A model generated the notes under the pieces. The model made no database searches and was not told the DNA's origin. It saw only the letters and a list, made by a program, of their open reading frames with translations. Shown in pieces: positions 1-64,000 of a stretch of 64,000 bases of DNA. This DNA comes from Aromatoleum toluvorans (GTDB taxonomy: Bacteria > Pseudomonadota > Gammaproteobacteria > Burkholderiales > Rhodocyclaceae). A program made the position numbers and the translations under genes. The stretch's first letter is position 1. Every line of letters starts with the position of its first letter. Location: NCBI RefSeq assembly GCF_012910905.1, contig NZ_WTVN01000029.1, positions 1 to 64,000 on the forward strand, read 5' to 3'.

Positions 1-19
1 AGATGTGTATAAGAGCCAG
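1..19. other. Tn5/Nextera mosaic-end-like sequence at contig edge
   Basis: The first 19 bases match the 19-bp Tn5 mosaic end used in tagmentation libraries at 18 positions; the one difference is a C for A at base 16. This is most simply read as untrimmed library adapter at the end of an assembled contig. Nothing should be inferred about gene content left of this point. Confidence 0.75.
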
Positions 20-156
20 GTCTACAAGCATGGCGACACCGCGAAGGCCGGATGGTCCCGGTGCCGCTTCGGGAACCCATCCCGATCAGCGCGACGCGGC
101 CCACGGAGAGGCCGCGTTGATCATTGCAGGTGTCACAATCATGGAGGACCCCCAAC

Positions 157-732
157 ATGAGGAAGACTTTGACCGCGCTTGCCTTGGCGCTCGGGATCGC
201 TCCCGCGGTCCACGCGCAGGATCCGATGCACTTCGAGGCCCATCTCGTCGGAGGCGACCTTGCCGGCAACGTGATCGCAACGGCCGCGACCGGCGAGGCG
301 AAATTCGAAGTGATCCAGCACGCCACCGGCCAGGCCGTTAAATTCAAGCTCGAGGTGCTTGGCCTCAGGAACCTGTTCATGGCCCACATCCACGTCGCGG
401 CCGTCGGGCCGGTCGCCAACAATCAGCCGGTCGGGCCGATTGCGTTCTGGTTCGTGCCGACAGTCCCCGGTACGCCGGACAGTAACATTGCAGCCGTGCT
501 CGACGACCGCCTGAGCGACGGCTTCGTCATGACCAATGCCCAGATGGTCGGCCCGCTCGCCTTCGATCCGGGTAATCCGATGACCACCGGGATCGCCGGC
601 CTGATCAAGGCTATCAACGAAGGGCGGGCAACCGTCGTGGTGCATACCAGCGATCTCGACAACGCCAACACCCAGACGCCCGGACTCACTGGCGATTCGC
701 CGGCAGGCGAACTGCGCGGGTTGATCCAGTAA
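157..732 (+). CDS. secreted CHRD-domain protein
   Basis: A 191-aa protein. The start at 157 is chosen because GGAGGA lies just upstream and an N-terminal signal peptide follows (MRKTLTALALALG, cut after HAQ). The mature part from about residue 21 has the CHRD pattern: a beta-rich region with an AHIHVA segment near residue 80 and a C-terminal GELRG near the end. CHRD domains occur in secreted or periplasmic proteins of many bacteria; no enzymatic activity is established for them. The length fits a single CHRD domain. It is followed by a 370-base non-coding stretch and is not evidently in an operon. Export is confidently predicted; the biological role is unknown. Confidence 0.75.
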   Translation: MRKTLTALALALGIAPAVHAQDPMHFEAHLVGGDLAGNVIATAATGEAKFEVIQHATGQAVKFKLEVLGLRNLFMAHIHVAAVGPVANNQPVGPIAFWFVPTVPGTPDSNIAAVLDDRLSDGFVMTNAQMVGPLAFDPGNPMTTGIAGLIKAINEGRATVVVHTSDLDNANTQTPGLTGDSPAGELRGLIQ

Positions 733-1102
733 TCGGCCGCATCCTTGCGCCGGCAGTCGGCGGTCGGGTTTCGCCCCGGGACGCGGCTGCCGGCGCGCCG
801 CCACCGCGTGCGGAGGCAAGCATTTTCACCCGCTCCGCACGCCCTCGAACTCGCTCTCGCCATTGAAGGTCAATGCATCCCCATGAGGTTGGGGAGGCTT
901 CATCACGACCTTGAAATATCCCGGATTGGTATCGGTGCCAGCCTGGCCGACCGTTGTGCCGCCGCCGATCACAGCCCCACGTCTTCACGTCAGGCCCGGC
1001 TGCCACGGGGTTGAACGTTTTTGCCGAGTTTGCGGTCTTGACGTTTGCATCTCTCGCGACGTTGCCGGCGATCCTTCAGGCACACCTACTTCAGGAGCTC
1101 CG
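733..1102. other. intergenic region upstream of wrbA
   Basis: This 370-base stretch holds no convincing gene. It should contain the wrbA promoter, but I cannot see a good -35/-10 pair. An AGGAG ribosome binding site for wrbA lies near its right end (about 1093-1097). Confidence 0.5.
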
Positions 1103-1702
1103 ATGTCTAAAGTTCTCGTCCTCTACTACTCGACCTACGGTCATATCGAGAGCATGGCTCACGCCGTGGCCGAAGGCGCCCGTTCGACCGGCGCCACCGT
1201 CGACCTCAAGCGCGTCCCGGAAACCGTGCCGGAGGAAATCGCCCGGCCGGCTCATTTCAAGCTCGACCAGGCTGCCCCCGTCGCGACCGTTGCGGAACTG
1301 GAAAATTACGACGCGATCATCGTCGGATGCCCGACCCGCTTCGGCCGCATGCCCTCGCAGATGGCCAGCTTCCTCGACCAGGCGGGCGGGCTGTGGGCGC
1401 GCGGCGCACTCAACGGCAAGGTGGGCGGCGCATTCACATCGACGGCAACCCAGCACGGCGGCCAGGAGGTGACCCTCTTTTCGGTCATCACCAACCTGTT
1501 GCACTTCGGCATGGTCGTCGTCGGTTTGCCCTACAGCTATCAGGGGCAGATGACGCTCGACGAGATCGTCGGGGGCAGCCCCTACGGCGCCACGACGATT
1601 GCCGGCGGTCAGGGGCAGCGCCAGCCCAGCGCGAACGAACTGGATGGCGCCCGGTACCAGGGCAAGTTGGTCGCCCAGACGGCCAACAAACTGTTCGGCT
1701 GA
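1103..1702 (+). CDS. wrbA: NAD(P)H:quinone oxidoreductase, WrbA type
   Basis: A 199-aa flavodoxin-fold protein closely following the WrbA pattern. The N-terminus ([16 protein letters not shown]) is the FMN phosphate-binding loop. [13 protein letters not shown] and the segment around [11 protein letters not shown] (about residues 112-122) are the WrbA-specific FMN and active-site regions, and the C-terminal [10 protein letters not shown] is typical. WrbA proteins form tetramers that bind FMN and reduce quinones by two electrons using NAD(P)H, which avoids semiquinone formation. The start at 1103 has AGGAG seven bases upstream. It is transcribed alone. Its placement near a BenE-type aromatic-acid transporter is suggestive of quinone or aromatic stress, but a link is only inferred. 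Confidence 0.93.
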
Positions 1703-1795
1703 TATTCCTGCGCATTTTCCCGCCCGGTCGGCCCCTCGGGGCGGCCGGCCTGCGCGTCCGTATTGATCCGCTACACTCGGCGAAACGAGGGCGGG

Positions 1796-2425
1796 CTACG
1801 CGGTTGGAGGCGCGGCAAGTCCCGTGTAGCAGATGAGGTTGTGGCAGACGGCCGGCGCGTCGCTGCGGTTGCGATAGCCGTGCGGCCGGTCGGCCGGGAA
1901 GCGCACCGCGTCGCCTTCGTCGAGGGTGTGCCAGCGGCCGTCGACCAGCACCTCCATCGTGCCGCGGACGACGATCAGATGCTCCACGACGCCGGCAAGA
2001 TGCGGCTCCGAGTGCCGCTCGTACCCGGGCGCCAGCGTGAGTTCGAGCATCTCGAAGCCCAGGCGCGCGTCGTAGGGGAAGAGCGGTGCGACCCACATCG
2101 GGTCGCTCGCCGGGCGGTCGCGCAGGGCGGCAGCGGAGCGGAAAGCGGGTTTCTCGTGACGCATCGGCGGCTCGATGAAGGCCGACAGCGGGGTGTGGAA
2201 GCCGGATGCGATGCGCCATAGCGTCGCCACCGTCGGGCTCGACTCGGCGCGCTCGATCTGGCCGAGCATGGCCTTGCTGACGCCGGTCTCGCTCGCGGCG
2301 CGGTCGAGGCTCCAGCCGCGCTCGGCGCGCAAGCCGCGCAAGGTCGCGGCCAGATGATCGGCGAGTGCCGGCGTGACCGGCGGCGTGGACGTGGAGGGGG
2401 GCGGGGCGTTCTCTTTCCTGGACAT
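1796..2425 (-). CDS. XRE-family regulator with C-terminal cupin
   Basis: A 209-aa regulator of two domains. Residues about 23-77 form an XRE/Cro helix-turn-helix (LRGLRAERGWSLDRAA followed by SKAMLGQIERAESSPTVATL). Residues about 120-190 form a small cupin barrel (EHLIVVRGTMEVLVDGRW, then EGDAVRFPADRPHGYRN), usually the effector-sensing part. It is divergent from the BenE transporter at 2532, with 106 bases between the two starts that hold two perfect palindromes of the same core. This arrangement indicates a local regulator that probably controls both itself and the transporter. The ligand is unknown; an aromatic acid or an amino-acid derivative is plausible from the neighbour. Confidence 0.88.
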   Translation of the reverse strand: MSRKENAPPPSTSTPPVTPALADHLAATLRGLRAERGWSLDRAASETGVSKAMLGQIERAESSPTVATLWRIASGFHTPLSAFIEPPMRHEKPAFRSAAALRDRPASDPMWVAPLFPYDARLGFEMLELTLAPGYERHSEPHLAGVVEHLIVVRGTMEVLVDGRWHTLDEGDAVRFPADRPHGYRNRSDAPAVCHNLICYTGLAAPPTA

Positions 2426-2450
2426 GGATCGTGCTCGCCGTTGTCGGCTT

Positions 2451-2466
2451 GTGCGTTATAACGCAC
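2451..2466. promoter_or_regulatory. palindromic operator 1 (GTGCGTTATAACGCAC)
   Basis: A perfect 16-bp palindrome 26 bases upstream of the XRE-cupin start. It shares its core (GTGCGYTATARCGCAC) with a second palindrome 34 bp away, about three helical turns. The pair is the likely binding site for the divergent regulator. Confidence 0.75.
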
Positions 2467-2483
2467 GCTGCTAAGCTTTGCCT

Positions 2484-2501
2484 TGTGCGCTATAGCGCAC
2501 A
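2484..2501. promoter_or_regulatory. palindromic operator 2 (18 bp)
   Basis: A perfect 18-bp palindrome, TGTGCGCTATAGCGCACA, 31 bases upstream of benE. Only the two positions either side of the central TATA differ from operator 1, and they change together so that symmetry is kept. Occupancy here would cover the benE core promoter. Confidence 0.75.
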
Positions 2502-2531
2502 GATCTCCGATTAAACCAGAAAGGGCGAAGC

Positions 2532-3722
2532 ATGGGCAACCCACACGCCGCGTCGGGCATCGCCCGCCACTTCCCGCACGTCGCGGCCGGTTTCATTGCC
2601 GTGCTGGTCGGCTACACCAGCTCGGCCGCGATTGTCTTCCAGGCCGCCCACGCTGCCGGCGCAACGCCGTCGCAGCTAGCCTCCTGGCTTTGGGCGCTCG
2701 GGCTGGGCATGGCCGTCACCTGCATCGCGCTGTCCTTGCGCTACCGCACGCCGATCCTCACCGCGTGGTCGACGCCGGGGGCGGCGCTCCTCGCCACCGG
2801 CCTCGTCGGCGTGCCGATGAGCGAAGCGATCGGCGCCTTCCTGTTCGCTTCCGTGCTGATGGCGCTGCTCGGCTTCAGCGGCGGTTTCGAGCGCATCATG
2901 CGCCACGTACCGCCGTCGCTCTCCGCGGCGATGCTCGCCGGCATCCTGCTGCGCTTCGGCCTCGGCGCGTTTTCCGCGCTCGGCAACAACCTCGCGCTGG
3001 TCGGGACGATGATCGTCGTCTTCTTCGTCGCGCGCCGCTTGTGGCCGCGCTATGCCGTTCCGCTCGCTTTCCTCGCCGGCCTGGTCGTCGCCGCGGCGAG
3101 CGGCAGCATCGCCACCGGCGAGATCCGCTGGCAGCTCTCGGCGCCCGAGCTCATGATGCCCAGCTTCTCTCCCGCGACGCTGATCGGGGTCGGCCTGCCG
3201 CTCTTCGTCGTCACGCTCGCCACGCAGAACGTGCCCGGCCTCGCGGTGCTGCGCGCCAACGGCTACGCGACGCCGGCCTCGCCATTGCTCGGCTGGACCG
3301 GCATCACCGGCGTCGTGCTGGCGCCGTTCGGCGGCTTCTCGTTCAACCTCGCCGCGATCACCGCCGCGATCTGCATGAGCCGCGACGCCGACCCCGACCC
3401 GGCCAGGCGTTACCTCGCGTCGGTGTGGGCCGGCGGCTTCTACCTGCTCACCGGCATCGGCGGGGCGACGGTGGCAAGCCTCCTGACCGCCTTCCCGCAG
3501 GCCCTGGTCGTCGCCATCGCCGGCCTCGCGCTGATCGGCACCATCGCCGGCAGCCTGACCACGGCGCTGGCCCATGAAGAAGAACGCGATGCGGCCGTGG
3601 TCACCTTCCTCGTCACGGCCTCCGGGCTCACGCTGTTTGGCGTCGGCAGCGCGTTCTGGGGGCTGGTGTTCGGCTATGTCGTCAGCCATGCGCTGCGGCG
3701 CCCACAAAGGGGGGCGGCCTGA
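2532..3722 (+). CDS. benE: BenE-family benzoate/H+ symporter
   Basis: A 396-aa polytopic inner-membrane protein with about 11-12 hydrophobic segments, the usual BenE/YdcO size. The N-terminus (HVAAGFIAVLVGYTSSAAIV) and the STPGAALLATG segment near residue 80 are characteristic, as is the APFGGFSFNLAAITAAICM region near residue 265. BenE proteins are proposed proton symporters for benzoate or related aromatic acids. A GAAAGGGCG ribosome site precedes the start. It is divergent from the XRE-cupin regulator with paired palindromes between, which suggests inducible expression. No benzoate catabolic genes are seen in this window, so the substrate is assigned by family only. Confidence 0.88.
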   Translation: MGNPHAASGIARHFPHVAAGFIAVLVGYTSSAAIVFQAAHAAGATPSQLASWLWALGLGMAVTCIALSLRYRTPILTAWSTPGAALLATGLVGVPMSEAIGAFLFASVLMALLGFSGGFERIMRHVPPSLSAAMLAGILLRFGLGAFSALGNNLALVGTMIVVFFVARRLWPRYAVPLAFLAGLVVAAASGSIATGEIRWQLSAPELMMPSFSPATLIGVGLPLFVVTLATQNVPGLAVLRANGYATPASPLLGWTGITGVVLAPFGGFSFNLAAITAAICMSRDADPDPARRYLASVWAGGFYLLTGIGGATVASLLTAFPQALVVAIAGLALIGTIAGSLTTALAHEEERDAAVVTFLVTASGLTLFGVGSAFWGLVFGYVVSHALRRPQRGAA

Positions 3723-3750
3723 GCCCCTTCCAATGACGACGGCGCTTTGA

Positions 3751-3900
3751 ACCGGAATTCCTGAATGCCATCCTGAAGGTGCCGCCGACCTGGGCATCCA
3801 GGCGGTCGACCTTGCAGGTGAAGCCGTTTGGCGGCAGCCATCGGGCGAGGGCCCCCGCATCGAGGAAGGCACGGTAGATTTTCTCGGGTTTCGCGCGCAT
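3751..3900 (-). pseudogene. truncated AHSA1/SRPBCC-domain gene
   Basis: The first ~48 codons read as the start of an AHSA1-type SRPBCC protein (KPEKIYRAFLDAGALARWLP, then FTCKVDRLDAQVGGTFRMAF), preceded by an AAGGAGA ribosome site. After FRNSG similarity stops and the frame runs on through unrelated sequence into the 3' end of benE. Full family members are about 140-160 aa, so roughly two thirds is missing. This is a 3'-truncated remnant, probably made by the rearrangement that joined it to benE. Confidence 0.7.
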
Positions 3901-4252
3901 GGTCTCTCCTTGCGTTGGGGGAAGGATGCGCCGCTGTGGTCGCCGTTTTTTTTACCTTAGTCGATCAGGTCCGGCCGCCCGGTCGGCAATCGCAAGAAAT
4001 TGTTGGCCGTCGGACATCCCTTCCCGCTGTCTTCGCGGGACGAGTTGAGAAACGGGCGGCCGCTATTGGGATAACCAGTCAAGCGGGGGCTTCCGGCCAA
4101 TTCCGGTCGGTCATCCCTGCCACGGACCGGTCATTCGGACGTCTGCTCCGCACTCGACACCTGCTAGACGGCGACCCCGGGGACGCAAATCGCAGGTGGA
4201 TACACCCTCCGCCGAAGGGCGGCCGTACTGGGCCGCGCCGCGGATGGGCGTG
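3901..4252. other. intergenic region, no gene recognised
   Basis: A 352-base stretch between the AHSA1 remnant and the stress protein. I see no coding pattern, no RNA gene and no clear terminator. It lies between two minus-strand genes, so a promoter for the remnant could lie at its left end. Confidence 0.5.
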
Positions 4253-5152
4253 TCAGCCGCGGACGATCAGCAGATCGCAGGGCACCCGATGCATGATCTC
4301 GTCGGCGGTGTCGCCCAGCAGCCGGTTCAGGCCGTAGCTGCCCCGCGAGCCGATGACGATGAGATCGGCCCGGACCTCCCGGGCATGGTCGGCCACCCCG
4401 TGGGCGACGGACTCGGTGGTGATCGCCACCTGCCGGGCCAGATCGGGGTGCCTCAACCCGACGGCGAGCCGGGCCAGGGCCTCGGTTCGGAGGTCCTGCT
4501 GGAACTGCTGGGGGTCCAGGTTCTCGGGGGTGATGGTGGTCTCGTTCTCCCGGTCCTCGGGAAAGTGGGCCATCACGTTGAGCAGGGTGAGCCGGGCGCG
4601 GAAGGCGTCGGCGAGCCCCGCGGCCCGCTCCACCGCGGCCCGGCCGTGGTCGGTGAGATCGGTGGCGGCGACGATGTGGGTGTAATCCCGGGGCGGATGG
4701 GCGTCGTTGTAGGCATCGGAGCGCACCACCAGGATGTCCCGCCGGGCCTGATGGAGGACGCGGTCGCTGTTGGTGCCCAGCAGGGCCCGCAGCTGTCCAT
4801 GGACGAAGGAGCCGATCACCACCAGGTCGGCATCGGTCTCGTCGGCGATGTCCACCAAGGCGGTCCAGGGCCGATCATCCACCAGGCGCAGCCCCCGGAT
4901 GCGCGGCTGGCCGGCCTGCAGGGCCTCCAGCTCGCTGCGGGTCCGCTCCACGACCGCCGCCCGGGCCGTGTCAGGGGAGAGGGGAGAAGGTTTCAGGGCA
5001 TGGACCATGGTCACGCTGCCGTTGGTCCGCTCCGCGACGTTCACGGCCCTGCGCAGGGCCGGATGGGCGGCGACCTCGATGGCCACGGCGACGACGATCC
5101 GTTGGTATCCCTCGGTCTTGGACATGATCGGCCCCCCCCCCGCGATAATCAT
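4253..5152 (-). CDS. tandem universal stress protein (two UspA domains)
   Basis: A 299-aa cytoplasmic protein made of two UspA domains (about residues 15-150 and 155-299). Each has the VVIGS or VIGS strand followed by a nucleotide-loop region; the second reads VIGSRGSYGLNRLLGDTADE, close to the ATP-binding G-2X-G-9X-G(S/T) motif but with GD in place of GS. Two-domain USPs bind ATP or AMP and are linked to anaerobiosis, stasis and respiratory stress. The start at 5152 has AAGGAG eight bases upstream. Codons 4-7 contain ten consecutive G, and a second in-frame ATG follows at 5125, so slippage could shift expression. It is divergent from the nuo operon. Confidence 0.85.
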   Translation of the reverse strand: MIIAGGGPIMSKTEGYQRIVVAVAIEVAAHPALRRAVNVAERTNGSVTMVHALKPSPLSPDTARAAVVERTRSELEALQAGQPRIRGLRLVDDRPWTALVDIADETDADLVVIGSFVHGQLRALLGTNSDRVLHQARRDILVVRSDAYNDAHPPRDYTHIVAATDLTDHGRAAVERAAGLADAFRARLTLLNVMAHFPEDRENETTITPENLDPQQFQQDLRTEALARLAVGLRHPDLARQVAITTESVAHGVADHAREVRADLIVIGSRGSYGLNRLLGDTADEIMHRVPCDLLIVRG

Positions 5153-5222
5153 TACTTTGGCTCCTTGCGCGGCGGTTAAGTTCCCCCCTGAGCAGTTTTC
5201 CCGGGGTTGCCCTGGATGTTCC

Positions 5223-5250
5223 TGGAAAGTGGCGTTGGATTTCCTATCCT
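5223..5250 (+). promoter_or_regulatory. 28-bp repeat, copy 1: putative nuo promoter
   Basis: This 28-base segment recurs at 22155-22182 with one difference (G for A at the 12th base). It can be read as TGGAAA (-35 like), a 16-bp spacer and TATCCT (-10 like), filling exactly 28 bp. The spacer adds a dyad, GGAAA-N11-TTTCC. It lies 270 bases upstream of nuoA. The 270-base leader 5251-5520 holds no gene that I recognise. Confidence 0.55.
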
Positions 5251-5520
5251 CAGGAACATAATCATAGGTCTATGGTCAATACAAACCTATGGTCGCTACT
5301 CGCAGTCGATGCAGTTGTTAATTCGTACTTTCGAGCGTGGAAGGAGAGTTTTCACAGCAACTTGCCGGGCACTGGATTACTGCGGTTGGTTTGAACACCG
5401 GGAACCTTCTCACAAGCGCGGCCGATGCGGTTCGCAGGCTCACCACATCCTGCATGCTGCGGGTTCTTTGGACGAATCACTGGAGCAGATCAATAGTCTG
5501 AACGATCAGGGTGAGAGTAG

Positions 5521-5883
5521 ATGTTACTGGACTATTTCCCTGTTTTTCTGATGGCCGGGGTGGTTACCCTGGTGGGGCTATTTATCCTGAAAATATCGTC
5601 GCTCCTTCGACCCGCCAACCCCTATCCTGCAAAAAGACAGCCCTATGAGTGTGGCGTCGATCCGGTTGGCGATGCCTCGGTGGGGCAAGTCAAGATCCAC
5701 TATTTTGTCATTGCCATTGTCTTTATTATTTTCGATGTCGAGACGCTGTACTTGTTTCCCTGGGCCGTGGTGCTGACGGATATCGGCCTGTTCGGTTATA
5801 TCGAAATGTTTGTCTTTATCTTTCTGCTTTTGGTTGGCTTTATCTATGCGTGGGCGACGGGGGCATTGGAATGGCAAATCTAG
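5521..5883 (+). CDS. nuoA: NADH-quinone oxidoreductase subunit A
   Basis: A 120-aa membrane subunit with three transmembrane helices at about residues 5-25, 62-84 and 90-112. The loop after helix 1 holds the family signature PYECGVDP; its conserved cysteine lies near the quinone chamber. The segment [19 protein letters not shown] is the classic NuoA helix 2 with the FDVE acidic pair. NuoA joins the peripheral arm to the membrane arm and sits beside NuoH and NuoJ. First gene of the operon; the next gene overlaps its end by 13 bases, indicating translational coupling. Confidence 0.96.
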
Positions 5884-6380
5884 AGAACCGTTTTTCCAAT
5901 AATGTCTTTTTCGGCTCCGTTGATTCCGTCATTAACTGGAGCCGTAGTTCGGCGCTGTGGCCCGAGACTTTCGGAATTGCCTGCTGCGCCATCGAGATGA
6001 TCTCGGCCGGCTGTGCACGTTATGACCTGGACCGCCTCGGCGTAGTGTTTCGTCCTTCGCCCCGGCAATCCGACCTGATGATCATCGCCGGCACCGTGAC
6101 CAAGAAATTCGCCCCGATCGTCCGCTTGCTCTATGACCAGATGACCGAACCCCGTTGGGTCATTGCCATGGGTACCTGTGCCATCTCGGGTGGTGTCTAT
6201 AACACCTATGCGGTGGTCCAGGGGTCAGAGCGCATCGTGCCGGTGGATGTCCACGTCCCGGGTTGCCCCCCCCGGCCGGATGCACTGATTCATGGCATCT
6301 TGATGCTGCAGGAGAAGATCAAGAAGCAACATGTACTACGCAGAAAAGACCCGCAAGAAACAGGGAAGGTATCGCCATGA
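5871..6380 (+). CDS. nuoB: NADH-quinone oxidoreductase subunit B
   Basis: A 169-aa peripheral-arm subunit that binds the terminal cluster N2. The four ligands are visible as the tandem Cys38-Cys39 (GIACCAIEM), Cys103 (MGTCAISGG) and Cys132 (VPGCPPRP). N2 passes electrons to quinone in the NuoB/NuoD cleft. The start at 5871 lies inside the end of nuoA and was chosen because conserved sequence begins there; a longer upstream frame has no similarity. The stop overlaps the nuoC start as ATGA. Confidence 0.97.
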
Positions 6381-6889
6381 GCAACCAGCCGCTGCTCGAA
6401 CTGCTTCAACGGGAGTCGATACAGCAGCGCTGCGAGTCGGTGTATGAAACCTTCGGGATGCTTACTTTGACGGTAAGCAAGGAGAACCTGCTGGCCCTCT
6501 GCCGCTTGCTGAAACACGATAGTGCCCTGCAGTTTAATTTCCTCTCCGATATCTGCGGCGTCGATCATTATCCCCAAACCCCGCGCTTCGAGACGGTCTA
6601 TCACCTCTATTCGATACCGTTCAAATACCGGTTGCGGATCAAATGCCGCCTTGAGCTGGATGAGTCGCCCCCGTCGGTGGTGCCGGTGTGGCAGACCGCC
6701 AACTGGCATGAGCGGGAAGCCTATGACATGTACGGGATTGTGTTTGTCGGGCACCCGGATCTACGACGTATTTATATGTGGGAAGGCTATGACGGATACC
6801 CGATGAGAAAGGACTATCCATTGCGTGGCTACGCTGACCACTACAACCCGTTTGGCGAGGCGCGTAGCCAAGGAGCAGAAGGGGCGTGA
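6377..6889 (+). CDS. nuoC: NADH-quinone oxidoreductase subunit C
   Basis: A 170-aa 30-kDa-type subunit, separate from NuoD (in E. coli the two are fused). It contains the conserved segment [20 protein letters not shown] followed by [20 protein letters not shown], the 30-kDa signature. It has no cofactor; it packs against NuoD and NuoB in the connecting module. ATGA overlap with nuoB. A ten-base gap separates it from the nuoD start. Confidence 0.95.
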
Positions 6890-6899
6890 CGGTGGCCTT

Positions 6900-8114
6900 A
6901 TGACCGACATCAATCTGTTAGGCACGAACGAAGCAGGTCAGAAACTGACCAAGGAGCTATTGCTCAACCTCGGGCCGCAACACCCGAGCACGCATGGCGT
7001 CCTGCGCGTCATGCTGGAGTTGGACGGGGAAGAGATTCGCGGGGTGGATACCGTCATCGGCTACCTGCATCGCGGCACTGAAAAGCTCGCCGAAAACTTT
7101 ACCTATACCCAGATCATTCCCCTGACCGACCGGCTGGACTATCTCTGTGCGCCCTCGAATAACCTGGCCTATGTATTGGCAGTGGAGCGCCTGCTGGAGA
7201 TCAAGGCCCCCGAGCGTGCCCAGTATATTCGCGTCATGATGGCCGAGATGGCCCGTATCTCCGGCCATCTGCTGATCAGCGGCGCGCTGCCGCTGGATCT
7301 GGGGGCCATGACCACCTTGCTCTATGTGATGCGCGAACGCGAGATGATCATGGATCTGATGGAGATGATCACCGGTGCGCGCATGCACACCTCATTCTGT
7401 CGGGTCGGCGGGGTGCGCGAGGATCTGCCTGATGGATTCGAGCCGCGTTGCCGCGAGTTCTGTCATGTGATGAAGCAGCGCGTTGACGATTACGAGCGCC
7501 TGATTACAGAAAATCGTATCTTCCTCAAACGCACCCGGGATATAGGCAAGATCAGTGGCGAACAAGCCATCGATTGGGGCTTGAGCGGGCCCTGCCTGCG
7601 TGCCTCGGGGGTTAGCTGGGATATGCGGCGCGATAACCCCTATGAGATCTATGACCGGCTCTCGTTCGAGGTGATCGTGCGTGAAAACGGTGACTGCTAC
7701 GACCGTTGGAAGTGCCGCATGGATGAGATGCGCGAGAGTGTAAAACTGATCGAGCAGTGCCTGGATCAGATGCCACAGGGGCCAGTGGCCGTGGCGATGC
7801 CCGATATTGCCTTTCCGCTCAACAAGATCACGGTGAAGTCGTCGATGGAAGCGATGATTCATCACTTCGAAGTCTCCGCCTATGGTTTCCCGGTGCCCAA
7901 GGGCGAGGCCTATGTCAGCATCGAAGCGCCGAAGGGAGAGTTGGGCTTTTACATCATCAGCGACGGTAGCCCCAAGCCTTTACGGATGAAGGTCAGAGCC
8001 CCTTCGTTCGTCAATCTGCAGGCGCTTGCCGTGCTGGCCAGGGGGTGTTACCTGGCCGACGTGATTGCCATTATCGGCAGCCTGGACCCGGTGATTGCCG
8101 AGGTCGACAAGTAA
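6900..8114 (+). CDS. nuoD: NADH-quinone oxidoreductase subunit D
   Basis: A 404-aa 49-kDa-type subunit that forms the quinone-reduction site with NuoB. GPQHPSTHGVLR (about residues 25-36) is the loop carrying the quinone-binding histidine, and LHRGTEKL (Arg58) is the conserved segment next to N2. The C-terminal LDPVIAEVDK is where NiFe hydrogenases carry DPCxxC, here without cysteines as expected. I believe the HRGTEK arginine corresponds to the residue dimethylated by NDUFAF7 in mitochondria; a MidA/NDUFAF7 homologue closes this locus. The start at 6900 was preferred to one at 6825 because similarity begins at about residue 15. Confidence 0.96.
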   Translation: MTDINLLGTNEAGQKLTKELLLNLGPQHPSTHGVLRVMLELDGEEIRGVDTVIGYLHRGTEKLAENFTYTQIIPLTDRLDYLCAPSNNLAYVLAVERLLEIKAPERAQYIRVMMAEMARISGHLLISGALPLDLGAMTTLLYVMREREMIMDLMEMITGARMHTSFCRVGGVREDLPDGFEPRCREFCHVMKQRVDDYERLITENRIFLKRTRDIGKISGEQAIDWGLSGPCLRASGVSWDMRRDNPYEIYDRLSFEVIVRENGDCYDRWKCRMDEMRESVKLIEQCLDQMPQGPVAVAMPDIAFPLNKITVKSSMEAMIHHFEVSAYGFPVPKGEAYVSIEAPKGELGFYIISDGSPKPLRMKVRAPSFVNLQALAVLARGCYLADVIAIIGSLDPVIAEVDK

Positions 8115-8157
8115 TTCCGACGAACCTGTGGGCTGCGCAATTCACGAGAAAAAAGTG

Positions 8158-8664
8158 ATGAAGGACCAGACCTTGAAGCAGCAGATCACCGAGATGGCCA
8201 CACGCTATCCGGCCAGCCGGTCAGCGGTGATGCCGGCCCTGCATCTGGCCCAGGCCCACTATGGTTATCTAACGCAGGATGCCATGGCCGAGGTGGCCGA
8301 GTATCTGCACCTGCCGCGGGTGACGGTGCTGGAAATCGCCACCTTTTACAGTCTGTTTCACACCCGGCGGGTGGGCAAATACCATCTGCAACTCTGTACC
8401 AATCTCAGCTGCATGTTGTTGGGCGCAGAGCGGCTGCAGCGGCAGCTGGAACAGCAGCTGGATATCCGTTGTGGCGAGACCACCGCCGACGGACGGTTTA
8501 CCCTGACCGCGGTGGAGTGCCTGGGGGCCTGTGAAATGGCGCCGGTAATGCAACTCAACGATGATTACTGCGGTCATCTGAATGAGCAGCGCCTGGCAGA
8601 GATGCTGCAAACACTACAAGAGGAACCAAACAGCAACCCGGAAAATGGACCACCGAGCAGTTGA
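8158..8664 (+). CDS. nuoE: NADH-quinone oxidoreductase subunit E
   Basis: A 168-aa 24-kDa-type subunit with a thioredoxin-like [2Fe-2S] domain. The ligands of N1a are Cys80 and Cys85 (LCTNLSC) and Cys121 and Cys125 (ECLGACEMAP). The N-terminal helical bundle (YPASRSAVMPALHLAQ) is typical. NuoE pairs with NuoF in the NADH-oxidising module. Its last bases overlap an upstream TTG that could start nuoF, but a better nuoF start follows. Confidence 0.96.
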   Translation: MKDQTLKQQITEMATRYPASRSAVMPALHLAQAHYGYLTQDAMAEVAEYLHLPRVTVLEIATFYSLFHTRRVGKYHLQLCTNLSCMLLGAERLQRQLEQQLDIRCGETTADGRFTLTAVECLGACEMAPVMQLNDDYCGHLNEQRLAEMLQTLQEEPNSNPENGPPSS

Positions 8665-8693
8665 TCAAACAGTCTGCCAATGGAGAGCCCGAG

Positions 8694-9956
8694 ATGTACG
8701 AGCAGGTACTCTTGCTGGAGAGGCGCGATTCTGAGTACCAGGATCTGGCAGGCTATCGTTTGGCGGGCGGTTATTCGGCATTGGGCAGCACCCTGCGTGA
8801 CTCCAGTCCTGAGCAGTTGATCGATCTGGTGAAGGAGGCCAAATTGCGTGGCCGGGGCGGGGCGGGTTTTCCCACCGGGTTGAAGTGGTCCTTTGTGCCG
8901 AAGGGTAACGCGTCTGCCAAATGGCTCCTGTGCAATGCCGATGAGGGGGAGCCGGGTACCTTCAAGGACCGGATCATCATGGAACAGACGCCCCATCTGT
9001 TGCTTGAAGGAATGACTCTGGCCGCCTATGCCATTGGCGCGGCAAAGGCCTATATCTACATCAGGGGAGAATACGTCACCGCCATCAGGCGCCTGGAGCG
9101 GGAGATTCAGGCCAGTCTGCAGGCGGGCCTGCTGGGCAAAAACATCCTCGGCTCCGGGTTTGATCTTGATATCTATGTGCACCGTGGTGCCGGTGCCTAC
9201 ATCTGTGGCGAGGAGACGGCGCTGATCGAGTCACTGGAGGGAAAACGCGGCCAACCCCGCTTCAAACCACCATTTCCTGCCGTCTCCGGCTTCTATAAGG
9301 GACCGACAGTGGTCAACAATGTCGAAACCCTGGCCTGTGTTCCGCCCATTGTGCAACGCGGTGCCGACTGGTTTCGCTCCATCGGTAGCGAGAAATGTCC
9401 CGGTCCCAAACTCTATTGCCTCAGTGGGCATGTAAGACGCCCCGGCCTGTATGAACTGCCCATGGGCATCTCGCTGCGGGAGCTGGTAGAGCAGCACGCC
9501 GGTGGCACGCACTCGGGGAAAAAGATCAAGGCAGTCATTCCGGGGGGGATCTCCGCCGCCCTGTTACCCGAACCGGCGCTGGACGTTGCCATGGACTTCG
9601 ATGCCTTGTCGGCCGCAGGCACCATGTTGGGCTCGGCGGGGGTGATCGTGATGGATGAGAGTACCTGCATGGTTCGGGTGGCGCACCGCATCATCGAGTT
9701 TTTCCATCATGAATCCTGTGGCAAGTGCACCCCCTGCCGGGAAGGATTGGCCTGGGTCGAGCAGATGCTTGGACGCATTGAGGCTGGCGAGGCAAAGTCG
9801 GGTGACCTGGAATCGATGGAACGGCTATATGGAAATATCGAGGGCAACACCTTCTGTCTACTGGGTGACGCGGCGGCGATGGCACTGCGTGGAGTGGTAA
9901 AAAATTTTCGCCACGAATTTATCGAACGAATACAGCAGGGTGGCCGGGCCGCATAG
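8694..9956 (+). CDS. nuoF: NADH-quinone oxidoreductase subunit F
   Basis: A 420-aa 51-kDa-type subunit that oxidises [14 protein letters not shown] (residues 53-62) is the NADH/FMN-binding glycine loop, [14 protein letters not shown] follows, and [19 protein letters not shown] is the FMN site. Cluster N3 ligands are Cys342, Cys345 and Cys348 ([11 protein letters not shown]) with Cys388 ([10 protein letters not shown]). The start at 8694 has GGAGAG upstream. A TTG at 8661 overlapping the nuoE stop is possible but adds an unconserved leader. Confidence 0.96.
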
Positions 9957-10012
9957 TGGCATGTACCCGATGCGGCGATTCGATGGGATATTCGGGATCG
10001 GACACGAGAGCG

Positions 10013-12568
10013 ATGGTCAAGATTTCTATCAACGGACAATCAGCCGAATTTGACGCCGGTACCACCATCCTGGATGCCGCCCGTCAAATGCAGATCGCCA
10101 TCCCGACCTTCTGTTATTACCCCGGGCTCAGCCCTTCTGGCTCTTGCCGCATGTGCCTGGTCGAGATTGCAGGACAGCGCCGCCTGCAACCGGCCTGTAT
10201 TACCGCCATTGCCGATGGCATGGTGGTACAGACGCAATCAAATGCGGCAAAGCGGGCACTGGAAGGCAACCTGGAATTCTTCCTCTCAAGCCATCCGCTG
10301 GATTGCCCGGTTTGTGATAAGGCGGGTGAATGCGAATTGCAGGATCAGGTGATGGAGCATGGCCCACGGATGGGGGTCTTCGTGGAGCAAAAGCGTATCT
10401 TCAATAACCGGGATATGCCGCTCAATGATGTGATCGTCTTCAATGCCAACCGTTGTATCCAGTGTGTGCGTTGTGTCCGCATGTGTGACGAGGTCGTCGG
10501 GGCCCATGTCCTGGGAGCGATCGAACGCGGCAACTACAGCCAGATCGCCGGCTTTGGCGATGATCTGAAAAACTGCGATCAGTGTGGTAACTGTATCGAG
10601 GTCTGCCCGGTGGGGGCCTTGATGAATCGTCCCTACCGTTACAAGGCCCGGCCTTGGGATCTGCAGCGGGTGGATAGCGTCTGCCCCTTCTGCGGCACCG
10701 GCTGCCAGTTCACGGTCGAGGTGCGGGATGGCGCGCTGGTGCGGGTCCGCTCGCAACAGGCGCTGGGACTGAACAATGAGACCCTCTGTTCCCGGGGTCG
10801 TTTCGGTATTGATTTTGTCAATCACCCGGACCGCATCAAGAGCCCGATGCTGCGACAGGGTGAAGCGTTGGTGGCGGTTTCCTGGGACGAGGCGGCGGAT
10901 TTTCTTAAACAGGCGTTTGTCGGAATGTTTGACCGGGGAAAGCGGGTCGGGGGCATGATCTCGCCACACTTGGGCAATGAGGCGCAGTTCCGCTTCCAGC
11001 AACTGATGCGCGGGGTCGTGCAGACCAACAATATCGATAGCTTCTGCCGTTGGTCCTATGCCGTGGACCGTGTCGACTCCCCGTATCCGGTTCTGCAGGA
11101 TCTGCTCCGCAATCACTATAGCCGTCAGCCGCTCGCCAGTCTGCTCAAAGGTGATCTGACCCTGCTCTACGGCTGCGATGTGGAAGATGAGAACCCGGTT
11201 TCCGATTATCTGATCCGCCGTAGCCTGACACGCACGGCAAACCGGCTCTATCTCATCTCACCCCGTCCGTTACGCCTGGAAGAGCATGCCGCCGCAGCAA
11301 TCAACAGCATTCCCGGGGATGAGGGCTTGCTGCTGGCCTGGACGCTGCACGGGATACAGGCGCAGAGTGGCGATCTCGCATTGGGTAAGGCCCTGCCCGA
11401 TGGCCCGCTTCCCGACTTGCCCACCGCGGCCTGTCGGCGGTTTGTCGATCGACTGACCACCGGGCTTTTGGCCGCTGATGAGATCACCTTGCTTACGGGT
11501 ACCGACCTGCTCAGAACGCCATCGGTGTTGTCGGGCCTGCAACTGCTGAACAACCTGATCCAGGTGCTCAAAAAACTCGGCAAACAAGTCCATCTGCAAT
11601 TTCTGCATGACCAGTGCAATCAGATGGGCAGTTGGGACTTGGGGGTTAGCCCGTATTGGTTACCTGGCGCAATCGCCCTGTCTGATGCGGCGGGAAGAGC
11701 TGCCTGTGAGCGGAATTGGCGTATGACGCTGCCAGCGATGCCGGGTATGGATTTTAACCAAATGCTCGATGGTTGCATCGATGGTCAAATGGACTGCCTC
11801 TATCTGGTGGCTGAGGATCCGCTGGTCAGCACGCCGGATACGGATCGCGTGGCAAACGCTTTGGATAAGGTGAACTTGCTGATTGTGCAAGATGCCTTCA
11901 TGACCGCCACGGCACAGCAAGCCGATCTGGTCTTGCCGGCCACCAGCTACGCCGAGATTGATGCCAGCTATACGAACAATGAGGGCCGACTGCAGCAGGT
12001 GCGGGGGTTTTACCCGCAGCCCGAAGGCATAAAATCCGATTGCGAGATCTTTTGCTGGATGGCCAGCAGCCTGGGGGCTGATCTGGGCTCAAGCCGTCCT
12101 GAAGCGATTCAGCAGGAGATCGAACAGCAGCTGCCAGCTTATCAGGGCTTGATCGAGGAAGCCGACGCCGGGGGGCGGTTTACCCGGGCCTTAACGACTG
12201 AACAAACCCCGGCGGTGCTGGTGCGTCCCGTGTTACCGCCGCGGATAAAACCGGCTGGCCTGCTGCTGATCACTGGCAACACCAAGAGTCATGCCGGTTA
12301 TTTGACCGAGCGATCCGCTACCTTGTGCCAAATATTGGCTGAACCCTATATCGAGCTCAATGCCGATCAGGCAGCAACTCTGGGTATCAGCGAGGGCCAA
12401 CGACTGGAGTTACAGGCAAACGGGTATGCGATAAATGCCAACGCCCGACTCAATCCCTCGCTGCAACCGGGTGTGGTCTTTGTACCTGGCCATTTCAGCA
12501 AGGCCAAGTTGAACCGTCTGTTCAAGGCTGGCGAGTACCCCTGTCCGGTCACGTTGAGGATTGCCTGA
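10013..12568 (+). CDS. nuoG: NADH-quinone oxidoreductase subunit G with extra Fe-S motif
   Basis: An 851-aa 75-kDa-type subunit. N1b: Cys34, 45, 48, 62. N5: His94, Cys98, 101, 107. Two complete ferredoxin-like motifs follow: Cys148-151-154-158 ([11 protein letters not shown]) and Cys188-191-194-198 ([11 protein letters not shown]). Ordinary NuoG has only three cysteines in the first and one in the second, giving N4 alone, so this protein appears to carry one more [4Fe-4S] cluster. N7 is also present (Cys224, 227, 231, 259). A molybdopterin-oxidoreductase-like region without a visible active-site Cys/Sec follows. The architecture recalls HydA and NAD-linked formate dehydrogenase. The start at 10013 has GAGAG upstream. 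Confidence 0.93.
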
Positions 12569-13554
12569 TGGAACTGATGACTGCCGTCGCAGTAATCATG
12601 GTGAAGGTGGTGTTGATCACCGTCATCCTGTTTATCGTGCCGGTGCCATTGACCTGGCTGGAGCGCAAGATAGCCGGACATATTCAACAGCGTATGGGGC
12701 CCATGCGGGTCGGCTGGCATGGCCTGTTGCAACCGCTGGCCGATGGTCTGAAATTGCTCACAAAAGAGGACAACATCCCGGATCAGTCCGACCGGGTGCT
12801 GTTCAAGATTGCTCCCTTTGTCGCCTTGGTACCGCCCTTTATGGTGTTTGTCGCCGTACCCTTTGGCGACAGCGTCAGTATTTTGGGCTATGAGACCAAG
12901 CCTTATCTGTCCGATATGAATGTCGGATTGCTCTATATTCTTGCTGTAGCTGGACTTGAGATCTACGGCGTCATCTTTGGTGGTTGGGCCTCCAACAGCA
13001 AATACGCCCTGTTGGGCAGCTTGCGCACCTGCGCACAGCTGATCAGTTATGAGGTGCCCATGGGGTTTGCGGTGATCGGCGTGATCATGCTGAGCCAGTC
13101 CATGAACCTTTCGGATATCGTCGACGCTCAGGAGCCCCTCTGGTTCATTGTCTATCAGCCCCTTGGTTTCTTTATCTTCTTTATCGCCGGCCTTGCCGAA
13201 GCACAACGGATTCCTTTTGACCTGGCCGAGGCCGAAGGCGATCTGGGGGCGGGCTACCATACCGAATACAGCGGTATGCGGTTCTCCTTTTTCATGATCA
13301 GCGAGTATCTGGTGATGCTGACCATCTCGGTGCTCTGTGTCTTGCTCTTTTTTGGGGGTTGGCATGGTGTGTTGATCCCATTGCCCGCACCCATTTGGTT
13401 TGCCCTGAAGGTTGGTTTCTTTATCTACCTCTTTATGTGGTTCCGCTTTACCTTTCCCCGCTATCGTTATGATCAACTGATGAGTATCGGCTGGAAGGTA
13501 CTGGTTCCGCTCTCAATTCTGAATATCCTGATTACCGGGATATTTGTCTATTGA
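12568..13554 (+). CDS. nuoH: NADH-quinone oxidoreductase subunit H
   Basis: A 328-aa eight-helix membrane subunit that forms much of the quinone tunnel. WLERKIAGHIQQRMGPMRVG near residue 30 is the ND1 signature, and EGDLGAGYHTEYSGMRF near residue 225 is the conserved acidic loop E/D cluster at the start of the proton path. Its ATG overlaps the nuoG stop (TGATG). Length matches the family. Confidence 0.96.
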   Translation: MELMTAVAVIMVKVVLITVILFIVPVPLTWLERKIAGHIQQRMGPMRVGWHGLLQPLADGLKLLTKEDNIPDQSDRVLFKIAPFVALVPPFMVFVAVPFGDSVSILGYETKPYLSDMNVGLLYILAVAGLEIYGVIFGGWASNSKYALLGSLRTCAQLISYEVPMGFAVIGVIMLSQSMNLSDIVDAQEPLWFIVYQPLGFFIFFIAGLAEAQRIPFDLAEAEGDLGAGYHTEYSGMRFSFFMISEYLVMLTISVLCVLLFFGGWHGVLIPLPAPIWFALKVGFFIYLFMWFRFTFPRYRYDQLMSIGWKVLVPLSILNILITGIFVY

Positions 13555-13563
13555 GGTCTGTCC

Positions 13564-14148
13564 ATGTACAACGAAAATGCGCTGAACAAGATCAGCCGAG
13601 ACCACCGATGGATCGGCGTGACTTTTTTTCTCGATTTGATCAATGGTCTCTCCCTGACCTTCAAGTACATGTTTTCAAGAAGTGTCACGATGCAGTATCC
13701 GGACAGGGAGAAATGGGTGCCGTATCCACGTCATCGTGGGCACCATGTGTTGCGTCGGGATGAGAATGGCGAGAACAAATGTGTCGCCTGTGAGCTTTGT
13801 GCAAAGATCTGTCCCTGTAACTGCATTACGGTGGTGCCCTACGAGGACGAGAATGGCAAACGGCGACCCTTGGTCTATGATGTCGATATGGCGCGTTGCC
13901 TCTACTGTGGCTTGTGTGAAGACTCCTGTCCGGAAGAGGCCATTGCCCTCGGGAGCGTATTCGAGTACTCCAGTTATACGTCGGAAGAACTGGTGGTAGG
14001 CCGCGATTCGTTGCTTGAGATGGATGGTAAAACCGAGCAGCCGGGAAGTGTCGTCAAGGCGCGGTACCTACCATCGGCGCAGTCTACGGTTGAAGCGCAG
14101 GAGTCTTCGGGGTATGACTGGTGGAGGTTTATCCATAGAAAGGATTGA
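13564..14148 (+). CDS. nuoI: NADH-quinone oxidoreductase subunit I
   Basis: A 194-aa 8Fe ferredoxin-like subunit. Cluster ligands for N6a and N6b are Cys73-76-79-83 (CVACELCAKIC) and Cys112-115-118-122 (CLYCGLCEDSC), with the fourth cysteine of each set swapping between clusters in the known fold. The N-terminal amphipathic segment (LINGLSLTFKYMF) lies on the membrane arm. The ~35-residue C-terminal tail after the conserved ELVVGRDSLL is variable. A 101-base gap follows, the longest inside the operon. Confidence 0.96.
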   Translation: MYNENALNKISRDHRWIGVTFFLDLINGLSLTFKYMFSRSVTMQYPDREKWVPYPRHRGHHVLRRDENGENKCVACELCAKICPCNCITVVPYEDENGKRRPLVYDVDMARCLYCGLCEDSCPEEAIALGSVFEYSSYTSEELVVGRDSLLEMDGKTEQPGSVVKARYLPSAQSTVEAQESSGYDWWRFIHRKD

Positions 14149-14249
14149 AGGTTATTGGGTCTGAACGCAACGGAATGCTTAATACGGGAGAGAAAGAAAA
14201 CAGAAATACCGCAGCGGCATTAATAATGACCAATAAAAAGGCTGGCTAA

Positions 14250-14753
14250 ATGGAACAGGCTTTTTTTCTCCTCTTTGCCTCGATCGCCGTGGCTTCGGCC
14301 TGTGGTGTGGTGCTGCTGAAAAATCCTGTTCATAGTGCGGTCGCCCTGATTGCCTGTTTCATCCAGATCGCCGCCCTCTATATCCTGCTCCATTCCCCCT
14401 TCCTCGCGGCGGTGCAACTGTTCGTCTATGTGGGCGCGATCATGGTGCTGTTCATATTCGTCATCATGATGCTGGAGATTCGCCAGGCGACCCTGGAACG
14501 GTTTCTGCCCGGAAGCAAGTATATTTCCCTGGCGTTTTCCGTGGTCCTGGGGAGTGCCATGTTGTGGCTGCTGTTCAGCAGCCCGCTGTTATCGCAGATT
14601 CCGCCACCCACGCCATCAGCGACCCAAGGCAGCGTCAGCGAACTGGGCCAGGCCCTGTTTACCCAATATCTGCTGCCCTTTGAGGTTGTATCGATCGTCC
14701 TGCTGGTGGCCCTGGTTGGGGCCATCTTTATGACGCATAAGGGGAATGGGTGA
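14250..14753 (+). CDS. nuoJ: NADH-quinone oxidoreductase subunit J
   Basis: A 167-aa five-helix subunit (ND6). Helix 3 ([19 protein letters not shown]) carries the conserved YVGAIMVLF segment where the pi-bulge that gates the E-channel forms. The last helix runs through [17 protein letters not shown], also typical. The start follows the 101-base gap after nuoI, in which I see no gene; a weak internal promoter is possible. The stop overlaps the nuoK start (TGATG). Confidence 0.95.
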
Positions 14754-15055
14754 TGGTGCCACTCTCCTGGTATATCGCACTCAGTGCCAGTCTATTTGTC
14801 ATTGGCCTCTACGGCGTGTTGAGCCGACGCAATGTCTTGATCGTCCTGATGTGCCTGGAGTTGATGCTCAGCGCCGTCAATATCAACCTGGTGGCCTTCT
14901 CGTTCTTTCTTTCGCATCTGGGTGGCCAGATCTTTGCGATCTTTGTCATCACGGTGACGGCCGCCGAGGTGGCGGTGGCCTTGGCGATTGTCATTGCCTA
15001 TGTGCGCCACAAGGGCAGCCTCAAGATCGACGAAATCAGCATCATGAAAGGGTGA
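14753..15055 (+). CDS. nuoK: NADH-quinone oxidoreductase subunit K
   Basis: A 100-aa three-helix subunit (ND4L). The two membrane-embedded glutamates of the proton path are visible in [16 protein letters not shown] (helix 2, near residue 36) and [15 protein letters not shown] (helix 3, near residue 72). NuoK links the E-channel to the first antiporter-like subunit. An in-frame GTG one codon upstream is possible, but the ATG gives a tight TGATG overlap with nuoJ. Confidence 0.96.
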
Positions 15056-15059
15056 TGCA

Positions 15060-16535
15060 ATGGCAGCCAGCGAATCCATCACCCCCGTGCTTGCGATCCT
15101 GGTCTCCTTTGGTGCCGCCTTGGTCATCCTGGCGCTGCATCAGCGCCCCAATCTGCGCGATGCGACTTCGGTCATCGCCGCGGTGATCAAGTTCATGCTG
15201 GTGATCTCCATGGCACCCATGGTGTTGCGGGGCGAGCTGATCGAATACAACTTGTTTACCGTCTTGCCCGGCATTGACTTTGCCTTCCGGGTCGACCCGC
15301 TCGGCATGGTTTTTGCGACCACCTCAAGTCTGTTATGGATCGTGGCGGCCCTCTATTCAATCGGTTATATGCGCAGCCTGAACGAGCATGCGCAGACGCG
15401 CTTTTATGCCTGTTTTGCGGTCAGCCTTTCAGCAGCCGTGGGCGGTTCCTTTGCCGCCAACCTCTTTACCTTGATCATCTTCTACGAGGTGTTAAGCCTG
15501 ATCACCTATCCCCTGGTCTATCACCACGAGGATGAGGCGGCCTGGGAGGGGAGCAAAAAATATATCGTCTATCTCATGGGGGCCTCCAAGACCTTCCTGC
15601 TTATTGCGGTGGCGTTGACCTATTTTCTTACCGGCAGCCTCGATTTTGCCCACGATGGTTTGCTCAAGGAGGTGTCAAGTTCACCCCTGATCCTGACGCT
15701 GCTCTATTTCTGCTACCTGTTTGGTTTTGCCAAAGCCGCCATCATGCCATTTCATGCCTGGCTGCCGGCGGCCATGGTGGCGCCAACGCCGGTCAGTGGC
15801 CTGCTGCATGCGGTGGCCGTGGTGAAAATGGGGGTGTTCTGTGTGTTGCGGGTCATCTTCCATGTCTTTGGTGTACAGCTTATGGGCGATCTGGGGCTGG
15901 GCATTGCCACCGCCTATCTGGTGTCTTTCACCATCATTACGGCCTCGCTCTATGCCCTGACCCGCGATGATCTAAAGGCCCGGCTGGCGTACTCGACGGT
16001 TAGTCAACTCTCCTACATCGTCCTCGGCGCGGCACTGCTTAGTCCCGGCGCGATGGTCGGTGGCATCATGCATATCGCCGGCCACGCCTTTTCCAAGATC
16101 ACCCTGTTCTTCTGCGCCGGTTCCATCTTCTGCGCCTGTCGGCGGCGAAAGATCAGCGAACTGGGCGGGATCGGGCACCGATTGCCGTGGACCATGACGG
16201 CATTCTTTATCGCCTCCTTGAGCATGATCGGCATTCCGCCGGTGGGAGGTTTTATCAGCAAGTGGTATCTGATCGTGGGCGCCATCGAGGCACAGCAGTT
16301 GGCATTTGTACTGGTGTTGCTGATCAGCTCACTGCTCAATGCGGCCTATTTTCTTCCCATTAGCTACACAGCCTTTTTTGATAAGGAGGCGCCCCCGAGT
16401 GGGGCCGCACCGACAGCACCGATCCGTGAGATTCCCCTGATGGCCGCCACCGTGATGACGACGGCCTTGTTGTCGCTGCTGTTGGGGCTTTATCCCGACT
16501 ATTTCCTGAGCTTGGCACAGGAGGTGATCAAATGA
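15060..16535 (+). CDS. MrpD-like antiporter subunit 1 of complex I
   Basis: A 491-aa polytopic protein of the proton-conducting transporter family (PF00361 type), in the position normally held by nuoL. It lacks the C-terminal lateral helix of NuoL and resembles MrpD/MnhD. Pumping residues are present: the helix-5 glutamate (FYEVLSLITYPL), the helix-7 lysine (FAKAAIMPFHAWLP), the helix-8 lysine (VAVVKMGVFCVLR) and the helix-12 lysine (VGGFISKWYLI). It starts 5 bases after nuoK and overlaps the next gene as ATGA. I infer that it is an integral fourth pump of this complex I, inserted next to one of NuoN/NuoM/NuoL. A separate Mrp-type antiporter role is less likely because no mrpA-C or E-G is present. 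Confidence 0.85.
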   Translation: MAASESITPVLAILVSFGAALVILALHQRPNLRDATSVIAAVIKFMLVISMAPMVLRGELIEYNLFTVLPGIDFAFRVDPLGMVFATTSSLLWIVAALYSIGYMRSLNEHAQTRFYACFAVSLSAAVGGSFAANLFTLIIFYEVLSLITYPLVYHHEDEAAWEGSKKYIVYLMGASKTFLLIAVALTYFLTGSLDFAHDGLLKEVSSSPLILTLLYFCYLFGFAKAAIMPFHAWLPAAMVAPTPVSGLLHAVAVVKMGVFCVLRVIFHVFGVQLMGDLGLGIATAYLVSFTIITASLYALTRDDLKARLAYSTVSQLSYIVLGAALLSPGAMVGGIMHIAGHAFSKITLFFCAGSIFCACRRRKISELGGIGHRLPWTMTAFFIASLSMIGIPPVGGFISKWYLIVGAIEAQQLAFVLVLLISSLLNAAYFLPISYTAFFDKEAPPSGAAPTAPIREIPLMAATVMTTALLSLLLGLYPDYFLSLAQEVIK

Positions 16536-16786
16536 TCGCTAAGCTGGTCAACTTCTTTGGCGATCCGCAATATCGTGCGCAGCGCTGGCGGCTATTCGTC
16601 ATTGTCATGGCGATTACCCTGATGGCCGATTTTCTGGTGAGGCGGGATCATGTCGAGGGCTTCTGGCAGGCGATACCCGGGTGGGGGGCTTTGTACGGGT
16701 TTATTGCCTGTTTCCTGATTATTTTTTTCTCAAAGTTCCTCGGCCATCAGGGCAAATTGATGCGTCGGGAGGACTACTATGATTGA
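16532..16786 (+). CDS. small two-helix membrane protein in nuo operon
   Basis: An 84-aa protein overlapping both neighbours (ATGA with the gene before, 8 bases with the gene after). Two hydrophobic helices are visible, at about residues 18-35 (RLFVIVMAITLMADFLV) and 49-69 (GWGALYGFIACFLIIFF), followed by a charged tail ending in REDYYD. I do not recognise a named family. Its tight coupling between the two MrpD-like subunits implies that it is a small accessory subunit or assembly factor of the membrane arm. Confidence 0.8.
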   Translation: MIAKLVNFFGDPQYRAQRWRLFVIVMAITLMADFLVRRDHVEGFWQAIPGWGALYGFIACFLIIFFSKFLGHQGKLMRREDYYD

Positions 16787-18527
16787 GTGGGGCCACCCGG
16801 GGCTGGTCTATATCTTTGGGGCGCTCTTGATTCCACTGTTCAAGGGACGCCTGCGCCAGGGCTATTTGCTGTTGGTCACGTTGCTGGCCTTGTCTGCCGT
16901 ATTCTCGCTGTCACCGGGGCAATACACCGTCTTCAGCTATACCGGCAAAGAGATCGTCCTGGGACAGGTGGACAAGCTCAGCATCCTCTTTGCCTGGGTC
17001 TTCAGTCTGATGGGCTTGATCGGCACGGTCTATGCACTGCAGGTGAGAGGCGCCGGTGAACATGTCGCCGCCTTTCTCTACGTGGGTAGCGCCCTGGGGG
17101 TGGTCTTTGCCGGGGACTTCCTCAGCCTGTTCCTGTTCTGGGAACTGATGGCCTTTGCCTCGGCCTATCTGGTGTTTGCCCAGGGGGGCAAGGCGGCCCT
17201 CGCGGCAGGTTTTCGCTATCTGCTGGTGCATATCGCCGGTGGACTCTGCCTACTGGGCGGGATTGTGTTGCACTATGCCGACACCGGGTCCATCCAGTTT
17301 GGCCCCCTGACCGAGGGTGGCGCCGCCTTCTATCTCATCCTGGCCGGTTTTATCCTCAATGCGGCGGTGCCGCCGCTTAATGCCTGGCTCACCGACGCCT
17401 ATCCCGAGGCCACCATTACCGGCGCCGTCTTCATGAGCGCCTTTACCACCAAGACCGCCGTCTATGTCCTGTTGCGTGGCTTCCCCGGGACCGAGGTGTT
17501 GATCTGGCTGGGCGCAGTCATGGCGATCTATGGGGTGATCTACGCGGTGCTGGAAAACGATGCCCGACGTTTGCTCGCCTACCATATCGTCAGCCAGGTG
17601 GGTTATATGGTGGCCGGTGTCGGGATCGGCACCGAGATGGCGGTCAACGGCGCCAGCGCCCACGCTTTTGCCCATATCCTCTACAAGGGGCTGTTGTTTA
17701 TGGGAGCCGGGGCGGTGATCCATGTCACCGGCCGTCGCAAGCTCACCGAACTGGGCGGCTTGTATAAACAGATGCCGGTGACGCTGTTTCTCTACATGAT
17801 TGGCGCTTTTTCGATCTCGGCCTTCCCGTTCTTTAGCGGTTTTGTCAGCAAGTCGATGGTGATCGCAGCCGCCGCGGGGGACGGTCACAGCCTGATTGCG
17901 TTGATGCTGATACTGGCCTCATCGGGTACTTTCCTGCATACCGGGCTCAAGTTGCCCTACTACATGTTCTTTGGCAAGGATTCCGGACTCAAGGCAAAGG
18001 AACCGCCAACCAACATGCTCATCGCCATGACCATGGCAGCCAGCCTCTGTCTGATGATCGGCATCTTCCCGGATCTGCTATACCGGCTTTTGCCCTATAG
18101 CGTCGACTTTCATCCCTATACCGGCGTGCACATCACGGAGACCATGGGCCTGCTGCTCTTCACCGCCCTGGGCTTCGCGCTGTTTCTCAAACACCTGGAC
18201 CCCGAGCGCACCATCAGCCTGGACACCGACTGGTTTTACCGCACCGGGGCAAGGTGGTTGATGTGGTTTGCCCGTCGTCCGCTGACGCGCTACGAAGAGG
18301 TGGTCAGCGATTTTTCCAACTCGCTGGTACTCAAACCCCATACCGCCATCGCAACACTTGGACTCTGGTTTGATCAGCATATTGTCGATGGGGTGGTCAA
18401 TGGCGTGGCGACCGGTCTGATCCGGTGCGCCACGCAGCTGCGCCAGCTGCAAAGCGGCATCCTGAGCCGGTATGCCCTAGGTATCGTGGCGGGGCTGGTG
18501 GCCTGTCTGTTGTATGTTTTTTTGTGA
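16779..18527 (+). CDS. MrpD/NuoL-like antiporter subunit 2 with lateral helix
   Basis: A 582-aa antiporter-like subunit. The helix-5 glutamate (FWELMAFASAYLVF), helix-8 lysine (FTTKTAVYVL) and helix-12 lysine (SGFVSKSMVIA) are kept, but the usual helix-7 lysine/histidine segment (KAAxxPxHxWLPDA) reads NAAVPPLNAWLTDA, so both Lys and His are Asn. Residues about 480-582 resemble the NuoL tail: a long amphipathic stretch (LWFDQHIVDGVVNGVA) and a final helix (YALGIVAGLVACLLYVFL). It is therefore probably the distal NuoL equivalent, carrying the lateral coupling helix. No canonical NuoL is encoded in this operon. Confidence 0.85.
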   Translation: MIEWGHPGLVYIFGALLIPLFKGRLRQGYLLLVTLLALSAVFSLSPGQYTVFSYTGKEIVLGQVDKLSILFAWVFSLMGLIGTVYALQVRGAGEHVAAFLYVGSALGVVFAGDFLSLFLFWELMAFASAYLVFAQGGKAALAAGFRYLLVHIAGGLCLLGGIVLHYADTGSIQFGPLTEGGAAFYLILAGFILNAAVPPLNAWLTDAYPEATITGAVFMSAFTTKTAVYVLLRGFPGTEVLIWLGAVMAIYGVIYAVLENDARRLLAYHIVSQVGYMVAGVGIGTEMAVNGASAHAFAHILYKGLLFMGAGAVIHVTGRRKLTELGGLYKQMPVTLFLYMIGAFSISAFPFFSGFVSKSMVIAAAAGDGHSLIALMLILASSGTFLHTGLKLPYYMFFGKDSGLKAKEPPTNMLIAMTMAASLCLMIGIFPDLLYRLLPYSVDFHPYTGVHITETMGLLLFTALGFALFLKHLDPERTISLDTDWFYRTGARWLMWFARRPLTRYEEVVSDFSNSLVLKPHTAIATLGLWFDQHIVDGVVNGVATGLIRCATQLRQLQSGILSRYALGIVAGLVACLLYVFL

Positions 18528-18569
18528 CTTGAATGTAACCGCGTGGCGTGTTGATCAAGGAGATTGCGG

Positions 18570-20075
18570 GTGGTGGATTCAGCCGTCAACACAATAGGTT
18601 TTCCCGTGCTGAGCCTGATCGTGCTGGTGCCGTTGGCTGGCGCGTTGCTGTTGCTCTGGCTCAAGGATGACCTTCAGATCAAGCGACTGGCCCTGCTGGT
18701 CACCACGCTTGATCTGGCGCTGACGCTGACGCTGCTGGCGCATTTCAATCCAGACACCCACCTGATGCAGTTTTCCGAAAAATATCAATGGATACCAGCC
18801 CTGGATATCCACTATGCGCTGGGGGTCGATGGCATCAGCGTACTGTTTGTCTTTCTCAGTGCGTTTCTGGGCTGGATCTGTGTGCTGGCTTCCTGGCGTG
18901 CCATTGAACAGCACGTGAAAGGTTTCATGTGCGCGCTGTTGGTGATGCAGGCCCTGATGTTAGGCGTCTTTTGTGCGATGGATCTGTTTCTCTTCTCCAT
19001 CTTCTGGGAGGCGATGCTGATACCGATGTATCTGATCATCGGTGTCTGGGGTGGGGACAACCGCATCTATGCCGCTTTCAAGTTCTTTCTCTACACATTG
19101 GCCGGCAGCGTACTCTTTCTGGTGGGCGTGATCGTGCTCTATTTTGAAGGCGGGCAGAGCTTTGATATTCAGATCCTGATGACGCAAAAGTATCCCTTTG
19201 CCGTCCAGTTCTGGGTCTTTATCGCCTTCTTTATCGCGTTTGCCATCAAAGTGCCGATGTTCCCGTTTCATACCTGGTTACCCGATGCCCACGTACAGGC
19301 CCCCACCGCTGGCAGCATCGTGTTGGCTGGCGTACTGCTGAAGATGGGAGCCTATGGCTTTTTGCGTTTTTCACTGCCGATGCTGCCCTTGGCGACCCAC
19401 TATTTTGCAACGCCGGTGGTGCTGGTCTCCCTGGTGGCCATCATCTACGGCGGCTATCTGGCACTGGCCCAGGATGACCTGAAAAAGCTGGTGGCCTATT
19501 CGAGTATCAGCCACATGGGCTTTGTCACCGTCGGCCTGTTTGCGCTCAATGTTGCCGGTCTGAAAGGCGGTATTTTACAGATGTTCAGCCACGGCATCAT
19601 CACCGGTGCGCTGTTCCTGCTGGTCGGGCTGGTCTATGAGCGTACCCATACCCGGCTGATCAGCGATTACGGCGGACTGATGAAGGTGATGCCGATCTAC
19701 ACCACCGGGCTGGCCTTTTTTACCCTGGCGGCGATGGCCTTGCCCGGCACCGGTGCGTTTATCGGTGAATTGCTGGTTTTGGTGGGGGTCTTTGGCTTTA
19801 GCAAGATCGTTGCAGCACTGGCAGTCATCGGTGCACTGCTCAGTGCCGGTTATCTTCTGAGCATGTTTAAACGGGTGGCCCTGGGCAAGGTGACCAACCA
19901 GGCGCTGACTAACAGTCGGGATCTGGATGCCAGGGAAGTGGTGACGCTATTGTCGCTGGCCCTGTTTGTTCTCTGGGTGGGCTTCTATCCCATGCCCTTC
20001 CTGAACATCATGCATGCATCCGTCGAGCACCTGCTGCAGCAGACGCAAGCGCAGGTCGTATTGATTAGCCGGTAA
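18570..20075 (+). CDS. nuoM: NADH-quinone oxidoreductase subunit M
   Basis: A 501-aa proton-pumping subunit. Standard residues are present: helix-5 glutamate (IFWEAMLIPMYLIIG), helix-7 lysine (AIKVPMFPFHTWLPDAHVQ), helix-8 lysine (GVLLKMGAYGFLRF) and the DDLKKLVAYSSISHMGF segment. The GTG start at 18570 lies 7 bases after AAGGAG; TTG at 18564 is too close to the ribosome site. Preceded by a 42-base gap. Confidence 0.94.
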   Translation: MVDSAVNTIGFPVLSLIVLVPLAGALLLLWLKDDLQIKRLALLVTTLDLALTLTLLAHFNPDTHLMQFSEKYQWIPALDIHYALGVDGISVLFVFLSAFLGWICVLASWRAIEQHVKGFMCALLVMQALMLGVFCAMDLFLFSIFWEAMLIPMYLIIGVWGGDNRIYAAFKFFLYTLAGSVLFLVGVIVLYFEGGQSFDIQILMTQKYPFAVQFWVFIAFFIAFAIKVPMFPFHTWLPDAHVQAPTAGSIVLAGVLLKMGAYGFLRFSLPMLPLATHYFATPVVLVSLVAIIYGGYLALAQDDLKKLVAYSSISHMGFVTVGLFALNVAGLKGGILQMFSHGIITGALFLLVGLVYERTHTRLISDYGGLMKVMPIYTTGLAFFTLAAMALPGTGAFIGELLVLVGVFGFSKIVAALAVIGALLSAGYLLSMFKRVALGKVTNQALTNSRDLDAREVVTLLSLALFVLWVGFYPMPFLNIMHASVEHLLQQTQAQVVLISR

Positions 20076-20088
20076 TCGGATAGGAACG

Positions 20089-21531
20089 ATGGATCAAGAT
20101 GCCATTATCCAGTCATTGATCACCAGTCTGCCGGAGATGACGGTGTTAGTTGCCGCTTGTCTGCTGTTGATGCTCGATCTCGTGTGGCGGCGTCAACGGG
20201 TGGCCGTGATTGGCTATCTGGCGATCGTCGTGATCGCCATTGCGGCATTGGAGACCCTGTTGATCGCCGGGCAAACCAAGCCCGTCTATAACGGCATGTT
20301 TGTGCTGGATGGCTTTGCCGTATTTTTCAAGCTGCTCTTCTGTCTGATCACGGCGCTGTGCATCCTCTTCTCCATCGGTTATCTGCAGCAGGAGCAGATC
20401 GAGCACAGCGAATACTACGTGCTGCTGCTGTTTGCCCTTTGCGGGCTGATGATTTTGGCCTCGGCGGTGGATCTGATCATCATCTATGTGGGGTTGGAGC
20501 TGATGGCCCTGTCGGTCTATCTGCTGACCGGATTCAAGCGCCAGAGCCCTTTATCCAATGAGGCGGCACTCAAGTATGTCATCCTGAGCGCCTTGTCCTC
20601 GAGTGTGCTGCTGTATGGTATGTCACTGCTCTATGGCTTGGCCGGGACGACCAATATAGCGGATATTGCCGCGGTGATCGGGCCGCAAGCGGCGATTGAT
20701 CCGCTGCTAATCTTCGCGATTGTGTTCTTGATAGGCGGATTATCGTTCAAGATCGCCGCTGTCCCGTTTCATATGTGGGTGCCCGATGTCTATCAGGGGG
20801 CACCGACCTCGATTACCGCCTTCATGTCGGTTGGACCCAAAGCGGTGGGATTTGCCGTGCTGTTACGGGTGTTTTTGCAAGGTTTGCTGCCCGTCTCGGA
20901 GATCTGGCTTGGGCTGTTTACGGTTATCGCGGTGGCGACCATGGCGGCTGGCAGCATCGCGGCATTGGTCCAGCACGATATCAAACGCATGCTGGCGTAT
21001 TCCAGTATCGCCCACGTCGGCTTTACCCTGTTGGGTGTGGTGGCTGGCGGGGAGGCGGGTATCGCCAGTGTGATGCTTTATCTGCTGATTTACAGCTTCA
21101 TGAACCTGGGCATCTTTGCCAGCATCATCGTGATATGCCTGGGGTCATTCGGCAGTGAACGAATCGAAGACTATACCGGTCTTTCCCGGTCACATCCGGT
21201 GTTGGCCATGCTGATGTTGATCTACCTCTTCTCACTGGCCGGCATTCCCCCGACGGCCGGCTTTTTTGCCAAGTTTTATATTTTTGTGGCGCTGATCGAA
21301 CAACAACATGTTGCCCTGGCGGTGATTGCGGTGATGTTCAGTGCCGTGGCTGCCTTCATTTATATCCGCATCGTGATGCTGATGTATATGCGTTCGCCCA
21401 CGGGTGAATTTGCCATACACCTTAAATTGCCGCCACAGCTGGCGTTAGGCATCACCAGCGTGGCGGTCATCGTGATTGGTCTGTTCCCCTCCTGGTTTCT
21501 CACCCTGGCTCAGATCGCGATACTTCGGTAG
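20089..21531 (+). CDS. nuoN: NADH-quinone oxidoreductase subunit N
   Basis: A 480-aa proton-pumping subunit, last of the nuo genes. Typical segments are VGLELMALSVYLLTGFKR (helix 5), LSFKIAAVPFHMWVPDVYQG (helix 7) and DIKRMLAYSSIAHVGF. The ND2-type subunit normally sits next to NuoK. It lies 13 bases after nuoM. The following 103 bases up to the CBS gene contain no clear terminator, so read-through is possible. Confidence 0.95.
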   Translation: MDQDAIIQSLITSLPEMTVLVAACLLLMLDLVWRRQRVAVIGYLAIVVIAIAALETLLIAGQTKPVYNGMFVLDGFAVFFKLLFCLITALCILFSIGYLQQEQIEHSEYYVLLLFALCGLMILASAVDLIIIYVGLELMALSVYLLTGFKRQSPLSNEAALKYVILSALSSSVLLYGMSLLYGLAGTTNIADIAAVIGPQAAIDPLLIFAIVFLIGGLSFKIAAVPFHMWVPDVYQGAPTSITAFMSVGPKAVGFAVLLRVFLQGLLPVSEIWLGLFTVIAVATMAAGSIAALVQHDIKRMLAYSSIAHVGFTLLGVVAGGEAGIASVMLYLLIYSFMNLGIFASIIVICLGSFGSERIEDYTGLSRSHPVLAMLMLIYLFSLAGIPPTAGFFAKFYIFVALIEQQHVALAVIAVMFSAVAAFIYIRIVMLMYMRSPTGEFAIHLKLPPQLALGITSVAVIVIGLFPSWFLTLAQIAILR

Positions 21532-21634
21532 CAAGGAGCTGTAGAGACGGCGTCGCGGGATTGTCTGGACACGTTGTGGGTCAGGACTACACTAAAGAGT
21601 GGGGTTCCTGCAAAGAGACGAAGGAGGTGCGCTC

Positions 21635-22096
21635 ATGCTCGTTGAATCCGTGCTGGCAAAGAAAGGTCATGATGTATTGACAATTTCACCGGATGCCACG
21701 GTCTATGAGGCCGTGGTTCTGATGGCTAAAAACAATGTAGGTTGTGTGCTTGTAATGTCCAAAGATCAAATTGCAGGCATCTTCACGGAAAGAGACTATG
21801 CTAGAAAGATAATCCTCAGGGGCAAGGGCTCGAAAGAAACCCTGGTGAGCGAGGTGATGACCACGCAGGTCTACGTCGTCGATAAAGGGAAGGCCCTCGA
21901 TGAGTGTATGGCTTTAATGACCGCCAACCGAGTACGCCATCTACCGGTAGTCGAAGGCAATAAGCTCGTTGGTATAATCAGTATTGGCGACACCGTAAAA
22001 AGCATTATCGATGAAAAGGAACGGGAAATCGAGCACATGATTGATTTCATACATGGCGGGGCAATCCACCCGGAAAATGATGGTCGTCAGAAGTAG
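21635..22096 (+). CDS. tandem CBS-domain protein
   Basis: A 153-aa protein consisting of two CBS motifs (about residues 8-65 and 72-130) and a short charged tail. GIFTERDYARKIILRGK and HLPVVEGNKLVGIISIGDTV are the diagnostic ends of each motif. Such small stand-alone CBS proteins bind adenine nucleotides (AMP, ATP, NAD or similar) and act as energy-state sensors. It has a near-perfect AAGGAGGTG ribosome site. Position directly after nuoN suggests a regulator of the complex responding to nucleotide state; the partner is not known. Slightly lower GC than the nuo genes. Confidence 0.85.
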   Translation: MLVESVLAKKGHDVLTISPDATVYEAVVLMAKNNVGCVLVMSKDQIAGIFTERDYARKIILRGKGSKETLVSEVMTTQVYVVDKGKALDECMALMTANRVRHLPVVEGNKLVGIISIGDTVKSIIDEKEREIEHMIDFIHGGAIHPENDGRQK

Positions 22097-22154
22097 AATT
22101 TTCTCGAACGCAGTCGGAGGACGTTTTACGTCGGAAAACGTGGGGGACCTCACG

Positions 22155-22182
22155 TGGAAAGTGGCATTGGATTTCCTATCCT
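22155..22182 (+). promoter_or_regulatory. 28-bp repeat, copy 2: putative midA promoter
   Basis: Matches 5223-5250 at 27 of 28 positions. Read as a promoter, TATCCT ends at 22182, which puts transcription start near 22189 and gives a leader of about 24 bases before midA. The shared dyad GGAAA-N11-TTTCC inside the spacer suggests that one regulator may act at both copies. Confidence 0.55.
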
Positions 22183-22212
22183 TTATCCTTCTATTCTTCC
22201 TTGAGCAGACAT

Positions 22213-23412
22213 ATGCTACCCCGGGCAGCCCAGATGGGGGCCTCGCAGCTACCAGAACCCGCCGCCGATGCCCAGGCGCAAAGTCTGCTACTCATTGAGC
22301 AGGTGCGGCGAGCGATCGCTGACCAGGGCGGGCGGTTGCCGTTTGACCAGTATATGGAGATGGCCTTGTATCAGCCCGGTCTGGGTTATTACACGGCGGG
22401 TTCGCGTAAATTTGGTCCTGGCGGGGATTTTATTACCTCGCCGGAGATCTCGTCCCTGTTTGCCAAATGCGTGGCCCGCCAGTGTCGGCAGGTGCTGGCA
22501 CTGGTGGGCGGTGGCTATCTGCTTGAGGTGGGGGCCGGTTCTGGTGTATTGGCCGCCGATCTGCTGGCCGAGCTGGAGCAACTGGGCCAGTTACCGGAGG
22601 CCTATCTGATTCTGGAGTTGAGCCCGGACCTGCGGGCACGGCAATGTGAGATGCTGCAGACCAAGGTCCCCACCTTGGTTGACCGGGTACGCTGGCTGGA
22701 TACCCTGCCCGAGGCTGGGTTTCGCGGTGTGGTGGTTGCCAATGAGTTGTTGGATGCGATGCCGGTGCACCGTTTCAGGCTGGAGCAGGGGGCGATCAAA
22801 GAGCAGTTTGTGACGTCCCGGGATGAGGGGTTGGCGCTGGTATGGGACAGGCCGGTGAGTCCGGGGTTTGTCGAGGCGGCAGCCGCTGTAGCCACCCAAT
22901 TGGGAAAGGCGGGCGCAGACTACGAATCAGAGATCAATCTGCGGGCGCCCGCCTGGCTGCAGGAGCTGGCAAAGGCGGTTGACGCCGGGGCTGTGTTGTT
23001 GATCGATTATGGCTACAGCCGGGCAGAGTATTATCATCCTGAGCGTAGCCGCGGCACCCTGATGTGCCACTATCGGCACCGTGCCCACCCGGACCCCATG
23101 GTCTACCCGGGGCTGCAGGATATCACCGCCCATGTCGATTTTTCCGCTGTGGCCGAGGCGGCGCTGGCGGCCGGGTTTGCGGTGACCGGCTTTAGCACCC
23201 AAGCCTTTTTTCTGATGGGCAACGGCTTGGATGATCTGGTGGCGGCCGCGGATATCGATGATGTTGTTGCCCATATGGAACTGATCCAGGCGGTCAAACG
23301 GCTCACTTTGCCCAGTGAGATGGGTGAGCGTTTCAAGGTGCTTGGACTTAGCCTGGGGATCGATCAGCCATTGTCTGGCTTTACCTTGCAAGATATGCGT
23401 GACCGACTTTAG
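22213..23412 (+). CDS. midA: MidA/NDUFAF7-family SAM-dependent methyltransferase
   Basis: A 399-aa class I methyltransferase of the MidA (DUF185) family. Conserved segments include FDQYMEMALYQPGLGYY (residues ~40-56), FGPGGDFITSPEISSLF, the SAM loop LLEVGAGSGVLAADLL, VVVANELLDAMPVHRF (motif II) and LLIDYGYSRAEYYHPERSRG. In mitochondria the homologue NDUFAF7 symmetrically dimethylates an arginine of the NuoD counterpart and is needed for complex I assembly. Its position at the end of a nuo locus, behind the same 28-bp element as nuoA, supports NuoD as its substrate here; that is an inference. The ATG at 22213 is chosen; a TTG at 22201 is possible. Confidence 0.9.
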   Translation: MLPRAAQMGASQLPEPAADAQAQSLLLIEQVRRAIADQGGRLPFDQYMEMALYQPGLGYYTAGSRKFGPGGDFITSPEISSLFAKCVARQCRQVLALVGGGYLLEVGAGSGVLAADLLAELEQLGQLPEAYLILELSPDLRARQCEMLQTKVPTLVDRVRWLDTLPEAGFRGVVVANELLDAMPVHRFRLEQGAIKEQFVTSRDEGLALVWDRPVSPGFVEAAAAVATQLGKAGADYESEINLRAPAWLQELAKAVDAGAVLLIDYGYSRAEYYHPERSRGTLMCHYRHRAHPDPMVYPGLQDITAHVDFSAVAEAALAAGFAVTGFSTQAFFLMGNGLDDLVAAADIDDVVAHMELIQAVKRLTLPSEMGERFKVLGLSLGIDQPLSGFTLQDMRDRL

Positions 23413-23856
23413 AACATTTGTTGCACTGTTGTTGGTTGGTCTTTGGTGAGCGTCGGCTGCCCGGGGCGATTCAGTCGCCTGTTCCGCTAATCAAGGAGCG
23501 ACAACGATCCAACAACGCGCCCGCCTGCGGAAGAACGGGGATTTCCGGACAGATACCTTACTTTGAAACTGCGGAGGTGATTCAAGATTGGCTTTGTCTG
23601 TAGCTCCATATAATGCCGGCCTGCTGTCCGTGAGTAGCCGTAACGTGCGACCGGTCAGCTCGGTTACCTGCCGTTTCACCCCCGACGGCTCGACTGGCTG
23701 CAGTGGGTCGGACTCGGTCGTCCGCCCGCCGCAGACGAGCTGTCGCTTACGGACATGGCAGGACAAGGGGTGCAGGAGGCCGTTCTACGACGTTTCCATT
23801 TGTCCGACCTGACCGTTCGTTCTGGTCGTTGACGTCGAGCAGTCCTCGAGTCGGGC
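23413..23856. other. intergenic region between midA and amt
   Basis: A 444-base region that marks the return to high-GC sequence. A 91-codon reading frame on the minus strand (23491-23766) has a basic, serine/arginine-rich product that I cannot place and do not call as a gene. No transposase or tRNA remnant is seen that would explain the composition change. Confidence 0.4.
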
Positions 23857-23889
23857 AAAAAGATGGCGCGACCCCCGTCGCGCCATCTT
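23857..23889 (-). terminator. rho-independent terminator of amt
   Basis: A perfect 13-bp inverted repeat (AAGATGGCGCGAC and its complement) with a 4-base loop, at 23860-23872 and 23877-23889. On the minus strand it is followed by a T run. It lies 40 bases past the amt stop codon. Confidence 0.85.
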
Positions 23890-23928
23890 GATCGGTTCCG
23901 ACAGCCCGACCAGATCGTTTCACTCACA

Positions 23929-25131
23929 TCACCACGACGTCTCGCGCTCGGCGGTCGCCGAAATCTTGTGGATGGACAGGTCGGCGCCGGCGAATTCTTC
24001 CTCGGGGTCGAGGCGCAGGCCCAGCGTTGCGCGGATCAGGCCATAGACCAGGGCGCCGCCCGCGAGTGCGGTCGCGATGCCGCCGAGGGTGCCGACAAGC
24101 TGCGCGCCGAAGCTGACGCCGCCGATGCCGCCGAGGGCCTTGGTGCCGAAGATGCCGGCGGCGATGCCGCCCCAGGCGCCGCACAGGCCGTGCAGGGGCC
24201 ACACGCCGAGAACGTCGTCGATCTTCCAGCGGTTTTGCGCGATGGTGAAGAGGTGCACGAAGAGCACGCCGGCGATGGCGCCGACGACGAGTGCACCAAG
24301 CGGGTGCATCAGGTCGGAGCCGGCGCACACCGCGACGAGGCCGGCGAGGGGGCCGTTATGGACGAAGCCGGGGTCGTTCTTCCCCGCTGCGAGCGCGGCG
24401 AGCGTGCCGCCGATCATCGCCATGAGGGAATTGAGGGCCACGAGGCCGTTGATGGCGTCGAGGCGCTGGGCGCTCATGACGTTGAAGCCGAACCAGCCCA
24501 CGGCGAGGATCCAGGCACCCAGCGCGAGGAAGGGGATGCTCGACGGCGGGTGCGCCGACATCTGGCCGTTCTTGTGGTAGCGGCCGCGCCGCGCGCCGAG
24601 CAGCAACACGGCGGGGAGCGCGATCCAGCCGCCGAAGGCATGCACGACGATGCTGCCGGCGAAGTCGTGGAATTTCGCGCCGAACGCGCCTTCCACCCAG
24701 TCCTGCAGGCCGAGGTTGCCGTTCCACACGATGCCTTCGAAGAAGGGGTAGAGGAGGCCGACGATGACGAAGGTGGCGACGAGCTGCGGGACGAAGCGCG
24801 CGCGCTCGGCGATGCCGCCGGAGATGATCGCGGGAATGGCGGCGGCGAAGGTGAGCAGGAAGAAGAACTTCACCAGTTCGTAGCCGGAGTTGGCGGCGAG
24901 CTGCTCGGCGTTGACGAAGAAGCCGTTGCCGTAGGCGATGGAGTAGCCGATGACGAAATAGGCCAGCGTCGACACGGCGAAGTCGCTGAGGATCTTCACG
25001 AGGGCGTTGACCTGGTTCTTCTTGCGCACGGTGCCGACTTCGAGGAAGGCGAAGCCGGCGTGCATGGCGAGCACCATAATGGCGCCGAGCAAGACGAACA
25101 GGACGTCGGTGGATGTTTTGAACTGCTCCAT
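23929..25131 (-). CDS. amtB: ammonium transporter
   Basis: A 400-aa Amt/Rh-family inner-membrane channel with about 11 helices. Family features include MHAGFAFLEVGTVRKKNQVN near the N-terminus, GSIVVHAFGGW (first pore histidine), HPPSSIPFLALGAWILAVGW, and WPLHGLCGAWGG (second pore histidine). No cleavable signal peptide is obvious, whereas E. coli AmtB has one. The start at 25131 has GGAG upstream and follows a sigma-54 promoter. No glnK is adjacent, unlike the usual glnK-amtB pair. Expression is therefore predicted to respond to nitrogen limitation through NtrC. Confidence 0.93.
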   Translation of the reverse strand: MEQFKTSTDVLFVLLGAIMVLAMHAGFAFLEVGTVRKKNQVNALVKILSDFAVSTLAYFVIGYSIAYGNGFFVNAEQLAANSGYELVKFFFLLTFAAAIPAIISGGIAERARFVPQLVATFVIVGLLYPFFEGIVWNGNLGLQDWVEGAFGAKFHDFAGSIVVHAFGGWIALPAVLLLGARRGRYHKNGQMSAHPPSSIPFLALGAWILAVGWFGFNVMSAQRLDAINGLVALNSLMAMIGGTLAALAAGKNDPGFVHNGPLAGLVAVCAGSDLMHPLGALVVGAIAGVLFVHLFTIAQNRWKIDDVLGVWPLHGLCGAWGGIAAGIFGTKALGGIGGVSFGAQLVGTLGGIATALAGGALVYGLIRATLGLRLDPEEEFAGADLSIHKISATAERETSW

Positions 25132-25165
25132 AAATGTGCTCCGGGTGGCGTGATCGTCGCGGTGA

Positions 25166-25182
25166 AGCAACCGCTGTGCCGG
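25166..25182 (-). promoter_or_regulatory. sigma-54 promoter of amtB
   Basis: On the minus strand this reads GGCACAGCGGTTGCT, matching the -24/-12 consensus TGGCAC-N5-TTGCW except for the first base. GG and GC are separated by exactly 10 bases. Transcription would start near 25156, leaving a leader of about 25 bases. Confidence 0.75.
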
Positions 25183-25275
25183 AAAAAGTAGTTACGTAAA
25201 TTCAATTGTTTAGGAATCCGATGCGGCCGGATGGTGCGTAAGCCTCCCGTTGGTGGTGCATGGCCGTGCGTTTGC

Positions 25276-25290
25276 GCACGACAATGGTGC
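25276..25290 (-). promoter_or_regulatory. NtrC-like binding site upstream of amtB
   Basis: On the minus strand GCACCATTGTCGTGC fits the NtrC pattern GCACC-N5-GGTGC with one mismatch. Its centre is about 125 bp upstream of the predicted start, the usual enhancer distance. Confidence 0.55.
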
Positions 25291-25439
25291 GAAATCGGTG
25301 GTGTCGGGACTCGTGGTGGTGCGCCGCCGTGCAACAAAATGGGGCGTGAGTGCTACTGAATGGTCCACAATATCAGCATGAATTGCATACAAAAAAGTAG
25401 AATTGCCCTTTGTACGGCGCCCGGCGCCTGGAATTGCCA

Positions 25440-26369
25440 ATGAGTCGAGATCGGAAACTGCTGGGCGCGGCGGGTGTGATGCTGCTCCTGTCCATCATCT
25501 GGGGCTACAACTGGGTGGTGATGAAGAAGGTGATGCGCTACGTCGATCCCTTCGATTTTTCCGCGCTGCGCACCTTCCTCGGTTCGCTCGCGCTGTTTGC
25601 GGTGCTCGTGCTGCGCCGCCGCCCGCTGCGCCCGGTCGCGCTGGGGGGCACGCTGTGGCTGGGTCTGCTGCAGACGGCGGCGTTTACGGGCCTGATCCAG
25701 TGGGCGCTGGTGAGCGGCGGCGCGGGCAAGACCGCGGTGCTGGTCTATACGATGCCGTTCTGGCTGCTGCCGCTGGCGCACGCCTTCCTCGGCGAGCGGG
25801 TGCGCGGCTCGCAATGGCTGGCCGTGGGGCTGGCATTGGTGGGCCTGGTGCTGATCCTCGAGCCCTGGAGGCTGGGTGGGGACACGCAGAGCACGCTGAT
25901 GGCGGTGATTGCCGGGCTGGTGTGGGCGGCGAGCGCCGTATGGGCGAAGCGGTTGCGTGGCAACGTCGAGGTCGACCTGCTGTCGCTGACGGCGTGGCAG
26001 ATGCTGTTCGGTTCGCTGGTGCTGTGCGTGCTCGCGTGGGTGCTGCCGTCCGAGCCGCCGCAGATGACGCCCTATTTCATCGGGGCGCTGGTGTACAACG
26101 CGCTGTTCGCGACGGGGCTGGCGTGGCTGATGTGGCTGTTCGTCCTCGATCGCCTGCCGGCGGGACTCGCGGGGCTGTCATCGCTGGCGGTGCCGGCGGT
26201 AGGCGTGCTGAGCGGCTGGATCGAACTGGGCGAGCGGCCGAGCACGACCGAATCCTGGGGCATGACGTGCATCGCGGTGGCGCTGCTGGCGATCAGCGCG
26301 ATTTCGATGCGCGGGCGCAATGGCGTGGCGGCGAAGCGTGCCGCTGTCGCAGGGCGCGGAAGGGGATAG
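25440..26369 (+). CDS. EamA/DMT-family transporter
   Basis: A 309-aa membrane protein with ten predicted helices arranged as two EamA repeats (about residues 10-140 and 155-290). The first repeat opens with LLLSIIWGYNWVVMKKVMRY and the second begins around LMAVIAGLVWAASAVWAKRL, both typical of the drug/metabolite transporter superfamily. These usually export amino acids or metabolites; the substrate cannot be read from sequence. It is divergent from amtB across a 308-base region that also carries the nitrogen-control sites. Confidence 0.85.
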   Translation: MSRDRKLLGAAGVMLLLSIIWGYNWVVMKKVMRYVDPFDFSALRTFLGSLALFAVLVLRRRPLRPVALGGTLWLGLLQTAAFTGLIQWALVSGGAGKTAVLVYTMPFWLLPLAHAFLGERVRGSQWLAVGLALVGLVLILEPWRLGGDTQSTLMAVIAGLVWAASAVWAKRLRGNVEVDLLSLTAWQMLFGSLVLCVLAWVLPSEPPQMTPYFIGALVYNALFATGLAWLMWLFVLDRLPAGLAGLSSLAVPAVGVLSGWIELGERPSTTESWGMTCIAVALLAISAISMRGRNGVAAKRAAVAGRGRG

Positions 26370-26388
26370 GCGGAGCGCCGCCGCCCGC

Positions 26389-27171
26389 TCAGGCGCCGCG
26401 GGCGCGTTCGGCCGCGTCGAGAAAATCCTGCAGGATGGGGCTGCCGTCGAGGAGATCGCCCCCGCCGCCGTGGAATTCCGGGTGCCACTGGCAGCCGAAC
26501 AGGTAGCCGTTGCCCTGCCAGCGGATCGCTTCGATGACATCGTCGCCGCGCGAACGGGCCTCGATGCGCAGGTCGGAGCCGAGGGCGCGCACGGCCTGAT
26601 GGTGGATGCTGTTCACGCGGCCGCCCGTGCCCTTGTAGAGCGTGGCGAGGCGGCTGCCGTCGACGAAATCGATCGCGTGGTGGTGCTGGTCGTAAAGGTC
26701 GGCGTCGCGGTGCGGGCCGGCGCCGGGAATGTATTCGGAAATGTCCTGCCACAGCGTGCCGCCGCAGGCGACGTTGATGAGCTGGGCGCCCCGGCACACG
26801 CCCAGCACGGGCTTGCCCTGGATCACGAACTCCCACAACAGCTCGATCTCGTACAGGTCGCGGATGCGGTCGCCGGTCCATTCGGGGCGCAGGGGTTCCT
26901 GCCGGTAGGTGGTGGGGCTGACGTCCGCGCCGCCCTGCAGCACCAGCCCGTCGAGCGCGCGGACGTAGTCGTGCACCGAAATCTGCGCCCGGCGCAGGCC
27001 GAGGTGCTGCCCGATCGTCGGCACCATGAGCACGAGCGCGCCGTGCGACATGATCCAGTGCGCCATCGACTGTTCGAGGTACTGCAGGCTCTTGCCCGGA
27101 AAGCCGAGCTCCGCCGGCGGCGTGTGCAGCAGGCGGGCCGACAGGCCGATCCGCAGCGGCGCCTTGCTCAC
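26389..27171 (-). CDS. class I amidotransferase, PuuD-like gamma-glutamyl hydrolase
   Basis: A 260-aa protein of the peptidase C26 group. The nucleophile elbow is [16 protein letters not shown], the catalytic histidine and glutamate lie in [11 protein letters not shown], and [15 protein letters not shown] is the substrate-side loop. Relatives hydrolyse gamma-glutamyl-GABA or other gamma-glutamyl amides. The GTG start is preferred because GGAGG lies six bases upstream and because it overlaps the stop of the preceding ybdK-like gene as GTGA; an ATG 30 bases upstream lies inside that gene. Third gene of a coupled operon, so a gamma-glutamyl compound made or used by the second gene is the likely substrate. 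Confidence 0.85.
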
Positions 27172-28295
27172 ATCGCGCCTCCTCCCATCCAGCGCGCGCA
27201 TTGATCCATCACGAGTTCGGGCAAGGACATGCCCGCGCCATGCCGCTCGCGCAGCCAGGCGGTGTCGTTGCGGCGCTCGCGCACCTGCTTCAGCAACTCG
27301 CCGAGTACCTCGTCGCAGCCGAGCTCGATGGCGTGCTGTTCGATGCGTGCGAAGCTGGCTTCGATTTCATCCGCGACGGAGCGCTGTTCGTGCGTTTCCG
27401 GGTGCACGTAGGCGCCGGCGAAGCCGAAGCGGCAGGCCTGGAAGCGATTGAAGGTGTAGACGAGGTAGTCGTCTTCCGAGAGCCGGATGGGGCGCTCGAT
27501 CATCAGGTAGCGGGCGATGGCCTGGATGTAGGCGGCGATTGCGGCGGCGCGGCTGACGGTGAGCGGCGTGTCCATCACGCGCACCTCGATGGTGCCGTAC
27601 TCCGGCTTGGGACGGATGTCCCAGTAGAAGTCCTTCATGCTCTGGACGACGCCGGTGTCGCTCATCTTGGCGAAATAGGCCTCGAACTCGCTCCAGCTCT
27701 CGACGAAGGGGGCGCGGCCCGACAGCGGGAAGGCGAACACCGAGTTGAGGCGCGCCGACTCGAAACCGGTGTCCTTGCCCTGCACGTAGGGCGAGGAGGC
27801 CGACAGCGCGATCAGGTGCGGGATGTAGCGCGACATGCCGTGCAGCAGGTAGAGCGCGGCGTCGGGGCCGGGACAGCCGATATGCACGTGCTGGCCGAAC
27901 ACCGTGAACTGCTTGGCGAGATAGCCGTACAGGTCGGAGAGATAGTGAAAACGCGGCTTGTCGAAGATGCGGCGTTCGCTCCAGTCCTGGAAGGCATGGG
28001 TGCCGCCGCCGCAGATGCCGATGTTGAGCTTGCGTGCGGCGGCCGTGAGGGCGGCGCGCAGGGCTTCGAGCTCTTCGGCGACCTGGGCGTAGTCGTTGCA
28101 GATGCCGGTCGACACTTCGATCATCGAGCAGGTCATCTCGGGTTTGACGTCGCCCGGCACATCCTTGCGGGCCATCACGCGCAGCAGGTCCTCGGCCGAG
28201 GCGGCGAGGTCGTAGTCGTGCGTGCTGACGAGCTGCATCTCGAGTTCGACGCCCAGCGACAGGGCGCGCGAGGAGGCAAAGGTTTCCAGGCTCAT
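27168..28295 (-). CDS. ybdK: YbdK-type carboxylate-amine (glutamate-cysteine) ligase
   Basis: A 375-aa member of glutamate-cysteine ligase family 2. Signature segments are [18 protein letters not shown] near the N-terminus, [39 protein letters not shown] (residues ~125-140) and [16 protein letters not shown]. coli YbdK has weak gamma-glutamylcysteine ligase activity; the true product in most bacteria is uncertain. The start at 28295 has GGAG upstream and overlaps the antiporter stop as ATGA; the longer upstream frame belongs to the antiporter region. Coupled both upstream and downstream. Confidence 0.9.
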
Positions 28296-29494
28296 GATTG
28301 ATCTCCGCGGCGGTGTTCGCGGACGCGGACCAGCGCCCGTCGGGTTGCGATCGGGCCCAGCAGTCCCAGGACGACGACCATTGCGACGACGATCGGCAGC
28401 AGGCGGTCGCCGAACTCCGGATACAGGAGACGCACGTCTTCCGCCTGCAGGAGCGCGAGGATCGACAGGGGCATCAGGCCGACACCGAGCGCGAGGCTCT
28501 TGCGCAGGTCGAGCCCGCTTACCGGACCGAAGGCCATCGCGCCGCCGAGTTTGGCGAGCGCGCGCACCAGAACGGCAAGGAGACCGACGCCGGCGCCGGC
28601 GAAGAGTTCCCCCGCGCTGACCGCCGCACCCGACAGCATGAAGGTGACGATCACCAGCACGCCGCCGACGGTACCGATCTGCTGTGGCCACAGGTGCGGG
28701 CGCGGGTCGTACCACTTGATGAACGCGCCGGCGATGAGCGGCGCGAGCAAGGTCGGCAGGCGCAAGGCCGAGAGCAGGGCGATGGCGGCCAGCAGCAGCG
28801 CGATCAGGGCGGCCAGCCCTTGTTCCGAGTTCGGGTCGACCAGCCTGCGCAGCCCGAGGTAGGCCGCGGCGATGAGCGCGCCGGCGAGCAGCGGGCCGAG
28901 CAGCAGGTACAGGGGGTGGAGCAGCGCGAGCTGCCAGCCCGCATGCACGCTGTGCAGGACGCCGACGAGGAGCTTGAGCAGGATCAGCGACACCGCGACA
29001 TTGAGGGCGCACAGCGCGAGCAGGCGATCGGTGGTCGGGCCGGCGGCGCGCAGCTCGTCGGTCACGTGCGTGAGGATTACCGGCGATGTGCCGACGGCAA
29101 TGGCGGCGACGGCCAGGGCGACGTCGGTGCCGGTGCCGACGAGCGACAGCGCGCCGTAGGTCAGCACGAAGGTCAGGGCCATCTCGCCGGCGCTCGCCGC
29201 GACCACCCAGCGGTTCGTCACCAGCCAGCGCAGGTCCAGCCGGATGCCGAGCTCGAACAGGATCAGCGCAATGGTGAAGTCGACGACGAGGCGGTAGCTC
29301 GCGAGGTCGTTGGTGTCGAACCAGCCCAGTGCGAGCGGGCCGAGCACGATGCCGGCGAGGGCATAGCCGCTCACGCGCGGCAGGCCGATGCGCCGGCCTG
29401 CTTCGCCGGCGAGGGCGGTCAGCACGAGGGCCACGGCAACGGGTAAAAGGGCGCCAAGCGGCAGCGGCCAGGCAGGCCAGATCAGCTGATCCAT
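28292..29494 (-). CDS. CPA2-type cation/proton antiporter
   Basis: A 400-aa protein with about 12-13 hydrophobic helices and the monovalent cation:proton antiporter-2 pattern ([20 protein letters not shown] at ~35-54; [12 protein letters not shown] near residue 100; [19 protein letters not shown]). It ends right after the last helix, so it lacks the C-terminal RCK/TrkA-N domain that gates KefB/KefC. First gene of a three-gene coupled operon with a gamma-glutamylcysteine ligase-like enzyme and a gamma-glutamyl hydrolase. Since KefB/C are gated by glutathione adducts, a thiol or gamma-glutamyl link is attractive but unproven. Confidence 0.85.
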
Positions 29495-29700
29495 CAGGGG
29501 AGTCCTCCGATACCGGTGTGGTGTTCTGTCCCCTCCGACAGCGCGGGGGGAGCGATTTATCCGGGTGGATGGAGACGAACGGAGAGGCTTGATAATATTT
29601 CAGAAATATTCATTGGTGCAAATGTAACTGCACGTGTCCGGATACGTCATGGTAAGTGCGCGCCGCGCCCGCAACGTGTGAACGATTTCTTCACGGGCGC

Positions 29701-29958
29701 TCAGCGCAGGTTGGACGAGTTGAACAGCACGACCTGGTCGGCGACGAAATTCACCTGCACGTAGCGCGCCTCGTTGCCCCAGGTGCAGCTCTTCAGTGCG
29801 AGCACGTCGCTGCATTTGTCCGGGGTACCGAGCAGCTGCTTCACTTCGTTATAGGTCATGCCCATCCTGAGCTGGTCGTAATTCTCGACCGTGAGCTTGG
29901 TGCAGGCGCCCAGCATGCAGGCGAAGGCGGCGAGGCTGAGAAGGGTTGCGGGTTTCAT
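29701..29958 (-). CDS. small outer-membrane-type lipoprotein (BamE/SmpA-like fold)
   Basis: An 85-aa lipoprotein. The signal peptide ends in a lipobox (MLGAC) with the lipidated cysteine at residue 19. The mature region (YDQLRMGMTYNEVKQLLGTP) is the repeated pattern of BamE/SmpA/OmlA-like domains, in which a helix-turn leads into a beta sheet (SCTWGNEARYVQVNFV). It is shorter than BamE and more like the stand-alone small proteins of this fold. The role is not known. The start lacks a strong ribosome site. Confidence 0.75.
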   Translation of the reverse strand: MKPATLLSLAAFACMLGACTKLTVENYDQLRMGMTYNEVKQLLGTPDKCSDVLALKSCTWGNEARYVQVNFVADQVVLFNSSNLR

Positions 29959-30052
29959 CGTTATCGTTGGTCCGGAAGGTGGAATGGCATGTAACTGAAG
30001 CTTAATCCATCGGTCACGAGTTTTTCGTTTCCGGCGGTTAGCGTTCGGGTTC

Positions 30053-31279
30053 ATGAAAGACGTGGATTTCGTGACCGAAGAACGCTGCCTGCGACCGAGC
30101 CTGCGCATCGCGCTGGTGACGGAGACCTGGGCACCCGAGATCAATGGTGTCGCGATGACACTGGGCCGGATGGTCGACGGCCTGATCGCGCGCGGGCACC
30201 ACGTGCAGCTCGTGCGCCCGCGCCAGGCCTCGTCCGAGCGGGCGGCCGACGGCCCGGGCTTCGAGGAAGTGCTGGCGCACGGGATGAAGATCCCCAGGTA
30301 CGAGGGATTGCGCTTCGGGCTGCCGGCGCGCACGCGGCTCCACCGCCTGTGGTCGCGCCACCGGCCGGACGTCGTGCATGTGGCGACCGAAGGCCCGCTG
30401 GGCTGGTCGGCGGTGTCGGCGGCGACGCGCCTGGGCATTCCGGTGACGTCGGACTTCCACACCAACTTCGACAGCTACAGCACGCACTACGGCGTCGGCT
30501 GGCTGGAACGCCCCGTCGCCGCGTGGCTCAAGCGCATGCACAACCGCACCGCGGTGACCTTCGTGCCGACGCGCGCGATGGCGCAGGCGTTGCGGGCGCG
30601 CGGCTACCGCTCGGTCGACGTGGTGGCGCGCGGCGTGGATACCGAGCTCTTCAGCCCGACGCGCCGCAGCGCGGCGCTGCGCAGGGAATGGGGCGTCGCC
30701 GCGGACGAGCTGGTCGTGGTGTGGGTCGGGCGCGTGGCGCCGGAGAAGAACCTGCCCCTGGTGCTGGAGGCCTTCGCCGCGATCCGTCGGCAGGATCCGA
30801 ACGCACGGCTGGTCATCGTCGGCGACGGGCCGATGCGCAAATCGCTGCAGGAAGGCAACCCTGACGTCGTGTTCGCCGGCGCGCGCCGCGGCGAGGACCT
30901 GGCTACGCACTACGCGTCGGGCGATCTGTTCCTGTTCCCCAGCCTGTCGGAGACCTGGGGCAATGTCACGCTGGAGGCGATGGCCTGCGGCCTGTGCGTC
31001 GTCGCCTACGATCACGCGGCAGCGTCCGAAGTGATCTCCGGCGGCTGCGACGGCCTCCTCGTGAAGCCGGGCGCGGCGGCGGCCTTCGTCGCCGAATCGG
31101 TGCTCGCCGCGTCGGACGCCGGCTTGCGCGCGCGGCTCGCCGCGGCGGCGCGCCGGCGCAGCGAATCGCTGGATTGGGAGCGCATCCACGACCGCTTCGC
31201 GAGCGCGCTGCAGCGCGTCGTGGATGAAGCGCAGGCGGCGCTTCCCGACATGTTCTCCATCAAGGCAACGGTGCGCTGA
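30053..31279 (+). CDS. GT4-family glycosyltransferase, Agt-like
   Basis: A 408-aa GT-B fold glycosyltransferase. The acceptor side starts with RIALVTETWAPEINGVAMTL; the donor side holds VVWVGRVAPEKNLPLVLEAF and ARLVIVGDGP, and the E-x7-E motif lies in SETWGNVTLEAMACG (about residue 300). It is closest in pattern to PimB/Agt-like enzymes that glycosylate diacylglycerol. The next gene begins within its stop (TGATG) and encodes a metallophosphoesterase resembling PlcP. In several proteobacteria PlcP frees diacylglycerol from phospholipids and Agt turns it into glycolipid during phosphate starvation. That role is inferred; no clear Pho box was seen upstream. Confidence 0.85.
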   Translation: MKDVDFVTEERCLRPSLRIALVTETWAPEINGVAMTLGRMVDGLIARGHHVQLVRPRQASSERAADGPGFEEVLAHGMKIPRYEGLRFGLPARTRLHRLWSRHRPDVVHVATEGPLGWSAVSAATRLGIPVTSDFHTNFDSYSTHYGVGWLERPVAAWLKRMHNRTAVTFVPTRAMAQALRARGYRSVDVVARGVDTELFSPTRRSAALRREWGVAADELVVVWVGRVAPEKNLPLVLEAFAAIRRQDPNARLVIVGDGPMRKSLQEGNPDVVFAGARRGEDLATHYASGDLFLFPSLSETWGNVTLEAMACGLCVVAYDHAAASEVISGGCDGLLVKPGAAAAFVAESVLAASDAGLRARLAAAARRRSESLDWERIHDRFASALQRVVDEAQAALPDMFSIKATVR

Positions 31280-32127
31280 TGCCCCAGGTACGTTCCGTAT
31301 TCATCTCCGACATTCATCTCGGCACCCGTGCGTGCCAGGCCGACCGGCTGCTCGATTTCCTGCGCGAACATCCGTCGGACTACCTCTACATGGTGGGCGA
31401 CATCATCGACTTCTGGGCGATGAACCGCGGCATCCACTGGAGCGTGGCGCAGAACACCGTGGTGCAGAAGGTGCTGCGGCGCGCGCGCGGGGGATGCAAG
31501 GTGTTCTTCATCCCCGGCAACCACGACGAGGCGCTGCGCGAGTACTCGGGGATCGGGTTCGGCGACATCCGCGTCGAGGCGGAATGGGTGCATGAGACGG
31601 CCGACGGACGCCGCTACTGGCTCGTGCATGGCGACGAATACGACCAGGTCACGCGCCACCACCGCTGGGTCGCGGTGCTGGGCGACGTCGCCTACAACAC
31701 CCTGGTGCGCATCAACCTGTGGCTGTCGCGCGTGCGCCGGGTGCTGCGCCGGCCGGGCTACTGGTCGCTGGCGGGCTATGCGAAGCAGAAGGTGAAGCGT
31801 GCGGTGAATTTCATCTTCGACTTCGAGGCGTCGATCGCCCACGCGGCGCATCGCAAGGGCGTGGACGGCGTGATCTGCGGCCACATCCACTGGGCCGCCG
31901 ACACGCAGATCGAGGGTGTGCGCTATCTGAACTGCGGCGACTGGGTGGATAGCTGCACCGCGATCGTCGAGCATCTCGACGGGCGCATGGAAGTGGTGCG
32001 CTGGGGCGTGCCGCGTGCATACGGCGCGGCGCAGCCGGTGTTCGACCGCGCCGACCTGCCGGGGCTGGCGACGGCCCGCATGGCCGATCCGGCGGCATCT
32101 TCCGGGATCAGCCGGCGCATGCCCTGA
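31279..32127 (+). CDS. calcineurin-like phosphoesterase, PlcP or LpxH-like
   Basis: A 282-aa metallophosphoesterase. The metal-binding motifs are visible in order: FISDIHLGTR (D-x-H), MVGDIIDFW (GD), PGNHDEALREY (GNHD), VHGDEYDQ and CGHIHWA (GHxH). Databases usually label this group UDP-2,3-diacylglucosamine diphosphatase, but the segment between the GNHD and GHxH motifs (LGDVAYNTLVRINLWLSRVR) is the form seen in PlcP-type phospholipases. Overlap with the glycosyltransferase gene supports a two-step lipid pathway. The last ~35 residues are low-complexity and unconserved. Confidence 0.82.
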   Translation: MPQVRSVFISDIHLGTRACQADRLLDFLREHPSDYLYMVGDIIDFWAMNRGIHWSVAQNTVVQKVLRRARGGCKVFFIPGNHDEALREYSGIGFGDIRVEAEWVHETADGRRYWLVHGDEYDQVTRHHRWVAVLGDVAYNTLVRINLWLSRVRRVLRRPGYWSLAGYAKQKVKRAVNFIFDFEASIAHAAHRKGVDGVICGHIHWAADTQIEGVRYLNCGDWVDSCTAIVEHLDGRMEVVRWGVPRAYGAAQPVFDRADLPGLATARMADPAASSGISRRMP

Positions 32128-32186
32128 CCGGGCGCTTCAGCGGCATTGCCGGCGGCCCGCCCGGGAACGCTGCCGGCCGGCAGCGT

Positions 32187-32372
32187 TCAGTCGTTGTCCT
32201 TCAGCCACTCCGGCAGCGTGCGGTTGCCGGCGTTCTCCTGCACGTACTGGCGGATCAGCCGCCGAACGACCTGTGAGGGCGTCAGATCCTTGCTGGCGCA
32301 GATCTCCTCGAAGAGTCGCTTCTTTTCCGGGTCGATCAGCAAGGTCAGGCGGGCAGTTCGATTCTCTTTCAT
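32187..32372 (-). CDS. ribbon-helix-helix DNA-binding protein
   Basis: A 61-aa protein with a CopG/Arc-like pattern: beta strand TARLTLLIDPEKK, helix LFEEICASKDL, the turn TPSQVV and helix VRRLIRQYVQEN. These act as dimers and often repress their own gene. It is divergent from the hydrogenase-related operon, and its start lies 22 bases from an 11-bp tandem repeat that is a likely operator. No toxin partner is adjacent, so I do not call it an antitoxin. Confidence 0.75.
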   Translation of the reverse strand: MKENRTARLTLLIDPEKKRLFEEICASKDLTPSQVVRRLIRQYVQENAGNRTLPEWLKDND

Positions 32373-32393
32373 CTCGCGTCACCGGTCACGGTG

Positions 32394-32412
32394 ATTAACA
32401 TCAAATTAACAT
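32394..32412. promoter_or_regulatory. tandem ATTAACAT repeat, probable RHH operator
   Basis: ATTAACAT occurs at 32394-32401 and 32405-32412, spaced exactly 11 bp, in the divergent region between the ribbon-helix-helix gene and hyfB. RHH dimers commonly bind direct repeats one helical turn apart. A possible plus-strand promoter (TTGAAG, 16 bp, TGTAGT) begins at the right edge of the repeat. Confidence 0.45.
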
Positions 32413-32630
32413 TGAAGGCGGCATCGGTATTAATGTAGTGTGCAAAAAATGCAAACGCAATGGCGCACTCAGGGAGTCCGGCCGGTGGGCGAAAGGGAAG
32501 CGGTTCTCGGTTGCTGCATGACACCGTCCGAAGGTGCGCGGCCTCCCGCGGGCGCATGCTCCGTCGGACGGGCGCCCGGTTCGCCGCGCCGCTGTGGGCG
32601 GCCGTCGGCGCTGACATCGGGGGAGGGGGC

Positions 32631-34634
32631 GTGCTGGTTCTCGACTGGATCCTGATCGTCGTCGCGGGCTGGTTCGCGCTGGGGTTCGCCGGGATCGCGG
32701 CGTTGCGCAACACCGCGTTCGTCGCCCGCGTGCTGTTTCCGGCCGGCGCCTTGCTCGCGGCCGCGCTCGCGGGGTTCGCCGCCGCCGCGTTGCCCGGCTC
32801 GCCGGAAACCGCGGTGCTCGCGCTGGGCCTGCCCGGACTGCCTTTCCACCTGCGTCTGGACGGGCTGTCGGCCTTCTTCCTGCTCGTGATCGGCGTGGCC
32901 GCCTTCGGCATCTCGGTCTTCGCCGCAGGCTACTTCCGCCACGGCGAGGGCACGCCGCCGGGGCTGATGTGCCTCGAATACCACATCTTCCTCGCCAGCA
33001 TGGCGCTCGTCGTGCTCGCCGACGACGCCTACGCCTTCATGGTGATGTGGGAAACGATGGCCTTGTCGTCGTTCTTTCTCGTCACCGCGAACCACCGCGT
33101 GCCGGCGATCCGCGAGGCGGGCTTCCTTTACCTGCTGATCGCGCACATCGGCGCGATCGCGATCCTGCTGTGCTTCGGCGTGCTGCAGGCGAACACGGGC
33201 GACTACACCTTCGCCAACATGCGCGCGCAGTCGCTGTCGCCGCTGTGGGGATCGGCCGCCTTCCTCCTCGCGACGCTCGGTTTCGGCGCGAAGGCGGGCA
33301 TCCTGCCGCTGCACGTGTGGCTGCCGGAGGCCCACCCGGCGGCGCCGTCGCCGGTGTCCGCGCTGATGAGTGCCGTGATGCTGAAAACGGCGATCTACGG
33401 CCTGCTGCGCGTGAGCTTCGACCTGCTCGGCGCGCAGCAGTGGTGGTGGGGTGTGCTGCTCATGGCCGTCGGCCTCGCGACGGCGCTGTACGGGGTCGTG
33501 TTCAGCGCGGTGCAGACCGACATGAAGCGCCTGCTCGCCTATTCGTCGATCGAGAACATCGGCCTGCTCTTCGTCGGTATCGGCCTCGGCGTGCTGTTCA
33601 ACGCCTACGGCATGAAGGCGCTTTCGGCGCTGGCGCTCACTGCGGCGCTGTACCACGTCGTCGCCCATGCCCTCTTCAAGAGCCTGCTGTTCCTTGCGAC
33701 CGGCTCGGTGCTGCACTCGACCGGCGAGCGCAGCCTGGGCAAGCTCGGCGGCCTGATGCGGCGCATGCCCTGGGTGGCCTGGCTGTCGCTCGTCGGCGTG
33801 CTGGCGAGTTCGGGGCTGCCGCCGTTCTCCGGCTTCGTCTCGGAATGGCTGCTGCTGCAGAGCTTCCTGTTCACGACGGGCCTGCCGGATTCCTTCCTCA
33901 ACATGTTCGTGCCGGTGCTTGCGGCGGGCATCGCGCTGGTGGCAGCGCTCGCCGGCTACACGATGGTGAAGTTCTACGGCGTGATCTTCCTCGGCCAGCC
34001 GCGCGAGCCCAAGCTTGCCCACGCGCATCCGTCCTCGCCGCTCGAGCGCGCGGGTCTCGTCTGGCTCGGGGCGGGCTGCGTGCTGCTGGGGCTCTTCCCG
34101 GCGCAACTGATCGACCTGATCGACCGGGTCACGCAGCTCCTGGTGGGCGGCGGCATTGCCGACACGGTGCGCGCGAACGGCTGGCTGCTGCTGGCGCCGA
34201 GTTCGCCCGATCGCGCGAGCTACAGCCCGCTGGTATTCCTGCTGGTGGTCAGCGTCGCGGTGCTGCTCGCGGTGGTGCTGGTGCGCAAGCTCTATCACGG
34301 GCGCCTGCGCCGTGCGCCGGCGTGGGATTGCGGCTATCCGGCGCAGACGCCGCGCATGCAGGATACGGCGGAGGGCTTCGGTCAACCGATCCGCCAGATC
34401 TTCGAACCCTTCTTCCGCATGCGGCGCGAGCTGCCGTCGCCCTTCGACGCGAAGCCGCGTTACAGCGTCACGATCGAGGACCATTTCTGGCACTGGCTGT
34501 ATCTGCCGGTCGCCGGTCTCACCTCGCGCATCGCGCGCGGCATCGGGCGGCTGCAGCAGGGGCGCATCGCGATCTACCTGCTGTACAGCTTCGTGACCCT
34601 GATGGTCCTGCTGCTGGTGGTGGTGAAAGCATGA
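32631..34634 (+). CDS. hyfB: hydrogenase-4-like membrane subunit HyfB (Ehr complex)
   Basis: A 667-aa antiporter-like subunit. The core has the helix-5 glutamate (MVMWETMALSSFFLV), helix-7 lysine (FGAKAGILPLHVWLPEAHP), helix-8 lysine (AVMLKTAIYGLLRV) and the TDMKRLLAYSSIENIGL segment. The ~150-residue C-terminal extension (RAPAWDCGYPAQTPRMQDTA) is typical of HyfB/HycC. The GTG start at 32631 follows a GGGGGAGGGGG stretch and gives the family length; an ATG at 32460 would add 57 arginine-rich unconserved residues. First gene of the six-gene complex; ATGA overlap with hyfC. Confidence 0.88.
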   Translation: MLVLDWILIVVAGWFALGFAGIAALRNTAFVARVLFPAGALLAAALAGFAAAALPGSPETAVLALGLPGLPFHLRLDGLSAFFLLVIGVAAFGISVFAAGYFRHGEGTPPGLMCLEYHIFLASMALVVLADDAYAFMVMWETMALSSFFLVTANHRVPAIREAGFLYLLIAHIGAIAILLCFGVLQANTGDYTFANMRAQSLSPLWGSAAFLLATLGFGAKAGILPLHVWLPEAHPAAPSPVSALMSAVMLKTAIYGLLRVSFDLLGAQQWWWGVLLMAVGLATALYGVVFSAVQTDMKRLLAYSSIENIGLLFVGIGLGVLFNAYGMKALSALALTAALYHVVAHALFKSLLFLATGSVLHSTGERSLGKLGGLMRRMPWVAWLSLVGVLASSGLPPFSGFVSEWLLLQSFLFTTGLPDSFLNMFVPVLAAGIALVAALAGYTMVKFYGVIFLGQPREPKLAHAHPSSPLERAGLVWLGAGCVLLGLFPAQLIDLIDRVTQLLVGGGIADTVRANGWLLLAPSSPDRASYSPLVFLLVVSVAVLLAVVLVRKLYHGRLRRAPAWDCGYPAQTPRMQDTAEGFGQPIRQIFEPFFRMRRELPSPFDAKPRYSVTIEDHFWHWLYLPVAGLTSRIARGIGRLQQGRIAIYLLYSFVTLMVLLLVVVKA

Positions 34635-35578
34635 GCATCGCCGGCCTGTTCGCACAGTTGCTCGCCGTGGCGCTCGCGCTCGCGCTGGCCCCCTTGCTGA
34701 CGGGGTGGGTGAATCAGTGGCGTGCATGGCTGCAGGGCCGGCGCGCGCCGGGCCTGTTGCAGCCCTACCGAGTGCTGCACAAGCTGTTCAACAAGGAATC
34801 GGTCGTCGCCGAGCACGCGACGCCGCTATTTCGCGTCGCGCCCTACATCATGTTCGGCTGCATGGCGCTGGCGTGCGGCATCGCGCCGACGCTGTCGACC
34901 GACCTGCCGCTCGCGCCCGCGGCCGACGCGATCGCCCTGGTCGGCCTGTTCGCGCTGGCGCGGGTGTTCATCTCGCTTGCGGCGATGGATATCGGCACTT
35001 CCTTCGGCACGCTGGGCGCGCGGCGCGAGATGCTGATCGGCTTCCTCGCCGAGCCGGCGCTGCTGATGGTGCTGTTCTCGGCCTCGCTCATCACGCGCTC
35101 GACTTCGCTCGCGAACATCGTCGAGACGCTCGCGCACCAGCCCTTCGCGATCTACCCGAGCCTCGCGGTCGCGGGTGTCGCGTTCACGATGGTGTCGCTG
35201 GCGGAGAACGCGCGCGTGCCGGTCGACAACCCGGCGACCCACCTCGAGCTGACGATGATCCACGAGGCGCTGATCCTGGAATACTCGGGGCGCCATCTGG
35301 CACTGGTCGAGTGGGCGGCGTCGCTGAAGCTGTTCGCGTATTCCTGCATCGGGCTGGCGCTGTTCGTGCCGTGGGGTGTCGCGGAGGCCGGCACGCCGCT
35401 GGCGATCGTGTTCGCGATTCCGATGCTGGTGGTGAAGCTCGCGGTCGGCGGCGTGCTGCTGGCGCTGATCGAGACGATCAACGCGAAGATGCGGCTCTTC
35501 CGCGTGCCGGAGTTCCTCGCGACGGCCTTCCTGCTCGCGGTGATCGCGCTGCTGGTGCATGTGCTGCTCGGAGCCTGA
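34631..35578 (+). CDS. hyfC: hydrogenase-4-like membrane subunit HyfC (NuoH-like)
   Basis: A 315-aa membrane subunit of the NuoH/HycD family with about eight helices. LQPYRVLHKLFNKESVV near residue 42 corresponds to the NuoH loop that contacts the peripheral arm, and RVPVDNPATHLELTMIHEAL near residue 196 holds the conserved acidic residues of the first proton path. ATGA overlap with hyfB. It is followed by a 90-base repeat element and then hyfE. Confidence 0.9.
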   Translation: MSIAGLFAQLLAVALALALAPLLTGWVNQWRAWLQGRRAPGLLQPYRVLHKLFNKESVVAEHATPLFRVAPYIMFGCMALACGIAPTLSTDLPLAPAADAIALVGLFALARVFISLAAMDIGTSFGTLGARREMLIGFLAEPALLMVLFSASLITRSTSLANIVETLAHQPFAIYPSLAVAGVAFTMVSLAENARVPVDNPATHLELTMIHEALILEYSGRHLALVEWAASLKLFAYSCIGLALFVPWGVAEAGTPLAIVFAIPMLVVKLAVGGVLLALIETINAKMRLFRVPEFLATAFLLAVIALLVHVLLGA

Positions 35579-35668
35579 GATGACAGCCCCCACGCTCGCG
35601 GCTATAGCCACTTCGCTGCCCCCCCGGGGGGCGAACGCCCTCCTAGGGGCGGCCCGTCGGAGGCGTTG
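35579..35668 (+). repeat. GC-rich intergenic repeat element, copy 1
   Basis: A spacer inside the operon that shares CCCCCACGCTC and, further on, a GGGGCGGCCCG block with the spacer at 37783-37936. Elements with this layout are common between genes in betaproteobacteria. Its right end supplies the hyfE ribosome site (CGGAGG). Confidence 0.6.
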
Positions 35669-36328
35669 ATGAACACGCTCCTCTCCCAGTCGATCAATCT
35701 CTTCGCCGTCGTGCTGCTCGTGCTCGCGTTCGCGATGATCGCGCAGCGCCGCATCCTGACGCTGATCCACCTGTTCACGCTGCAGGGCGCGGCGCTGGCA
35801 GCGGCGACCTTGATCGTCGGCTATCTCACGGGCCAGCACCACTTGTACTTTTCCGCGGTGCTGACCTTCGTGCTGAAGGTGATCCTGATCCCGATCCTGC
35901 TGCACCGGGTGATCCGGCGCCTGAATGTGCGCTGGGACGTCGAGACGCTGTTCAACATTCCGACGACGATGCTGATCGGCATCGTGCTGGTGATCTTCGC
36001 CTTCAACCTCGCCGCACCGATCGCCGGCCTGTCCACCTCGATCGCGCGCGGCACGCTGGGGATCGCGCTCGCCTGCGTGCTGTTGTCCTTCCTGATGATG
36101 ATCGTGCGCGCGAAGGCGGTGCCGCAGGTGATCGGCTTCCTGTCGATGGAGAACGGCCTGTTCTTCGCGGCCACCGCGGCGACCAGCGGCATGCCGATGA
36201 TCGTCGAGCTGGGTATCGCGTTCGACGTGCTGGTCGGCATCCTGATCCTCGGCGTGTTCATGTTCCAGATCCGCGAGCAGTTCGACAGCCTGGACATCCG
36301 CCATCTCGAAAAGCTGAAGGAAGACTGA
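35669..36328 (+). CDS. hyfE: hydrogenase-4-like membrane subunit HyfE
   Basis: A 219-aa membrane protein with about seven helices. HyfE is the hydrogenase-4 subunit whose C-terminal part resembles NuoK; the segment IGFLSMENGLFFAATAATSG and MPMIVELGIAFDVLVGILIL carry the NuoK-like glutamates. It follows the repeat element with a good ribosome site and ends in a TGATG overlap with hyfF. The ATG at 35669 is preceded by an in-frame TTG that I do not use. Confidence 0.88.
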   Translation: MNTLLSQSINLFAVVLLVLAFAMIAQRRILTLIHLFTLQGAALAAATLIVGYLTGQHHLYFSAVLTFVLKVILIPILLHRVIRRLNVRWDVETLFNIPTTMLIGIVLVIFAFNLAAPIAGLSTSIARGTLGIALACVLLSFLMMIVRAKAVPQVIGFLSMENGLFFAATAATSGMPMIVELGIAFDVLVGILILGVFMFQIREQFDSLDIRHLEKLKED

Positions 36329-37782
36329 TGGATCCGCTCCTCCTCGTTCTCGCGACTCCGCTGCTGGGCGGCGTGCTGCTCGCGCTGTGGGGCGACCGCG
36401 AGCGGGCAGGGGAGCTGAACGCCGCGATGAGCCTGCTGACATTGGCGGCGTCCGTGTGGCTCACGGTGATCGTCGTGCGCGACGGGCCGCTCATGGTGTG
36501 GGGCGAGTGGTTCTTCGTCGATCCGCTCAACGTCTTCCTGGTGACGCTGACCGCCTTCGTCGGCTTCACGACTTCGCTGTTCTCGCGGCCCTACATGCGC
36601 ATCGAGCGCGACCACGGCAAGATGACGCCGGGGCGCATGCGGCTCTTCCACAGCATGTACCAGCTCTTCAACGGCATGATGCTGGTCGCGCTGACGACCA
36701 ACAACCTCGGCATCCTGTGGGTGGCGATGGAGGCGGCGACGCTGACGACCGTGCTGCTGGTGTCGGTGTATCGCACCGCGGCGAGCCTGGAGGCGGCGTG
36801 GAAGTACTTCATCCTGTGTGGCGTGGGCATCGCGCAGGCGCTGTTCGGGACGATCCTGCTCTACCTCGCGGCCGAGCGCGCGATCGGGGGCGGCGAGGGG
36901 GCGCTGCTGTGGACCCACCTCGCGCAATCCAAGCACCTGCTCGATCCCGGCACCCTGTCGCTCGCCTTCGTGTTCCTGCTACTCGGCTATGGCACCAAGG
37001 TGGGCCTCGTGCCGGTGCATAACTGGCTGCCCGACGCGCACGCGGAGGGCCCGACGCCGATCTCGGCGGTGCTGTCGGGGCTGCTGCTGAACGTCGCGCT
37101 GTATGCCTTGCTGCGCTGCAAGGTGCTGGCGGACGGGGCGCTTGCGAACGGCCTGCCGGGGCGCATGATGATCGGCTTCGGCCTCGTCACCGTGGTCGTC
37201 GCGGCTTTCTTCCTGTCGCGCCAGCGCGACGTCAAGCGCATGTTCGCGTATTCGTCGATCGAGCACATGGGCTTGATGACCTTCGCGTTCGGCCTGGGCG
37301 GCCCGATCGCGAATTTTGCCGGGCTGCTGCACATGACCGTGCATGCGCTGGTGAAGTCGGCGATCTTCTTCGCCGTCGGCCACGCCGCGCAGAAGGCCGG
37401 TTCGCAGGCGATGGAGGACATCCGCGGCTTGCTGAAGGTGAATCCGACGGTCGGCTGGGGACTCATGCTCGGCTCGCTGGCGATTCTCGGCATGCCGCCC
37501 TTCGGCGTGTTCGCGAGCGAGTTCCTGGTCCTGACGACGGCGATGCGCGAGGCGCCGTGGGCCACGCCTTTCCTGCTCGTCGCGCTCGGCGTGGCGTTCG
37601 CGGCGATCTTCGGGCGCGTGCAGCCGATGGTGTTCGGCGAGACCTCGCTGCGCCCGCTCGCCCACCCGCCGGCGCTGCTGCCGGTGTTCGTCCATCTCGG
37701 GCTCGCGCTGATGCTGGGGCTGTACGTCCCGCCCTATCTTGAAGGCTGGTATCGGCAGGCGGCGCAGATGATAGGAGGCTAG
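36328..37782 (+). CDS. hyfF: hydrogenase-4-like antiporter subunit HyfF
   Basis: A 484-aa antiporter-like subunit, second of the complex. Visible features are the helix-5 glutamate (WVAMEAATLTTVLLVS), helix-7 lysine (GTKVGLVPVHNWLPDAHAEG) and QRDVKRMFAYSSIEHMGLM. With HyfB it provides two candidate ion-pumping units; hyfD, present in E. coli hydrogenase 4, is missing here. TGATG overlap with hyfE; a 154-base repeat element follows. Confidence 0.9.
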   Translation: MDPLLLVLATPLLGGVLLALWGDRERAGELNAAMSLLTLAASVWLTVIVVRDGPLMVWGEWFFVDPLNVFLVTLTAFVGFTTSLFSRPYMRIERDHGKMTPGRMRLFHSMYQLFNGMMLVALTTNNLGILWVAMEAATLTTVLLVSVYRTAASLEAAWKYFILCGVGIAQALFGTILLYLAAERAIGGGEGALLWTHLAQSKHLLDPGTLSLAFVFLLLGYGTKVGLVPVHNWLPDAHAEGPTPISAVLSGLLLNVALYALLRCKVLADGALANGLPGRMMIGFGLVTVVVAAFFLSRQRDVKRMFAYSSIEHMGLMTFAFGLGGPIANFAGLLHMTVHALVKSAIFFAVGHAAQKAGSQAMEDIRGLLKVNPTVGWGLMLGSLAILGMPPFGVFASEFLVLTTAMREAPWATPFLLVALGVAFAAIFGRVQPMVFGETSLRPLAHPPALLPVFVHLGLALMLGLYVPPYLEGWYRQAAQMIGG

Positions 37783-37936
37783 AGTGCAACTACCCCCACG
37801 CTCACAGGTTTCGTGGAGGGCCGGCTGCGCACAGCCGGCCCGTTCGGCGGGCGCGAAGCCGTGCTTCGCGAATTCCCCTCCTCACCCCCCCGAGGAGGCG
37901 CAGGCCTCCCTTGGGGCGGCCCGGCGGGAGGCCTGA
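37783..37936 (+). repeat. GC-rich intergenic repeat element, copy 2
   Basis: This spacer between hyfF and hyfG repeats the CCCCCACGCTC start and the CTTGGGGCGGCCCGGCGGGAG end seen at 35579-35668, with an extra hairpin (GGCCGGCTGCGCACAGCCGGCC) in the middle. Its end supplies the hyfG ribosome site. Confidence 0.6.
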
Positions 37937-39481
37937 GTGGAGTTTTTCGGACTGGATTGCCGCTTCGAACGCTTCGACGCGCCCCTGCCGATCCACGGTG
38001 CGCGGGTCCTCGCCGGGCAGTGGAGCGCGCTCGCGCTGGCCGTCGCGGAGGCGAAGGGGCGGCTTGTGAGCCTGTGGGGCAGCGACGAGCGTGCCACGGG
38101 CGACGGCTTCGCGGTGTCGGCGGCGTACGCGACCGCGGACGGGCTGTTGTGGGCGAAGCTCGGGCTGGATGCGGCGAAACCGGCTTACCCGGATATCTCG
38201 CGCTTCTTCCCCGCCGCGGTCCGCATGCAGCGCGCCGCGCGCGATCTGGTCGGCATCGAGGCGGAAGACGCGGCGGACGATCGCCCGTGGCTGCGTCATG
38301 GCGCGTGGCCGGCGGACTATTTCCCGTTGCGTTTCGGGAACACCGGCCAGGAGCGCTTCCAGGCGCAGGCCGATGCCTATCCCTTCGTCCCCGTCGAGGG
38401 CGACGGCGTGCATGAGATCCCGGTCGGGCCGGTGCATGCGGGCACGATCGAGCCGGGGCATTTCCGCTTCTCGGTCGTCGGCGAGAAGGTGCTGCGGCTC
38501 GAGGAGCGGCTCGGGTACACGCACAAGGGCATCGAGCGCCGCTTCATGGGCATGGATACGGACGAGGGCGCGCGGCTCGCGGGCCGGGTGTCGGGGGACA
38601 GCACCGTTGCATATGCGTGGGCCTATGCGATGGCGGTCGAATCGCTGGCCGGCGTGAAGGTGCCCGAACGCGCCGCGTGGCTGCGCGCGCTGCTGCTCGA
38701 GCGCGAGCGCGTCGCGAACCATCTCGGCGACCTCGGCGCGCTCGGCAACGACGCGGCGTTCGGCTTCGCCCTTGCGCAGTTCTCGCGCCTGCGCGAGGAC
38801 TGGCTGCGCCTCAATCGCGAGTGCTTCGGCCATCGCCTGCTGATGGATTGTGTCCGTCCGGGCGGGGTCGCGCGAGATCTCGACGCCGACGGCTGCGCGC
38901 AGCTGCGTCGCCAGGTGGCCGACATCGCACGCGAGGTTGCCGAGCTGAAGGACATCTACGAAGAGCATGCGGGGCTGCAGGACCGTCTCGTCACGACCGG
39001 CCGCGCCACGCCGGAGCTCGCACAACGCCTGGGCCTGACGGGGCTCGCCGGGCGGGCGAGCGGACAGGCGGCCGACCTGCGGGCGGACTTTCCGTGGCCG
39101 CCGTACGACGGCCTCGCGGTGACGGCCTGCACGCATCGCAACGGCGACGTCGCGGCCCGCGTCGCGATGCGCTTCGACGAGTGTTTCGCGTCGCTGCGGA
39201 TGATCGACGCGCTGCTCGCCGGGTTGCCGGGCGGATCGGCCCGTGAGCCGGTCCTCGTCATGCGGGACGGTGCCGGGGCCGGCTGGGTCGAAGGCTGGCG
39301 CGGCGAGGTGTTCGTCGCGCTGGAGACCAACGCACAGGGGCGCATTGCGCGCTGCCACTGCCACGATCCTTCATGGCAGAACTGGCCGGTGCTCGAGCAC
39401 GCGATCATCGGCAACATCGTTCCCGACTTCCCGCTGATCAACAAGTCGTTCAATCTGAGCTATTCGGGGCAGGATCTGTAA
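37937..39481 (+). CDS. hyfG: hydrogenase-like large subunit without Ni ligands (Ehr)
   Basis: A 514-aa fusion of a NuoC-like N-terminus (residues ~1-140) and a NuoD/NiFe-hydrogenase-like part. The nickel motif RxCGxCxxxH reads R217-VSGDSTVA-Y226, so both cysteines are serine (219, 222) and the histidine is tyrosine. The C-terminal DPCxxC position reads NLS-YSG with Ser508 and Gly511. All four nickel ligands are therefore lost and no C-terminal processing tail is present. The protein cannot hold a NiFe centre and belongs with energy-converting hydrogenase-related complexes. GTG start with CGGGAG upstream. Electron donor and acceptor are unknown. Confidence 0.9.
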   Translation: MEFFGLDCRFERFDAPLPIHGARVLAGQWSALALAVAEAKGRLVSLWGSDERATGDGFAVSAAYATADGLLWAKLGLDAAKPAYPDISRFFPAAVRMQRAARDLVGIEAEDAADDRPWLRHGAWPADYFPLRFGNTGQERFQAQADAYPFVPVEGDGVHEIPVGPVHAGTIEPGHFRFSVVGEKVLRLEERLGYTHKGIERRFMGMDTDEGARLAGRVSGDSTVAYAWAYAMAVESLAGVKVPERAAWLRALLLERERVANHLGDLGALGNDAAFGFALAQFSRLREDWLRLNRECFGHRLLMDCVRPGGVARDLDADGCAQLRRQVADIAREVAELKDIYEEHAGLQDRLVTTGRATPELAQRLGLTGLAGRASGQAADLRADFPWPPYDGLAVTACTHRNGDVAARVAMRFDECFASLRMIDALLAGLPGGSAREPVLVMRDGAGAGWVEGWRGEVFVALETNAQGRIARCHCHDPSWQNWPVLEHAIIGNIVPDFPLINKSFNLSYSGQDL

Positions 39482-40035
39482 TGTGGCACATCCTGAAGTA
39501 CATCGCCCGCCGCGGCCGTGTCACCGAGCCGGCGCCCGAACCGCTGGAGGGCACGCATCGCCCCGCGCACCCGGTCCATGACGAGATCCTCGCGATCCTC
39601 GGTCGCGCGCTGGCGATCCGGCAGGTCGATGCCGGGTCGTGCAACGGCTGCGAGTTGGAGATCAACGCGCTCAACAACCCCTACTACAACATCGAGGGGT
39701 TGGGCATCCGCTTCGTCGCCAGCCCGCGCCACGCCGACATGCTGCTCGTGACCGGGCCGGTGTCGCGCCACATGGAGCTTGCGCTGCGGCGCACCTACGA
39801 CGCGACGCCGGCGCCGAAGCTGGTCGTCGCGGTGGGCGATTGCGGCGGGACTGGCGGGATCTTCGGCGAAAGCTACGCGAGCTGCGGGCGCGTGTCGAAC
39901 GTGATCCCCGTGGACGTGACGGTGCCGGGCTGTCCACCGCCGCCGGCGGAGATCCTGGCCGGGATTCTCGCCGCGGTGCGCGCGCGGCCGCCGATCGAGG
40001 CTGAGCCCGCGACTTTCGAACCCGGTTTCAACTGA
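39481..40035 (+). CDS. hyfI: hydrogenase-like small subunit, NuoB/HyfI type
   Basis: A 184-aa subunit homologous to NuoB and HycG. Ligands for one [4Fe-4S] cluster are intact: Cys54 and Cys57 (AGSCNGCELE), Cys121 (VGDCGGTGG) and Cys151 (VPGCPPPP). The proximal cluster is thus kept although the large subunit has lost nickel, so electron transfer to a different acceptor remains possible. Its start overlaps the hyfG stop by one base. Last gene of the operon; no ferredoxin-like HyfA or HyfH follows. Confidence 0.93.
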   Translation: MWHILKYIARRGRVTEPAPEPLEGTHRPAHPVHDEILAILGRALAIRQVDAGSCNGCELEINALNNPYYNIEGLGIRFVASPRHADMLLVTGPVSRHMELALRRTYDATPAPKLVVAVGDCGGTGGIFGESYASCGRVSNVIPVDVTVPGCPPPPAEILAGILAAVRARPPIEAEPATFEPGFN

Positions 40036-40080
40036 CGACAAGGCCGCCGGGGCGATCGCGTCCCGGCCCGACGGGCCCGT

Positions 40081-40470
40081 TCATTTCCGGCGTGCCTGCC
40101 ACCAGGCGTCGAGGCTCCACGCGCCCGCCCCGTGCACGGCCAGCGTCAGCAGGCCACCCGCGATCGCGAGGTTCTTCATGAACATGATGGACTGCATCTG
40201 GTTCGCGAAGTCGGTGTGGAAGAACATCGCCGCGAGGAGGCTGAAGACGGCGAGCCCCGCCGCCGCGAGCCGTGTCAGTGCCCCGAAGAGCACCCCGAGG
40301 CCGCCGCCGAGTTCGGCGAAGATCACGAGCGGTAGCAGGGCGCCGCTCACGCCCATCGAAGCCATGTATTGCTGCGTGCCCGCATAGCCGGCGCCGAGCT
40401 TGCCCCAGCCTGCGGTGACGAAGATCAGCGCGAGAAGAACGCGCGCGACAAGTGCGACAGCGTCTTTCAT
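40081..40470 (-). CDS. DoxX-family membrane protein
   Basis: A 129-aa protein with four hydrophobic helices and the DoxX pattern (RVLLALIFVTAGWGKLGAGY, later FAELGGGLGVLFGALTRLAA and FMKNLAIAGGLLTLA). Members of this family are small inner-membrane proteins, some linked to thiosulfate oxidation or redox stress, most without known function. It converges with the hyf operon, 45 bases from hyfI, and is probably transcribed alone. Confidence 0.88.
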   Translation of the reverse strand: MKDAVALVARVLLALIFVTAGWGKLGAGYAGTQQYMASMGVSGALLPLVIFAELGGGLGVLFGALTRLAAAGLAVFSLLAAMFFHTDFANQMQSIMFMKNLAIAGGLLTLAVHGAGAWSLDAWWQARRK

Positions 40471-40575
40471 TCGATTTCTCCTTGTTGGTCGGGCGTGTCG
40501 CCCTCCTATGGATGTAGTCGAAATATGACGCGTTTGCAGGCCGCCACGCGTCCGGGCGGCCTGCAGCGCGGGGCG

Positions 40576-41994
40576 CTACTTCGGGATTTTGACGACGTGC
40601 AGCAGGTTGGTGCTGCCGCTGCGCCCGAAGGGCAATCCGGCGATGATGACGACCGAGTCGCCCGGCCGGGCGAAGCCGTGGGTGACGACCGCGGCGCTGG
40701 CGTGCTGGACCATCTCGGCGACGTCATGCACGTCCTCGAAGGGCACCGGATGCACGCCCCACACGAGCGCGAGGCGGCGCGCGGTGGCGAGCTGCGGCGT
40801 CAGGCCCAGGATCGGCGTGCTTGGGCGCTCGCGGCTCGCCCGCAGGCAGCTGAAGCCGCTGCTGGAATAGGCGACCGTCGCCGCCGGCGCGAGCAGGGCC
40901 GCGATGCCGCGCAGCGCGCCGCAGATGGCGTCCGGGGTGTTGGCCTCGGCGGGCGTGTGGCTCGCGGCGAGGCCGGCGCGCCAGTCGGGGTCCTGCTCGA
41001 CCTGGGTGATGATGCGGTCCATGATCGTGACCGCCTCGACCGGGTACTGGCCGGATGCGGATTCCGCGGACAGCATCACCGCATCGGCGCCGTCGTAGAT
41101 CGCGGTGGCGACGTCGGAGGCTTCGGCGCGGGTGGGCACCGGCGCGCTGATCATCGATTCGAGCATCTGCGTCGCGACGACGACCGGCTTGCCGGCGGCA
41201 CGCGCGGCGCGGACGATGCGCTTCTGCAGGATGGGCACGCGCTGCGGCGGCAGTTCGACGCCGAGGTCGCCGCGCGCGACCATGATGCCGTCGGCGAGCG
41301 CGACGATTTCATCCAGGCGCTCGATCGCGGCGGGCTTTTCGAGCTTGGCCATGATCCACGCGCGGTCGCCGACGATCTCGCGCGCCTCGCGGATGTCTTC
41401 GGGGCGCTGCACGAAGGACAGGGCCACCCAGTCGACGCCCAGCGACAGGCCGTAGTCGAGGTCGGCGAGATCCTTGGGCGTGAGCGGCGAGATCGGCAGC
41501 ACGACGCCCGGCACGTTCACGCCTTTGCGGTCGGACAGCGGGCCGCCGACGAGCACCGTCGTGTCGGCGAAGTCGGCGCCGAAGGCCTCGACGCGCAGGC
41601 GCAGCTTGCCGTCGTCGAGCAGCAGTTCGGTGCCGGTTTCGAGCGCGGCGAAGATCTCGGGATGCGGCAGGTTGGCGCGCGTGGCGTCGCCTTCGGCCGG
41701 GTCGAGATCGAGTCGGAAGCGGCTGCCGACGGTGAGCGTGACCTTGCCTTCGGCGAGCTTGCCGATGCGCAGCTTCGGCCCCTGCAGGTCCATCAGCACG
41801 CCGATTGGGCGGCCGACCTCGCGCTCGATCTCGCGGATCTGGCGCAGCCGCTCGGCATGGTCGGCGTGCGTGCCGTGGCTGAAGTTCAGGCGGAACACGT
41901 CGGCGCCGGCCTCGACGAGCGCGCGGATGCGCTCGGGCGTGGAGCTCGACGGCCCGAGCGTTGCAAGGATGCGCGACTGGCGGTGGCGTCTCAT
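40576..41994 (-). CDS. pyk: pyruvate kinase
   Basis: A 472-aa cytoplasmic enzyme that converts phosphoenolpyruvate and ADP to pyruvate and ATP. LRFNFSH-like RLNFSHGTHADH near the N-terminus, MDLQGPKLRIGKL, the catalytic-lysine segment MAKLEKPAAIERLD and IMVARGDLGVELP are the diagnostic motifs. GAGGAGA precedes the ATG at 41994. Last of the glyoxylate-glycerate gene set, separated from it by a REP-like element, it completes the route from 2-phosphoglycerate-derived PEP to pyruvate. The name pykA or pykF cannot be settled. Confidence 0.95.
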   Translation of the reverse strand: MRRHRQSRILATLGPSSSTPERIRALVEAGADVFRLNFSHGTHADHAERLRQIREIEREVGRPIGVLMDLQGPKLRIGKLAEGKVTLTVGSRFRLDLDPAEGDATRANLPHPEIFAALETGTELLLDDGKLRLRVEAFGADFADTTVLVGGPLSDRKGVNVPGVVLPISPLTPKDLADLDYGLSLGVDWVALSFVQRPEDIREAREIVGDRAWIMAKLEKPAAIERLDEIVALADGIMVARGDLGVELPPQRVPILQKRIVRAARAAGKPVVVATQMLESMISAPVPTRAEASDVATAIYDGADAVMLSAESASGQYPVEAVTIMDRIITQVEQDPDWRAGLAASHTPAEANTPDAICGALRGIAALLAPAATVAYSSSGFSCLRASRERPSTPILGLTPQLATARRLALVWGVHPVPFEDVHDVAEMVQHASAAVVTHGFARPGDSVVIIAGLPFGRSGSTNLLHVVKIPK

Positions 41995-42029
41995 GGGTGT
42001 CTCCTCGTTGTTCTTGGGTGTCTGGGTTT

Positions 42030-42118
42030 CGTAGGGCGGAAAAGCGCAGCGCCTTCCGCCACGCGGCGGCCGGTACGGCACATACGGCGGAAGGCGCCTT
42101 CGGCTTTTCCGCCCTACG
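42030..42118. repeat. REP/BIME-like inverted repeat
   Basis: Two facing copies of a palindromic unit: CGTAGGGCGGAAAAGC through GCCTTCCGCC at 42030-42060, and its near complement GGCGGAAGGCGCC through CCGCCCTACG at 42087-42118. This is the form of a repetitive extragenic palindrome pair, often spread by RAYT transposases. None is seen in the window. Confidence 0.75.
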
Positions 42119-42122
42119 TTCG

Positions 42123-42524
42123 TTACTGTTCCAGGGCGGCGATGCCCGCGCGGGCGATCTGCGCGTCGTCGCTGGCCTTGACGCCCGACACGCCGACCGC
42201 GCCGATCACGGTGCCGTCGACGACGATCGGCTCGCCGCCTTCCAGCGGCACGACCGGCATCGCCAGCGCGGCATAGCGGCCACCGTTGATCATGTCTTCC
42301 AGCGCCTTGCTGGGCTTGCCCGCCATCACGCTGGTGCGCGCCTTGTCCGGCGCGATCAGCGCGCTCGAGAGCGGCGCGCCGTCCAGGCGCTGCAGCCACA
42401 GCGCGTGGCCGCCGGCGTCGCAGACCGCGATCGTCACGGCCCAGCCGTTCCTGAGCGCCTCGGCTTCGGCCGCGGCAGCGATGCGCTTGACGTCGTCGAG
42501 GGTGAGGGCCTTGATGGTTTTCAT
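42123..42524 (-). CDS. GlcG/HbpS-family protein
   Basis: A 133-aa single-domain protein of the GlcG/HbpS (DUF336) family: TIAVCDAGGHALWLQRLDGA, then KARTSVMAGKPS and IVVDGTVIGAVGVSGVKASDD. Some members bind heme or cobalamin, and glcG is found with glycolate/glyoxylate genes in E. coli. Here it sits between glycerate kinase and pyruvate kinase in a glyoxylate-use cluster, which fits that association. The function itself is unknown. Confidence 0.88.
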   Translation of the reverse strand: MKTIKALTLDDVKRIAAAAEAEALRNGWAVTIAVCDAGGHALWLQRLDGAPLSSALIAPDKARTSVMAGKPSKALEDMINGGRYAALAMPVVPLEGGEPIVVDGTVIGAVGVSGVKASDDAQIARAGIAALEQ

Positions 42525-42564
42525 TGCGTGATACCTCCTGTGGTTCGAGTGTGCGGCGCCGGCG

Positions 42565-43833
42565 TTACAGCACGACGATCGCGCGGAAGTCGTTGACGTT
42601 GGTCAGCGTCGGGCCGGTCACGAGCGAGTCGCCCAGCGCTTCGAAGAAGCCGTGGCCGTCGTTGTCCGCGAGGCTGTCGCGCGGGCGGATGCCTTGCGCC
42701 CAGGCGCGTTCGAGGGTGTCGGGCGTGACGAAGGCGCCGGCGATCTCTTCGAGCCCGTCCACGCCATCGGTGTCGCCCGCGACTGCATACACGCCCGGTT
42801 CGCCGTCGAGCGCCACCGCGAGCGAGAGCAGGAACTCGACGTTGCGTCCGCCGCGCCCCTGGCCGCGCACGGTGACGGTGGTTTCGCCGCCCGAGAGCAG
42901 CACGCAGGGCGCCGCGACCGGCTGGCGGTGACGGCGCACCTGTAGTGCGATGCCGGCCATCACCTTGCCGACGTCGCGCGCTTCGCCTTCGATGCTGTCG
43001 CCGAGCAGCAGCGGCGTGTAGCCGGCGCAGGCGGCGACCTTGGCGGCGGCTTCGAGCGCCATCTGCGGCGTGGCAATGAGCGTCGTCGTCACGCGCGCGA
43101 GACGCGCATCGCCTGGCTTGATCGATTCGCCCGCGCCGCTCTCCAGCAGCGCGCGCGCCGCCGCGGGCAGGTCGATGCCGTAGCGCGCGACGATCTCCAG
43201 CGCGTCGGCGCAGCTCGTCGGGTCGCCGACGGTGGGGCCGGAGGCGATGGCGATGGGGTTGTCGCCGGGCACGTCGGAGATCAGCAGATTGACGACGCGC
43301 GCCGGATGGCAGGCCGCGGCGAGCCGGCCGCCCTTGATCGCGGAGAGGTGGCGGCGCACGCAGTTCATCTCGGCGATCGTCGCGCCGGATTTCAGCAGCG
43401 CGCGGTTGATCGCCTGCTTGTCCTCGAGCGTGATGCCTTCGGCCGGCAGCGGCATCAGCGCCGAGCCGCCGCCCGAGATCAGGCAGATCACGAGGTCGTC
43501 CGCGGTGAGGCCCTGTACGGTTTCGAGCATGCCGCGCGCGGCGGCGAGGCCCGCCGCGTCGGGCACGGGGTGGGCGGCCTCGACGATGGTGATGCGCTCG
43601 CAGGGCACGGCGTAGCCGTAGCGGGTGACGACGAGGCCGGACAGCGGCCCCGGCCAGTTGCGCTCCAGCGCCTGCGCCATCGCGGCGGAGGCCTTGCCGG
43701 CGCCGATGACGACGGTGCGGCCCTTCGGCGGCGCGGGCAGGTGGCGCGGAATGCAGCGTTCGGGCTGGGCGGCCTCCACGGCGGCGGTGAACATCTGCCG
43801 CAGCAGGGCGCGGATGTCGTCTTCAGTGGTCAT
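42565..43833 (-). CDS. ttuD: glycerate 2-kinase (MOFRL/TtuD type)
   Basis: A 422-aa enzyme phosphorylating glycerate to 2-phosphoglycerate with ATP. N-terminal VVIGAGKASAAMAQALER is the family's nucleotide-related loop; LVICLISGGGSALMPLPAEG and LSAIKGGRLAAACHPARVV follow; the C-terminal MOFRL part has LLSGGETTVTVRGQGRGGRN and AGDTDGVDG. It receives glycerate from the glxR product. The start at 43833 marks the onset of similarity; the upstream 28 codons are unconserved. It precedes the GlcG-like gene by 40 bases. Confidence 0.92.
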   Translation of the reverse strand: MTTEDDIRALLRQMFTAAVEAAQPERCIPRHLPAPPKGRTVVIGAGKASAAMAQALERNWPGPLSGLVVTRYGYAVPCERITIVEAAHPVPDAAGLAAARGMLETVQGLTADDLVICLISGGGSALMPLPAEGITLEDKQAINRALLKSGATIAEMNCVRRHLSAIKGGRLAAACHPARVVNLLISDVPGDNPIAIASGPTVGDPTSCADALEIVARYGIDLPAAARALLESGAGESIKPGDARLARVTTTLIATPQMALEAAAKVAACAGYTPLLLGDSIEGEARDVGKVMAGIALQVRRHRQPVAAPCVLLSGGETTVTVRGQGRGGRNVEFLLSLAVALDGEPGVYAVAGDTDGVDGLEEIAGAFVTPDTLERAWAQGIRPRDSLADNDGHGFFEALGDSLVTGPTLTNVNDFRAIVVL

Positions 43834-44087
43834 GGCGGGATCCGTGTCGAGGGAGATCGGCGAAAACGCGGGCAAGGTCTTTGACCGCACGCCGGCGCGT
43901 TCGTCGGCGGCAGTCACGGAGGGGATGTTCCCCCGCGAACTCGTGCGGGTAACATCCGGTATTCCGCGTATTGCGCCGCGGAGGGTGGCTCAGCAGCCAT
44001 CGGTCCGACCGTCCGGAACCGCCGTGCGAGGCTGGGGCCAAGGCAGTGGCTTTCGGCCACTGCACTTGTTGGCCACTCACTTGCTAC

Positions 44088-44972
44088 TTACTGGCCAATC
44101 TCGAAGTTCGCCATCTTCTCCAGCGCCTGCACCATCGCCGAGTGGTCGCGGCCGGCCCCGCCGTGCGCGGCGCAGGCATTGAAGAGCTCCTGCGCGGTCG
44201 CGGTGTTGGGCAGCGACACGCCGATCTGGCGCGCGGTCGCCAGCGCGAGGTTGAGATCCTTCTGGTGCAGCTCGATGCGGAAGCCCGGATCGAAGGTGCG
44301 CTTGATCATGCGCTCGCCGTGCACCTCGAGGATGCGCGAGGACGCGAAGCCGCCCATCAGCGCCTCGCGCACGCGTGCCGGATCGGCGCCGTTCTTCGCC
44401 GCGAACAACAGCGCTTCGGCGACCGCCTCGATGTTCAGCGCGACGATGATCTGGTTGGCGACCTTGCAGGTCTGGCCGTCGCCGTTCTTGCCGACCAGCG
44501 TGATGTTCTTGCCCATCAACTGGAAGAGCGGCAGCGCCTTCTCGAAGGTCGAGTGCTTGCCGCCGACCATGATCGACAGCGTGCCGGCCTTCGCGCCCAC
44601 CTGGCCGCCCGAGACCGGCGCGTCGAGGTATTCGCAGCCGAGGTCGTTGATCTTCTGCGCGAATTGCTTGGTCGCGACCGGGCTGATCGAGCTCATGTCG
44701 ATGACGATCTTGCCCGGCGACAGGCCTTCCGCGACGCCGTTCGCGGCGAACAGCGCCTCTTCGACGTTGGGGGTGTCGGGCACCATCAGGATGATGAAGT
44801 CGGATTTCTGCGCGACTTCGCGGCCGGTGTCGCACACGGTCGCGCCGGCGTCGACGATCTGGCGCGGCGCCTTCCCGTGGGTGTTCACGAACAGCGTGTG
44901 GCCGCCGTCGATGAGGTGCTGGGCCATCGGCGCGCCCATGATGCCCAGTCCGATGAATCCGATGTTCGCCAT
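44088..44972 (-). CDS. glxR: 2-hydroxy-3-oxopropionate (tartronate semialdehyde) reductase
   Basis: A 294-aa beta-hydroxyacid dehydrogenase. The Rossmann loop is IGFIGLGIMGAPMA; substrate binding is at LDAPVSGGQVGAKAGTLSIM; the catalytic lysine lies in KVANQIIVALNIEAVAEAL. It reduces tartronate semialdehyde, made by Gcl, to D-glycerate using NAD(P)H. It lies 45 bases after hyi and 254 bases before glycerate kinase, with no gene in between. Confidence 0.94.
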   Translation of the reverse strand: MANIGFIGLGIMGAPMAQHLIDGGHTLFVNTHGKAPRQIVDAGATVCDTGREVAQKSDFIILMVPDTPNVEEALFAANGVAEGLSPGKIVIDMSSISPVATKQFAQKINDLGCEYLDAPVSGGQVGAKAGTLSIMVGGKHSTFEKALPLFQLMGKNITLVGKNGDGQTCKVANQIIVALNIEAVAEALLFAAKNGADPARVREALMGGFASSRILEVHGERMIKRTFDPGFRIELHQKDLNLALATARQIGVSLPNTATAQELFNACAAHGGAGRDHSAMVQALEKMANFEIGQ

Positions 44973-45017
44973 GTTGTGGTCTCCGTTATGTGTGGTGTCT
45001 CTGTGGGGCAGGGGTGC

Positions 45018-45797
45018 TCAGCGCGTCAGCGCCTCGATCCAGCCCAATCCTGCGCGCGTGTCGCCGGCCGGCTTGTATTCGCAGCCGATCCAGCCGTCGT
45101 AGCCGCTGCGGTCGATGAAATCGAACAGGAAGCGCCAGTTGATCTCGCCCGTGCCCGGCTCGTTGCGGCCCGGGTTGTCGGCGAGCTGCATGTGCGCGAT
45201 CTGCGGCAGGTGGCGCCTGATCGTGTTCGCGAGTTCGCCTTCCATGCGCTGTGCGTGGTAGATGTCGTACTGGATGAAGAGGTTGTCCGAGCCGACCGCT
45301 TCCAGGATCTCCGCCGCCTGCGCCGTGCGGTTGAGGTAGAAGCCGGGGATGTCGAAGGTGTTGATCGGCTCCATCAGCAGGCGGATGCCCGCGTCCTCGA
45401 GTTTCGCCGCGGCGAAGCGCAGGTTGTCGATGAAGGTCTCGCGCACGCGGCCCGCCTCGACGCCGGCCGGCACCTTGCCCGCCAGGCAGTTGAGCTGCCG
45501 GCAGCCGAGCGCCTGCGCGTACTCGATGCCGCGCCCGACGCCGTCCTGGAATTCGCCGACGCGCGCCGGATCGCAGGCGATGCCGCGCTCGCCCGCGTCC
45601 CAGTCGCCCGCAGGCAGGTTGTGCAGCACCTGCGTGAGGCCGTGGCGGTCGAGCCGCTCGGCGATCTGCTCCTTCCGATAGGCATATGGGAACAGGAATT
45701 CGACGCCCTGGAAGCCCGCATCGGCGGCGGCCCCGAAGCGGTCGAGGAAATCGACCTCGTTGAACAGCATCGTCAGGTTGGCATTGAACTTCGGCAT
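45018..45797 (-). CDS. hyi: hydroxypyruvate isomerase
   Basis: A 259-aa TIM-barrel enzyme of the xylose-isomerase-like family. FNANLTMLFNEVDFLDRFGA at the start, VEFLFPYAY, and LMEPINTFDIPGFYL with QYDIYHAQRMEG (metal-binding acidic residues) mark the Hyi group. It interconverts hydroxypyruvate and tartronate semialdehyde. GGGAGAG precedes the start at 45797. It sits 17 bases after gcl. Confidence 0.94.
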   Translation of the reverse strand: MPKFNANLTMLFNEVDFLDRFGAAADAGFQGVEFLFPYAYRKEQIAERLDRHGLTQVLHNLPAGDWDAGERGIACDPARVGEFQDGVGRGIEYAQALGCRQLNCLAGKVPAGVEAGRVRETFIDNLRFAAAKLEDAGIRLLMEPINTFDIPGFYLNRTAQAAEILEAVGSDNLFIQYDIYHAQRMEGELANTIRRHLPQIAHMQLADNPGRNEPGTGEINWRFLFDFIDRSGYDGWIGCEYKPAGDTRAGLGWIEALTR

Positions 45798-45814
45798 GTC
45801 TTTCTCTCCCGTTT

Positions 45815-47590
<1,776 letters not shown>

Positions 47591-47734
47591 GGTGTCTCCT
47601 CCTGTCTCCTGATCGGCTCGGGGCCGTCGATGGGTGTTGGATGCAGGATAGGGAGGAACGCACGCGGAATGAATTACCGCGGGGATCGTTTCTGTCGATA
47701 CTTGAAGTATCGACTGCCCCGGCGGGCGCCGAAA

Positions 47735-47764
47735 ATGAAAACCCCCGGCGGATATGGCCGGGGG
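47735..47764 (-). terminator. rho-independent terminator of the glycine-zipper gene
   Basis: An 8-bp GC stem (CCCCCGGC at 47742-47749 pairing with GCCGGGGG at 47757-47764). On the minus strand it is followed by TTTTCATTTTC. It lies 22 bases past the stop of the gene at 47787. Confidence 0.7.
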
Positions 47765-47786
47765 CATGGGGTGGCGCGCCGTGGGA

Positions 47787-47984
47787 TCAGCGCGAGAGTT
47801 CGTGGCCGATGACGCCGCCGAGGGCTGCACCGCCGATCGCGCCGGCGGTCGAGCCGGTGGCATTGTGGCCGACGCCGGCGCCGACCGCGGCACCGAGGAT
47901 GGTGCCGCCGGTGGTCGAGCAGGCCGACAGGCTCAACGCGGCGACCACGATCACGAGCATCGATTTCAGGCCCTGGTTCTTCAT
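47787..47984 (-). CDS. glycine-zipper lipoprotein
   Basis: A 65-aa protein with a lipoprotein signal peptide ([15 protein letters not shown], lipidated Cys22) and a mature part rich in GxxxG repeats ([20 protein letters not shown]), the glycine-zipper pattern of OsmB-like envelope proteins. The role is not known; such proteins are often stress-induced. It has its own terminator and probably forms a unit with the lipoprotein and BON genes upstream. Confidence 0.8.
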
Positions 47985-48035
47985 GATGACCTCCTTGCGG
48001 CAGGCCGGCCCGCTGGTGGGGCCGGCTGGCCGCCC

Positions 48036-48293
48036 TTATTTCGCCGGCTCGCTGCCCGTCGCGGGCGCGGCCGGTGATGTCGATTCCGAACCGCCTGTCG
48101 GCGGCACGGACGTCGTCGGCGGCGTCGGCGCTGCGGGCGCCGGCGAGCTCACCGGGGAGGCGGGCGGCGCCGAGCTGGCCGGCATCGGTGACCCCGCTTC
48201 CTTCTTGCCGCAGGCCGCGAGCAGCAGCGGCGTCACCAGGGCCGCGATCAGCAGCGGGCGGGCAAGTTGCCGGGATGTTTTCGTCGTGCTCAT
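48036..48293 (-). CDS. proline/serine-rich lipoprotein
   Basis: An 85-aa predicted lipoprotein (LLIAALVTPLLLAAC, lipidated Cys28). The mature portion is low-complexity, made mainly of Pro, Ser, Ala and Thr (SSAPPASPVSSPAPAAPTPP), with no recognisable domain; it probably forms an extended linker-like tail in the periplasm. It lies between the glycine-zipper and BON-domain genes. A true short gene is supported by signal peptide and context only. Confidence 0.6.
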   Translation of the reverse strand: MSTTKTSRQLARPLLIAALVTPLLLAACGKKEAGSPMPASSAPPASPVSSPAPAAPTPPTTSVPPTGGSESTSPAAPATGSEPAK

Positions 48294-48319
48294 GATGAAT
48301 CTCCTGTGTGGGTCGGGGG

Positions 48320-48628
48320 TTACTTCAGGCGGATGTCGTTCTTCACCGACGTCACGCCTTTCACGTTGCGGGCGAGCTGCACCGCCCGTTCCATTTCCTG
48401 CTTGTCGTTCGCGAAGCCCGAGAGCTGCACGGCGCCCTTGAAGGTCACGACCTTGATGTCGAGGGCGTCGACCGCCTTGTCCTGCACGAAGGCCGTCTTG
48501 ACCCGGGTCGTGATCACGCTGTCGTCGATGTATTCGCCGGTGCTCTCGCGCGTCGGCGTGCCGCTGCAGGCCGTCAGCGCGGTCAGCACTGCGGCGAGCA
48601 GGGTCGTTCTGGCGATGATGCGATGCAT
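48320..48628 (-). CDS. BON-domain lipoprotein
   Basis: A 102-aa lipoprotein: signal with lipobox LTAC (Cys21), then one BON domain (DDSVITTRVKTAFVQDKAV, KVVTFKGAVQLSGFANDKQE, VKGVTSVKNDIRLK). BON domains bind phospholipid or stabilise the outer membrane, as in OsmY and DolP. Neighbouring genes encode other envelope proteins and an MlaC-like lipid carrier. Confidence 0.85.
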   Translation of the reverse strand: MHRIIARTTLLAAVLTALTACSGTPTRESTGEYIDDSVITTRVKTAFVQDKAVDALDIKVVTFKGAVQLSGFANDKQEMERAVQLARNVKGVTSVKNDIRLK

Positions 48629-48653
48629 GATGTGTCCTCCTTGTCATCCGCGA

Positions 48654-49292
48654 TCAGGCCTGGCCGCCCTTGCCGGGGGGCGATGCGACGCCGCGGTTCT
48701 TCTCCTGCAGGGTGCGGATCAGCCCGTCCGGCCCACCTTTCGCAAGCTCGTTCGCGAAGCTGGTGCGGTAGTTGGTCACCAGGCTCACGTTATCGACGCT
48801 CACGTCGAAGACCTTCCACGTGCCCGCGTTCTTCGCCAGCCGGTAATCGACGGCGATCGGATGTCCGCCGGGCTGGTTGATCTGCGTGCGCACCAGCGCG
48901 GCCCCGTCCGCCCCTGCCTGGGTGGAGGGCTTGTAGCTCACCGTCTGATTCCTGTACGAGGTCAGCGCGTTCGCATAGGTGCGCATCAGCAAGGTGCGGA
49001 ATTCGCGGGTCAGCGCTTCGCGCTGCTCGGGGCCCGCCTGGCGCCAGCCCTGGCCGACGGCCAGGCTGGTCATCCGCGTGAAATCGAAGTGCGGCCCGAT
49101 CTTCTCCTCGATCAACGTCATTGCCTTGCGCTGGTCGCCGGACTGCAGCGCCTTGTCTTCGCGCAGCACGGTCAGCACGTCCTCGGTCACGCCCTTCACG
49201 AGCGCATCGGGGGTCGATTCCTGCGCGTGGAGCGCCAGCGGCGCCAGCATCAGCGGCAGGCAGACGAGACAGGTTCGCAGTTGTCGGATCAT
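48654..49292 (-). CDS. MlaC/Ttg2D-family periplasmic protein
   Basis: A 212-aa protein with a cleavable signal peptide (LMLAPLALHAQ) and the toluene-tolerance Ttg2/MlaC domain (TLIEEKIGPHFDFTRMTSLA, EFRTLLMRTYANAL, DYRLAKNAGTWKVFDVSVDN). MlaC proteins carry phospholipids between the outer- and inner-membrane Mla complexes. No mlaA, B, D, E or F gene is present here, so this may be a stray paralogue with its own role. AAGGAGA precedes the start. Confidence 0.85.
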   Translation of the reverse strand: MIRQLRTCLVCLPLMLAPLALHAQESTPDALVKGVTEDVLTVLREDKALQSGDQRKAMTLIEEKIGPHFDFTRMTSLAVGQGWRQAGPEQREALTREFRTLLMRTYANALTSYRNQTVSYKPSTQAGADGAALVRTQINQPGGHPIAVDYRLAKNAGTWKVFDVSVDNVSLVTNYRTSFANELAKGGPDGLIRTLQEKNRGVASPPGKGGQA

Positions 49293-49344
49293 GGCAGGTC
49301 TCCTTTTCAGGGCGCGGTCGTTCGGGGGATTCGCCCGGCCGCGC

Positions 49345-49674
49345 TTACTGTTTCGAAAGCTGTTTCGCCTTCTCGTGGGCGCCCCATTCGATCAGCGAAA
49401 TCTTTCCGTTGTGGTCGGTGTCCATCGCGTCGAAGTTCGTCTGGGCCTCGGCCGAGCGCTTCGCCTCGTCCTTCGAGATCTGCCCGTCCTTGTCCTGGTC
49501 GAGCTCCTTGAACATCGGCGGCAGCTCGGTGCGGCCGGCCTGGGGCGTCACGCCCTTGAGCGCCGACGGGGCGGAATCCGGGGTGACCGGGGACTTGGCC
49601 GGGTCGGCGGCCGTCGCCGCCACGGGAAGGGTGCCGGCGACTGCCAGTGCGAGTACGGTAAGAATGTTTTTCAT
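49345..49674 (-). CDS. exported EF-hand protein
   Basis: A 109-aa protein with a signal peptide (VLALAVAGTLPVAATA) and two EF-hand loops at about residues 59-70 (DQDKDGQISKDE) and 84-95 (DTDHNGKISLIE). Both loops keep the calcium-coordinating D-x-D-x-D/N-G pattern. It is expected to be a periplasmic calcium-binding protein; its partner is unknown. A 204-base gap separates it from the divergent histidine kinase. Confidence 0.82.
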   Translation of the reverse strand: MKNILTVLALAVAGTLPVAATAADPAKSPVTPDSAPSALKGVTPQAGRTELPPMFKELDQDKDGQISKDEAKRSAEAQTNFDAMDTDHNGKISLIEWGAHEKAKQLSKQ

Positions 49675-49878
49675 CGGTGCTCTCCTGCAGTTGTGGGGCT
49701 TATCGTTCGTTCGCGGCCCCGGCGGCCAATGCTGCGTCGTGCCTGTACGGGGTGCGATGCGAGCAAGGCCCATCGTAGGGATCGTGCAGGGGAGGGTCTG
49801 TCGGACGATGCGGAATCGCGTGTAGGACGATTCCTGCAGGCGTCGAGACTCGCAAACAGCCCGTCGTGGAGATTCGCC

Positions 49879-51303
49879 ATGAGCCTGATGACGCCGATTC
49901 GCGCCTACGCCCGCGCCGAGCGCACCGCCCGCATCGGGCGCCAGGGCCTGCTGGCGCTGGGCTGCGTGCTGGTGCTGTCGCTTTTCGCGTCGAGCTTCTG
50001 GCAGGCGGGCACCAGCCTCGAGGCGCTCGGCAAGCTGCAACTGCATGCCGAGCGCACGGGGCGCGTCGACAGCCTGATGATCCAGCTCGTCGAAGCCGAA
50101 AACGGCGTACGCGGCTACCTGCTCACGCGCAACCGCGCCTACCTCGAGCCCTACCTCAACAGCCTCGCCACGCTCAACTACACGCTCGACGACATCCACC
50201 TCGACCTCGGCAAGGGGCCGGAGAACGAACAGATCCTCTCCCACATCACCGGGCTCATTACGCTGCGCATGCGCATCCTCTCGGACGAGGTCGAGCGCGG
50301 CCAGCTCGCGGACCGGTCCGCCTCCGCGGACGGCCGCCGCTACATGGACGACATCCGCAAGACGCTGGGCGAGATCAAGCGCCGCACGCGCGCACAGGGC
50401 CAGCGATCGTTCGACGAGTCGATCGCCCACGTCGACCGCACGCGCTGGGTGGTCGCGACGCTCGCGGGCGGCGCGCTCGCGCTGCTGGTGATCCTGTTCC
50501 TCACCTTGCGCGCGCAGATGCGGCTGCGCGAACAGATCGCCACGCTGCTCACGCGCGAAAACGCCCGCCTGGAAGGGCAGGTGCGCGCACGCACGGCCGA
50601 ACTCTCCGATCTCGCGAGCCACCTCACGAACACGCGCGAAGCCGAAAAGGCGCGGCTCGCGCGCGAACTCCATGACGAGCTCGGGGCGCTCCTCACCGCG
50701 GTGCGCATGGACGTCGCGTGGATCGCGCGCAAGCTCGAACCCGCCGCGCTCGCCCCGCATCGCGAGCGCTTCGACCGCCTGCTGCACACGCTCGACAGCG
50801 GCATCGCTCTCAAGCGCCGCATCATCGACGACCTGCGCCCGCCGCTGCTGAAGGAGCTCGGCATCGTCGCCGCGCTGCGCACGCTGGGCGAGGAATTCGC
50901 CAAGAACGCCGGCATCGGGGTCGCGCTCGACCTGCCCGGAGACGACCTCCCGCTGCCGGAGGAAACCTCGCTCGCGCTGTTCCGCATCGTGCAGGAAGCG
51001 CTCACCAACGTACGCCGCCATGCGCACGCGCAGCATGTCGAACTATCGCTGCAGATCACGCCCGAACGCGTGCAACTGGTGGTCGCGGACGACGGCGCCG
51101 GCTTCGACGCCGACGCCGCGCGCGGGCGGCACGGCCTTGCGGGCATGCGTCACCGCGTGCAGATGTTCGCCGGCGAACTCGCCATCGACAGCGGCCCCGG
51201 CCGCGGCACGCGCATCCGTGCGAGCCTGCCCTGCGAGTGGATCAGGCCGGGCGAGGCCCCTCAGTCCGCCCTGGCGGAAGAACGCCGCACCGACTCCACG
51301 TAG
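49879..51303 (+). CDS. CHASE3 sensor histidine kinase (HisKA_3)
   Basis: A 474-aa membrane kinase. Helix 1 lies at residues ~24-44, followed by a periplasmic CHASE3-type helical domain (MIQLVEAENGVRGYLLTRNR), helix 2 at ~195-215, a short coiled coil, the HisKA_3 phosphoacceptor (ARLARELHDELGALLTAVRM) and a HATPase_c domain with VADDGAGFD and GRHGLAGMRHRV. GGAG lies upstream of the ATG. Such NarX/DesK-like kinases pair with NarL-type regulators; one lies at 51685. Its 3' end overlaps a convergent receiver gene by 43 bases. Confidence 0.9.
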   Translation: MSLMTPIRAYARAERTARIGRQGLLALGCVLVLSLFASSFWQAGTSLEALGKLQLHAERTGRVDSLMIQLVEAENGVRGYLLTRNRAYLEPYLNSLATLNYTLDDIHLDLGKGPENEQILSHITGLITLRMRILSDEVERGQLADRSASADGRRYMDDIRKTLGEIKRRTRAQGQRSFDESIAHVDRTRWVVATLAGGALALLVILFLTLRAQMRLREQIATLLTRENARLEGQVRARTAELSDLASHLTNTREAEKARLARELHDELGALLTAVRMDVAWIARKLEPAALAPHRERFDRLLHTLDSGIALKRRIIDDLRPPLLKELGIVAALRTLGEEFAKNAGIGVALDLPGDDLPLPEETSLALFRIVQEALTNVRRHAHAQHVELSLQITPERVQLVVADDGAGFDADAARGRHGLAGMRHRVQMFAGELAIDSGPGRGTRIRASLPCEWIRPGEAPQSALAEERRTDST

Positions 51304-51671
51304 TCCAGCAGCGCATCCATCTCCAGCGCCTTGTCGAAGAAGCGGTCCACCCCCAGCGCGCAGCAGCGCTCGCGCAGGTGCGTGTGGGCGTGATTCGTGA
51401 ACACCGCCGTCGAGGGCCGCCCGTAGCGCTCGGGCTTCGCCCGCAACGCGCGCAGCACCCCGAGCCCGCTGCCCTCGCCCAGATTGAGATCCACGATCGC
51501 CAGGTCCGGTCGCTGCGCCTCCAGTTCCGCGAGCGCCGCGTCCTCGTCCGCCGCGACGGCGACCACCGCGACGCCCTCCAGCTCCTCCAGCATCCCGCCC
51601 AGCAGCTTGCCGAGGAGGGGAGAGTCCTCGATCAGCAGCACCCTGAGCGGCGGACGAGATCGCGGCGCCAT
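51261..51671 (-). CDS. stand-alone response regulator receiver protein
   Basis: A 136-aa single receiver domain. The acidic pocket is in LLIEDSP, the phosphoacceptor aspartate in LAIVDLNLGEGSG, the Thr/Ser switch in TAVFTNHAH and the lysine in FFDKALEMDALL. No output domain is present, so it acts by protein contact or phosphotransfer. It lies 13 bases downstream of the NarL-type regulator gene and overlaps the kinase 3' end on the opposite strand. Confidence 0.88.
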   Translation of the reverse strand: MAPRSRPPLRVLLIEDSPLLGKLLGGMLEELEGVAVVAVAADEDAALAELEAQRPDLAIVDLNLGEGSGLGVLRALRAKPERYGRPSTAVFTNHAHTHLRERCCALGVDRFFDKALEMDALLDYVESVRRSSARAD

Positions 51672-51684
51672 GATCGGGTCGTCC

Positions 51685-52320
51685 TCACTCGACCAGCAGG
51701 CCGTGCCGGATCGCGTATGCCGCGAGTTCCGCATTGCTCGCCACCTCCAGCTTTTCCAGCAGGCGCGAGCGATAGGTGCTCACGGTCTTCACGCTCAGCG
51801 CAAGCGCGTCCGCGATATCCGACACCGACTCGCCGTGCGCGAGACGCAGGAACACCTGCAGCTCGCGCTCCGACAGCGACTCGTGCGCCGGCGCCGTCCC
51901 GCCGCCCGCCAGCTCCTCCGCGAGCAGCTCCGCGGTGCGCGTCGACACGTAGCGCCGACCCTCCGCCACGGTACGGATCGCGCGGATCAGCTCGTCGCGG
52001 TCGCAATCCTTGCACAGGTAACCGTCGGCGCCGTTGCGCAGCAGCGCCACCGCGTAGCGCTCCTCGGGAAAGCCCGACAGCACCAGCACGCGCACGTCCG
52101 CAAAGCGCTGGCGGACCGCGCGCAGCACGTCCACGCCGCTCTGCCCCGGCAGGGCCAGGTCGAGCAGCACGACGTCGCAGCCCGTCTCGCGCAGCGCGCC
52201 GAGCGCCTCCTCGCCGGACGTGGCCTCGAAGGCGATTTCGAGGTCCAGCTCCTCCGCGAGCATCTCGCGAAAACCCGCGCGGACGATCTGGTGGTCATCG
52301 ACGATGGCAATCCTGAGCAT
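51685..52320 (-). CDS. NarL/LuxR-family response regulator
   Basis: A 211-aa regulator with a receiver domain (IAIVDDHQIVRAGF, phosphoacceptor in VVLLDLALPGQSG, lysine in YLCKDCDRDEL) and a C-terminal LuxR helix-turn-helix (LSERELQVFLRLAHGESVSD through LSVKTVSTYRSRLLEKL). Likely the partner of the convergent CHASE3 kinase. Target genes are not apparent; the adjacent envelope-protein genes are candidates by position only. Confidence 0.92.
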   Translation of the reverse strand: MLRIAIVDDHQIVRAGFREMLAEELDLEIAFEATSGEEALGALRETGCDVVLLDLALPGQSGVDVLRAVRQRFADVRVLVLSGFPEERYAVALLRNGADGYLCKDCDRDELIRAIRTVAEGRRYVSTRTAELLAEELAGGGTAPAHESLSERELQVFLRLAHGESVSDIADALALSVKTVSTYRSRLLEKLEVASNAELAAYAIRHGLLVE

Positions 52321-52374
52321 GTGGTCTCCGATTAATCCGGCGATCAGTTATGTGAGATCTCCTCGTGCACAGGG

Positions 52375-52471
52375 TTCCTCCCCCTTCAAGGGGGAGGTCA
52401 GGAGGGGGATGGGTTTCGGCGACGTCTGCCCAACCCATCCCCACCCCAGCCCTCCCCTTGAAGGGGAGGGA
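52375..52471. repeat. long GC-rich inverted repeat
   Basis: Two facing arms, about 52375-52414 (CCTCCCCCTTCAAGGGGGAG then GGAGGGGGATGGGTT) and 52432-52471 (AACCCATCCCC then CCTCCCCTTGAAGGGGAGG). Each arm contains its own smaller palindrome. It is the type of intergenic repeat widespread in betaproteobacteria and may act as a bidirectional terminator for the response-regulator gene. Confidence 0.65.
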
Positions 52472-52549
52472 GCGATCATGCACCACTCAACCCTTGATCG
52501 CGTTATTAGTCTGCTTCCGCACGGGTTCCGTTCGCGCAAGCCTCCATCC

Positions 52550-53017
52550 TCAGCCCGCCACCGGCAGCGCCTGCCGGTCCACCACGCGCCGCAGCACGAA
52601 GCTCGAATGCACGCCCGTCACGCCCGGAATGCGCGTGATGCGGTTCAGCAGCAATTCCTGGTAGGCATCCATGTCGCGCACCACGACTTTCAGCTGGTAG
52701 TCGGACGCCTGGCCGGTGATCAGCAGGCATTCGAGCACTTCGGGGATGTCCAGCACCGCCTTCTCGAAACCCTTGAAGCGCTCCTGCGTGTGCCGGTCCA
52801 TCGAGATCTGGATCAGCGCCATCAGCGTGAGGCCCAGTGCCTTCGCATTCACCAGCGCGCGGTAGCCCGCGATCAGGCCGGACTCCTCCAGCGCGCGCAC
52901 GCGCCGCAGGCAGGGCGAGGGCGACAGGCCGATGCGGTCGGCGAGATCCTGGTTGCTGATGCGCCCGTCCTGCTGCAGCACGCGCAGGATCTCGCGGTCG
53001 TAGCGGTCGAGTTTCAT
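52550..53017 (-). CDS. Lrp/AsnC-family regulator
   Basis: A 155-aa regulator: N-terminal helix-turn-helix (LDRYDREILRVLQQDGRISN through LSPSPCLRRVRALEESGLI) and a C-terminal RAM domain (VLECLLITGQASDYQLKVVV, GVTGVHSSFVLRRV). Members bind amino acids and form octamers on DNA. It is divergent from leuA across 172 bases, which suggests control of leucine synthesis or response to branched-chain amino acids; the ligand is inferred. Confidence 0.9.
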   Translation of the reverse strand: MKLDRYDREILRVLQQDGRISNQDLADRIGLSPSPCLRRVRALEESGLIAGYRALVNAKALGLTLMALIQISMDRHTQERFKGFEKAVLDIPEVLECLLITGQASDYQLKVVVRDMDAYQELLLNRITRIPGVTGVHSSFVLRRVVDRQALPVAG

Positions 53018-53189
53018 GTGATTGCCGAGGAGTGGATGAATATTTACGAGGATGTCTGTAAATCTAGCATGTGCGCAATAATCTGCCAAAAACATCGTTG
53101 ATGCACTGCAAGAACGCAAGCCTCTGCCAAGCCCTTTTGCGTACCATGCTTCCCATCGACAACCATTCTTCGCACCCCCGGACCCCATC

Positions 53190-54887
53190 ATGTTGACCGA
53201 CCCGTCCAGCAAGTACCGTCCCTTCCCGCCGGTAAACCTCCCGGACCGCCAGTGGCCCGGCCGCGTCATCGACAAGCACCCGATCTGGATGAGCACGGAC
53301 CTGCGCGACGGCAACCAGTCGATCTTCGAACCGATGGACGCGGCGAAGAAGATGAAGCTCTTCCACACGCTGTGCGACATCGGCTTCAAGGAGATCGAAG
53401 TCGCCTTCCCGTCGGCGTCGCAGATCGAGTTCGACTTCGTGCGCGAGCTCATCGAAGGCGGCCACATCCCCGATGACGTCACGATCGAAGTCTTGACGCA
53501 GGCGCGCGAGGAACTCGTCCGCCGCACGCTCGAAGCCGTCCGCGGGGCGAAGCGCGTGATCGTGCACGTCTATAACGCCACCTCCGAAACCTTCCGCGAG
53601 ACGGTCTTCGGCATGACCAAGCCGCAGATCGTCGACCTCGCCGTCTCGACCGTGAAGCTCATCAAGCAGCTCGCCGCCGAACAGCCCGAGACCGAGATCC
53701 GCCTCCAGTACAGCCCCGAGACCTTCACCGCCACCGAACTCGACTTCGCGTGCGAAGTCTGCAACGCCGTCACCGAAGCCTGGGGCGCGACGCCGTACAA
53801 CAAGGTCATCCTCAACCTCCCCGCGACGGTCGAGGTCGCCACGCCGAACATCCACGCCGACCAGATCGAGTGGATGCACCGCAACCTCGCGCGCCGCGAC
53901 AGCGTCCTCATCAGCGTCCATCCGCACAACGACCGCGGCACCGCCGTCGCCGCCGCCGAGCTCGGCCTCATGGCCGGCGCCGACCGCGTCGAAGGCTGCC
54001 TCTTCGGCAACGGCGAGCGCACCGGCAACGTCGACATCGTCACGCTCGCGCTCAACCTCTACACCCAAGGCGTCAATCCGGGCCTCGACTTCTCGGACAT
54101 CAACGCCGTCGCCCGAACCGTGGAGCACTGTACCCAGCTCCCCATCTCCCCGCGCCACCCCTACGTCGGGGACCTCGTCTTCACGGCCTTCTCCGGCTCC
54201 CACCAGGACGCCATCAAGAAGGGCTTCGCGGCTCACAAGGCCGATCAACCGTGGAACGTGCCCTACCTCCCGATCGACCCGGCGGACGTCGGCCGCAGCT
54301 ACGACTCGGTGATCCGGGTAAACAGCCAGTCCGGGAAGGGCGGGATCGCCTACCTGCTCGAGACCGAATACGGCATCGTCCTGCCGCGGCGCCTGCAGGT
54401 CGAATTCGCCGCCGTCGTGCAGAAGCACGCCGACACGCACAAGGGTGAAGTCACGGCCGCCGACATCTGGCGCCTGTTCTCGGACACCTACCTCGCCAAC
54501 GACAAGTCCGTGCGCTACGTCGGGCACCACCTCTTCGAGCACGACGCCGCCCAGGGCATCCGCCTCACGCTCGAAGTCGGCGGCAAACCGCAGATCCTCG
54601 TCGCCGAAGGCAACGGCCCCATCGACGCCGCGGTGCGCGCACTGCACGTCGTTGGCATCGACCTGCAGGTACGCAGCTACGAGGAGCGTTCCTTCGGCAG
54701 CAGCGCCCAGTGCGGCGACGCCCGCGCCTACGCGCTGATCGAAGTCGCCCGCCCCGGCACCGCCGGCGACTGCTTCGGTGTCGGCATCGACGAAAACATC
54801 GTCACCGCGTCGATAAAGGCGATGATCAGCGCGCTCAACCGCGCCGGCGGCGCCGAACTCGCGACCGACACGCCGCACGCGGCCTGA
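53190..54887 (+). CDS. leuA: 2-isopropylmalate synthase (long LeuA2 type)
   Basis: A 565-aa enzyme that condenses acetyl-CoA with 2-oxoisovalerate, the first step of leucine synthesis. The HMGL-like catalytic barrel covers residues ~30-310 ([18 protein letters not shown] holds the metal-binding aspartate; [19 protein letters not shown] the two histidines; [14 protein letters not shown] the glycine loop). Residues ~430-560 form the LeuA allosteric domain that binds leucine. The length and the start [20 protein letters not shown] are those of the longer actinobacterial/proteobacterial LeuA2 form. The ribosome site is weak. Confidence 0.95.
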
Positions 54888-54899
54888 CGAGGCTGCAGG

Positions 54900-54921
54900 C
54901 GCAGACGCTCGTGCGTCTGCG
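54900..54921 (+). terminator. hairpin downstream of leuA
   Basis: A perfect 9-bp stem, CGCAGACGC with GCGTCTGCG, and a TCGT loop, 13 bases after the leuA stop. The following TCTCTCC is only weakly T-rich, so a rho-independent role is possible but not secure. Confidence 0.5.
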
Positions 54922-55381
54922 TCTCTCCGATCATGGGGGGACACAATCGGGTGTTGCCCCATCCGCTTTGGCGCGTGCCGATCCCTCGCATGCACGCCGC
55001 TTCTGCCCGACGTCGAGTTCATCGACGCCTTCCCTCGCGTCTCTTCCCTCCGCGACCGCCGTCGAAACCTTCGCACACGTCCCGCACTGCGCAGCACTGA
55101 TCGAGCATCAACGCTCACCCTGTCGCACCTACCGACAGACGCACTTCGTCACCCTGCGCGGAGTTCGCATCGCGGGAGGCCTTCCATGAGAAATCAACGG
55201 GCTGTGCAAGACTCCGCGCAGCACGCCGTGCGCATTTGACAGGGGCATACCGCTCGGCTAAGTTGAGTGAATCCGAAACGCCCGAAGGCAGCCCGCGGCG
55301 CGCTGGGAGGGCATTTCCCGCCACGATAGGCCGATTCCGTCTACTACAAGTGTTGGCGCCATCCGCTCAAGAAGCCGACTG
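54922..55381. other. non-coding region at the left edge of the cassette array
   Basis: A 460-base region without a recognisable gene. It separates conserved chromosomal genes from the cassette array. I see no integrase remnant and no attI site that I can name; a promoter-like sequence lies at 55236-55264. Confidence 0.45.
55236..55264 (+). promoter_or_regulatory. sigma-70-like promoter ahead of the cassette array
   Basis: TTGACA at 55236-55241, a 17-bp spacer and TAAGTT at 55259-55264. The -35 is a perfect consensus and the layout resembles the integron Pc promoter (TTGACA-N17-TAAACT). It points into the array, 118 bases before the first cassette gene. Confidence 0.5.
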
Positions 55382-55627
55382 ATGAACAACCAAACCTCAA
55401 AGCGTGATGAGTTCCGATCACTATTCGCAGCTTCGGCGATTTCCTATATCGCCGCCATCAGCGCAGCCTACGAAGTGACCCAAGGGGCGACGCACTCGGC
55501 TCGCGGGGCTCTTGCGACAATCACCAGCTCATTAAGGGCACTCTTCGGAGAGCTCACTTTGGTAGCCGTATTTGGAATTATGGGCACTCTCTTTCTGGTA
55601 CTTGCACTTGCCACACGACGAGGGTGA
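55382..55627 (+). CDS. small hypothetical membrane protein (cassette A)
   Basis: An 81-aa protein with one clear hydrophobic helix near the C-terminus (LTLVAVFGIMGTLFLVLALA) and a weaker one at about residues 15-30 (AASAISYIAAISAAYE). I recognise no family. It is followed directly by an attC-like palindrome, as expected for an integron cassette gene. No strong ribosome site is visible at the start. Confidence 0.6.
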   Translation: MNNQTSKRDEFRSLFAASAISYIAAISAAYEVTQGATHSARGALATITSSLRALFGELTLVAVFGIMGTLFLVLALATRRG

Positions 55628-55636
55628 TTCTGTGAA

Positions 55637-55713
55637 TTTCTATGCCAGCCAGTGCTTGCAACCGACGTCAAAATGCTGCGCATTTTGACGTCGGTTGAAG
55701 GCTGTCGTTAGAT
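55637..55713 (+). other. attC-like site 1
   Basis: Ends in GTTAGAT (55707-55713), a perfect GTTRRRY core, preceded by TTGA. The middle is an 18-bp perfect inverted repeat (55659-55676 with 55680-55697) around a TGC loop. The left core is degenerate (TTCTATG). It lies between cassette genes A and B and matches attC architecture in size and position. Confidence 0.7.
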
Positions 55714-55729
55714 TGCTGAGGTAATCGCA

Positions 55730-56671
55730 ATGCCAACCGTATCAGAGCAACCATGCCCCATTTGCAAACTTGCGGCGAAAGATGTTCGCGTTTGGGACTA
55801 CGGAGAGCGCACGACGCTTGAATGCGCGAGGTGCGGGAAGTTCACCATAACCGGGACCGCCGCAGCGATGGCCAAGTCTAGGCAACTTGAGCCGAGGCTT
55901 TCAGCCTGGATACGGGAACGCTTCGAAGCCGGGGCAGATATCCCGGAAGTCAACTCAAACACTTTGGAAGAGGTAGCCAAGATACTTCCCGACTACAAGG
56001 TCGCCGAAAAACAACTGATTCTCCTGCGAGTTTTTGAAAGGCGAACCGCATTCCCCGGCCAAGCAATAGATATCCATCCCAATTTTGATTTTCCGTTGGC
56101 GTGGGCGGCGGGAGAAGAGGAATTCCTATATTTGCTGAGAAGTCTTATAGATCGAGGGCTTGTACGTCGCACGGATGGCCCGTCGGATCTGACTGACTCA
56201 TTTGTATTCAAGGTCGAGATTACCGCAAACGGGTGGGATTTTCTGGATCAGCATTCCCGTCCTTCCGTCATCAGCGATCAAGCGTTCGTCGCCATGTCCT
56301 TCTCGCCGGAGCTGAAGTCCGCTTGGGAAAACGCCATCAGACCAGCGCTAACCAAGGCGAAGTTCCGTCCCTACCGCGTAGATGCGGAACCCCACATCGA
56401 TCGAATCGACACCAAGATCGTTACCGAAATAAAGAACTCAAAGTTCTTGGTGGCCGACGTCACCCAGCAGCGGCCGGGTGTCTACTTTGAGGCAGGCTAC
56501 GCGCTTGGCCTTGGCATTCCGGTTTTTTGGTGCGTGAGGGCAAACGATCTGCAGAACGTGCATTTTGATACAAGGCAGTACAACCATATTGTTTGGACTG
56601 ATGAAAATGACCTTGCGGAGCAACTTTACCTCTTTGTTTCGGCAGTCATTGGCACAGGAACAGCAATCTAA
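55730..56671 (+). CDS. zinc-ribbon protein with C-terminal TIR-like domain (cassette B)
   Basis: A 313-aa protein. The N-terminus is a zinc ribbon (Cys9-x2-Cys12, Cys32-x2-Cys35). A middle region (~50-180) appears helical and may bind nucleic acid. Residues ~185-310 form a TIR-like/nucleoside-deoxyribosyltransferase-like fold: FVAMSF, FLVADVT, then GVYFEAGYALGLGIPVFWC with a conserved glutamate near 255, and HFDTRQYNHIVW. Domains of this kind are NAD+- or nucleotide-acting effectors in several anti-phage systems. It is flanked by attC sites and its stop codon lies inside the downstream ATCTAAC core. A defence role is a hypothesis; the substrate is unknown. GAGG precedes the start. Confidence 0.75.
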   Translation: MPTVSEQPCPICKLAAKDVRVWDYGERTTLECARCGKFTITGTAAAMAKSRQLEPRLSAWIRERFEAGADIPEVNSNTLEEVAKILPDYKVAEKQLILLRVFERRTAFPGQAIDIHPNFDFPLAWAAGEEEFLYLLRSLIDRGLVRRTDGPSDLTDSFVFKVEITANGWDFLDQHSRPSVISDQAFVAMSFSPELKSAWENAIRPALTKAKFRPYRVDAEPHIDRIDTKIVTEIKNSKFLVADVTQQRPGVYFEAGYALGLGIPVFWCVRANDLQNVHFDTRQYNHIVWTDENDLAEQLYLFVSAVIGTGTAI

Positions 56672-56736
56672 CAACACCATGAAAGCGTCGTCAAAATGCT
56701 GCGCATTTCGTCGCCCCCTGAAGCGTCACGTTGGGG
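56666..56736 (+). other. attC-like site 2
   Basis: Begins with ATCTAAC (RYYYAAC core) overlapping the stop of cassette gene B and ends with GTTGGGG, one base off GTTRRRY. Its centre, GTCAAAATGCTGCGCATTT, is shared over 19 bases with attC-like site 1, which supports common origin. Length 71 bp. Confidence 0.7.
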
Positions 56737-56777
56737 GGCGATAGTCGCCGTCCGCTATACTCGATAAGGAGGTATTG

Positions 56778-56960
56778 ATGGACTACTGGCTACGAGTTGT
56801 CGGAATAATTCTGATAGCTATCGTTGGATGGACAATACTCACCAAGATAGATCCGATAGGCGGAAAGGATTATTCGGGCGTTCCGACAAAATCAAAAATC
56901 ATAACCGTGGTCGTCCTTGTAGTCGTTGGTGGAATTCTGCTGCTTGTGAAAAGCAAGTAG
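56778..56960 (+). CDS. small two-helix membrane protein (cassette C)
   Basis: A 60-aa protein with two hydrophobic helices (VVGIILIAIVGWTIL at ~6-20 and ITVVVLVVVGGILLLV at ~41-56) and a short loop. It has an AAGGAGGT ribosome site with ideal spacing to the ATG at 56778. No family recognised. It shares a cassette with the secreted protein that follows 50 bases later, as no attC-like site lies between them. Confidence 0.7.
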   Translation: MDYWLRVVGIILIAIVGWTILTKIDPIGGKDYSGVPTKSKIITVVVLVVVGGILLLVKSK

Positions 56961-57010
56961 TCTATTGGAAGTTTATTACTTACGCATATGCACGTATTGA
57001 GGTCAAAACA

Positions 57011-57349
57011 ATGAAAATCATGATGACGGTGGCCCATCGTAGGGCATTGCTGCTATGGCCCTTAGCTATCCTGGTATTCCACTCGTCAGCCATCGCTGGT
57101 CTCGATGGCGCACAGCGCAGGTCCGTTTATGAGCAGACCTATAAGACGTGTCTTTCGTCCGCGACAAAGTCTGCGCCTCAAGCGCCACACGCTGAGCGGC
57201 ATGCATGGTGTACTTGCTATGCGGGCCAAGTTGTCGACCGTGTCTCCCCAAGTGACATCACGCAATACTCCCCGACTTCGGGACTGACGCAAAGAATGAT
57301 CAGCGTGGCGAACGACGCGACAGCCCATTGTCGAGAAAAGCTTTATTGA
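57011..57349 (+). CDS. secreted cysteine-containing hypothetical protein (cassette C)
   Basis: A 112-aa protein with a signal peptide (RALLLWPLAILVFHSSAIA) and a mature region of ~80 residues holding four cysteines (TC, WCTC and HC). The paired arrangement suggests two disulfides in the periplasm. No family recognised. GAGG lies about 11 bases before the ATG at 57011; a longer upstream frame overlaps the preceding gene and is not used. Confidence 0.65.
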   Translation: MKIMMTVAHRRALLLWPLAILVFHSSAIAGLDGAQRRSVYEQTYKTCLSSATKSAPQAPHAERHAWCTCYAGQVVDRVSPSDITQYSPTSGLTQRMISVANDATAHCREKLY

Positions 57350-57377
57350 GGGGGAACGCCACGCTTTCATTCATGTC

Positions 57378-57516
57378 GCCCAACAGTCGGGCGATGCGTC
57401 AATTGTATCGACGATCCCAGCCCCCTCACCCTCTCAGTCAACCGGACCGCCTGCAGGTTGCGCTTGCAGGTGCCCTCCGCTCTTCGGGTTACGGCGCCCG
57501 TTACCGCACGTTAGGC
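57378..57516 (+). other. attC-like site 3 (long)
   Basis: Starts with GCCCAAC (57378-57384, RYYYAAC) and ends with GTTAGGC (57510-57516, GTTRRRY), separated by palindromic sequence. At 139 bp it is in the upper size range of attC sites. The following cassette gene begins 8 bases later. Confidence 0.72.
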
Positions 57517-57523
57517 ATACAAC

Positions 57524-57868
57524 ATGACTAGTACCGATCCGATCATGATGTTCGTTGTTCAAACCGTAATCGTGCTATTTACAATTCTATTGGCATATCG
57601 CGACTTTGCGATTCGGAAGAAGGAGCAAACGGCCGGAATGGTCGCAGAGGTAATACGCAGCGATAAATCCATGGGAAGTCTGTATACCGTGTACGGCGCT
57701 GCCATCGCTTCATGCCTTTTATTAATTGATAAATCGACGGGCATCGAAGGACATAAAGTCGCATTGATTATTATTGATTTTATATGTTTTACATATGCGT
57801 TCTTTTTTAGCTCATGGTTTCGAAACGCTGTATTCTTCACACTAATTCAGCGCGTCCGTAAGGATTAA
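57524..57868 (+). CDS. hypothetical membrane protein (cassette D)
   Basis: A 114-aa protein with three hydrophobic stretches: ~8-25 (MFVVQTVIVLFTILLAY), ~55-70 (YGAAIASCLLLIDK) and ~78-98 (VALIIIDFICFTYAFFFSSW). Very AT-rich for this genome (19 G/C in one 60-base line), so recently acquired. The start is 8 bases after the GTTAGGC core and the stop is one base before a GCCTAAC core, the exact frame of a single-gene integron cassette. No family recognised. Confidence 0.7.
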   Translation: MTSTDPIMMFVVQTVIVLFTILLAYRDFAIRKKEQTAGMVAEVIRSDKSMGSLYTVYGAAIASCLLLIDKSTGIEGHKVALIIIDFICFTYAFFFSSWFRNAVFFTLIQRVRKD

Positions 57869-57869
57869 C

Positions 57870-57877
57870 GCCTAACC
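57870..57877 (+). other. attC-like site 4, left core (interrupted by IS)
   Basis: GCCTAAC at 57870-57876 is a perfect RYYYAAC core complementary to the GTTAGGC that opens cassette D. The rest of the site is displaced by the IS110-family element; the right part resumes at about 59444 and ends near 59486. Confidence 0.65.
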
Positions 57878-57896
57878 TGGCCCCAAGGGACTTCCC

Positions 57897-58258
57897 GTCA
57901 ACCCTTTCCTTGCAGACCGGCCGCAGGCCGAACTGCCCGTTGATCATGGGCGCATCTTTATCTCCTGCCGACCACGCCAAGGCGTGACCGGGTTTGGACT
58001 GCCGACGTTGCGATGGACAAGGACAGAACAGACTGCCTTTCCCCAATCGGCCTTGTTCGGCGCGTCAGCGCCGGGGCCCTGCGATTAACCGCACCGGCTG
58101 GCCTCTATCAATCGTCGGCGCGACCGGGGCGCGGGGATCAGCCGCGACACCCTGCGTGGTCGGCCATTGGGTTAGCCAGGCTCTCAGCCGGTCGGTCTGA
58201 CCTGTTTGTCTATCGCGTGCGCGCAGTCATGGAAACTCCGTGTGGAAACCGCGGCGGT
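57897..58258 (-). ncRNA. candidate bridge RNA/seekRNA region of the IS
   Basis: The non-coding stretch downstream of the transposase frame, inside the element. In IS1111-type elements the guide RNA that selects the target is encoded at this end. On the minus strand the segment 58169-58180 reads CCTGGCTAACCC; its CTAACC equals the attC core found at the insertion site. The RNA's ends and folding were not determined. Confidence 0.35.
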
Positions 58259-59338
58259 TCAGTGCGCCGCCTGCCCGGTCGGCTCGCGCCCCCGGTGCCA
58301 CGCTTCGGGGTTGTAGGCTTCGCCCTTGGCAAGCACCGCCCGCAACTGGCGGGCATGCTTGTTGGCGATCGCGACCAGCGTCTTGTGGTAACCGACACGT
58401 CCGTTGAGCGTCACGATTCACTGCTGCAGTCACGTGAGCGCCTCGGGGGCGGTTCGGTGCTTGCGCAAGGTGGCCGCGAGTACGCTGCGGGCGCCCTGCA
58501 CGAGCAGCGTGCGCAGGTAGTCGTCACCGCGCCGGGTGATGCGCCAGAGCTTGGGTTTGCCGCCGCTGGAATACTGGCTCGGCGTGAGGCCGAGCCAGGC
58601 CGCGAACTGGCGACCGTTGTGGAACATCGTGGCGTCGCCGACGCTGGCGACCACCGCATCGGCGGTGAGCATCCCGACCCCGGGCAGGTCACGCGCCCGC
58701 CGGGCGGCGGCGTCCTCGGCCTGCTGGGCGGCGATCTGCCGGTCGCACTCGGCAATGCGCGCATCCAGGGCGTCGAGCTGGTCGCGCACGGACTGGATCA
58801 GGTGCCGGATCGGCGCGGGCTGTGCGGTGTCGAATTCGTGCTCGGCAAGCTTGCGCCGCAGCCGCGCCGCGCCGGTGTCGACCACCATGCCGAATTCGGC
58901 GAGCAACCCCCGGATGCGGTTCAAGAGCGCGGTGCGCTCCTCGATCCAGCCCAGCCGCAGGCTGTGCCACGCGAGCCGCTGCTGCTGCGCCTCGGTCTTG
59001 ACCGGAATGAAGCGCATCCCCGGCGCGAGCAGCGCCGCGACGATCGCCGCGGCATCGGCGCGATCGTTCTTGACCGCCTGGCGCTTGCGGTACGGGCGCA
59101 CGAACTCGGCCGCCATCAGCCGCGGCTCGAGCCTCAGCGCGTGCATCGTACGGCCCCAGCAATGCGCGCCGCCGCACGCTTCCATCCCGACGAGCGTGCC
59201 CTGCGGCAGCGTCGACAGCCACGCCACAAACCCCGCCCGGTTGAACTCCCGCGTCTCGATCACCCGCCCCGCGCCGTCGGCCACGCAGGCCACGAACACG
59301 TTCTTTGCCAGATCCACGCCGACCGTCGTAGTATTCAT
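58259..59338 (-). pseudogene. IS110-family transposase with two in-frame stops
   Basis: The frame opens at 59338 with MNTTTVGVDLAKNVFVACVA and shows the DEDD RuvC-like part (Asp in GVDLAKN, Glu in GMEACGG, Asp pair in KNDRADAAAI) and the Tnp_20 part with LPGVGMLTADAVVA and the catalytic-serine region SQYSSGGKPK. After HRTAPEALT two TGA codons (58430-58432 and 58418-58420) interrupt it. Conserved sequence continues in the same frame (GYHKTLVAIANKHARQL) to a natural stop at 58259. The intact protein would be ~359 aa; only 302 residues are translated without read-through. The second TGA replaces what is usually a Trp codon, pointing to decay and not to programmed recoding. Confidence 0.85.
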
Positions 59339-59443
59339 TTGGACTTCCCCTTTCGCCTCTTCAGATTGAGCTTCAGCAATTCAATCTTGGCACTTCGATG
59401 CCGGGCGGCAAAGGCCGCCGGCGGAAGTGGGAAGTCCCTTTGT

Positions 59444-59486
59444 AGTCATTCCACCGGTCTCGTCCGCTGAAGGCCGACGTTTAGGT
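59444..59486 (+). other. attC-like site 4, right part
   Basis: Sequence to the right of the IS, ending with GTTTAGGT (59479-59486), which looks like GTTAGGT with one inserted T. The partner core ACCTAAC is found at the end of the next gene (60255-60261). This is the remainder of the attC split by the element. Confidence 0.45.
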
Positions 59487-59498
59487 CTCCCCTGAACC

Positions 59499-60260
59499 AT
59501 GGAACGCCTCTACGACTTTGCGCTCGCAAATATGGAACGCACTGTGCACGGCCTTGCGCAACGTGTTCCTCCGCCCCAAGCCGTTCCCTACAAGGATTCA
59601 TTCGTCTTTCGTTACGTCGAGAAGTCCGTCCACCAAGCGTTGGTGCAGAAGTTGGCGCGGGTCGTTACCGGGCTCAAGTCCGCGCGGCTCCTCATGGAAC
59701 ACGGTTACCTTCAAGAGCAAGGGGCACTTCAACGTATTCTCGACGAGCTTCACGAAGATATTTCATTCCTTGCGCTGGGCGTTATTTACAACGATCACAC
59801 GCCCCTTCATCAAGGGTATCTTGAAGCGTTCTACGAAGAAGAATTCGACGCAGATACAGCTTTGGCTTCCACTCAAAAGCGACCGATGATTTCCAGGCAA
59901 AAGATTCGTGCATATATCGCACGAGCCGAGGGGGCCGCAGACCCTAGTACCGGAGCAGAACTCACGCGAACAGTCAGCAAAGCCTACTCCGGCTATGTTC
60001 ACGCTGCGTCACCCCACATAATGGATATGTACGGCGGGTATCCACCCCGTTTTCACGTCAGCGGCATGGCGGGAACCGAGCGCCGCGCAGAACACCGCGA
60101 AGACCTCTGGAACTATTTCTATCGAAGCATCGTAGCCTTTGCTATGGCAGCAAAGGCGTTTGGCGACGACTCGCTGTTTTCCGAAATTCAACAGTTTTCG
60201 CGCGACTTTGAGAAACAAGCAGGGAAAGACTATGCACCTTCGCAGCCACCGAAAACCTAA
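59499..60260 (+). CDS. hypothetical protein (cassette E)
   Basis: A 253-aa soluble, largely helical protein of unknown family. Notable stretches are the N-terminal half, rich in charged helices (LVQKLARVVTGLKSARLLME, ILDELHEDISFLALGVIYND), and a C-terminal half with HAASPHIMDMYGGYPPRFHV. No signal peptide, membrane segment or metal motif is obvious. Its stop lies within an ACCTAAC core (60255-60261), as in other cassettes of this array. It may be a metabolic or defence cassette; sequence gives no decision. Confidence 0.65.
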   Translation: MERLYDFALANMERTVHGLAQRVPPPQAVPYKDSFVFRYVEKSVHQALVQKLARVVTGLKSARLLMEHGYLQEQGALQRILDELHEDISFLALGVIYNDHTPLHQGYLEAFYEEEFDADTALASTQKRPMISRQKIRAYIARAEGAADPSTGAELTRTVSKAYSGYVHAASPHIMDMYGGYPPRFHVSGMAGTERRAEHREDLWNYFYRSIVAFAMAAKAFGDDSLFSEIQQFSRDFEKQAGKDYAPSQPPKT

Positions 60261-60285
60261 CCCTGCCCCAAGGGACTCCCCCGGT
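60255..60285 (+). other. partial attC-like site 5 with IS-end scar
   Basis: ACCTAAC at 60255-60261 is a good RYYYAAC core. It is followed by CCTGCCCCAAGGGACTCCCC, which is nearly the same as the bases after the core at 57870 where the IS begins. No right core follows before the next gene. Either a second IS copy left its end here, or this stretch is a normal part of these attC sites. Confidence 0.45.
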
Positions 60286-60297
60286 CGCCCCTCGCCC

Positions 60298-60840
60298 ATG
60301 ATGACTACACCCGTTTTCATTCTCCCCGGCCTTGGAGGGTCAGGCCCGGCTCACTGGCAGAGCATTTGGGAAGCGTCCGATTCATCGCTGCATCGGGTAG
60401 TTCAGCGGGACTGGGATCACCCGGACCTGAAGGAGTGGGTTGCAACATTGCAGGAACACATTGCCGCCTGCGAAGTTGCTCCGATCCTGGTGGCTCACAG
60501 CCTTGCGTGCAGCCTGGTTGCGCACTGGGTTAACGAACACGGGAAAGGCGTCAAAGCCGCGTTATTGGTCTCCCCGTCGGACGTGGAATCGCCAGAACAC
60601 ACTCCGCCCGAGGTACGCGGGTTCAGCCCGGTTCCGTTGGTACGCTTCCCATTTCCAAGTACAGTCGTTGCAAGCACCAATGATCCGCGAGTGGCGCTCC
60701 CGCGTGCTGAATATTTTGCAACGTCGTGGGGCAGTCGCCTTGTCGTCATACCGGAGGCCGGGCACATTAATGCCGAATCGCAACTCGGCGAATGGCCGGA
60801 AGGCAAAGCGCTGCTCTGGGAGCTGAGGCATTCAACCTGA
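60298..60840 (+). CDS. RBBP9/YdeN-family serine hydrolase (cassette F)
   Basis: A 180-aa alpha/beta hydrolase. FILPGLGGSGPAHWQSIWE is the family's N-terminal signature (oxyanion region), the nucleophile serine lies in LVAHSLACSLVAHW, the aspartate in VASTNDPRVAL and the histidine in PEAGHINAESQLGEWPEG. Members are small cytoplasmic hydrolases of unknown natural substrate. Two ATGs in tandem could start the gene (60298 or 60301). An ATTCAAC sequence overlaps its last codons. Confidence 0.88.
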   Translation: MMTTPVFILPGLGGSGPAHWQSIWEASDSSLHRVVQRDWDHPDLKEWVATLQEHIAACEVAPILVAHSLACSLVAHWVNEHGKGVKAALLVSPSDVESPEHTPPEVRGFSPVPLVRFPFPSTVVASTNDPRVALPRAEYFATSWGSRLVVIPEAGHINAESQLGEWPEGKALLWELRHST

Positions 60841-61069
60841 CCCTGCGGTCCTGCACGTTAGCACCCCCTGACCGCCGCCGTTTCGAAGACGTTTCACGCT
60901 GGCAAATATCTCTCTACATGAGAGAAGTGGTCGCAGGGTAGCCAGTTGTAAAAATTGGCAAGGCGGCTTCTGCCACGAGTTCGAGTTAAATAATATAAAG
61001 CCTCATGGAGTGGTGCGCGGCCGCCATGCGGTGGTTGGGCGCATGCTTGAACTCTGTAGGGCACCCGGC
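60841..61069. other. intergenic region at the right side of the array
   Basis: Contains GTTAGCA at 60857-60863 and GTTGGGC at 61034-61040; the latter is a full GTTRRRY core 30 bases before the next gene. No complete attC fold could be traced. A small AT-rich patch (60988-61000) may hold a promoter. Confidence 0.4.
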
Positions 61070-62179
61070 ATGAAGAGACTGGAACTGCTTGATTATGGAA
61101 GGTTCTTTGCCGCGATCATTGTCGTTCTGTTTCACTACACGTTCAATGGCATCGCCAACGGCAAGATTACATCCATTAGCCATATCGCAGCAGTGATCGA
61201 GCTGAGCAAGTACGGCTACTTGGGGGTTGAGCTCTTCTTCATGATCAGTGGTTACGTAATATTCTTTTCGGCAAGATCCGGGGCGGCTTCCAGGTTCGCT
61301 GTCGGCCGGGCCGTCAGGCTGTACCCCGCTTATTGGTTCGCAGTGCTGTTTACCTCATTCTTTGCCTTGCAGTGGGGCGGAGACTTGATGTCGGTTGGCC
61401 CGCGCCAAGTGCTTGCCAACTTGTCGATGCTGCAATCCTTTTTCGGGGTTCCGCACGTCGATGGTGTGTACTGGACGTTGCTCTTTGAAGTGACGTTCTA
61501 CGGAGCCGTTCTCTTGTTGCTGCTGTTCGGGCTTCAGAAACACCTGCGCACCCTATTCATGTTCTGGCCAGTGTTGCTGCTCGCCTCGCTGGCGCTGGGA
61601 ATGAATGCGCTGCCTTACCTGGGAGGGTATTACTGCTACTTCTCCGCAGGGGCGCTTTTTGCGGTTCTGAAGCAGCAGTTTCGTTGGGGCGCGGTTTTCG
61701 GTTTGGCGGTTGTGTATGGGCTGTGCGTCAAGTTTTCCGCCGGCGGTGCCGCGCATTTAACGCAAGCCAAGGGGATTGAGTTCTCTCCCGTAGTGATTGC
61801 TTCCGTCATCACGCTTTTCTTTGCTCTGTTTGCTTTTCAAAACACGAAGAAAGGCGAGTCGCTAAAGCTGCCCCTGTCCAGGACGTTCGGGGCGCTTACG
61901 TATCCCATCTATCTGATTCACGCGCATTTCGGGTATATGTTCATCAGTCGGTTCGCGACGGAAGAAAACAAAATCGCGATTTATGCATTAACCGTCTCCA
62001 TGGTCGTCGCCATTGCGTTGTTCGTGCATAAGCTCATCGAGCAACGTCTTTCGCACGTCTGGAAGCGGTTGTTTACCGGGACCATTGGGCGGTTTGTGGA
62101 TTTACTTCAAGGAATGCTATTAAGAATGAACACGGCGTACAGCGTGTCGTTCAGCCGGACGCCGCCTGGCGGCGGCTGA
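61070..62179 (+). CDS. acyltransferase family 3 membrane protein
   Basis: A 369-aa protein with about ten helices. RLELLDYGRFFAAIIVVLFH (with the conserved family histidine), YLGVELFFMISGYVIFFSA and GRAVRLYPAYWFAV are the acyltransferase-3 signatures. Such proteins acetylate or acylate surface polysaccharides, peptidoglycan or lipids in the inner membrane. The start at 61070 is where similarity begins; ATG at 61043 would add nine residues. A GTTGGGC core just upstream and the lower GC raise the possibility that it is the last cassette of the array. Confidence 0.88.
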   Translation: MKRLELLDYGRFFAAIIVVLFHYTFNGIANGKITSISHIAAVIELSKYGYLGVELFFMISGYVIFFSARSGAASRFAVGRAVRLYPAYWFAVLFTSFFALQWGGDLMSVGPRQVLANLSMLQSFFGVPHVDGVYWTLLFEVTFYGAVLLLLLFGLQKHLRTLFMFWPVLLLASLALGMNALPYLGGYYCYFSAGALFAVLKQQFRWGAVFGLAVVYGLCVKFSAGGAAHLTQAKGIEFSPVVIASVITLFFALFAFQNTKKGESLKLPLSRTFGALTYPIYLIHAHFGYMFISRFATEENKIAIYALTVSMVVAIALFVHKLIEQRLSHVWKRLFTGTIGRFVDLLQGMLLRMNTAYSVSFSRTPPGGG

Positions 62180-62325
62180 TCCCACTTGCCCGGAGGCCCC
62201 ATCATGATGCGCGACCGGTGGTCATGCCGTGGTCACCGTGCGCAGCGGATTGGTGAGGGCGGCCATCCGGGTCCCGACACGGTCCGGGGTCTTCGTTCCC
62301 GGCCGTCCGTTGCCGGGCAGCCCTC

Positions 62326-62907
62326 ATGAAGCTGACCGTCGAACCCCTCACGCCGGCACGCTGGCCCGATCTCGAGGCGGTGTTCAACGCCAGGGGCTGC
62401 TCCGTCGCCCGCGGGTGCTGGTGCATGTACTACCGGCTGAGCGGCGAACGTGGCGCCGAGCTCGACGGCAAGACGCGCGCCCGGGTGTGGCAGGCCGGGC
62501 TCAGGGCGTTGGTGGACGAGGGGCCGCCGCCCGGCCTGATCGGCTATCTCGACGGGACCCCGGTCGGCTGGGTGTCGCTCGGTCCGCGCGCGGATTTCGC
62601 CAAGCTGCGGCGTTCGCCGGTGATGAAGGCGGTCGACGATCAGCCGGTGTGGTCCATCGTCTGCTTCGTCGTGCCCTCGCAATACCGTGGGCAGGGCGTC
62701 GCGCGCGCCCTGCTTGAGGGGGCGATCGCCTACGCGCGGCAACGCGGCGCATGCCTGCTGGAAGCCTACCCGGTGGATAAGGCGGGACGCTCCAGCGACG
62801 AGGCGATGTGGTTCGGCGCCAAATCCATGTACGACGCCGCGGGCTTCGAGGAGGTCGCGCGCCGCAAGCCGCACCGGCCCATCGTCCGCCTGCGGACGTC
62901 CGGATGA
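62326..62907 (+). CDS. GNAT-family N-acetyltransferase
   Basis: A 193-aa acetyltransferase. The acetyl-CoA loop is SQYRGQGVARALLEGAIAYA (about residues 117-136), preceded by the strand VWSIVCFVVP. An N-terminal cysteine-rich segment (RGCSVARGCWCMYYRLSGE) is typical of the subgroup often found next to transcription regulators. Substrate unknown. High GC marks return to ordinary chromosome. Confidence 0.85.
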   Translation: MKLTVEPLTPARWPDLEAVFNARGCSVARGCWCMYYRLSGERGAELDGKTRARVWQAGLRALVDEGPPPGLIGYLDGTPVGWVSLGPRADFAKLRRSPVMKAVDDQPVWSIVCFVVPSQYRGQGVARALLEGAIAYARQRGACLLEAYPVDKAGRSSDEAMWFGAKSMYDAAGFEEVARRKPHRPIVRLRTSG

Positions 62908-62996
62908 CGGCGAACGGCATTGCCAGGTGATACCTGCGGCCACGGCGCCGGCGCGCGCTAAACTGCGCCTTCGCCTGATCCTCGCCGGATTCCCGA

Positions 62997-63905
62997 ATGG
63001 ACCGCTACACCGAAATCCGCAGCTTCGTCCTCGTCGCCGAAAAGGGCAGCTTCGCCGCTGCCGCGTTGGTCGAAGGCGTCACGCCGGTCGTGATGGGGCG
63101 GCGCCTCGATGGACTGGAGCAACGTCTTGGCGTGCGCCTGATGCACCGCTCGACGCGCGGCCTCACGCTGACGGAGCTCGGCGAGCAGTTCCTGGAGCAG
63201 TGCCGCCACCTCATTCATGAGTTCGACGAGGCGGAGACCAGCGTCAGTGCCGGCCGCGACACCGTGCGCGGCCACCTCGTCGTCTCGGCGCCGGCTGCGT
63301 TCGGCCGCCGCCATGTCGCCGCGCACGCGCCCGCGTTCAAGGCGCGCTACCCGGAGCTCAAGCTCTCGTTCAACCTGACGGACAGCGTCGTCGATCTGGT
63401 GCGAGAGGGGTACGACATGGGAATCCGCATCGGCGAGGTCACGGACCCCAACTACGTCGCCGTGCGGCTCTTTCCGAATCGCCGCGTCGTGTGTGGCACG
63501 CCCGGGTATTTCGCGCGCCACGGCGAGCCGCGCGTTCTGGAGGATCTGAGCCGTCACAACTGCCTCGCCTTCAATCTGCAGGGGGGGCAACAGCGCGGCT
63601 GGAGCTTCGTGCGCGACGGCAAGCTCGTCGCGGTGCGCGTCGATGGCGACCTCGACTGCAATGACGGCGAGCTGCTCTACAGCTGGGTCAAGCAGGGGTT
63701 GGGCATCGGCTGGCGTTCGACGTGGGAGATCCAGGCCGAGCTCAAGCGCGGTGAGCTCGTCACGGTGCTGGACGAGTTCGCGGCGCCCACGTACGACATC
63801 CAGGCCGTGTATCCGCAGCAGCGCTACCTGCCGGCCAAGGTGCGGCACTTCATCGAGTACCTGAAGGGCATCTACACCACGCCGGGCTACTGGGAGCGCG
63901 GCTAG
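62997..63905 (+). CDS. LysR-family transcriptional regulator
   Basis: A 302-aa regulator with an N-terminal winged helix (IRSFVLVAEKGSFAAAALVE, LEQRLGVRLMHRSTRGLTLT) and a C-terminal LysR substrate domain beginning near residue 90 (VRGHLVVSAPAAFGRRHVA; YDMGIRIGEV). Start at an ATG after CGAATGGACCGC. It lies 89 bases after the acetyltransferase and its targets cannot be told. 95 bases without a gene follow to the end of the window. Confidence 0.9.
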   Translation: MDRYTEIRSFVLVAEKGSFAAAALVEGVTPVVMGRRLDGLEQRLGVRLMHRSTRGLTLTELGEQFLEQCRHLIHEFDEAETSVSAGRDTVRGHLVVSAPAAFGRRHVAAHAPAFKARYPELKLSFNLTDSVVDLVREGYDMGIRIGEVTDPNYVAVRLFPNRRVVCGTPGYFARHGEPRVLEDLSRHNCLAFNLQGGQQRGWSFVRDGKLVAVRVDGDLDCNDGELLYSWVKQGLGIGWRSTWEIQAELKRGELVTVLDEFAAPTYDIQAVYPQQRYLPAKVRHFIEYLKGIYTTPGYWERG

Positions 63906-64000
63906 CCGGTCCGTTCAGGATGGCGAAGCAGGCGATGCGGTGATCCCCGATGAGGGGAGCGGGGCGCAAATCGAGCAGCCCCGCGTGTGACCGATCCGCG

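Follow-up and report, generated by a model that had tools for sequence, protein, structure and literature searches.

Organization of the operon

The window, which is the whole stretch of 64,000 nucleotides analysed here (Aromatoleum toluvorans, contig NZ_WTVN01000029.1, positions 1 to 64,000), contains an operon in which nuoA-K are followed by a trio of mrpD1, a small membrane-protein gene, and mrpD2, and then by nuoM and nuoN (Table 1). This order had been given in the initial annotation, with MrpD-like proteins of 491 and 582 residues on either side of an 84-residue protein, and its coordinates and lengths are exact. The nuoA-K reading frames are joined by short gaps or overlaps, with no stops within the translations. 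Within the trio, mrpD1 overlaps the small gene by 4 bases, and the small gene overlaps mrpD2 by 8 bases. The real start of nuoM may lie slightly downstream of the TTG at 18564.

Table 1 Features of the operon in the window
Feature	Position	Strand	Description
nuoA-K	5521..15055	+	eleven complex I genes (quinone, FeS, NADH-input, and proximal membrane parts); nuoK ends at 15055
mrpD1	15060..16535	+	491 aa, antiporter-like subunit with the full set of key Glu/Lys/His residues; predicted at the distal tip
small membrane-protein gene	16532..16786	+	84 aa, constant middle piece of the module; no family matched
mrpD2	16779..18527	+	582 aa, Mrp-type body and NuoL-type tail end; Asn194 in the place of the helix-7 Lys
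mrpD2 residues 477-524	18207..18350	+	first half of the tail, resembling stand-alone Mrp D2 tails
mrpD2 residues 531-580	18369..18518	+	second half of the lateral helix and last helix, resembling NuoL
nuoM	18564..20075	+	ordinary; Glu402 in helix 12; reading frame from TTG
nuoN	20089..21531	+	ordinary

For nuoA-J, a Nuo family is the best NCBIfam match, with NuoA, NuoG, and NuoJ scoring below the curated cut-offs, and nuoK is above the threshold of its Pfam model. NuoM passes TIGR01972 (618 bits) and NuoN passes TIGR01770 (468.5 bits). MrpD1 and MrpD2 belong to two NCBIfam families named antiporter subunit D, NF006236 (779.5 bits, curated cut-off 663) and NF009310 (769.8 bits, curated cut-off 564), respectively, and their scores against the NuoL subfamily (181 and 154.3 bits) are far below its cut-off of 407.5.

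The predicted structure of the small protein has three helices, a short one at the N-terminus and two longer ones, and Lys68 and Tyr83 are present in 62/62 aligned copies. No family was found for it in Pfam, NCBIfam, or the PDB: NCBIfam gave no match at 0.01, the best Pfam match (0.035) is below the cut-off, and no PDB entry was matched by sequence (best E 2) or by fold (best E 1.6).

Relationship of MrpD1 and MrpD2 to NuoL

Descent from NuoL was considered for both MrpD-like proteins and rejected, as grouping with NuoL gave p-AU values of 2.21e-05 for MrpD1 and 1.24e-05 for MrpD2. In the tree, D1 and D2 each cluster with their own stand-alone counterparts (SH-aLRT 100), and copies from Mycoplana (L013) and Sinorhizobium (L015) are among the rows nearest to the window. 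Two putative MrpA rows (L092 and L095) were wrong-frame reading frames and were excluded from the trees. The earlier proposal of four antiporter-like subunits, including two of Mrp type, agrees with these families and the tree, and the phylogeny suggested at that time as a check places neither gene as NuoL (p-AU about 1e-5 each). The accompanying statement that canonical NuoL is missing holds for the operon but not for the genome. A second, standard operon at C95:102855-107445 contains a NuoL above the TIGR01974 cut-off (open frame of 677 aa), adjoining NuoM and NuoN. We also note two further antiporter-like genes on contig C73, which look like a separate mrp cluster, the MrpA label being our own.

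C-terminal tail of MrpD2

By its sequence, MrpD2 has an Mrp-type body and ends like NuoL, with the distal portion of the NuoL lateral helix and the last transmembrane helix. A profile of stand-alone D2 tails aligns to residues 477-524 (i-E 1.9e-4), and a profile of NuoL tails aligns to residues 531-580 (i-E 5.1e-9), consistent with the NuoL-type tail noticed initially. The last 60 residues match 12 of 13 NuoL proteins and 0 of 16 stand-alone D2 proteins (E<1e-3). At the same threshold, the NuoL-tail profile matches 81 of the 86 complex I MrpD2 copies, compared with 0 of 33 stand-alone D2 copies (the complex I search set of 97 rows held 86 MrpD2 and 11 MrpD1). The match is weak in the other five complex I tails (L061, L070, L073, L074, and L075, titled Acidobacteria).

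Measured from a DxDWxYR motif to the C-terminus, the tails of stand-alone D2 have 79-83 residues (9/16 having the motif), and a looser motif gives 79-89 residues in 16 of 17 further copies. The complex I tails have 100-111 residues in 83 copies and 128, 129, and 131 residues in the three longest (L056, L046, and L045, respectively). The MrpD2 of the window has a tail of 101 residues and no 26-residue lateral-helix insert. L045 and L046 are also the only two of the best 80 of 211 loci that carry two nuoM genes. Each additional subunit crossed apparently adds a step of about 23-26 residues to the tail, which would put MrpD1 at the distal tip. Judging from these lengths, the lateral helix appears to reach across NuoM and NuoN and no further, and we would not expect it to cover both MrpD-like subunits. 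The model of MrpD2 shows a single helix at residues 484-556 followed by another at 562-581, with the lateral helix at low confidence (block pLDDT 39-62). We note that L056 combines a long tail with the single nuoM found there, which speaks against a strict ruler.

Key residues in helix 7

Asn194 and Asn201 of MrpD2 occupy the places of the helix-7 Lys and His, as the initial annotation had noticed. The Lys place, which we take to be that of K223 in MrpA and K219 in MrpD, is Asn in all 86 complex I MrpD2 copies, and the His is retained in 26 of them. Little or no variation is seen at the remaining key residues of MrpD2, with His299 found in 85 of the 86 copies, which argues that MrpD2 still handles ions. 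In the other antiporter-like subunits of complex I, the helix-7 Lys is kept together with the other key residues (MrpD1, 79/79; NuoM, 81/81; NuoN, 64/64). As a control, the helix-7 column of 95 antiporter-like rows contains 83 Lys, and the Asn residues belong to 11 complex I D2 rows and 1 stand-alone D2 row. In alignments of MrpD2 with five PDB entries, Lys lies opposite Asn194 in four, and 7d3u_A has a gap there.

Loss of the helix-7 Lys upon joining complex I was considered as an explanation; it fitted the first 16 stand-alone D2 sequences (15 Lys and 1 Asn) and failed at 33 sequences. Since Asn is also found in 10 of these 33 stand-alone D2 proteins, the other 23 having Lys, it is a trait of the lineage and not a consequence of joining complex I. 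On a D2 tree with the helix-7 columns masked, a single change explains the distribution of Lys and Asn, which makes it likely that Asn is older than the complex I form. The Asn-bearing stand-alone antiporters are presumably functional.

Relatives in complex I and in Mrp-type clusters

The variant complex I is found in 3 of the 17 genomes of the genus. Because it is the second complex I of its host and is patchy within the genus, it was probably acquired. A link to nitrogen fixation was also considered, and nothing could be concluded, as nifH is above the cut-off in all 3 carriers but also in 8 of the 14 non-carriers (11 of 17 genomes in total). The D2 family occurs in 21 genomes, one of which (G239) yielded no locus.

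Relatives were analysed in the best 80 of 211 confirmed stretches, excluding L089, which is the window itself. Among these 80 loci, D1 lies immediately upstream of D2 in 76; in the other four, the D2 frame begins less than 350 bases from a contig end. The small gene is detected by profile in 79, a constancy that the initial annotation had not noticed, and nuoM is present in 79, the exception being L014, where the contig stops after D2. All four neighbours were recovered in 63 of the best 80 loci by a strict script, and the misses were traced to contig ends and to open frames beginning far upstream. Across several phyla, the trio sits between nuoK and nuoM and is flanked by the same nuo genes.

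The trio is also found outside complex I. In ten stand-alone stretches (L146, L147, L149, L150, and L168-L173), the order is mrpE-F-G-B-C-D-D1-small-D2, with the module relatives at the cluster end, and no mrpA was seen in the ten inspected. The gene labels of L146 are supported by Pfam, the small gene of L169 was located in the same place by profile only, and L148 was left unannotated. From gene order and tree, MrpD1, the small protein, and MrpD2 are one module shared by complex I and mrp-type antiporter clusters. Unlike the enzyme described here, the mrpA-less clusters contain no redox subunits, and their MrpD2 tail is shorter and not NuoL-like. The mrp cluster of Nitrospira alkalitolerans, described in a passage of PMC7784846, may be of the mrpA-less kind. 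In the open-access papers searched, we found nothing relevant on mrpA-less clusters or on Aromatoleum.

Proposed architecture and pumping

These observations are best explained, with fair probability, by an NADH:quinone oxidoreductase of the green complex I type, in which NuoL is replaced by MrpD1, the small protein, and MrpD2, with MrpD1 distal and MrpD2 serving as a link or altered channel. MrpD2 would dock at the place of NuoL, adjoining NuoM, and its lateral helix would lie over NuoM and NuoN. MrpD1 would be located beyond MrpD2 at the distal tip, where the small protein may help to hold it. Protons would move by the usual Glu/Lys mechanism in MrpD1, NuoM, and NuoN, and the role that NuoL plays at the end of the chain would fall to MrpD1 instead of MrpD2. 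Carrying Asn in helix 7, MrpD2 would serve as a coupling link or an altered channel and not as a standard pump; a net yield of about 4 H+ per two electrons is therefore more likely than one of 5.

The initial annotation had claimed one more ion-pumping unit, which now appears doubtful. MrpD2 lacks the helix-7 Lys in 86/86 copies, and MrpD1, NuoM, and NuoN have it; thus three subunits carry the full residue set, as in ordinary complex I. A complex I in which MrpD1, MrpD2, NuoM, and NuoN all pump, moving 5 H+ (or Na+) per two electrons for energy saving or reverse electron flow, would fit one operon with four antiporter-like genes and the retention of Glu122, Lys225, His295, Lys303, and Lys358 in MrpD2, and such a reading is already proposed in passages of PMC9040806. 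We regard it as rather unlikely given the missing Lys, a residue that a review passage (PMC5703873) describes as extremely important to antiport in MrpA (K223) and MrpD (K219).

The Mrp-derived tip might alternatively move Na+, so that NADH oxidation would be coupled to a gradient of both protons and sodium. The nearest relatives of the module are in mrp-type clusters and helix 7 of MrpD2 is altered, both of which would agree with sodium, but no Na+ site was identified, and several carriers are groundwater metagenome-assembled genomes by their titles, where sodium use is not obvious; we consider this improbable. That the module is an independent Mrp-like antiporter within the nuo operon, beside an enzyme without NuoL, is very improbable despite the occurrence of the trio in mrp clusters: mrpE, F, G, and B were not seen in the operon, where nuo genes stand in their stead, the placement between nuoK and nuoM is kept over several phyla, the NuoL-type tail separates complex I from stand-alone copies (81/86 and 0/33), and tails are lengthened at both loci with two nuoM genes.

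Comparison with known enzymes

The arrangement itself is of the known, though little-studied, green complex I kind, which the initial annotation had not recognized as published. As already published in passages of PMC9040806 and PMC7415380, green complex I has two MrpD-like subunits for NuoL inside the nuo operon, coexists with a second, standard complex I operon, and has an MrpD2 lateral helix without the 26-residue insert, all of which is also found here. Expression of the rhizobial enzyme is raised in symbiosis, according to passages of PMC7415380. Complex_I_3 of Candidatus Manganitrophaceae, as described in passages of PMC9040806, likewise has a pair of MrpD-like subunits closely resembling those of rhizobia, but it has two NuoM and the 26-residue MrpD2 insert, whereas the present operon has one NuoM and no insert. 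Unlike the rhizobial form, the present enzyme has a host close to Aromatoleum/Azoarcus. Sinorhizobium glycinis (L015) has the same module, with an MrpD2 69% identical to that of the window. In L013 and L015, J-K-D1-small-D2-M-N precede A-G, whereas the genes of the present operon run A-K, D1, small, D2, M, N. We treat the rearranged rhizobial order as a subtype trait and not a defining one, because order varies among the best 80 of 211 loci.

Chadwick et al. reportedly described in 2018 a 2M complex I of Nitrospira, which retains NuoL and has a NuoM as its extra subunit. Both enzymes have four antiporter-like subunits, but NuoL is replaced only here, and the 2M traits (a second NuoM and a NuoL whose lateral helix is lengthened) are absent from this operon. 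The MBS of Pyrococcus (6u8y) has a redox partner different from that of complex I; among PDB sequences, MrpD2 best matches chain X of MBS (1.3e-38), and a Lys of this chain aligns to Asn194.

What appears to be added here is the unity of the module with antiporter clusters, the conserved small protein, the Asn of MrpD2, the hybrid tail, and the tail-length steps. In the open-access passages covered, with the two key green complex I papers outside that scope, we saw no earlier mention of the Asn in MrpD2, of the small protein, or of a connection to antiporter clusters.

A broader picture, which we offer tentatively, is that the trio is an exchangeable distal cartridge in the MrpA/NuoL place of two enzymes and has passed between the two on more than one occasion, the entry into complex I involving a NuoL tail fused to MrpD2. 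MrpD2 would then act as a relay that lacks the lysine, with MrpD1 doing the work at the tip, and complex I could have a fourth antiporter-like subunit and still not move a fifth proton. Additional subunits of this type are commonly taken to mean that more protons are pumped. The loss of a key lysine from one of them, shared by all the complex I copies examined, amounts to a natural experiment on whether each subunit pumps alone or relays a signal. The connection with antiporter clusters also suggests that the outer pump can be exchanged, and the length of the tail may be a sequence clue to the number of subunits beneath it.

Gene content and distribution

The window contains a complete nuo operon in which three overlapping open reading frames, encoding MrpD1, a small membrane protein and MrpD2, separate nuoK from nuoM. 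Both MrpD-like proteins score far below the NCBIfam cut-off for NuoL, and the best matches of nuoA-J are Nuo families. The initial annotation had described a complex I with no canonical NuoL; this holds for the operon but not for the genome, as an ordinary nuoL, nuoM and nuoN set is found on a second contig. A third contig contains two more antiporter-like genes resembling an mrp cluster.

Features of the window, with coordinates
Feature	Position	Strand	Description
MrpD1 (491 aa)	15060-16535	+	Antiporter subunit D family, above curated NCBIfam cut-off
Small membrane protein (84 aa)	16532-16786	+	Overlaps MrpD1 and MrpD2
MrpD2 (582 aa)	16779-18527	+	Antiporter subunit D family, above curated NCBIfam cut-off
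CBS-domain-like gene (our label)	21599-22096		Directly 3' of nuoN; in several of the other loci, BLAST relatives lie close to the module
Second large antiporter-like cluster	32460-40035		Hydrogenase-4-like in appearance; two antiporter-like proteins with NuoH-, NuoD- and NuoB-like genes; NiFe cysteines seemingly absent from the large subunit, by eye

A complex I with two MrpD-like subunits for NuoL is an already known arrangement. Excerpts of PMC9040806 cite this form, green complex I, and describe another with five antiporter-like subunits as unique to one family; excerpts of PMC7415380 report both operons in about 70 Alphaproteobacteria, with expression raised in symbiosis. Two metagenome-assembled genomes titled Deltaproteobacteria, outside the family given as the unique host in the PMC9040806 excerpts, likewise have five antiporter-like subunits, each combining two nuoM genes with MrpD1 and a long-tailed MrpD2 (loci L045 and L046).

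The nearest named copy is that of Aromatoleum toluclasticum (97% for MrpD2). The comparison covered 80 loci taken from named records, the best of 211 confirmed stretches. Their recurrent gene order is nuoK-D1-small-D2-nuoM, seen across Pseudomonadota, Desulfobacterota, Nitrospirota, Acidobacteria and Planctomycetota as given by record title or rank. The 80 loci contain the small gene in 79 cases (profile search), nuoM in 79 and D1 in 76. In the four loci without D1, the D2 frame begins less than 350 bases from the contig end, and the DNA of the sole locus without the small gene (L030) begins inside D2. In 16 of the 80 (L019, L022, L028, L033 and 12 more), nuoD and nuoH were seen and nuoE and nuoF were not seen within the locus DNA, so NADH may not be the electron source there, although these genes could also sit outside the locus.

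Of 17 genomes in the genus, 3 carry the variant, one being the window's genome; NF009310, the family matched by MrpD2, is found in 8 of 150 genomes sampled from the order. In the seven other carriers of the order, no nuoM adjoins the NF009310 gene and the tails are short and antiporter-like; the window's genome is therefore the only complex I case among the 150. Across the phylum, the D2 family occurs in 21 of 398 genomes, with nuoM adjoining D2 in four, window included. The remaining 17 gave 16 loci with D1 and the small protein (the latter by profile), and no nuoM within 1.5 kb. Ten larger stretches (L146, L147, L149, L150 and L168-L173) are mrpE-F-G-B-C-D-D1-small-D2 clusters, within which no mrpA was seen. 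Their gene labels refer to L146, where MNHE, MrpF, MnhG, MnhB with MbhD/MbhE, NuoK-like and three antiporter-like families exceed Pfam cut-offs; L147 was labeled by reading its gene list, and the small gene of L169 was found by profile only.

The mixed tail of MrpD2

The MrpD2 tail is mixed, with residues 477-524 matching the tails of stand-alone D2 copies and residues 531-580 matching NuoL. A NuoL-tail profile matched 81 of 86 complex I D2 copies at E<1e-3 (the five weak matches being L061, L070, L073, L074 and L075) and 0 of 33 stand-alone D2. Measured from the DxDWxYR motif to the C-terminus, tail length is 79-83 residues in stand-alone D2 (9 of 16 measured), 100-111 in 83 of the complex I copies (104 being the median of all 86) and 128-131 in L045, L046 and L056. 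The two increments, about 23 and 26 residues, would each fit one additional subunit crossed. L056 has a single nuoM within the locus despite its long tail, which counts against a strict tail-length rule; it is possibly a relic or an intermediate.

A low-confidence model of MrpD2 contains a 73-residue helix of ~110 Å followed by the last helix. The lateral helix of NuoL is about 110 Å long. As the tail-length ruler does not count MrpD1, we place MrpD1 beyond MrpD2, where it would dock, and the small protein may also have a role in the complex.

Key residues

Helix numbers follow those of published complex I structures. The helix-7 Lys site of MrpD2 (Asn194) is Asn in 83 of 83 complex I rows, or 86 of 86 with three more. 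No variation is seen at its helix-5 Glu, helix-8 Lys or helix-12 Lys. The His site close to Asn194 varies, holding Asn in 34, His in 26, Gly in 19 and Ser in 7 copies. Among the top five PDB matches, Lys is aligned with Asn194 in four, and a gap falls there in the fifth. Lys occupies the helix-7 site in 13 of 13 NuoL and in 83 of 95 tree rows; the other 12 rows, 11 of them complex I D2 and the last a stand-alone D2, carry Asn. Among 33 stand-alone D2, 23 carry Lys and 10 Asn.

Key residues are all retained in MrpD1 (79/79), and also in NuoM (81/81, helix-12 Glu among them) and NuoN (64/64). Given its uniform Asn in complex I copies, MrpD2 would more probably act as a relay; that all four antiporter-like subunits are working pumps is the less likely alternative.

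Descent and exchange

In a quick-method tree of 95 antiporter-like proteins, D1 groups with stand-alone D1 and D2 with stand-alone D2, each with SH-aLRT 100. The initial annotation had suggested a phylogeny against NuoL, and neither MrpD-like gene proved to be NuoL: constraining them with NuoL (37 rows, simpler model) was rejected for MrpD2 (p-AU 1.24e-05) and for MrpD1 (p-AU 2.21e-05). Despite its name, MrpD1 stands beside NuoL and MrpA, not MrpD (support 94 in the 95-protein tree and 92 in the 37-row tree).

A further tree covered 47 D2 rows, its helix-7 columns masked. On it, Lys/Asn at helix 7 requires a single change and the setting (complex I or antiporter) requires two. The latter indicates that the module crossed between the enzymes at least two times, or once with one return. 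In this tree, the antiporter D2 of L164 is sister to the complex I D2 of a Gallionella locus, L067 (100/99). In the 95-protein tree, the L067 NuoN falls with the canonical NuoN encoded by the window's genome (support 100). The L067 and L164 patterns are signs of module or backbone exchange, and the module may have been acquired via transfer.
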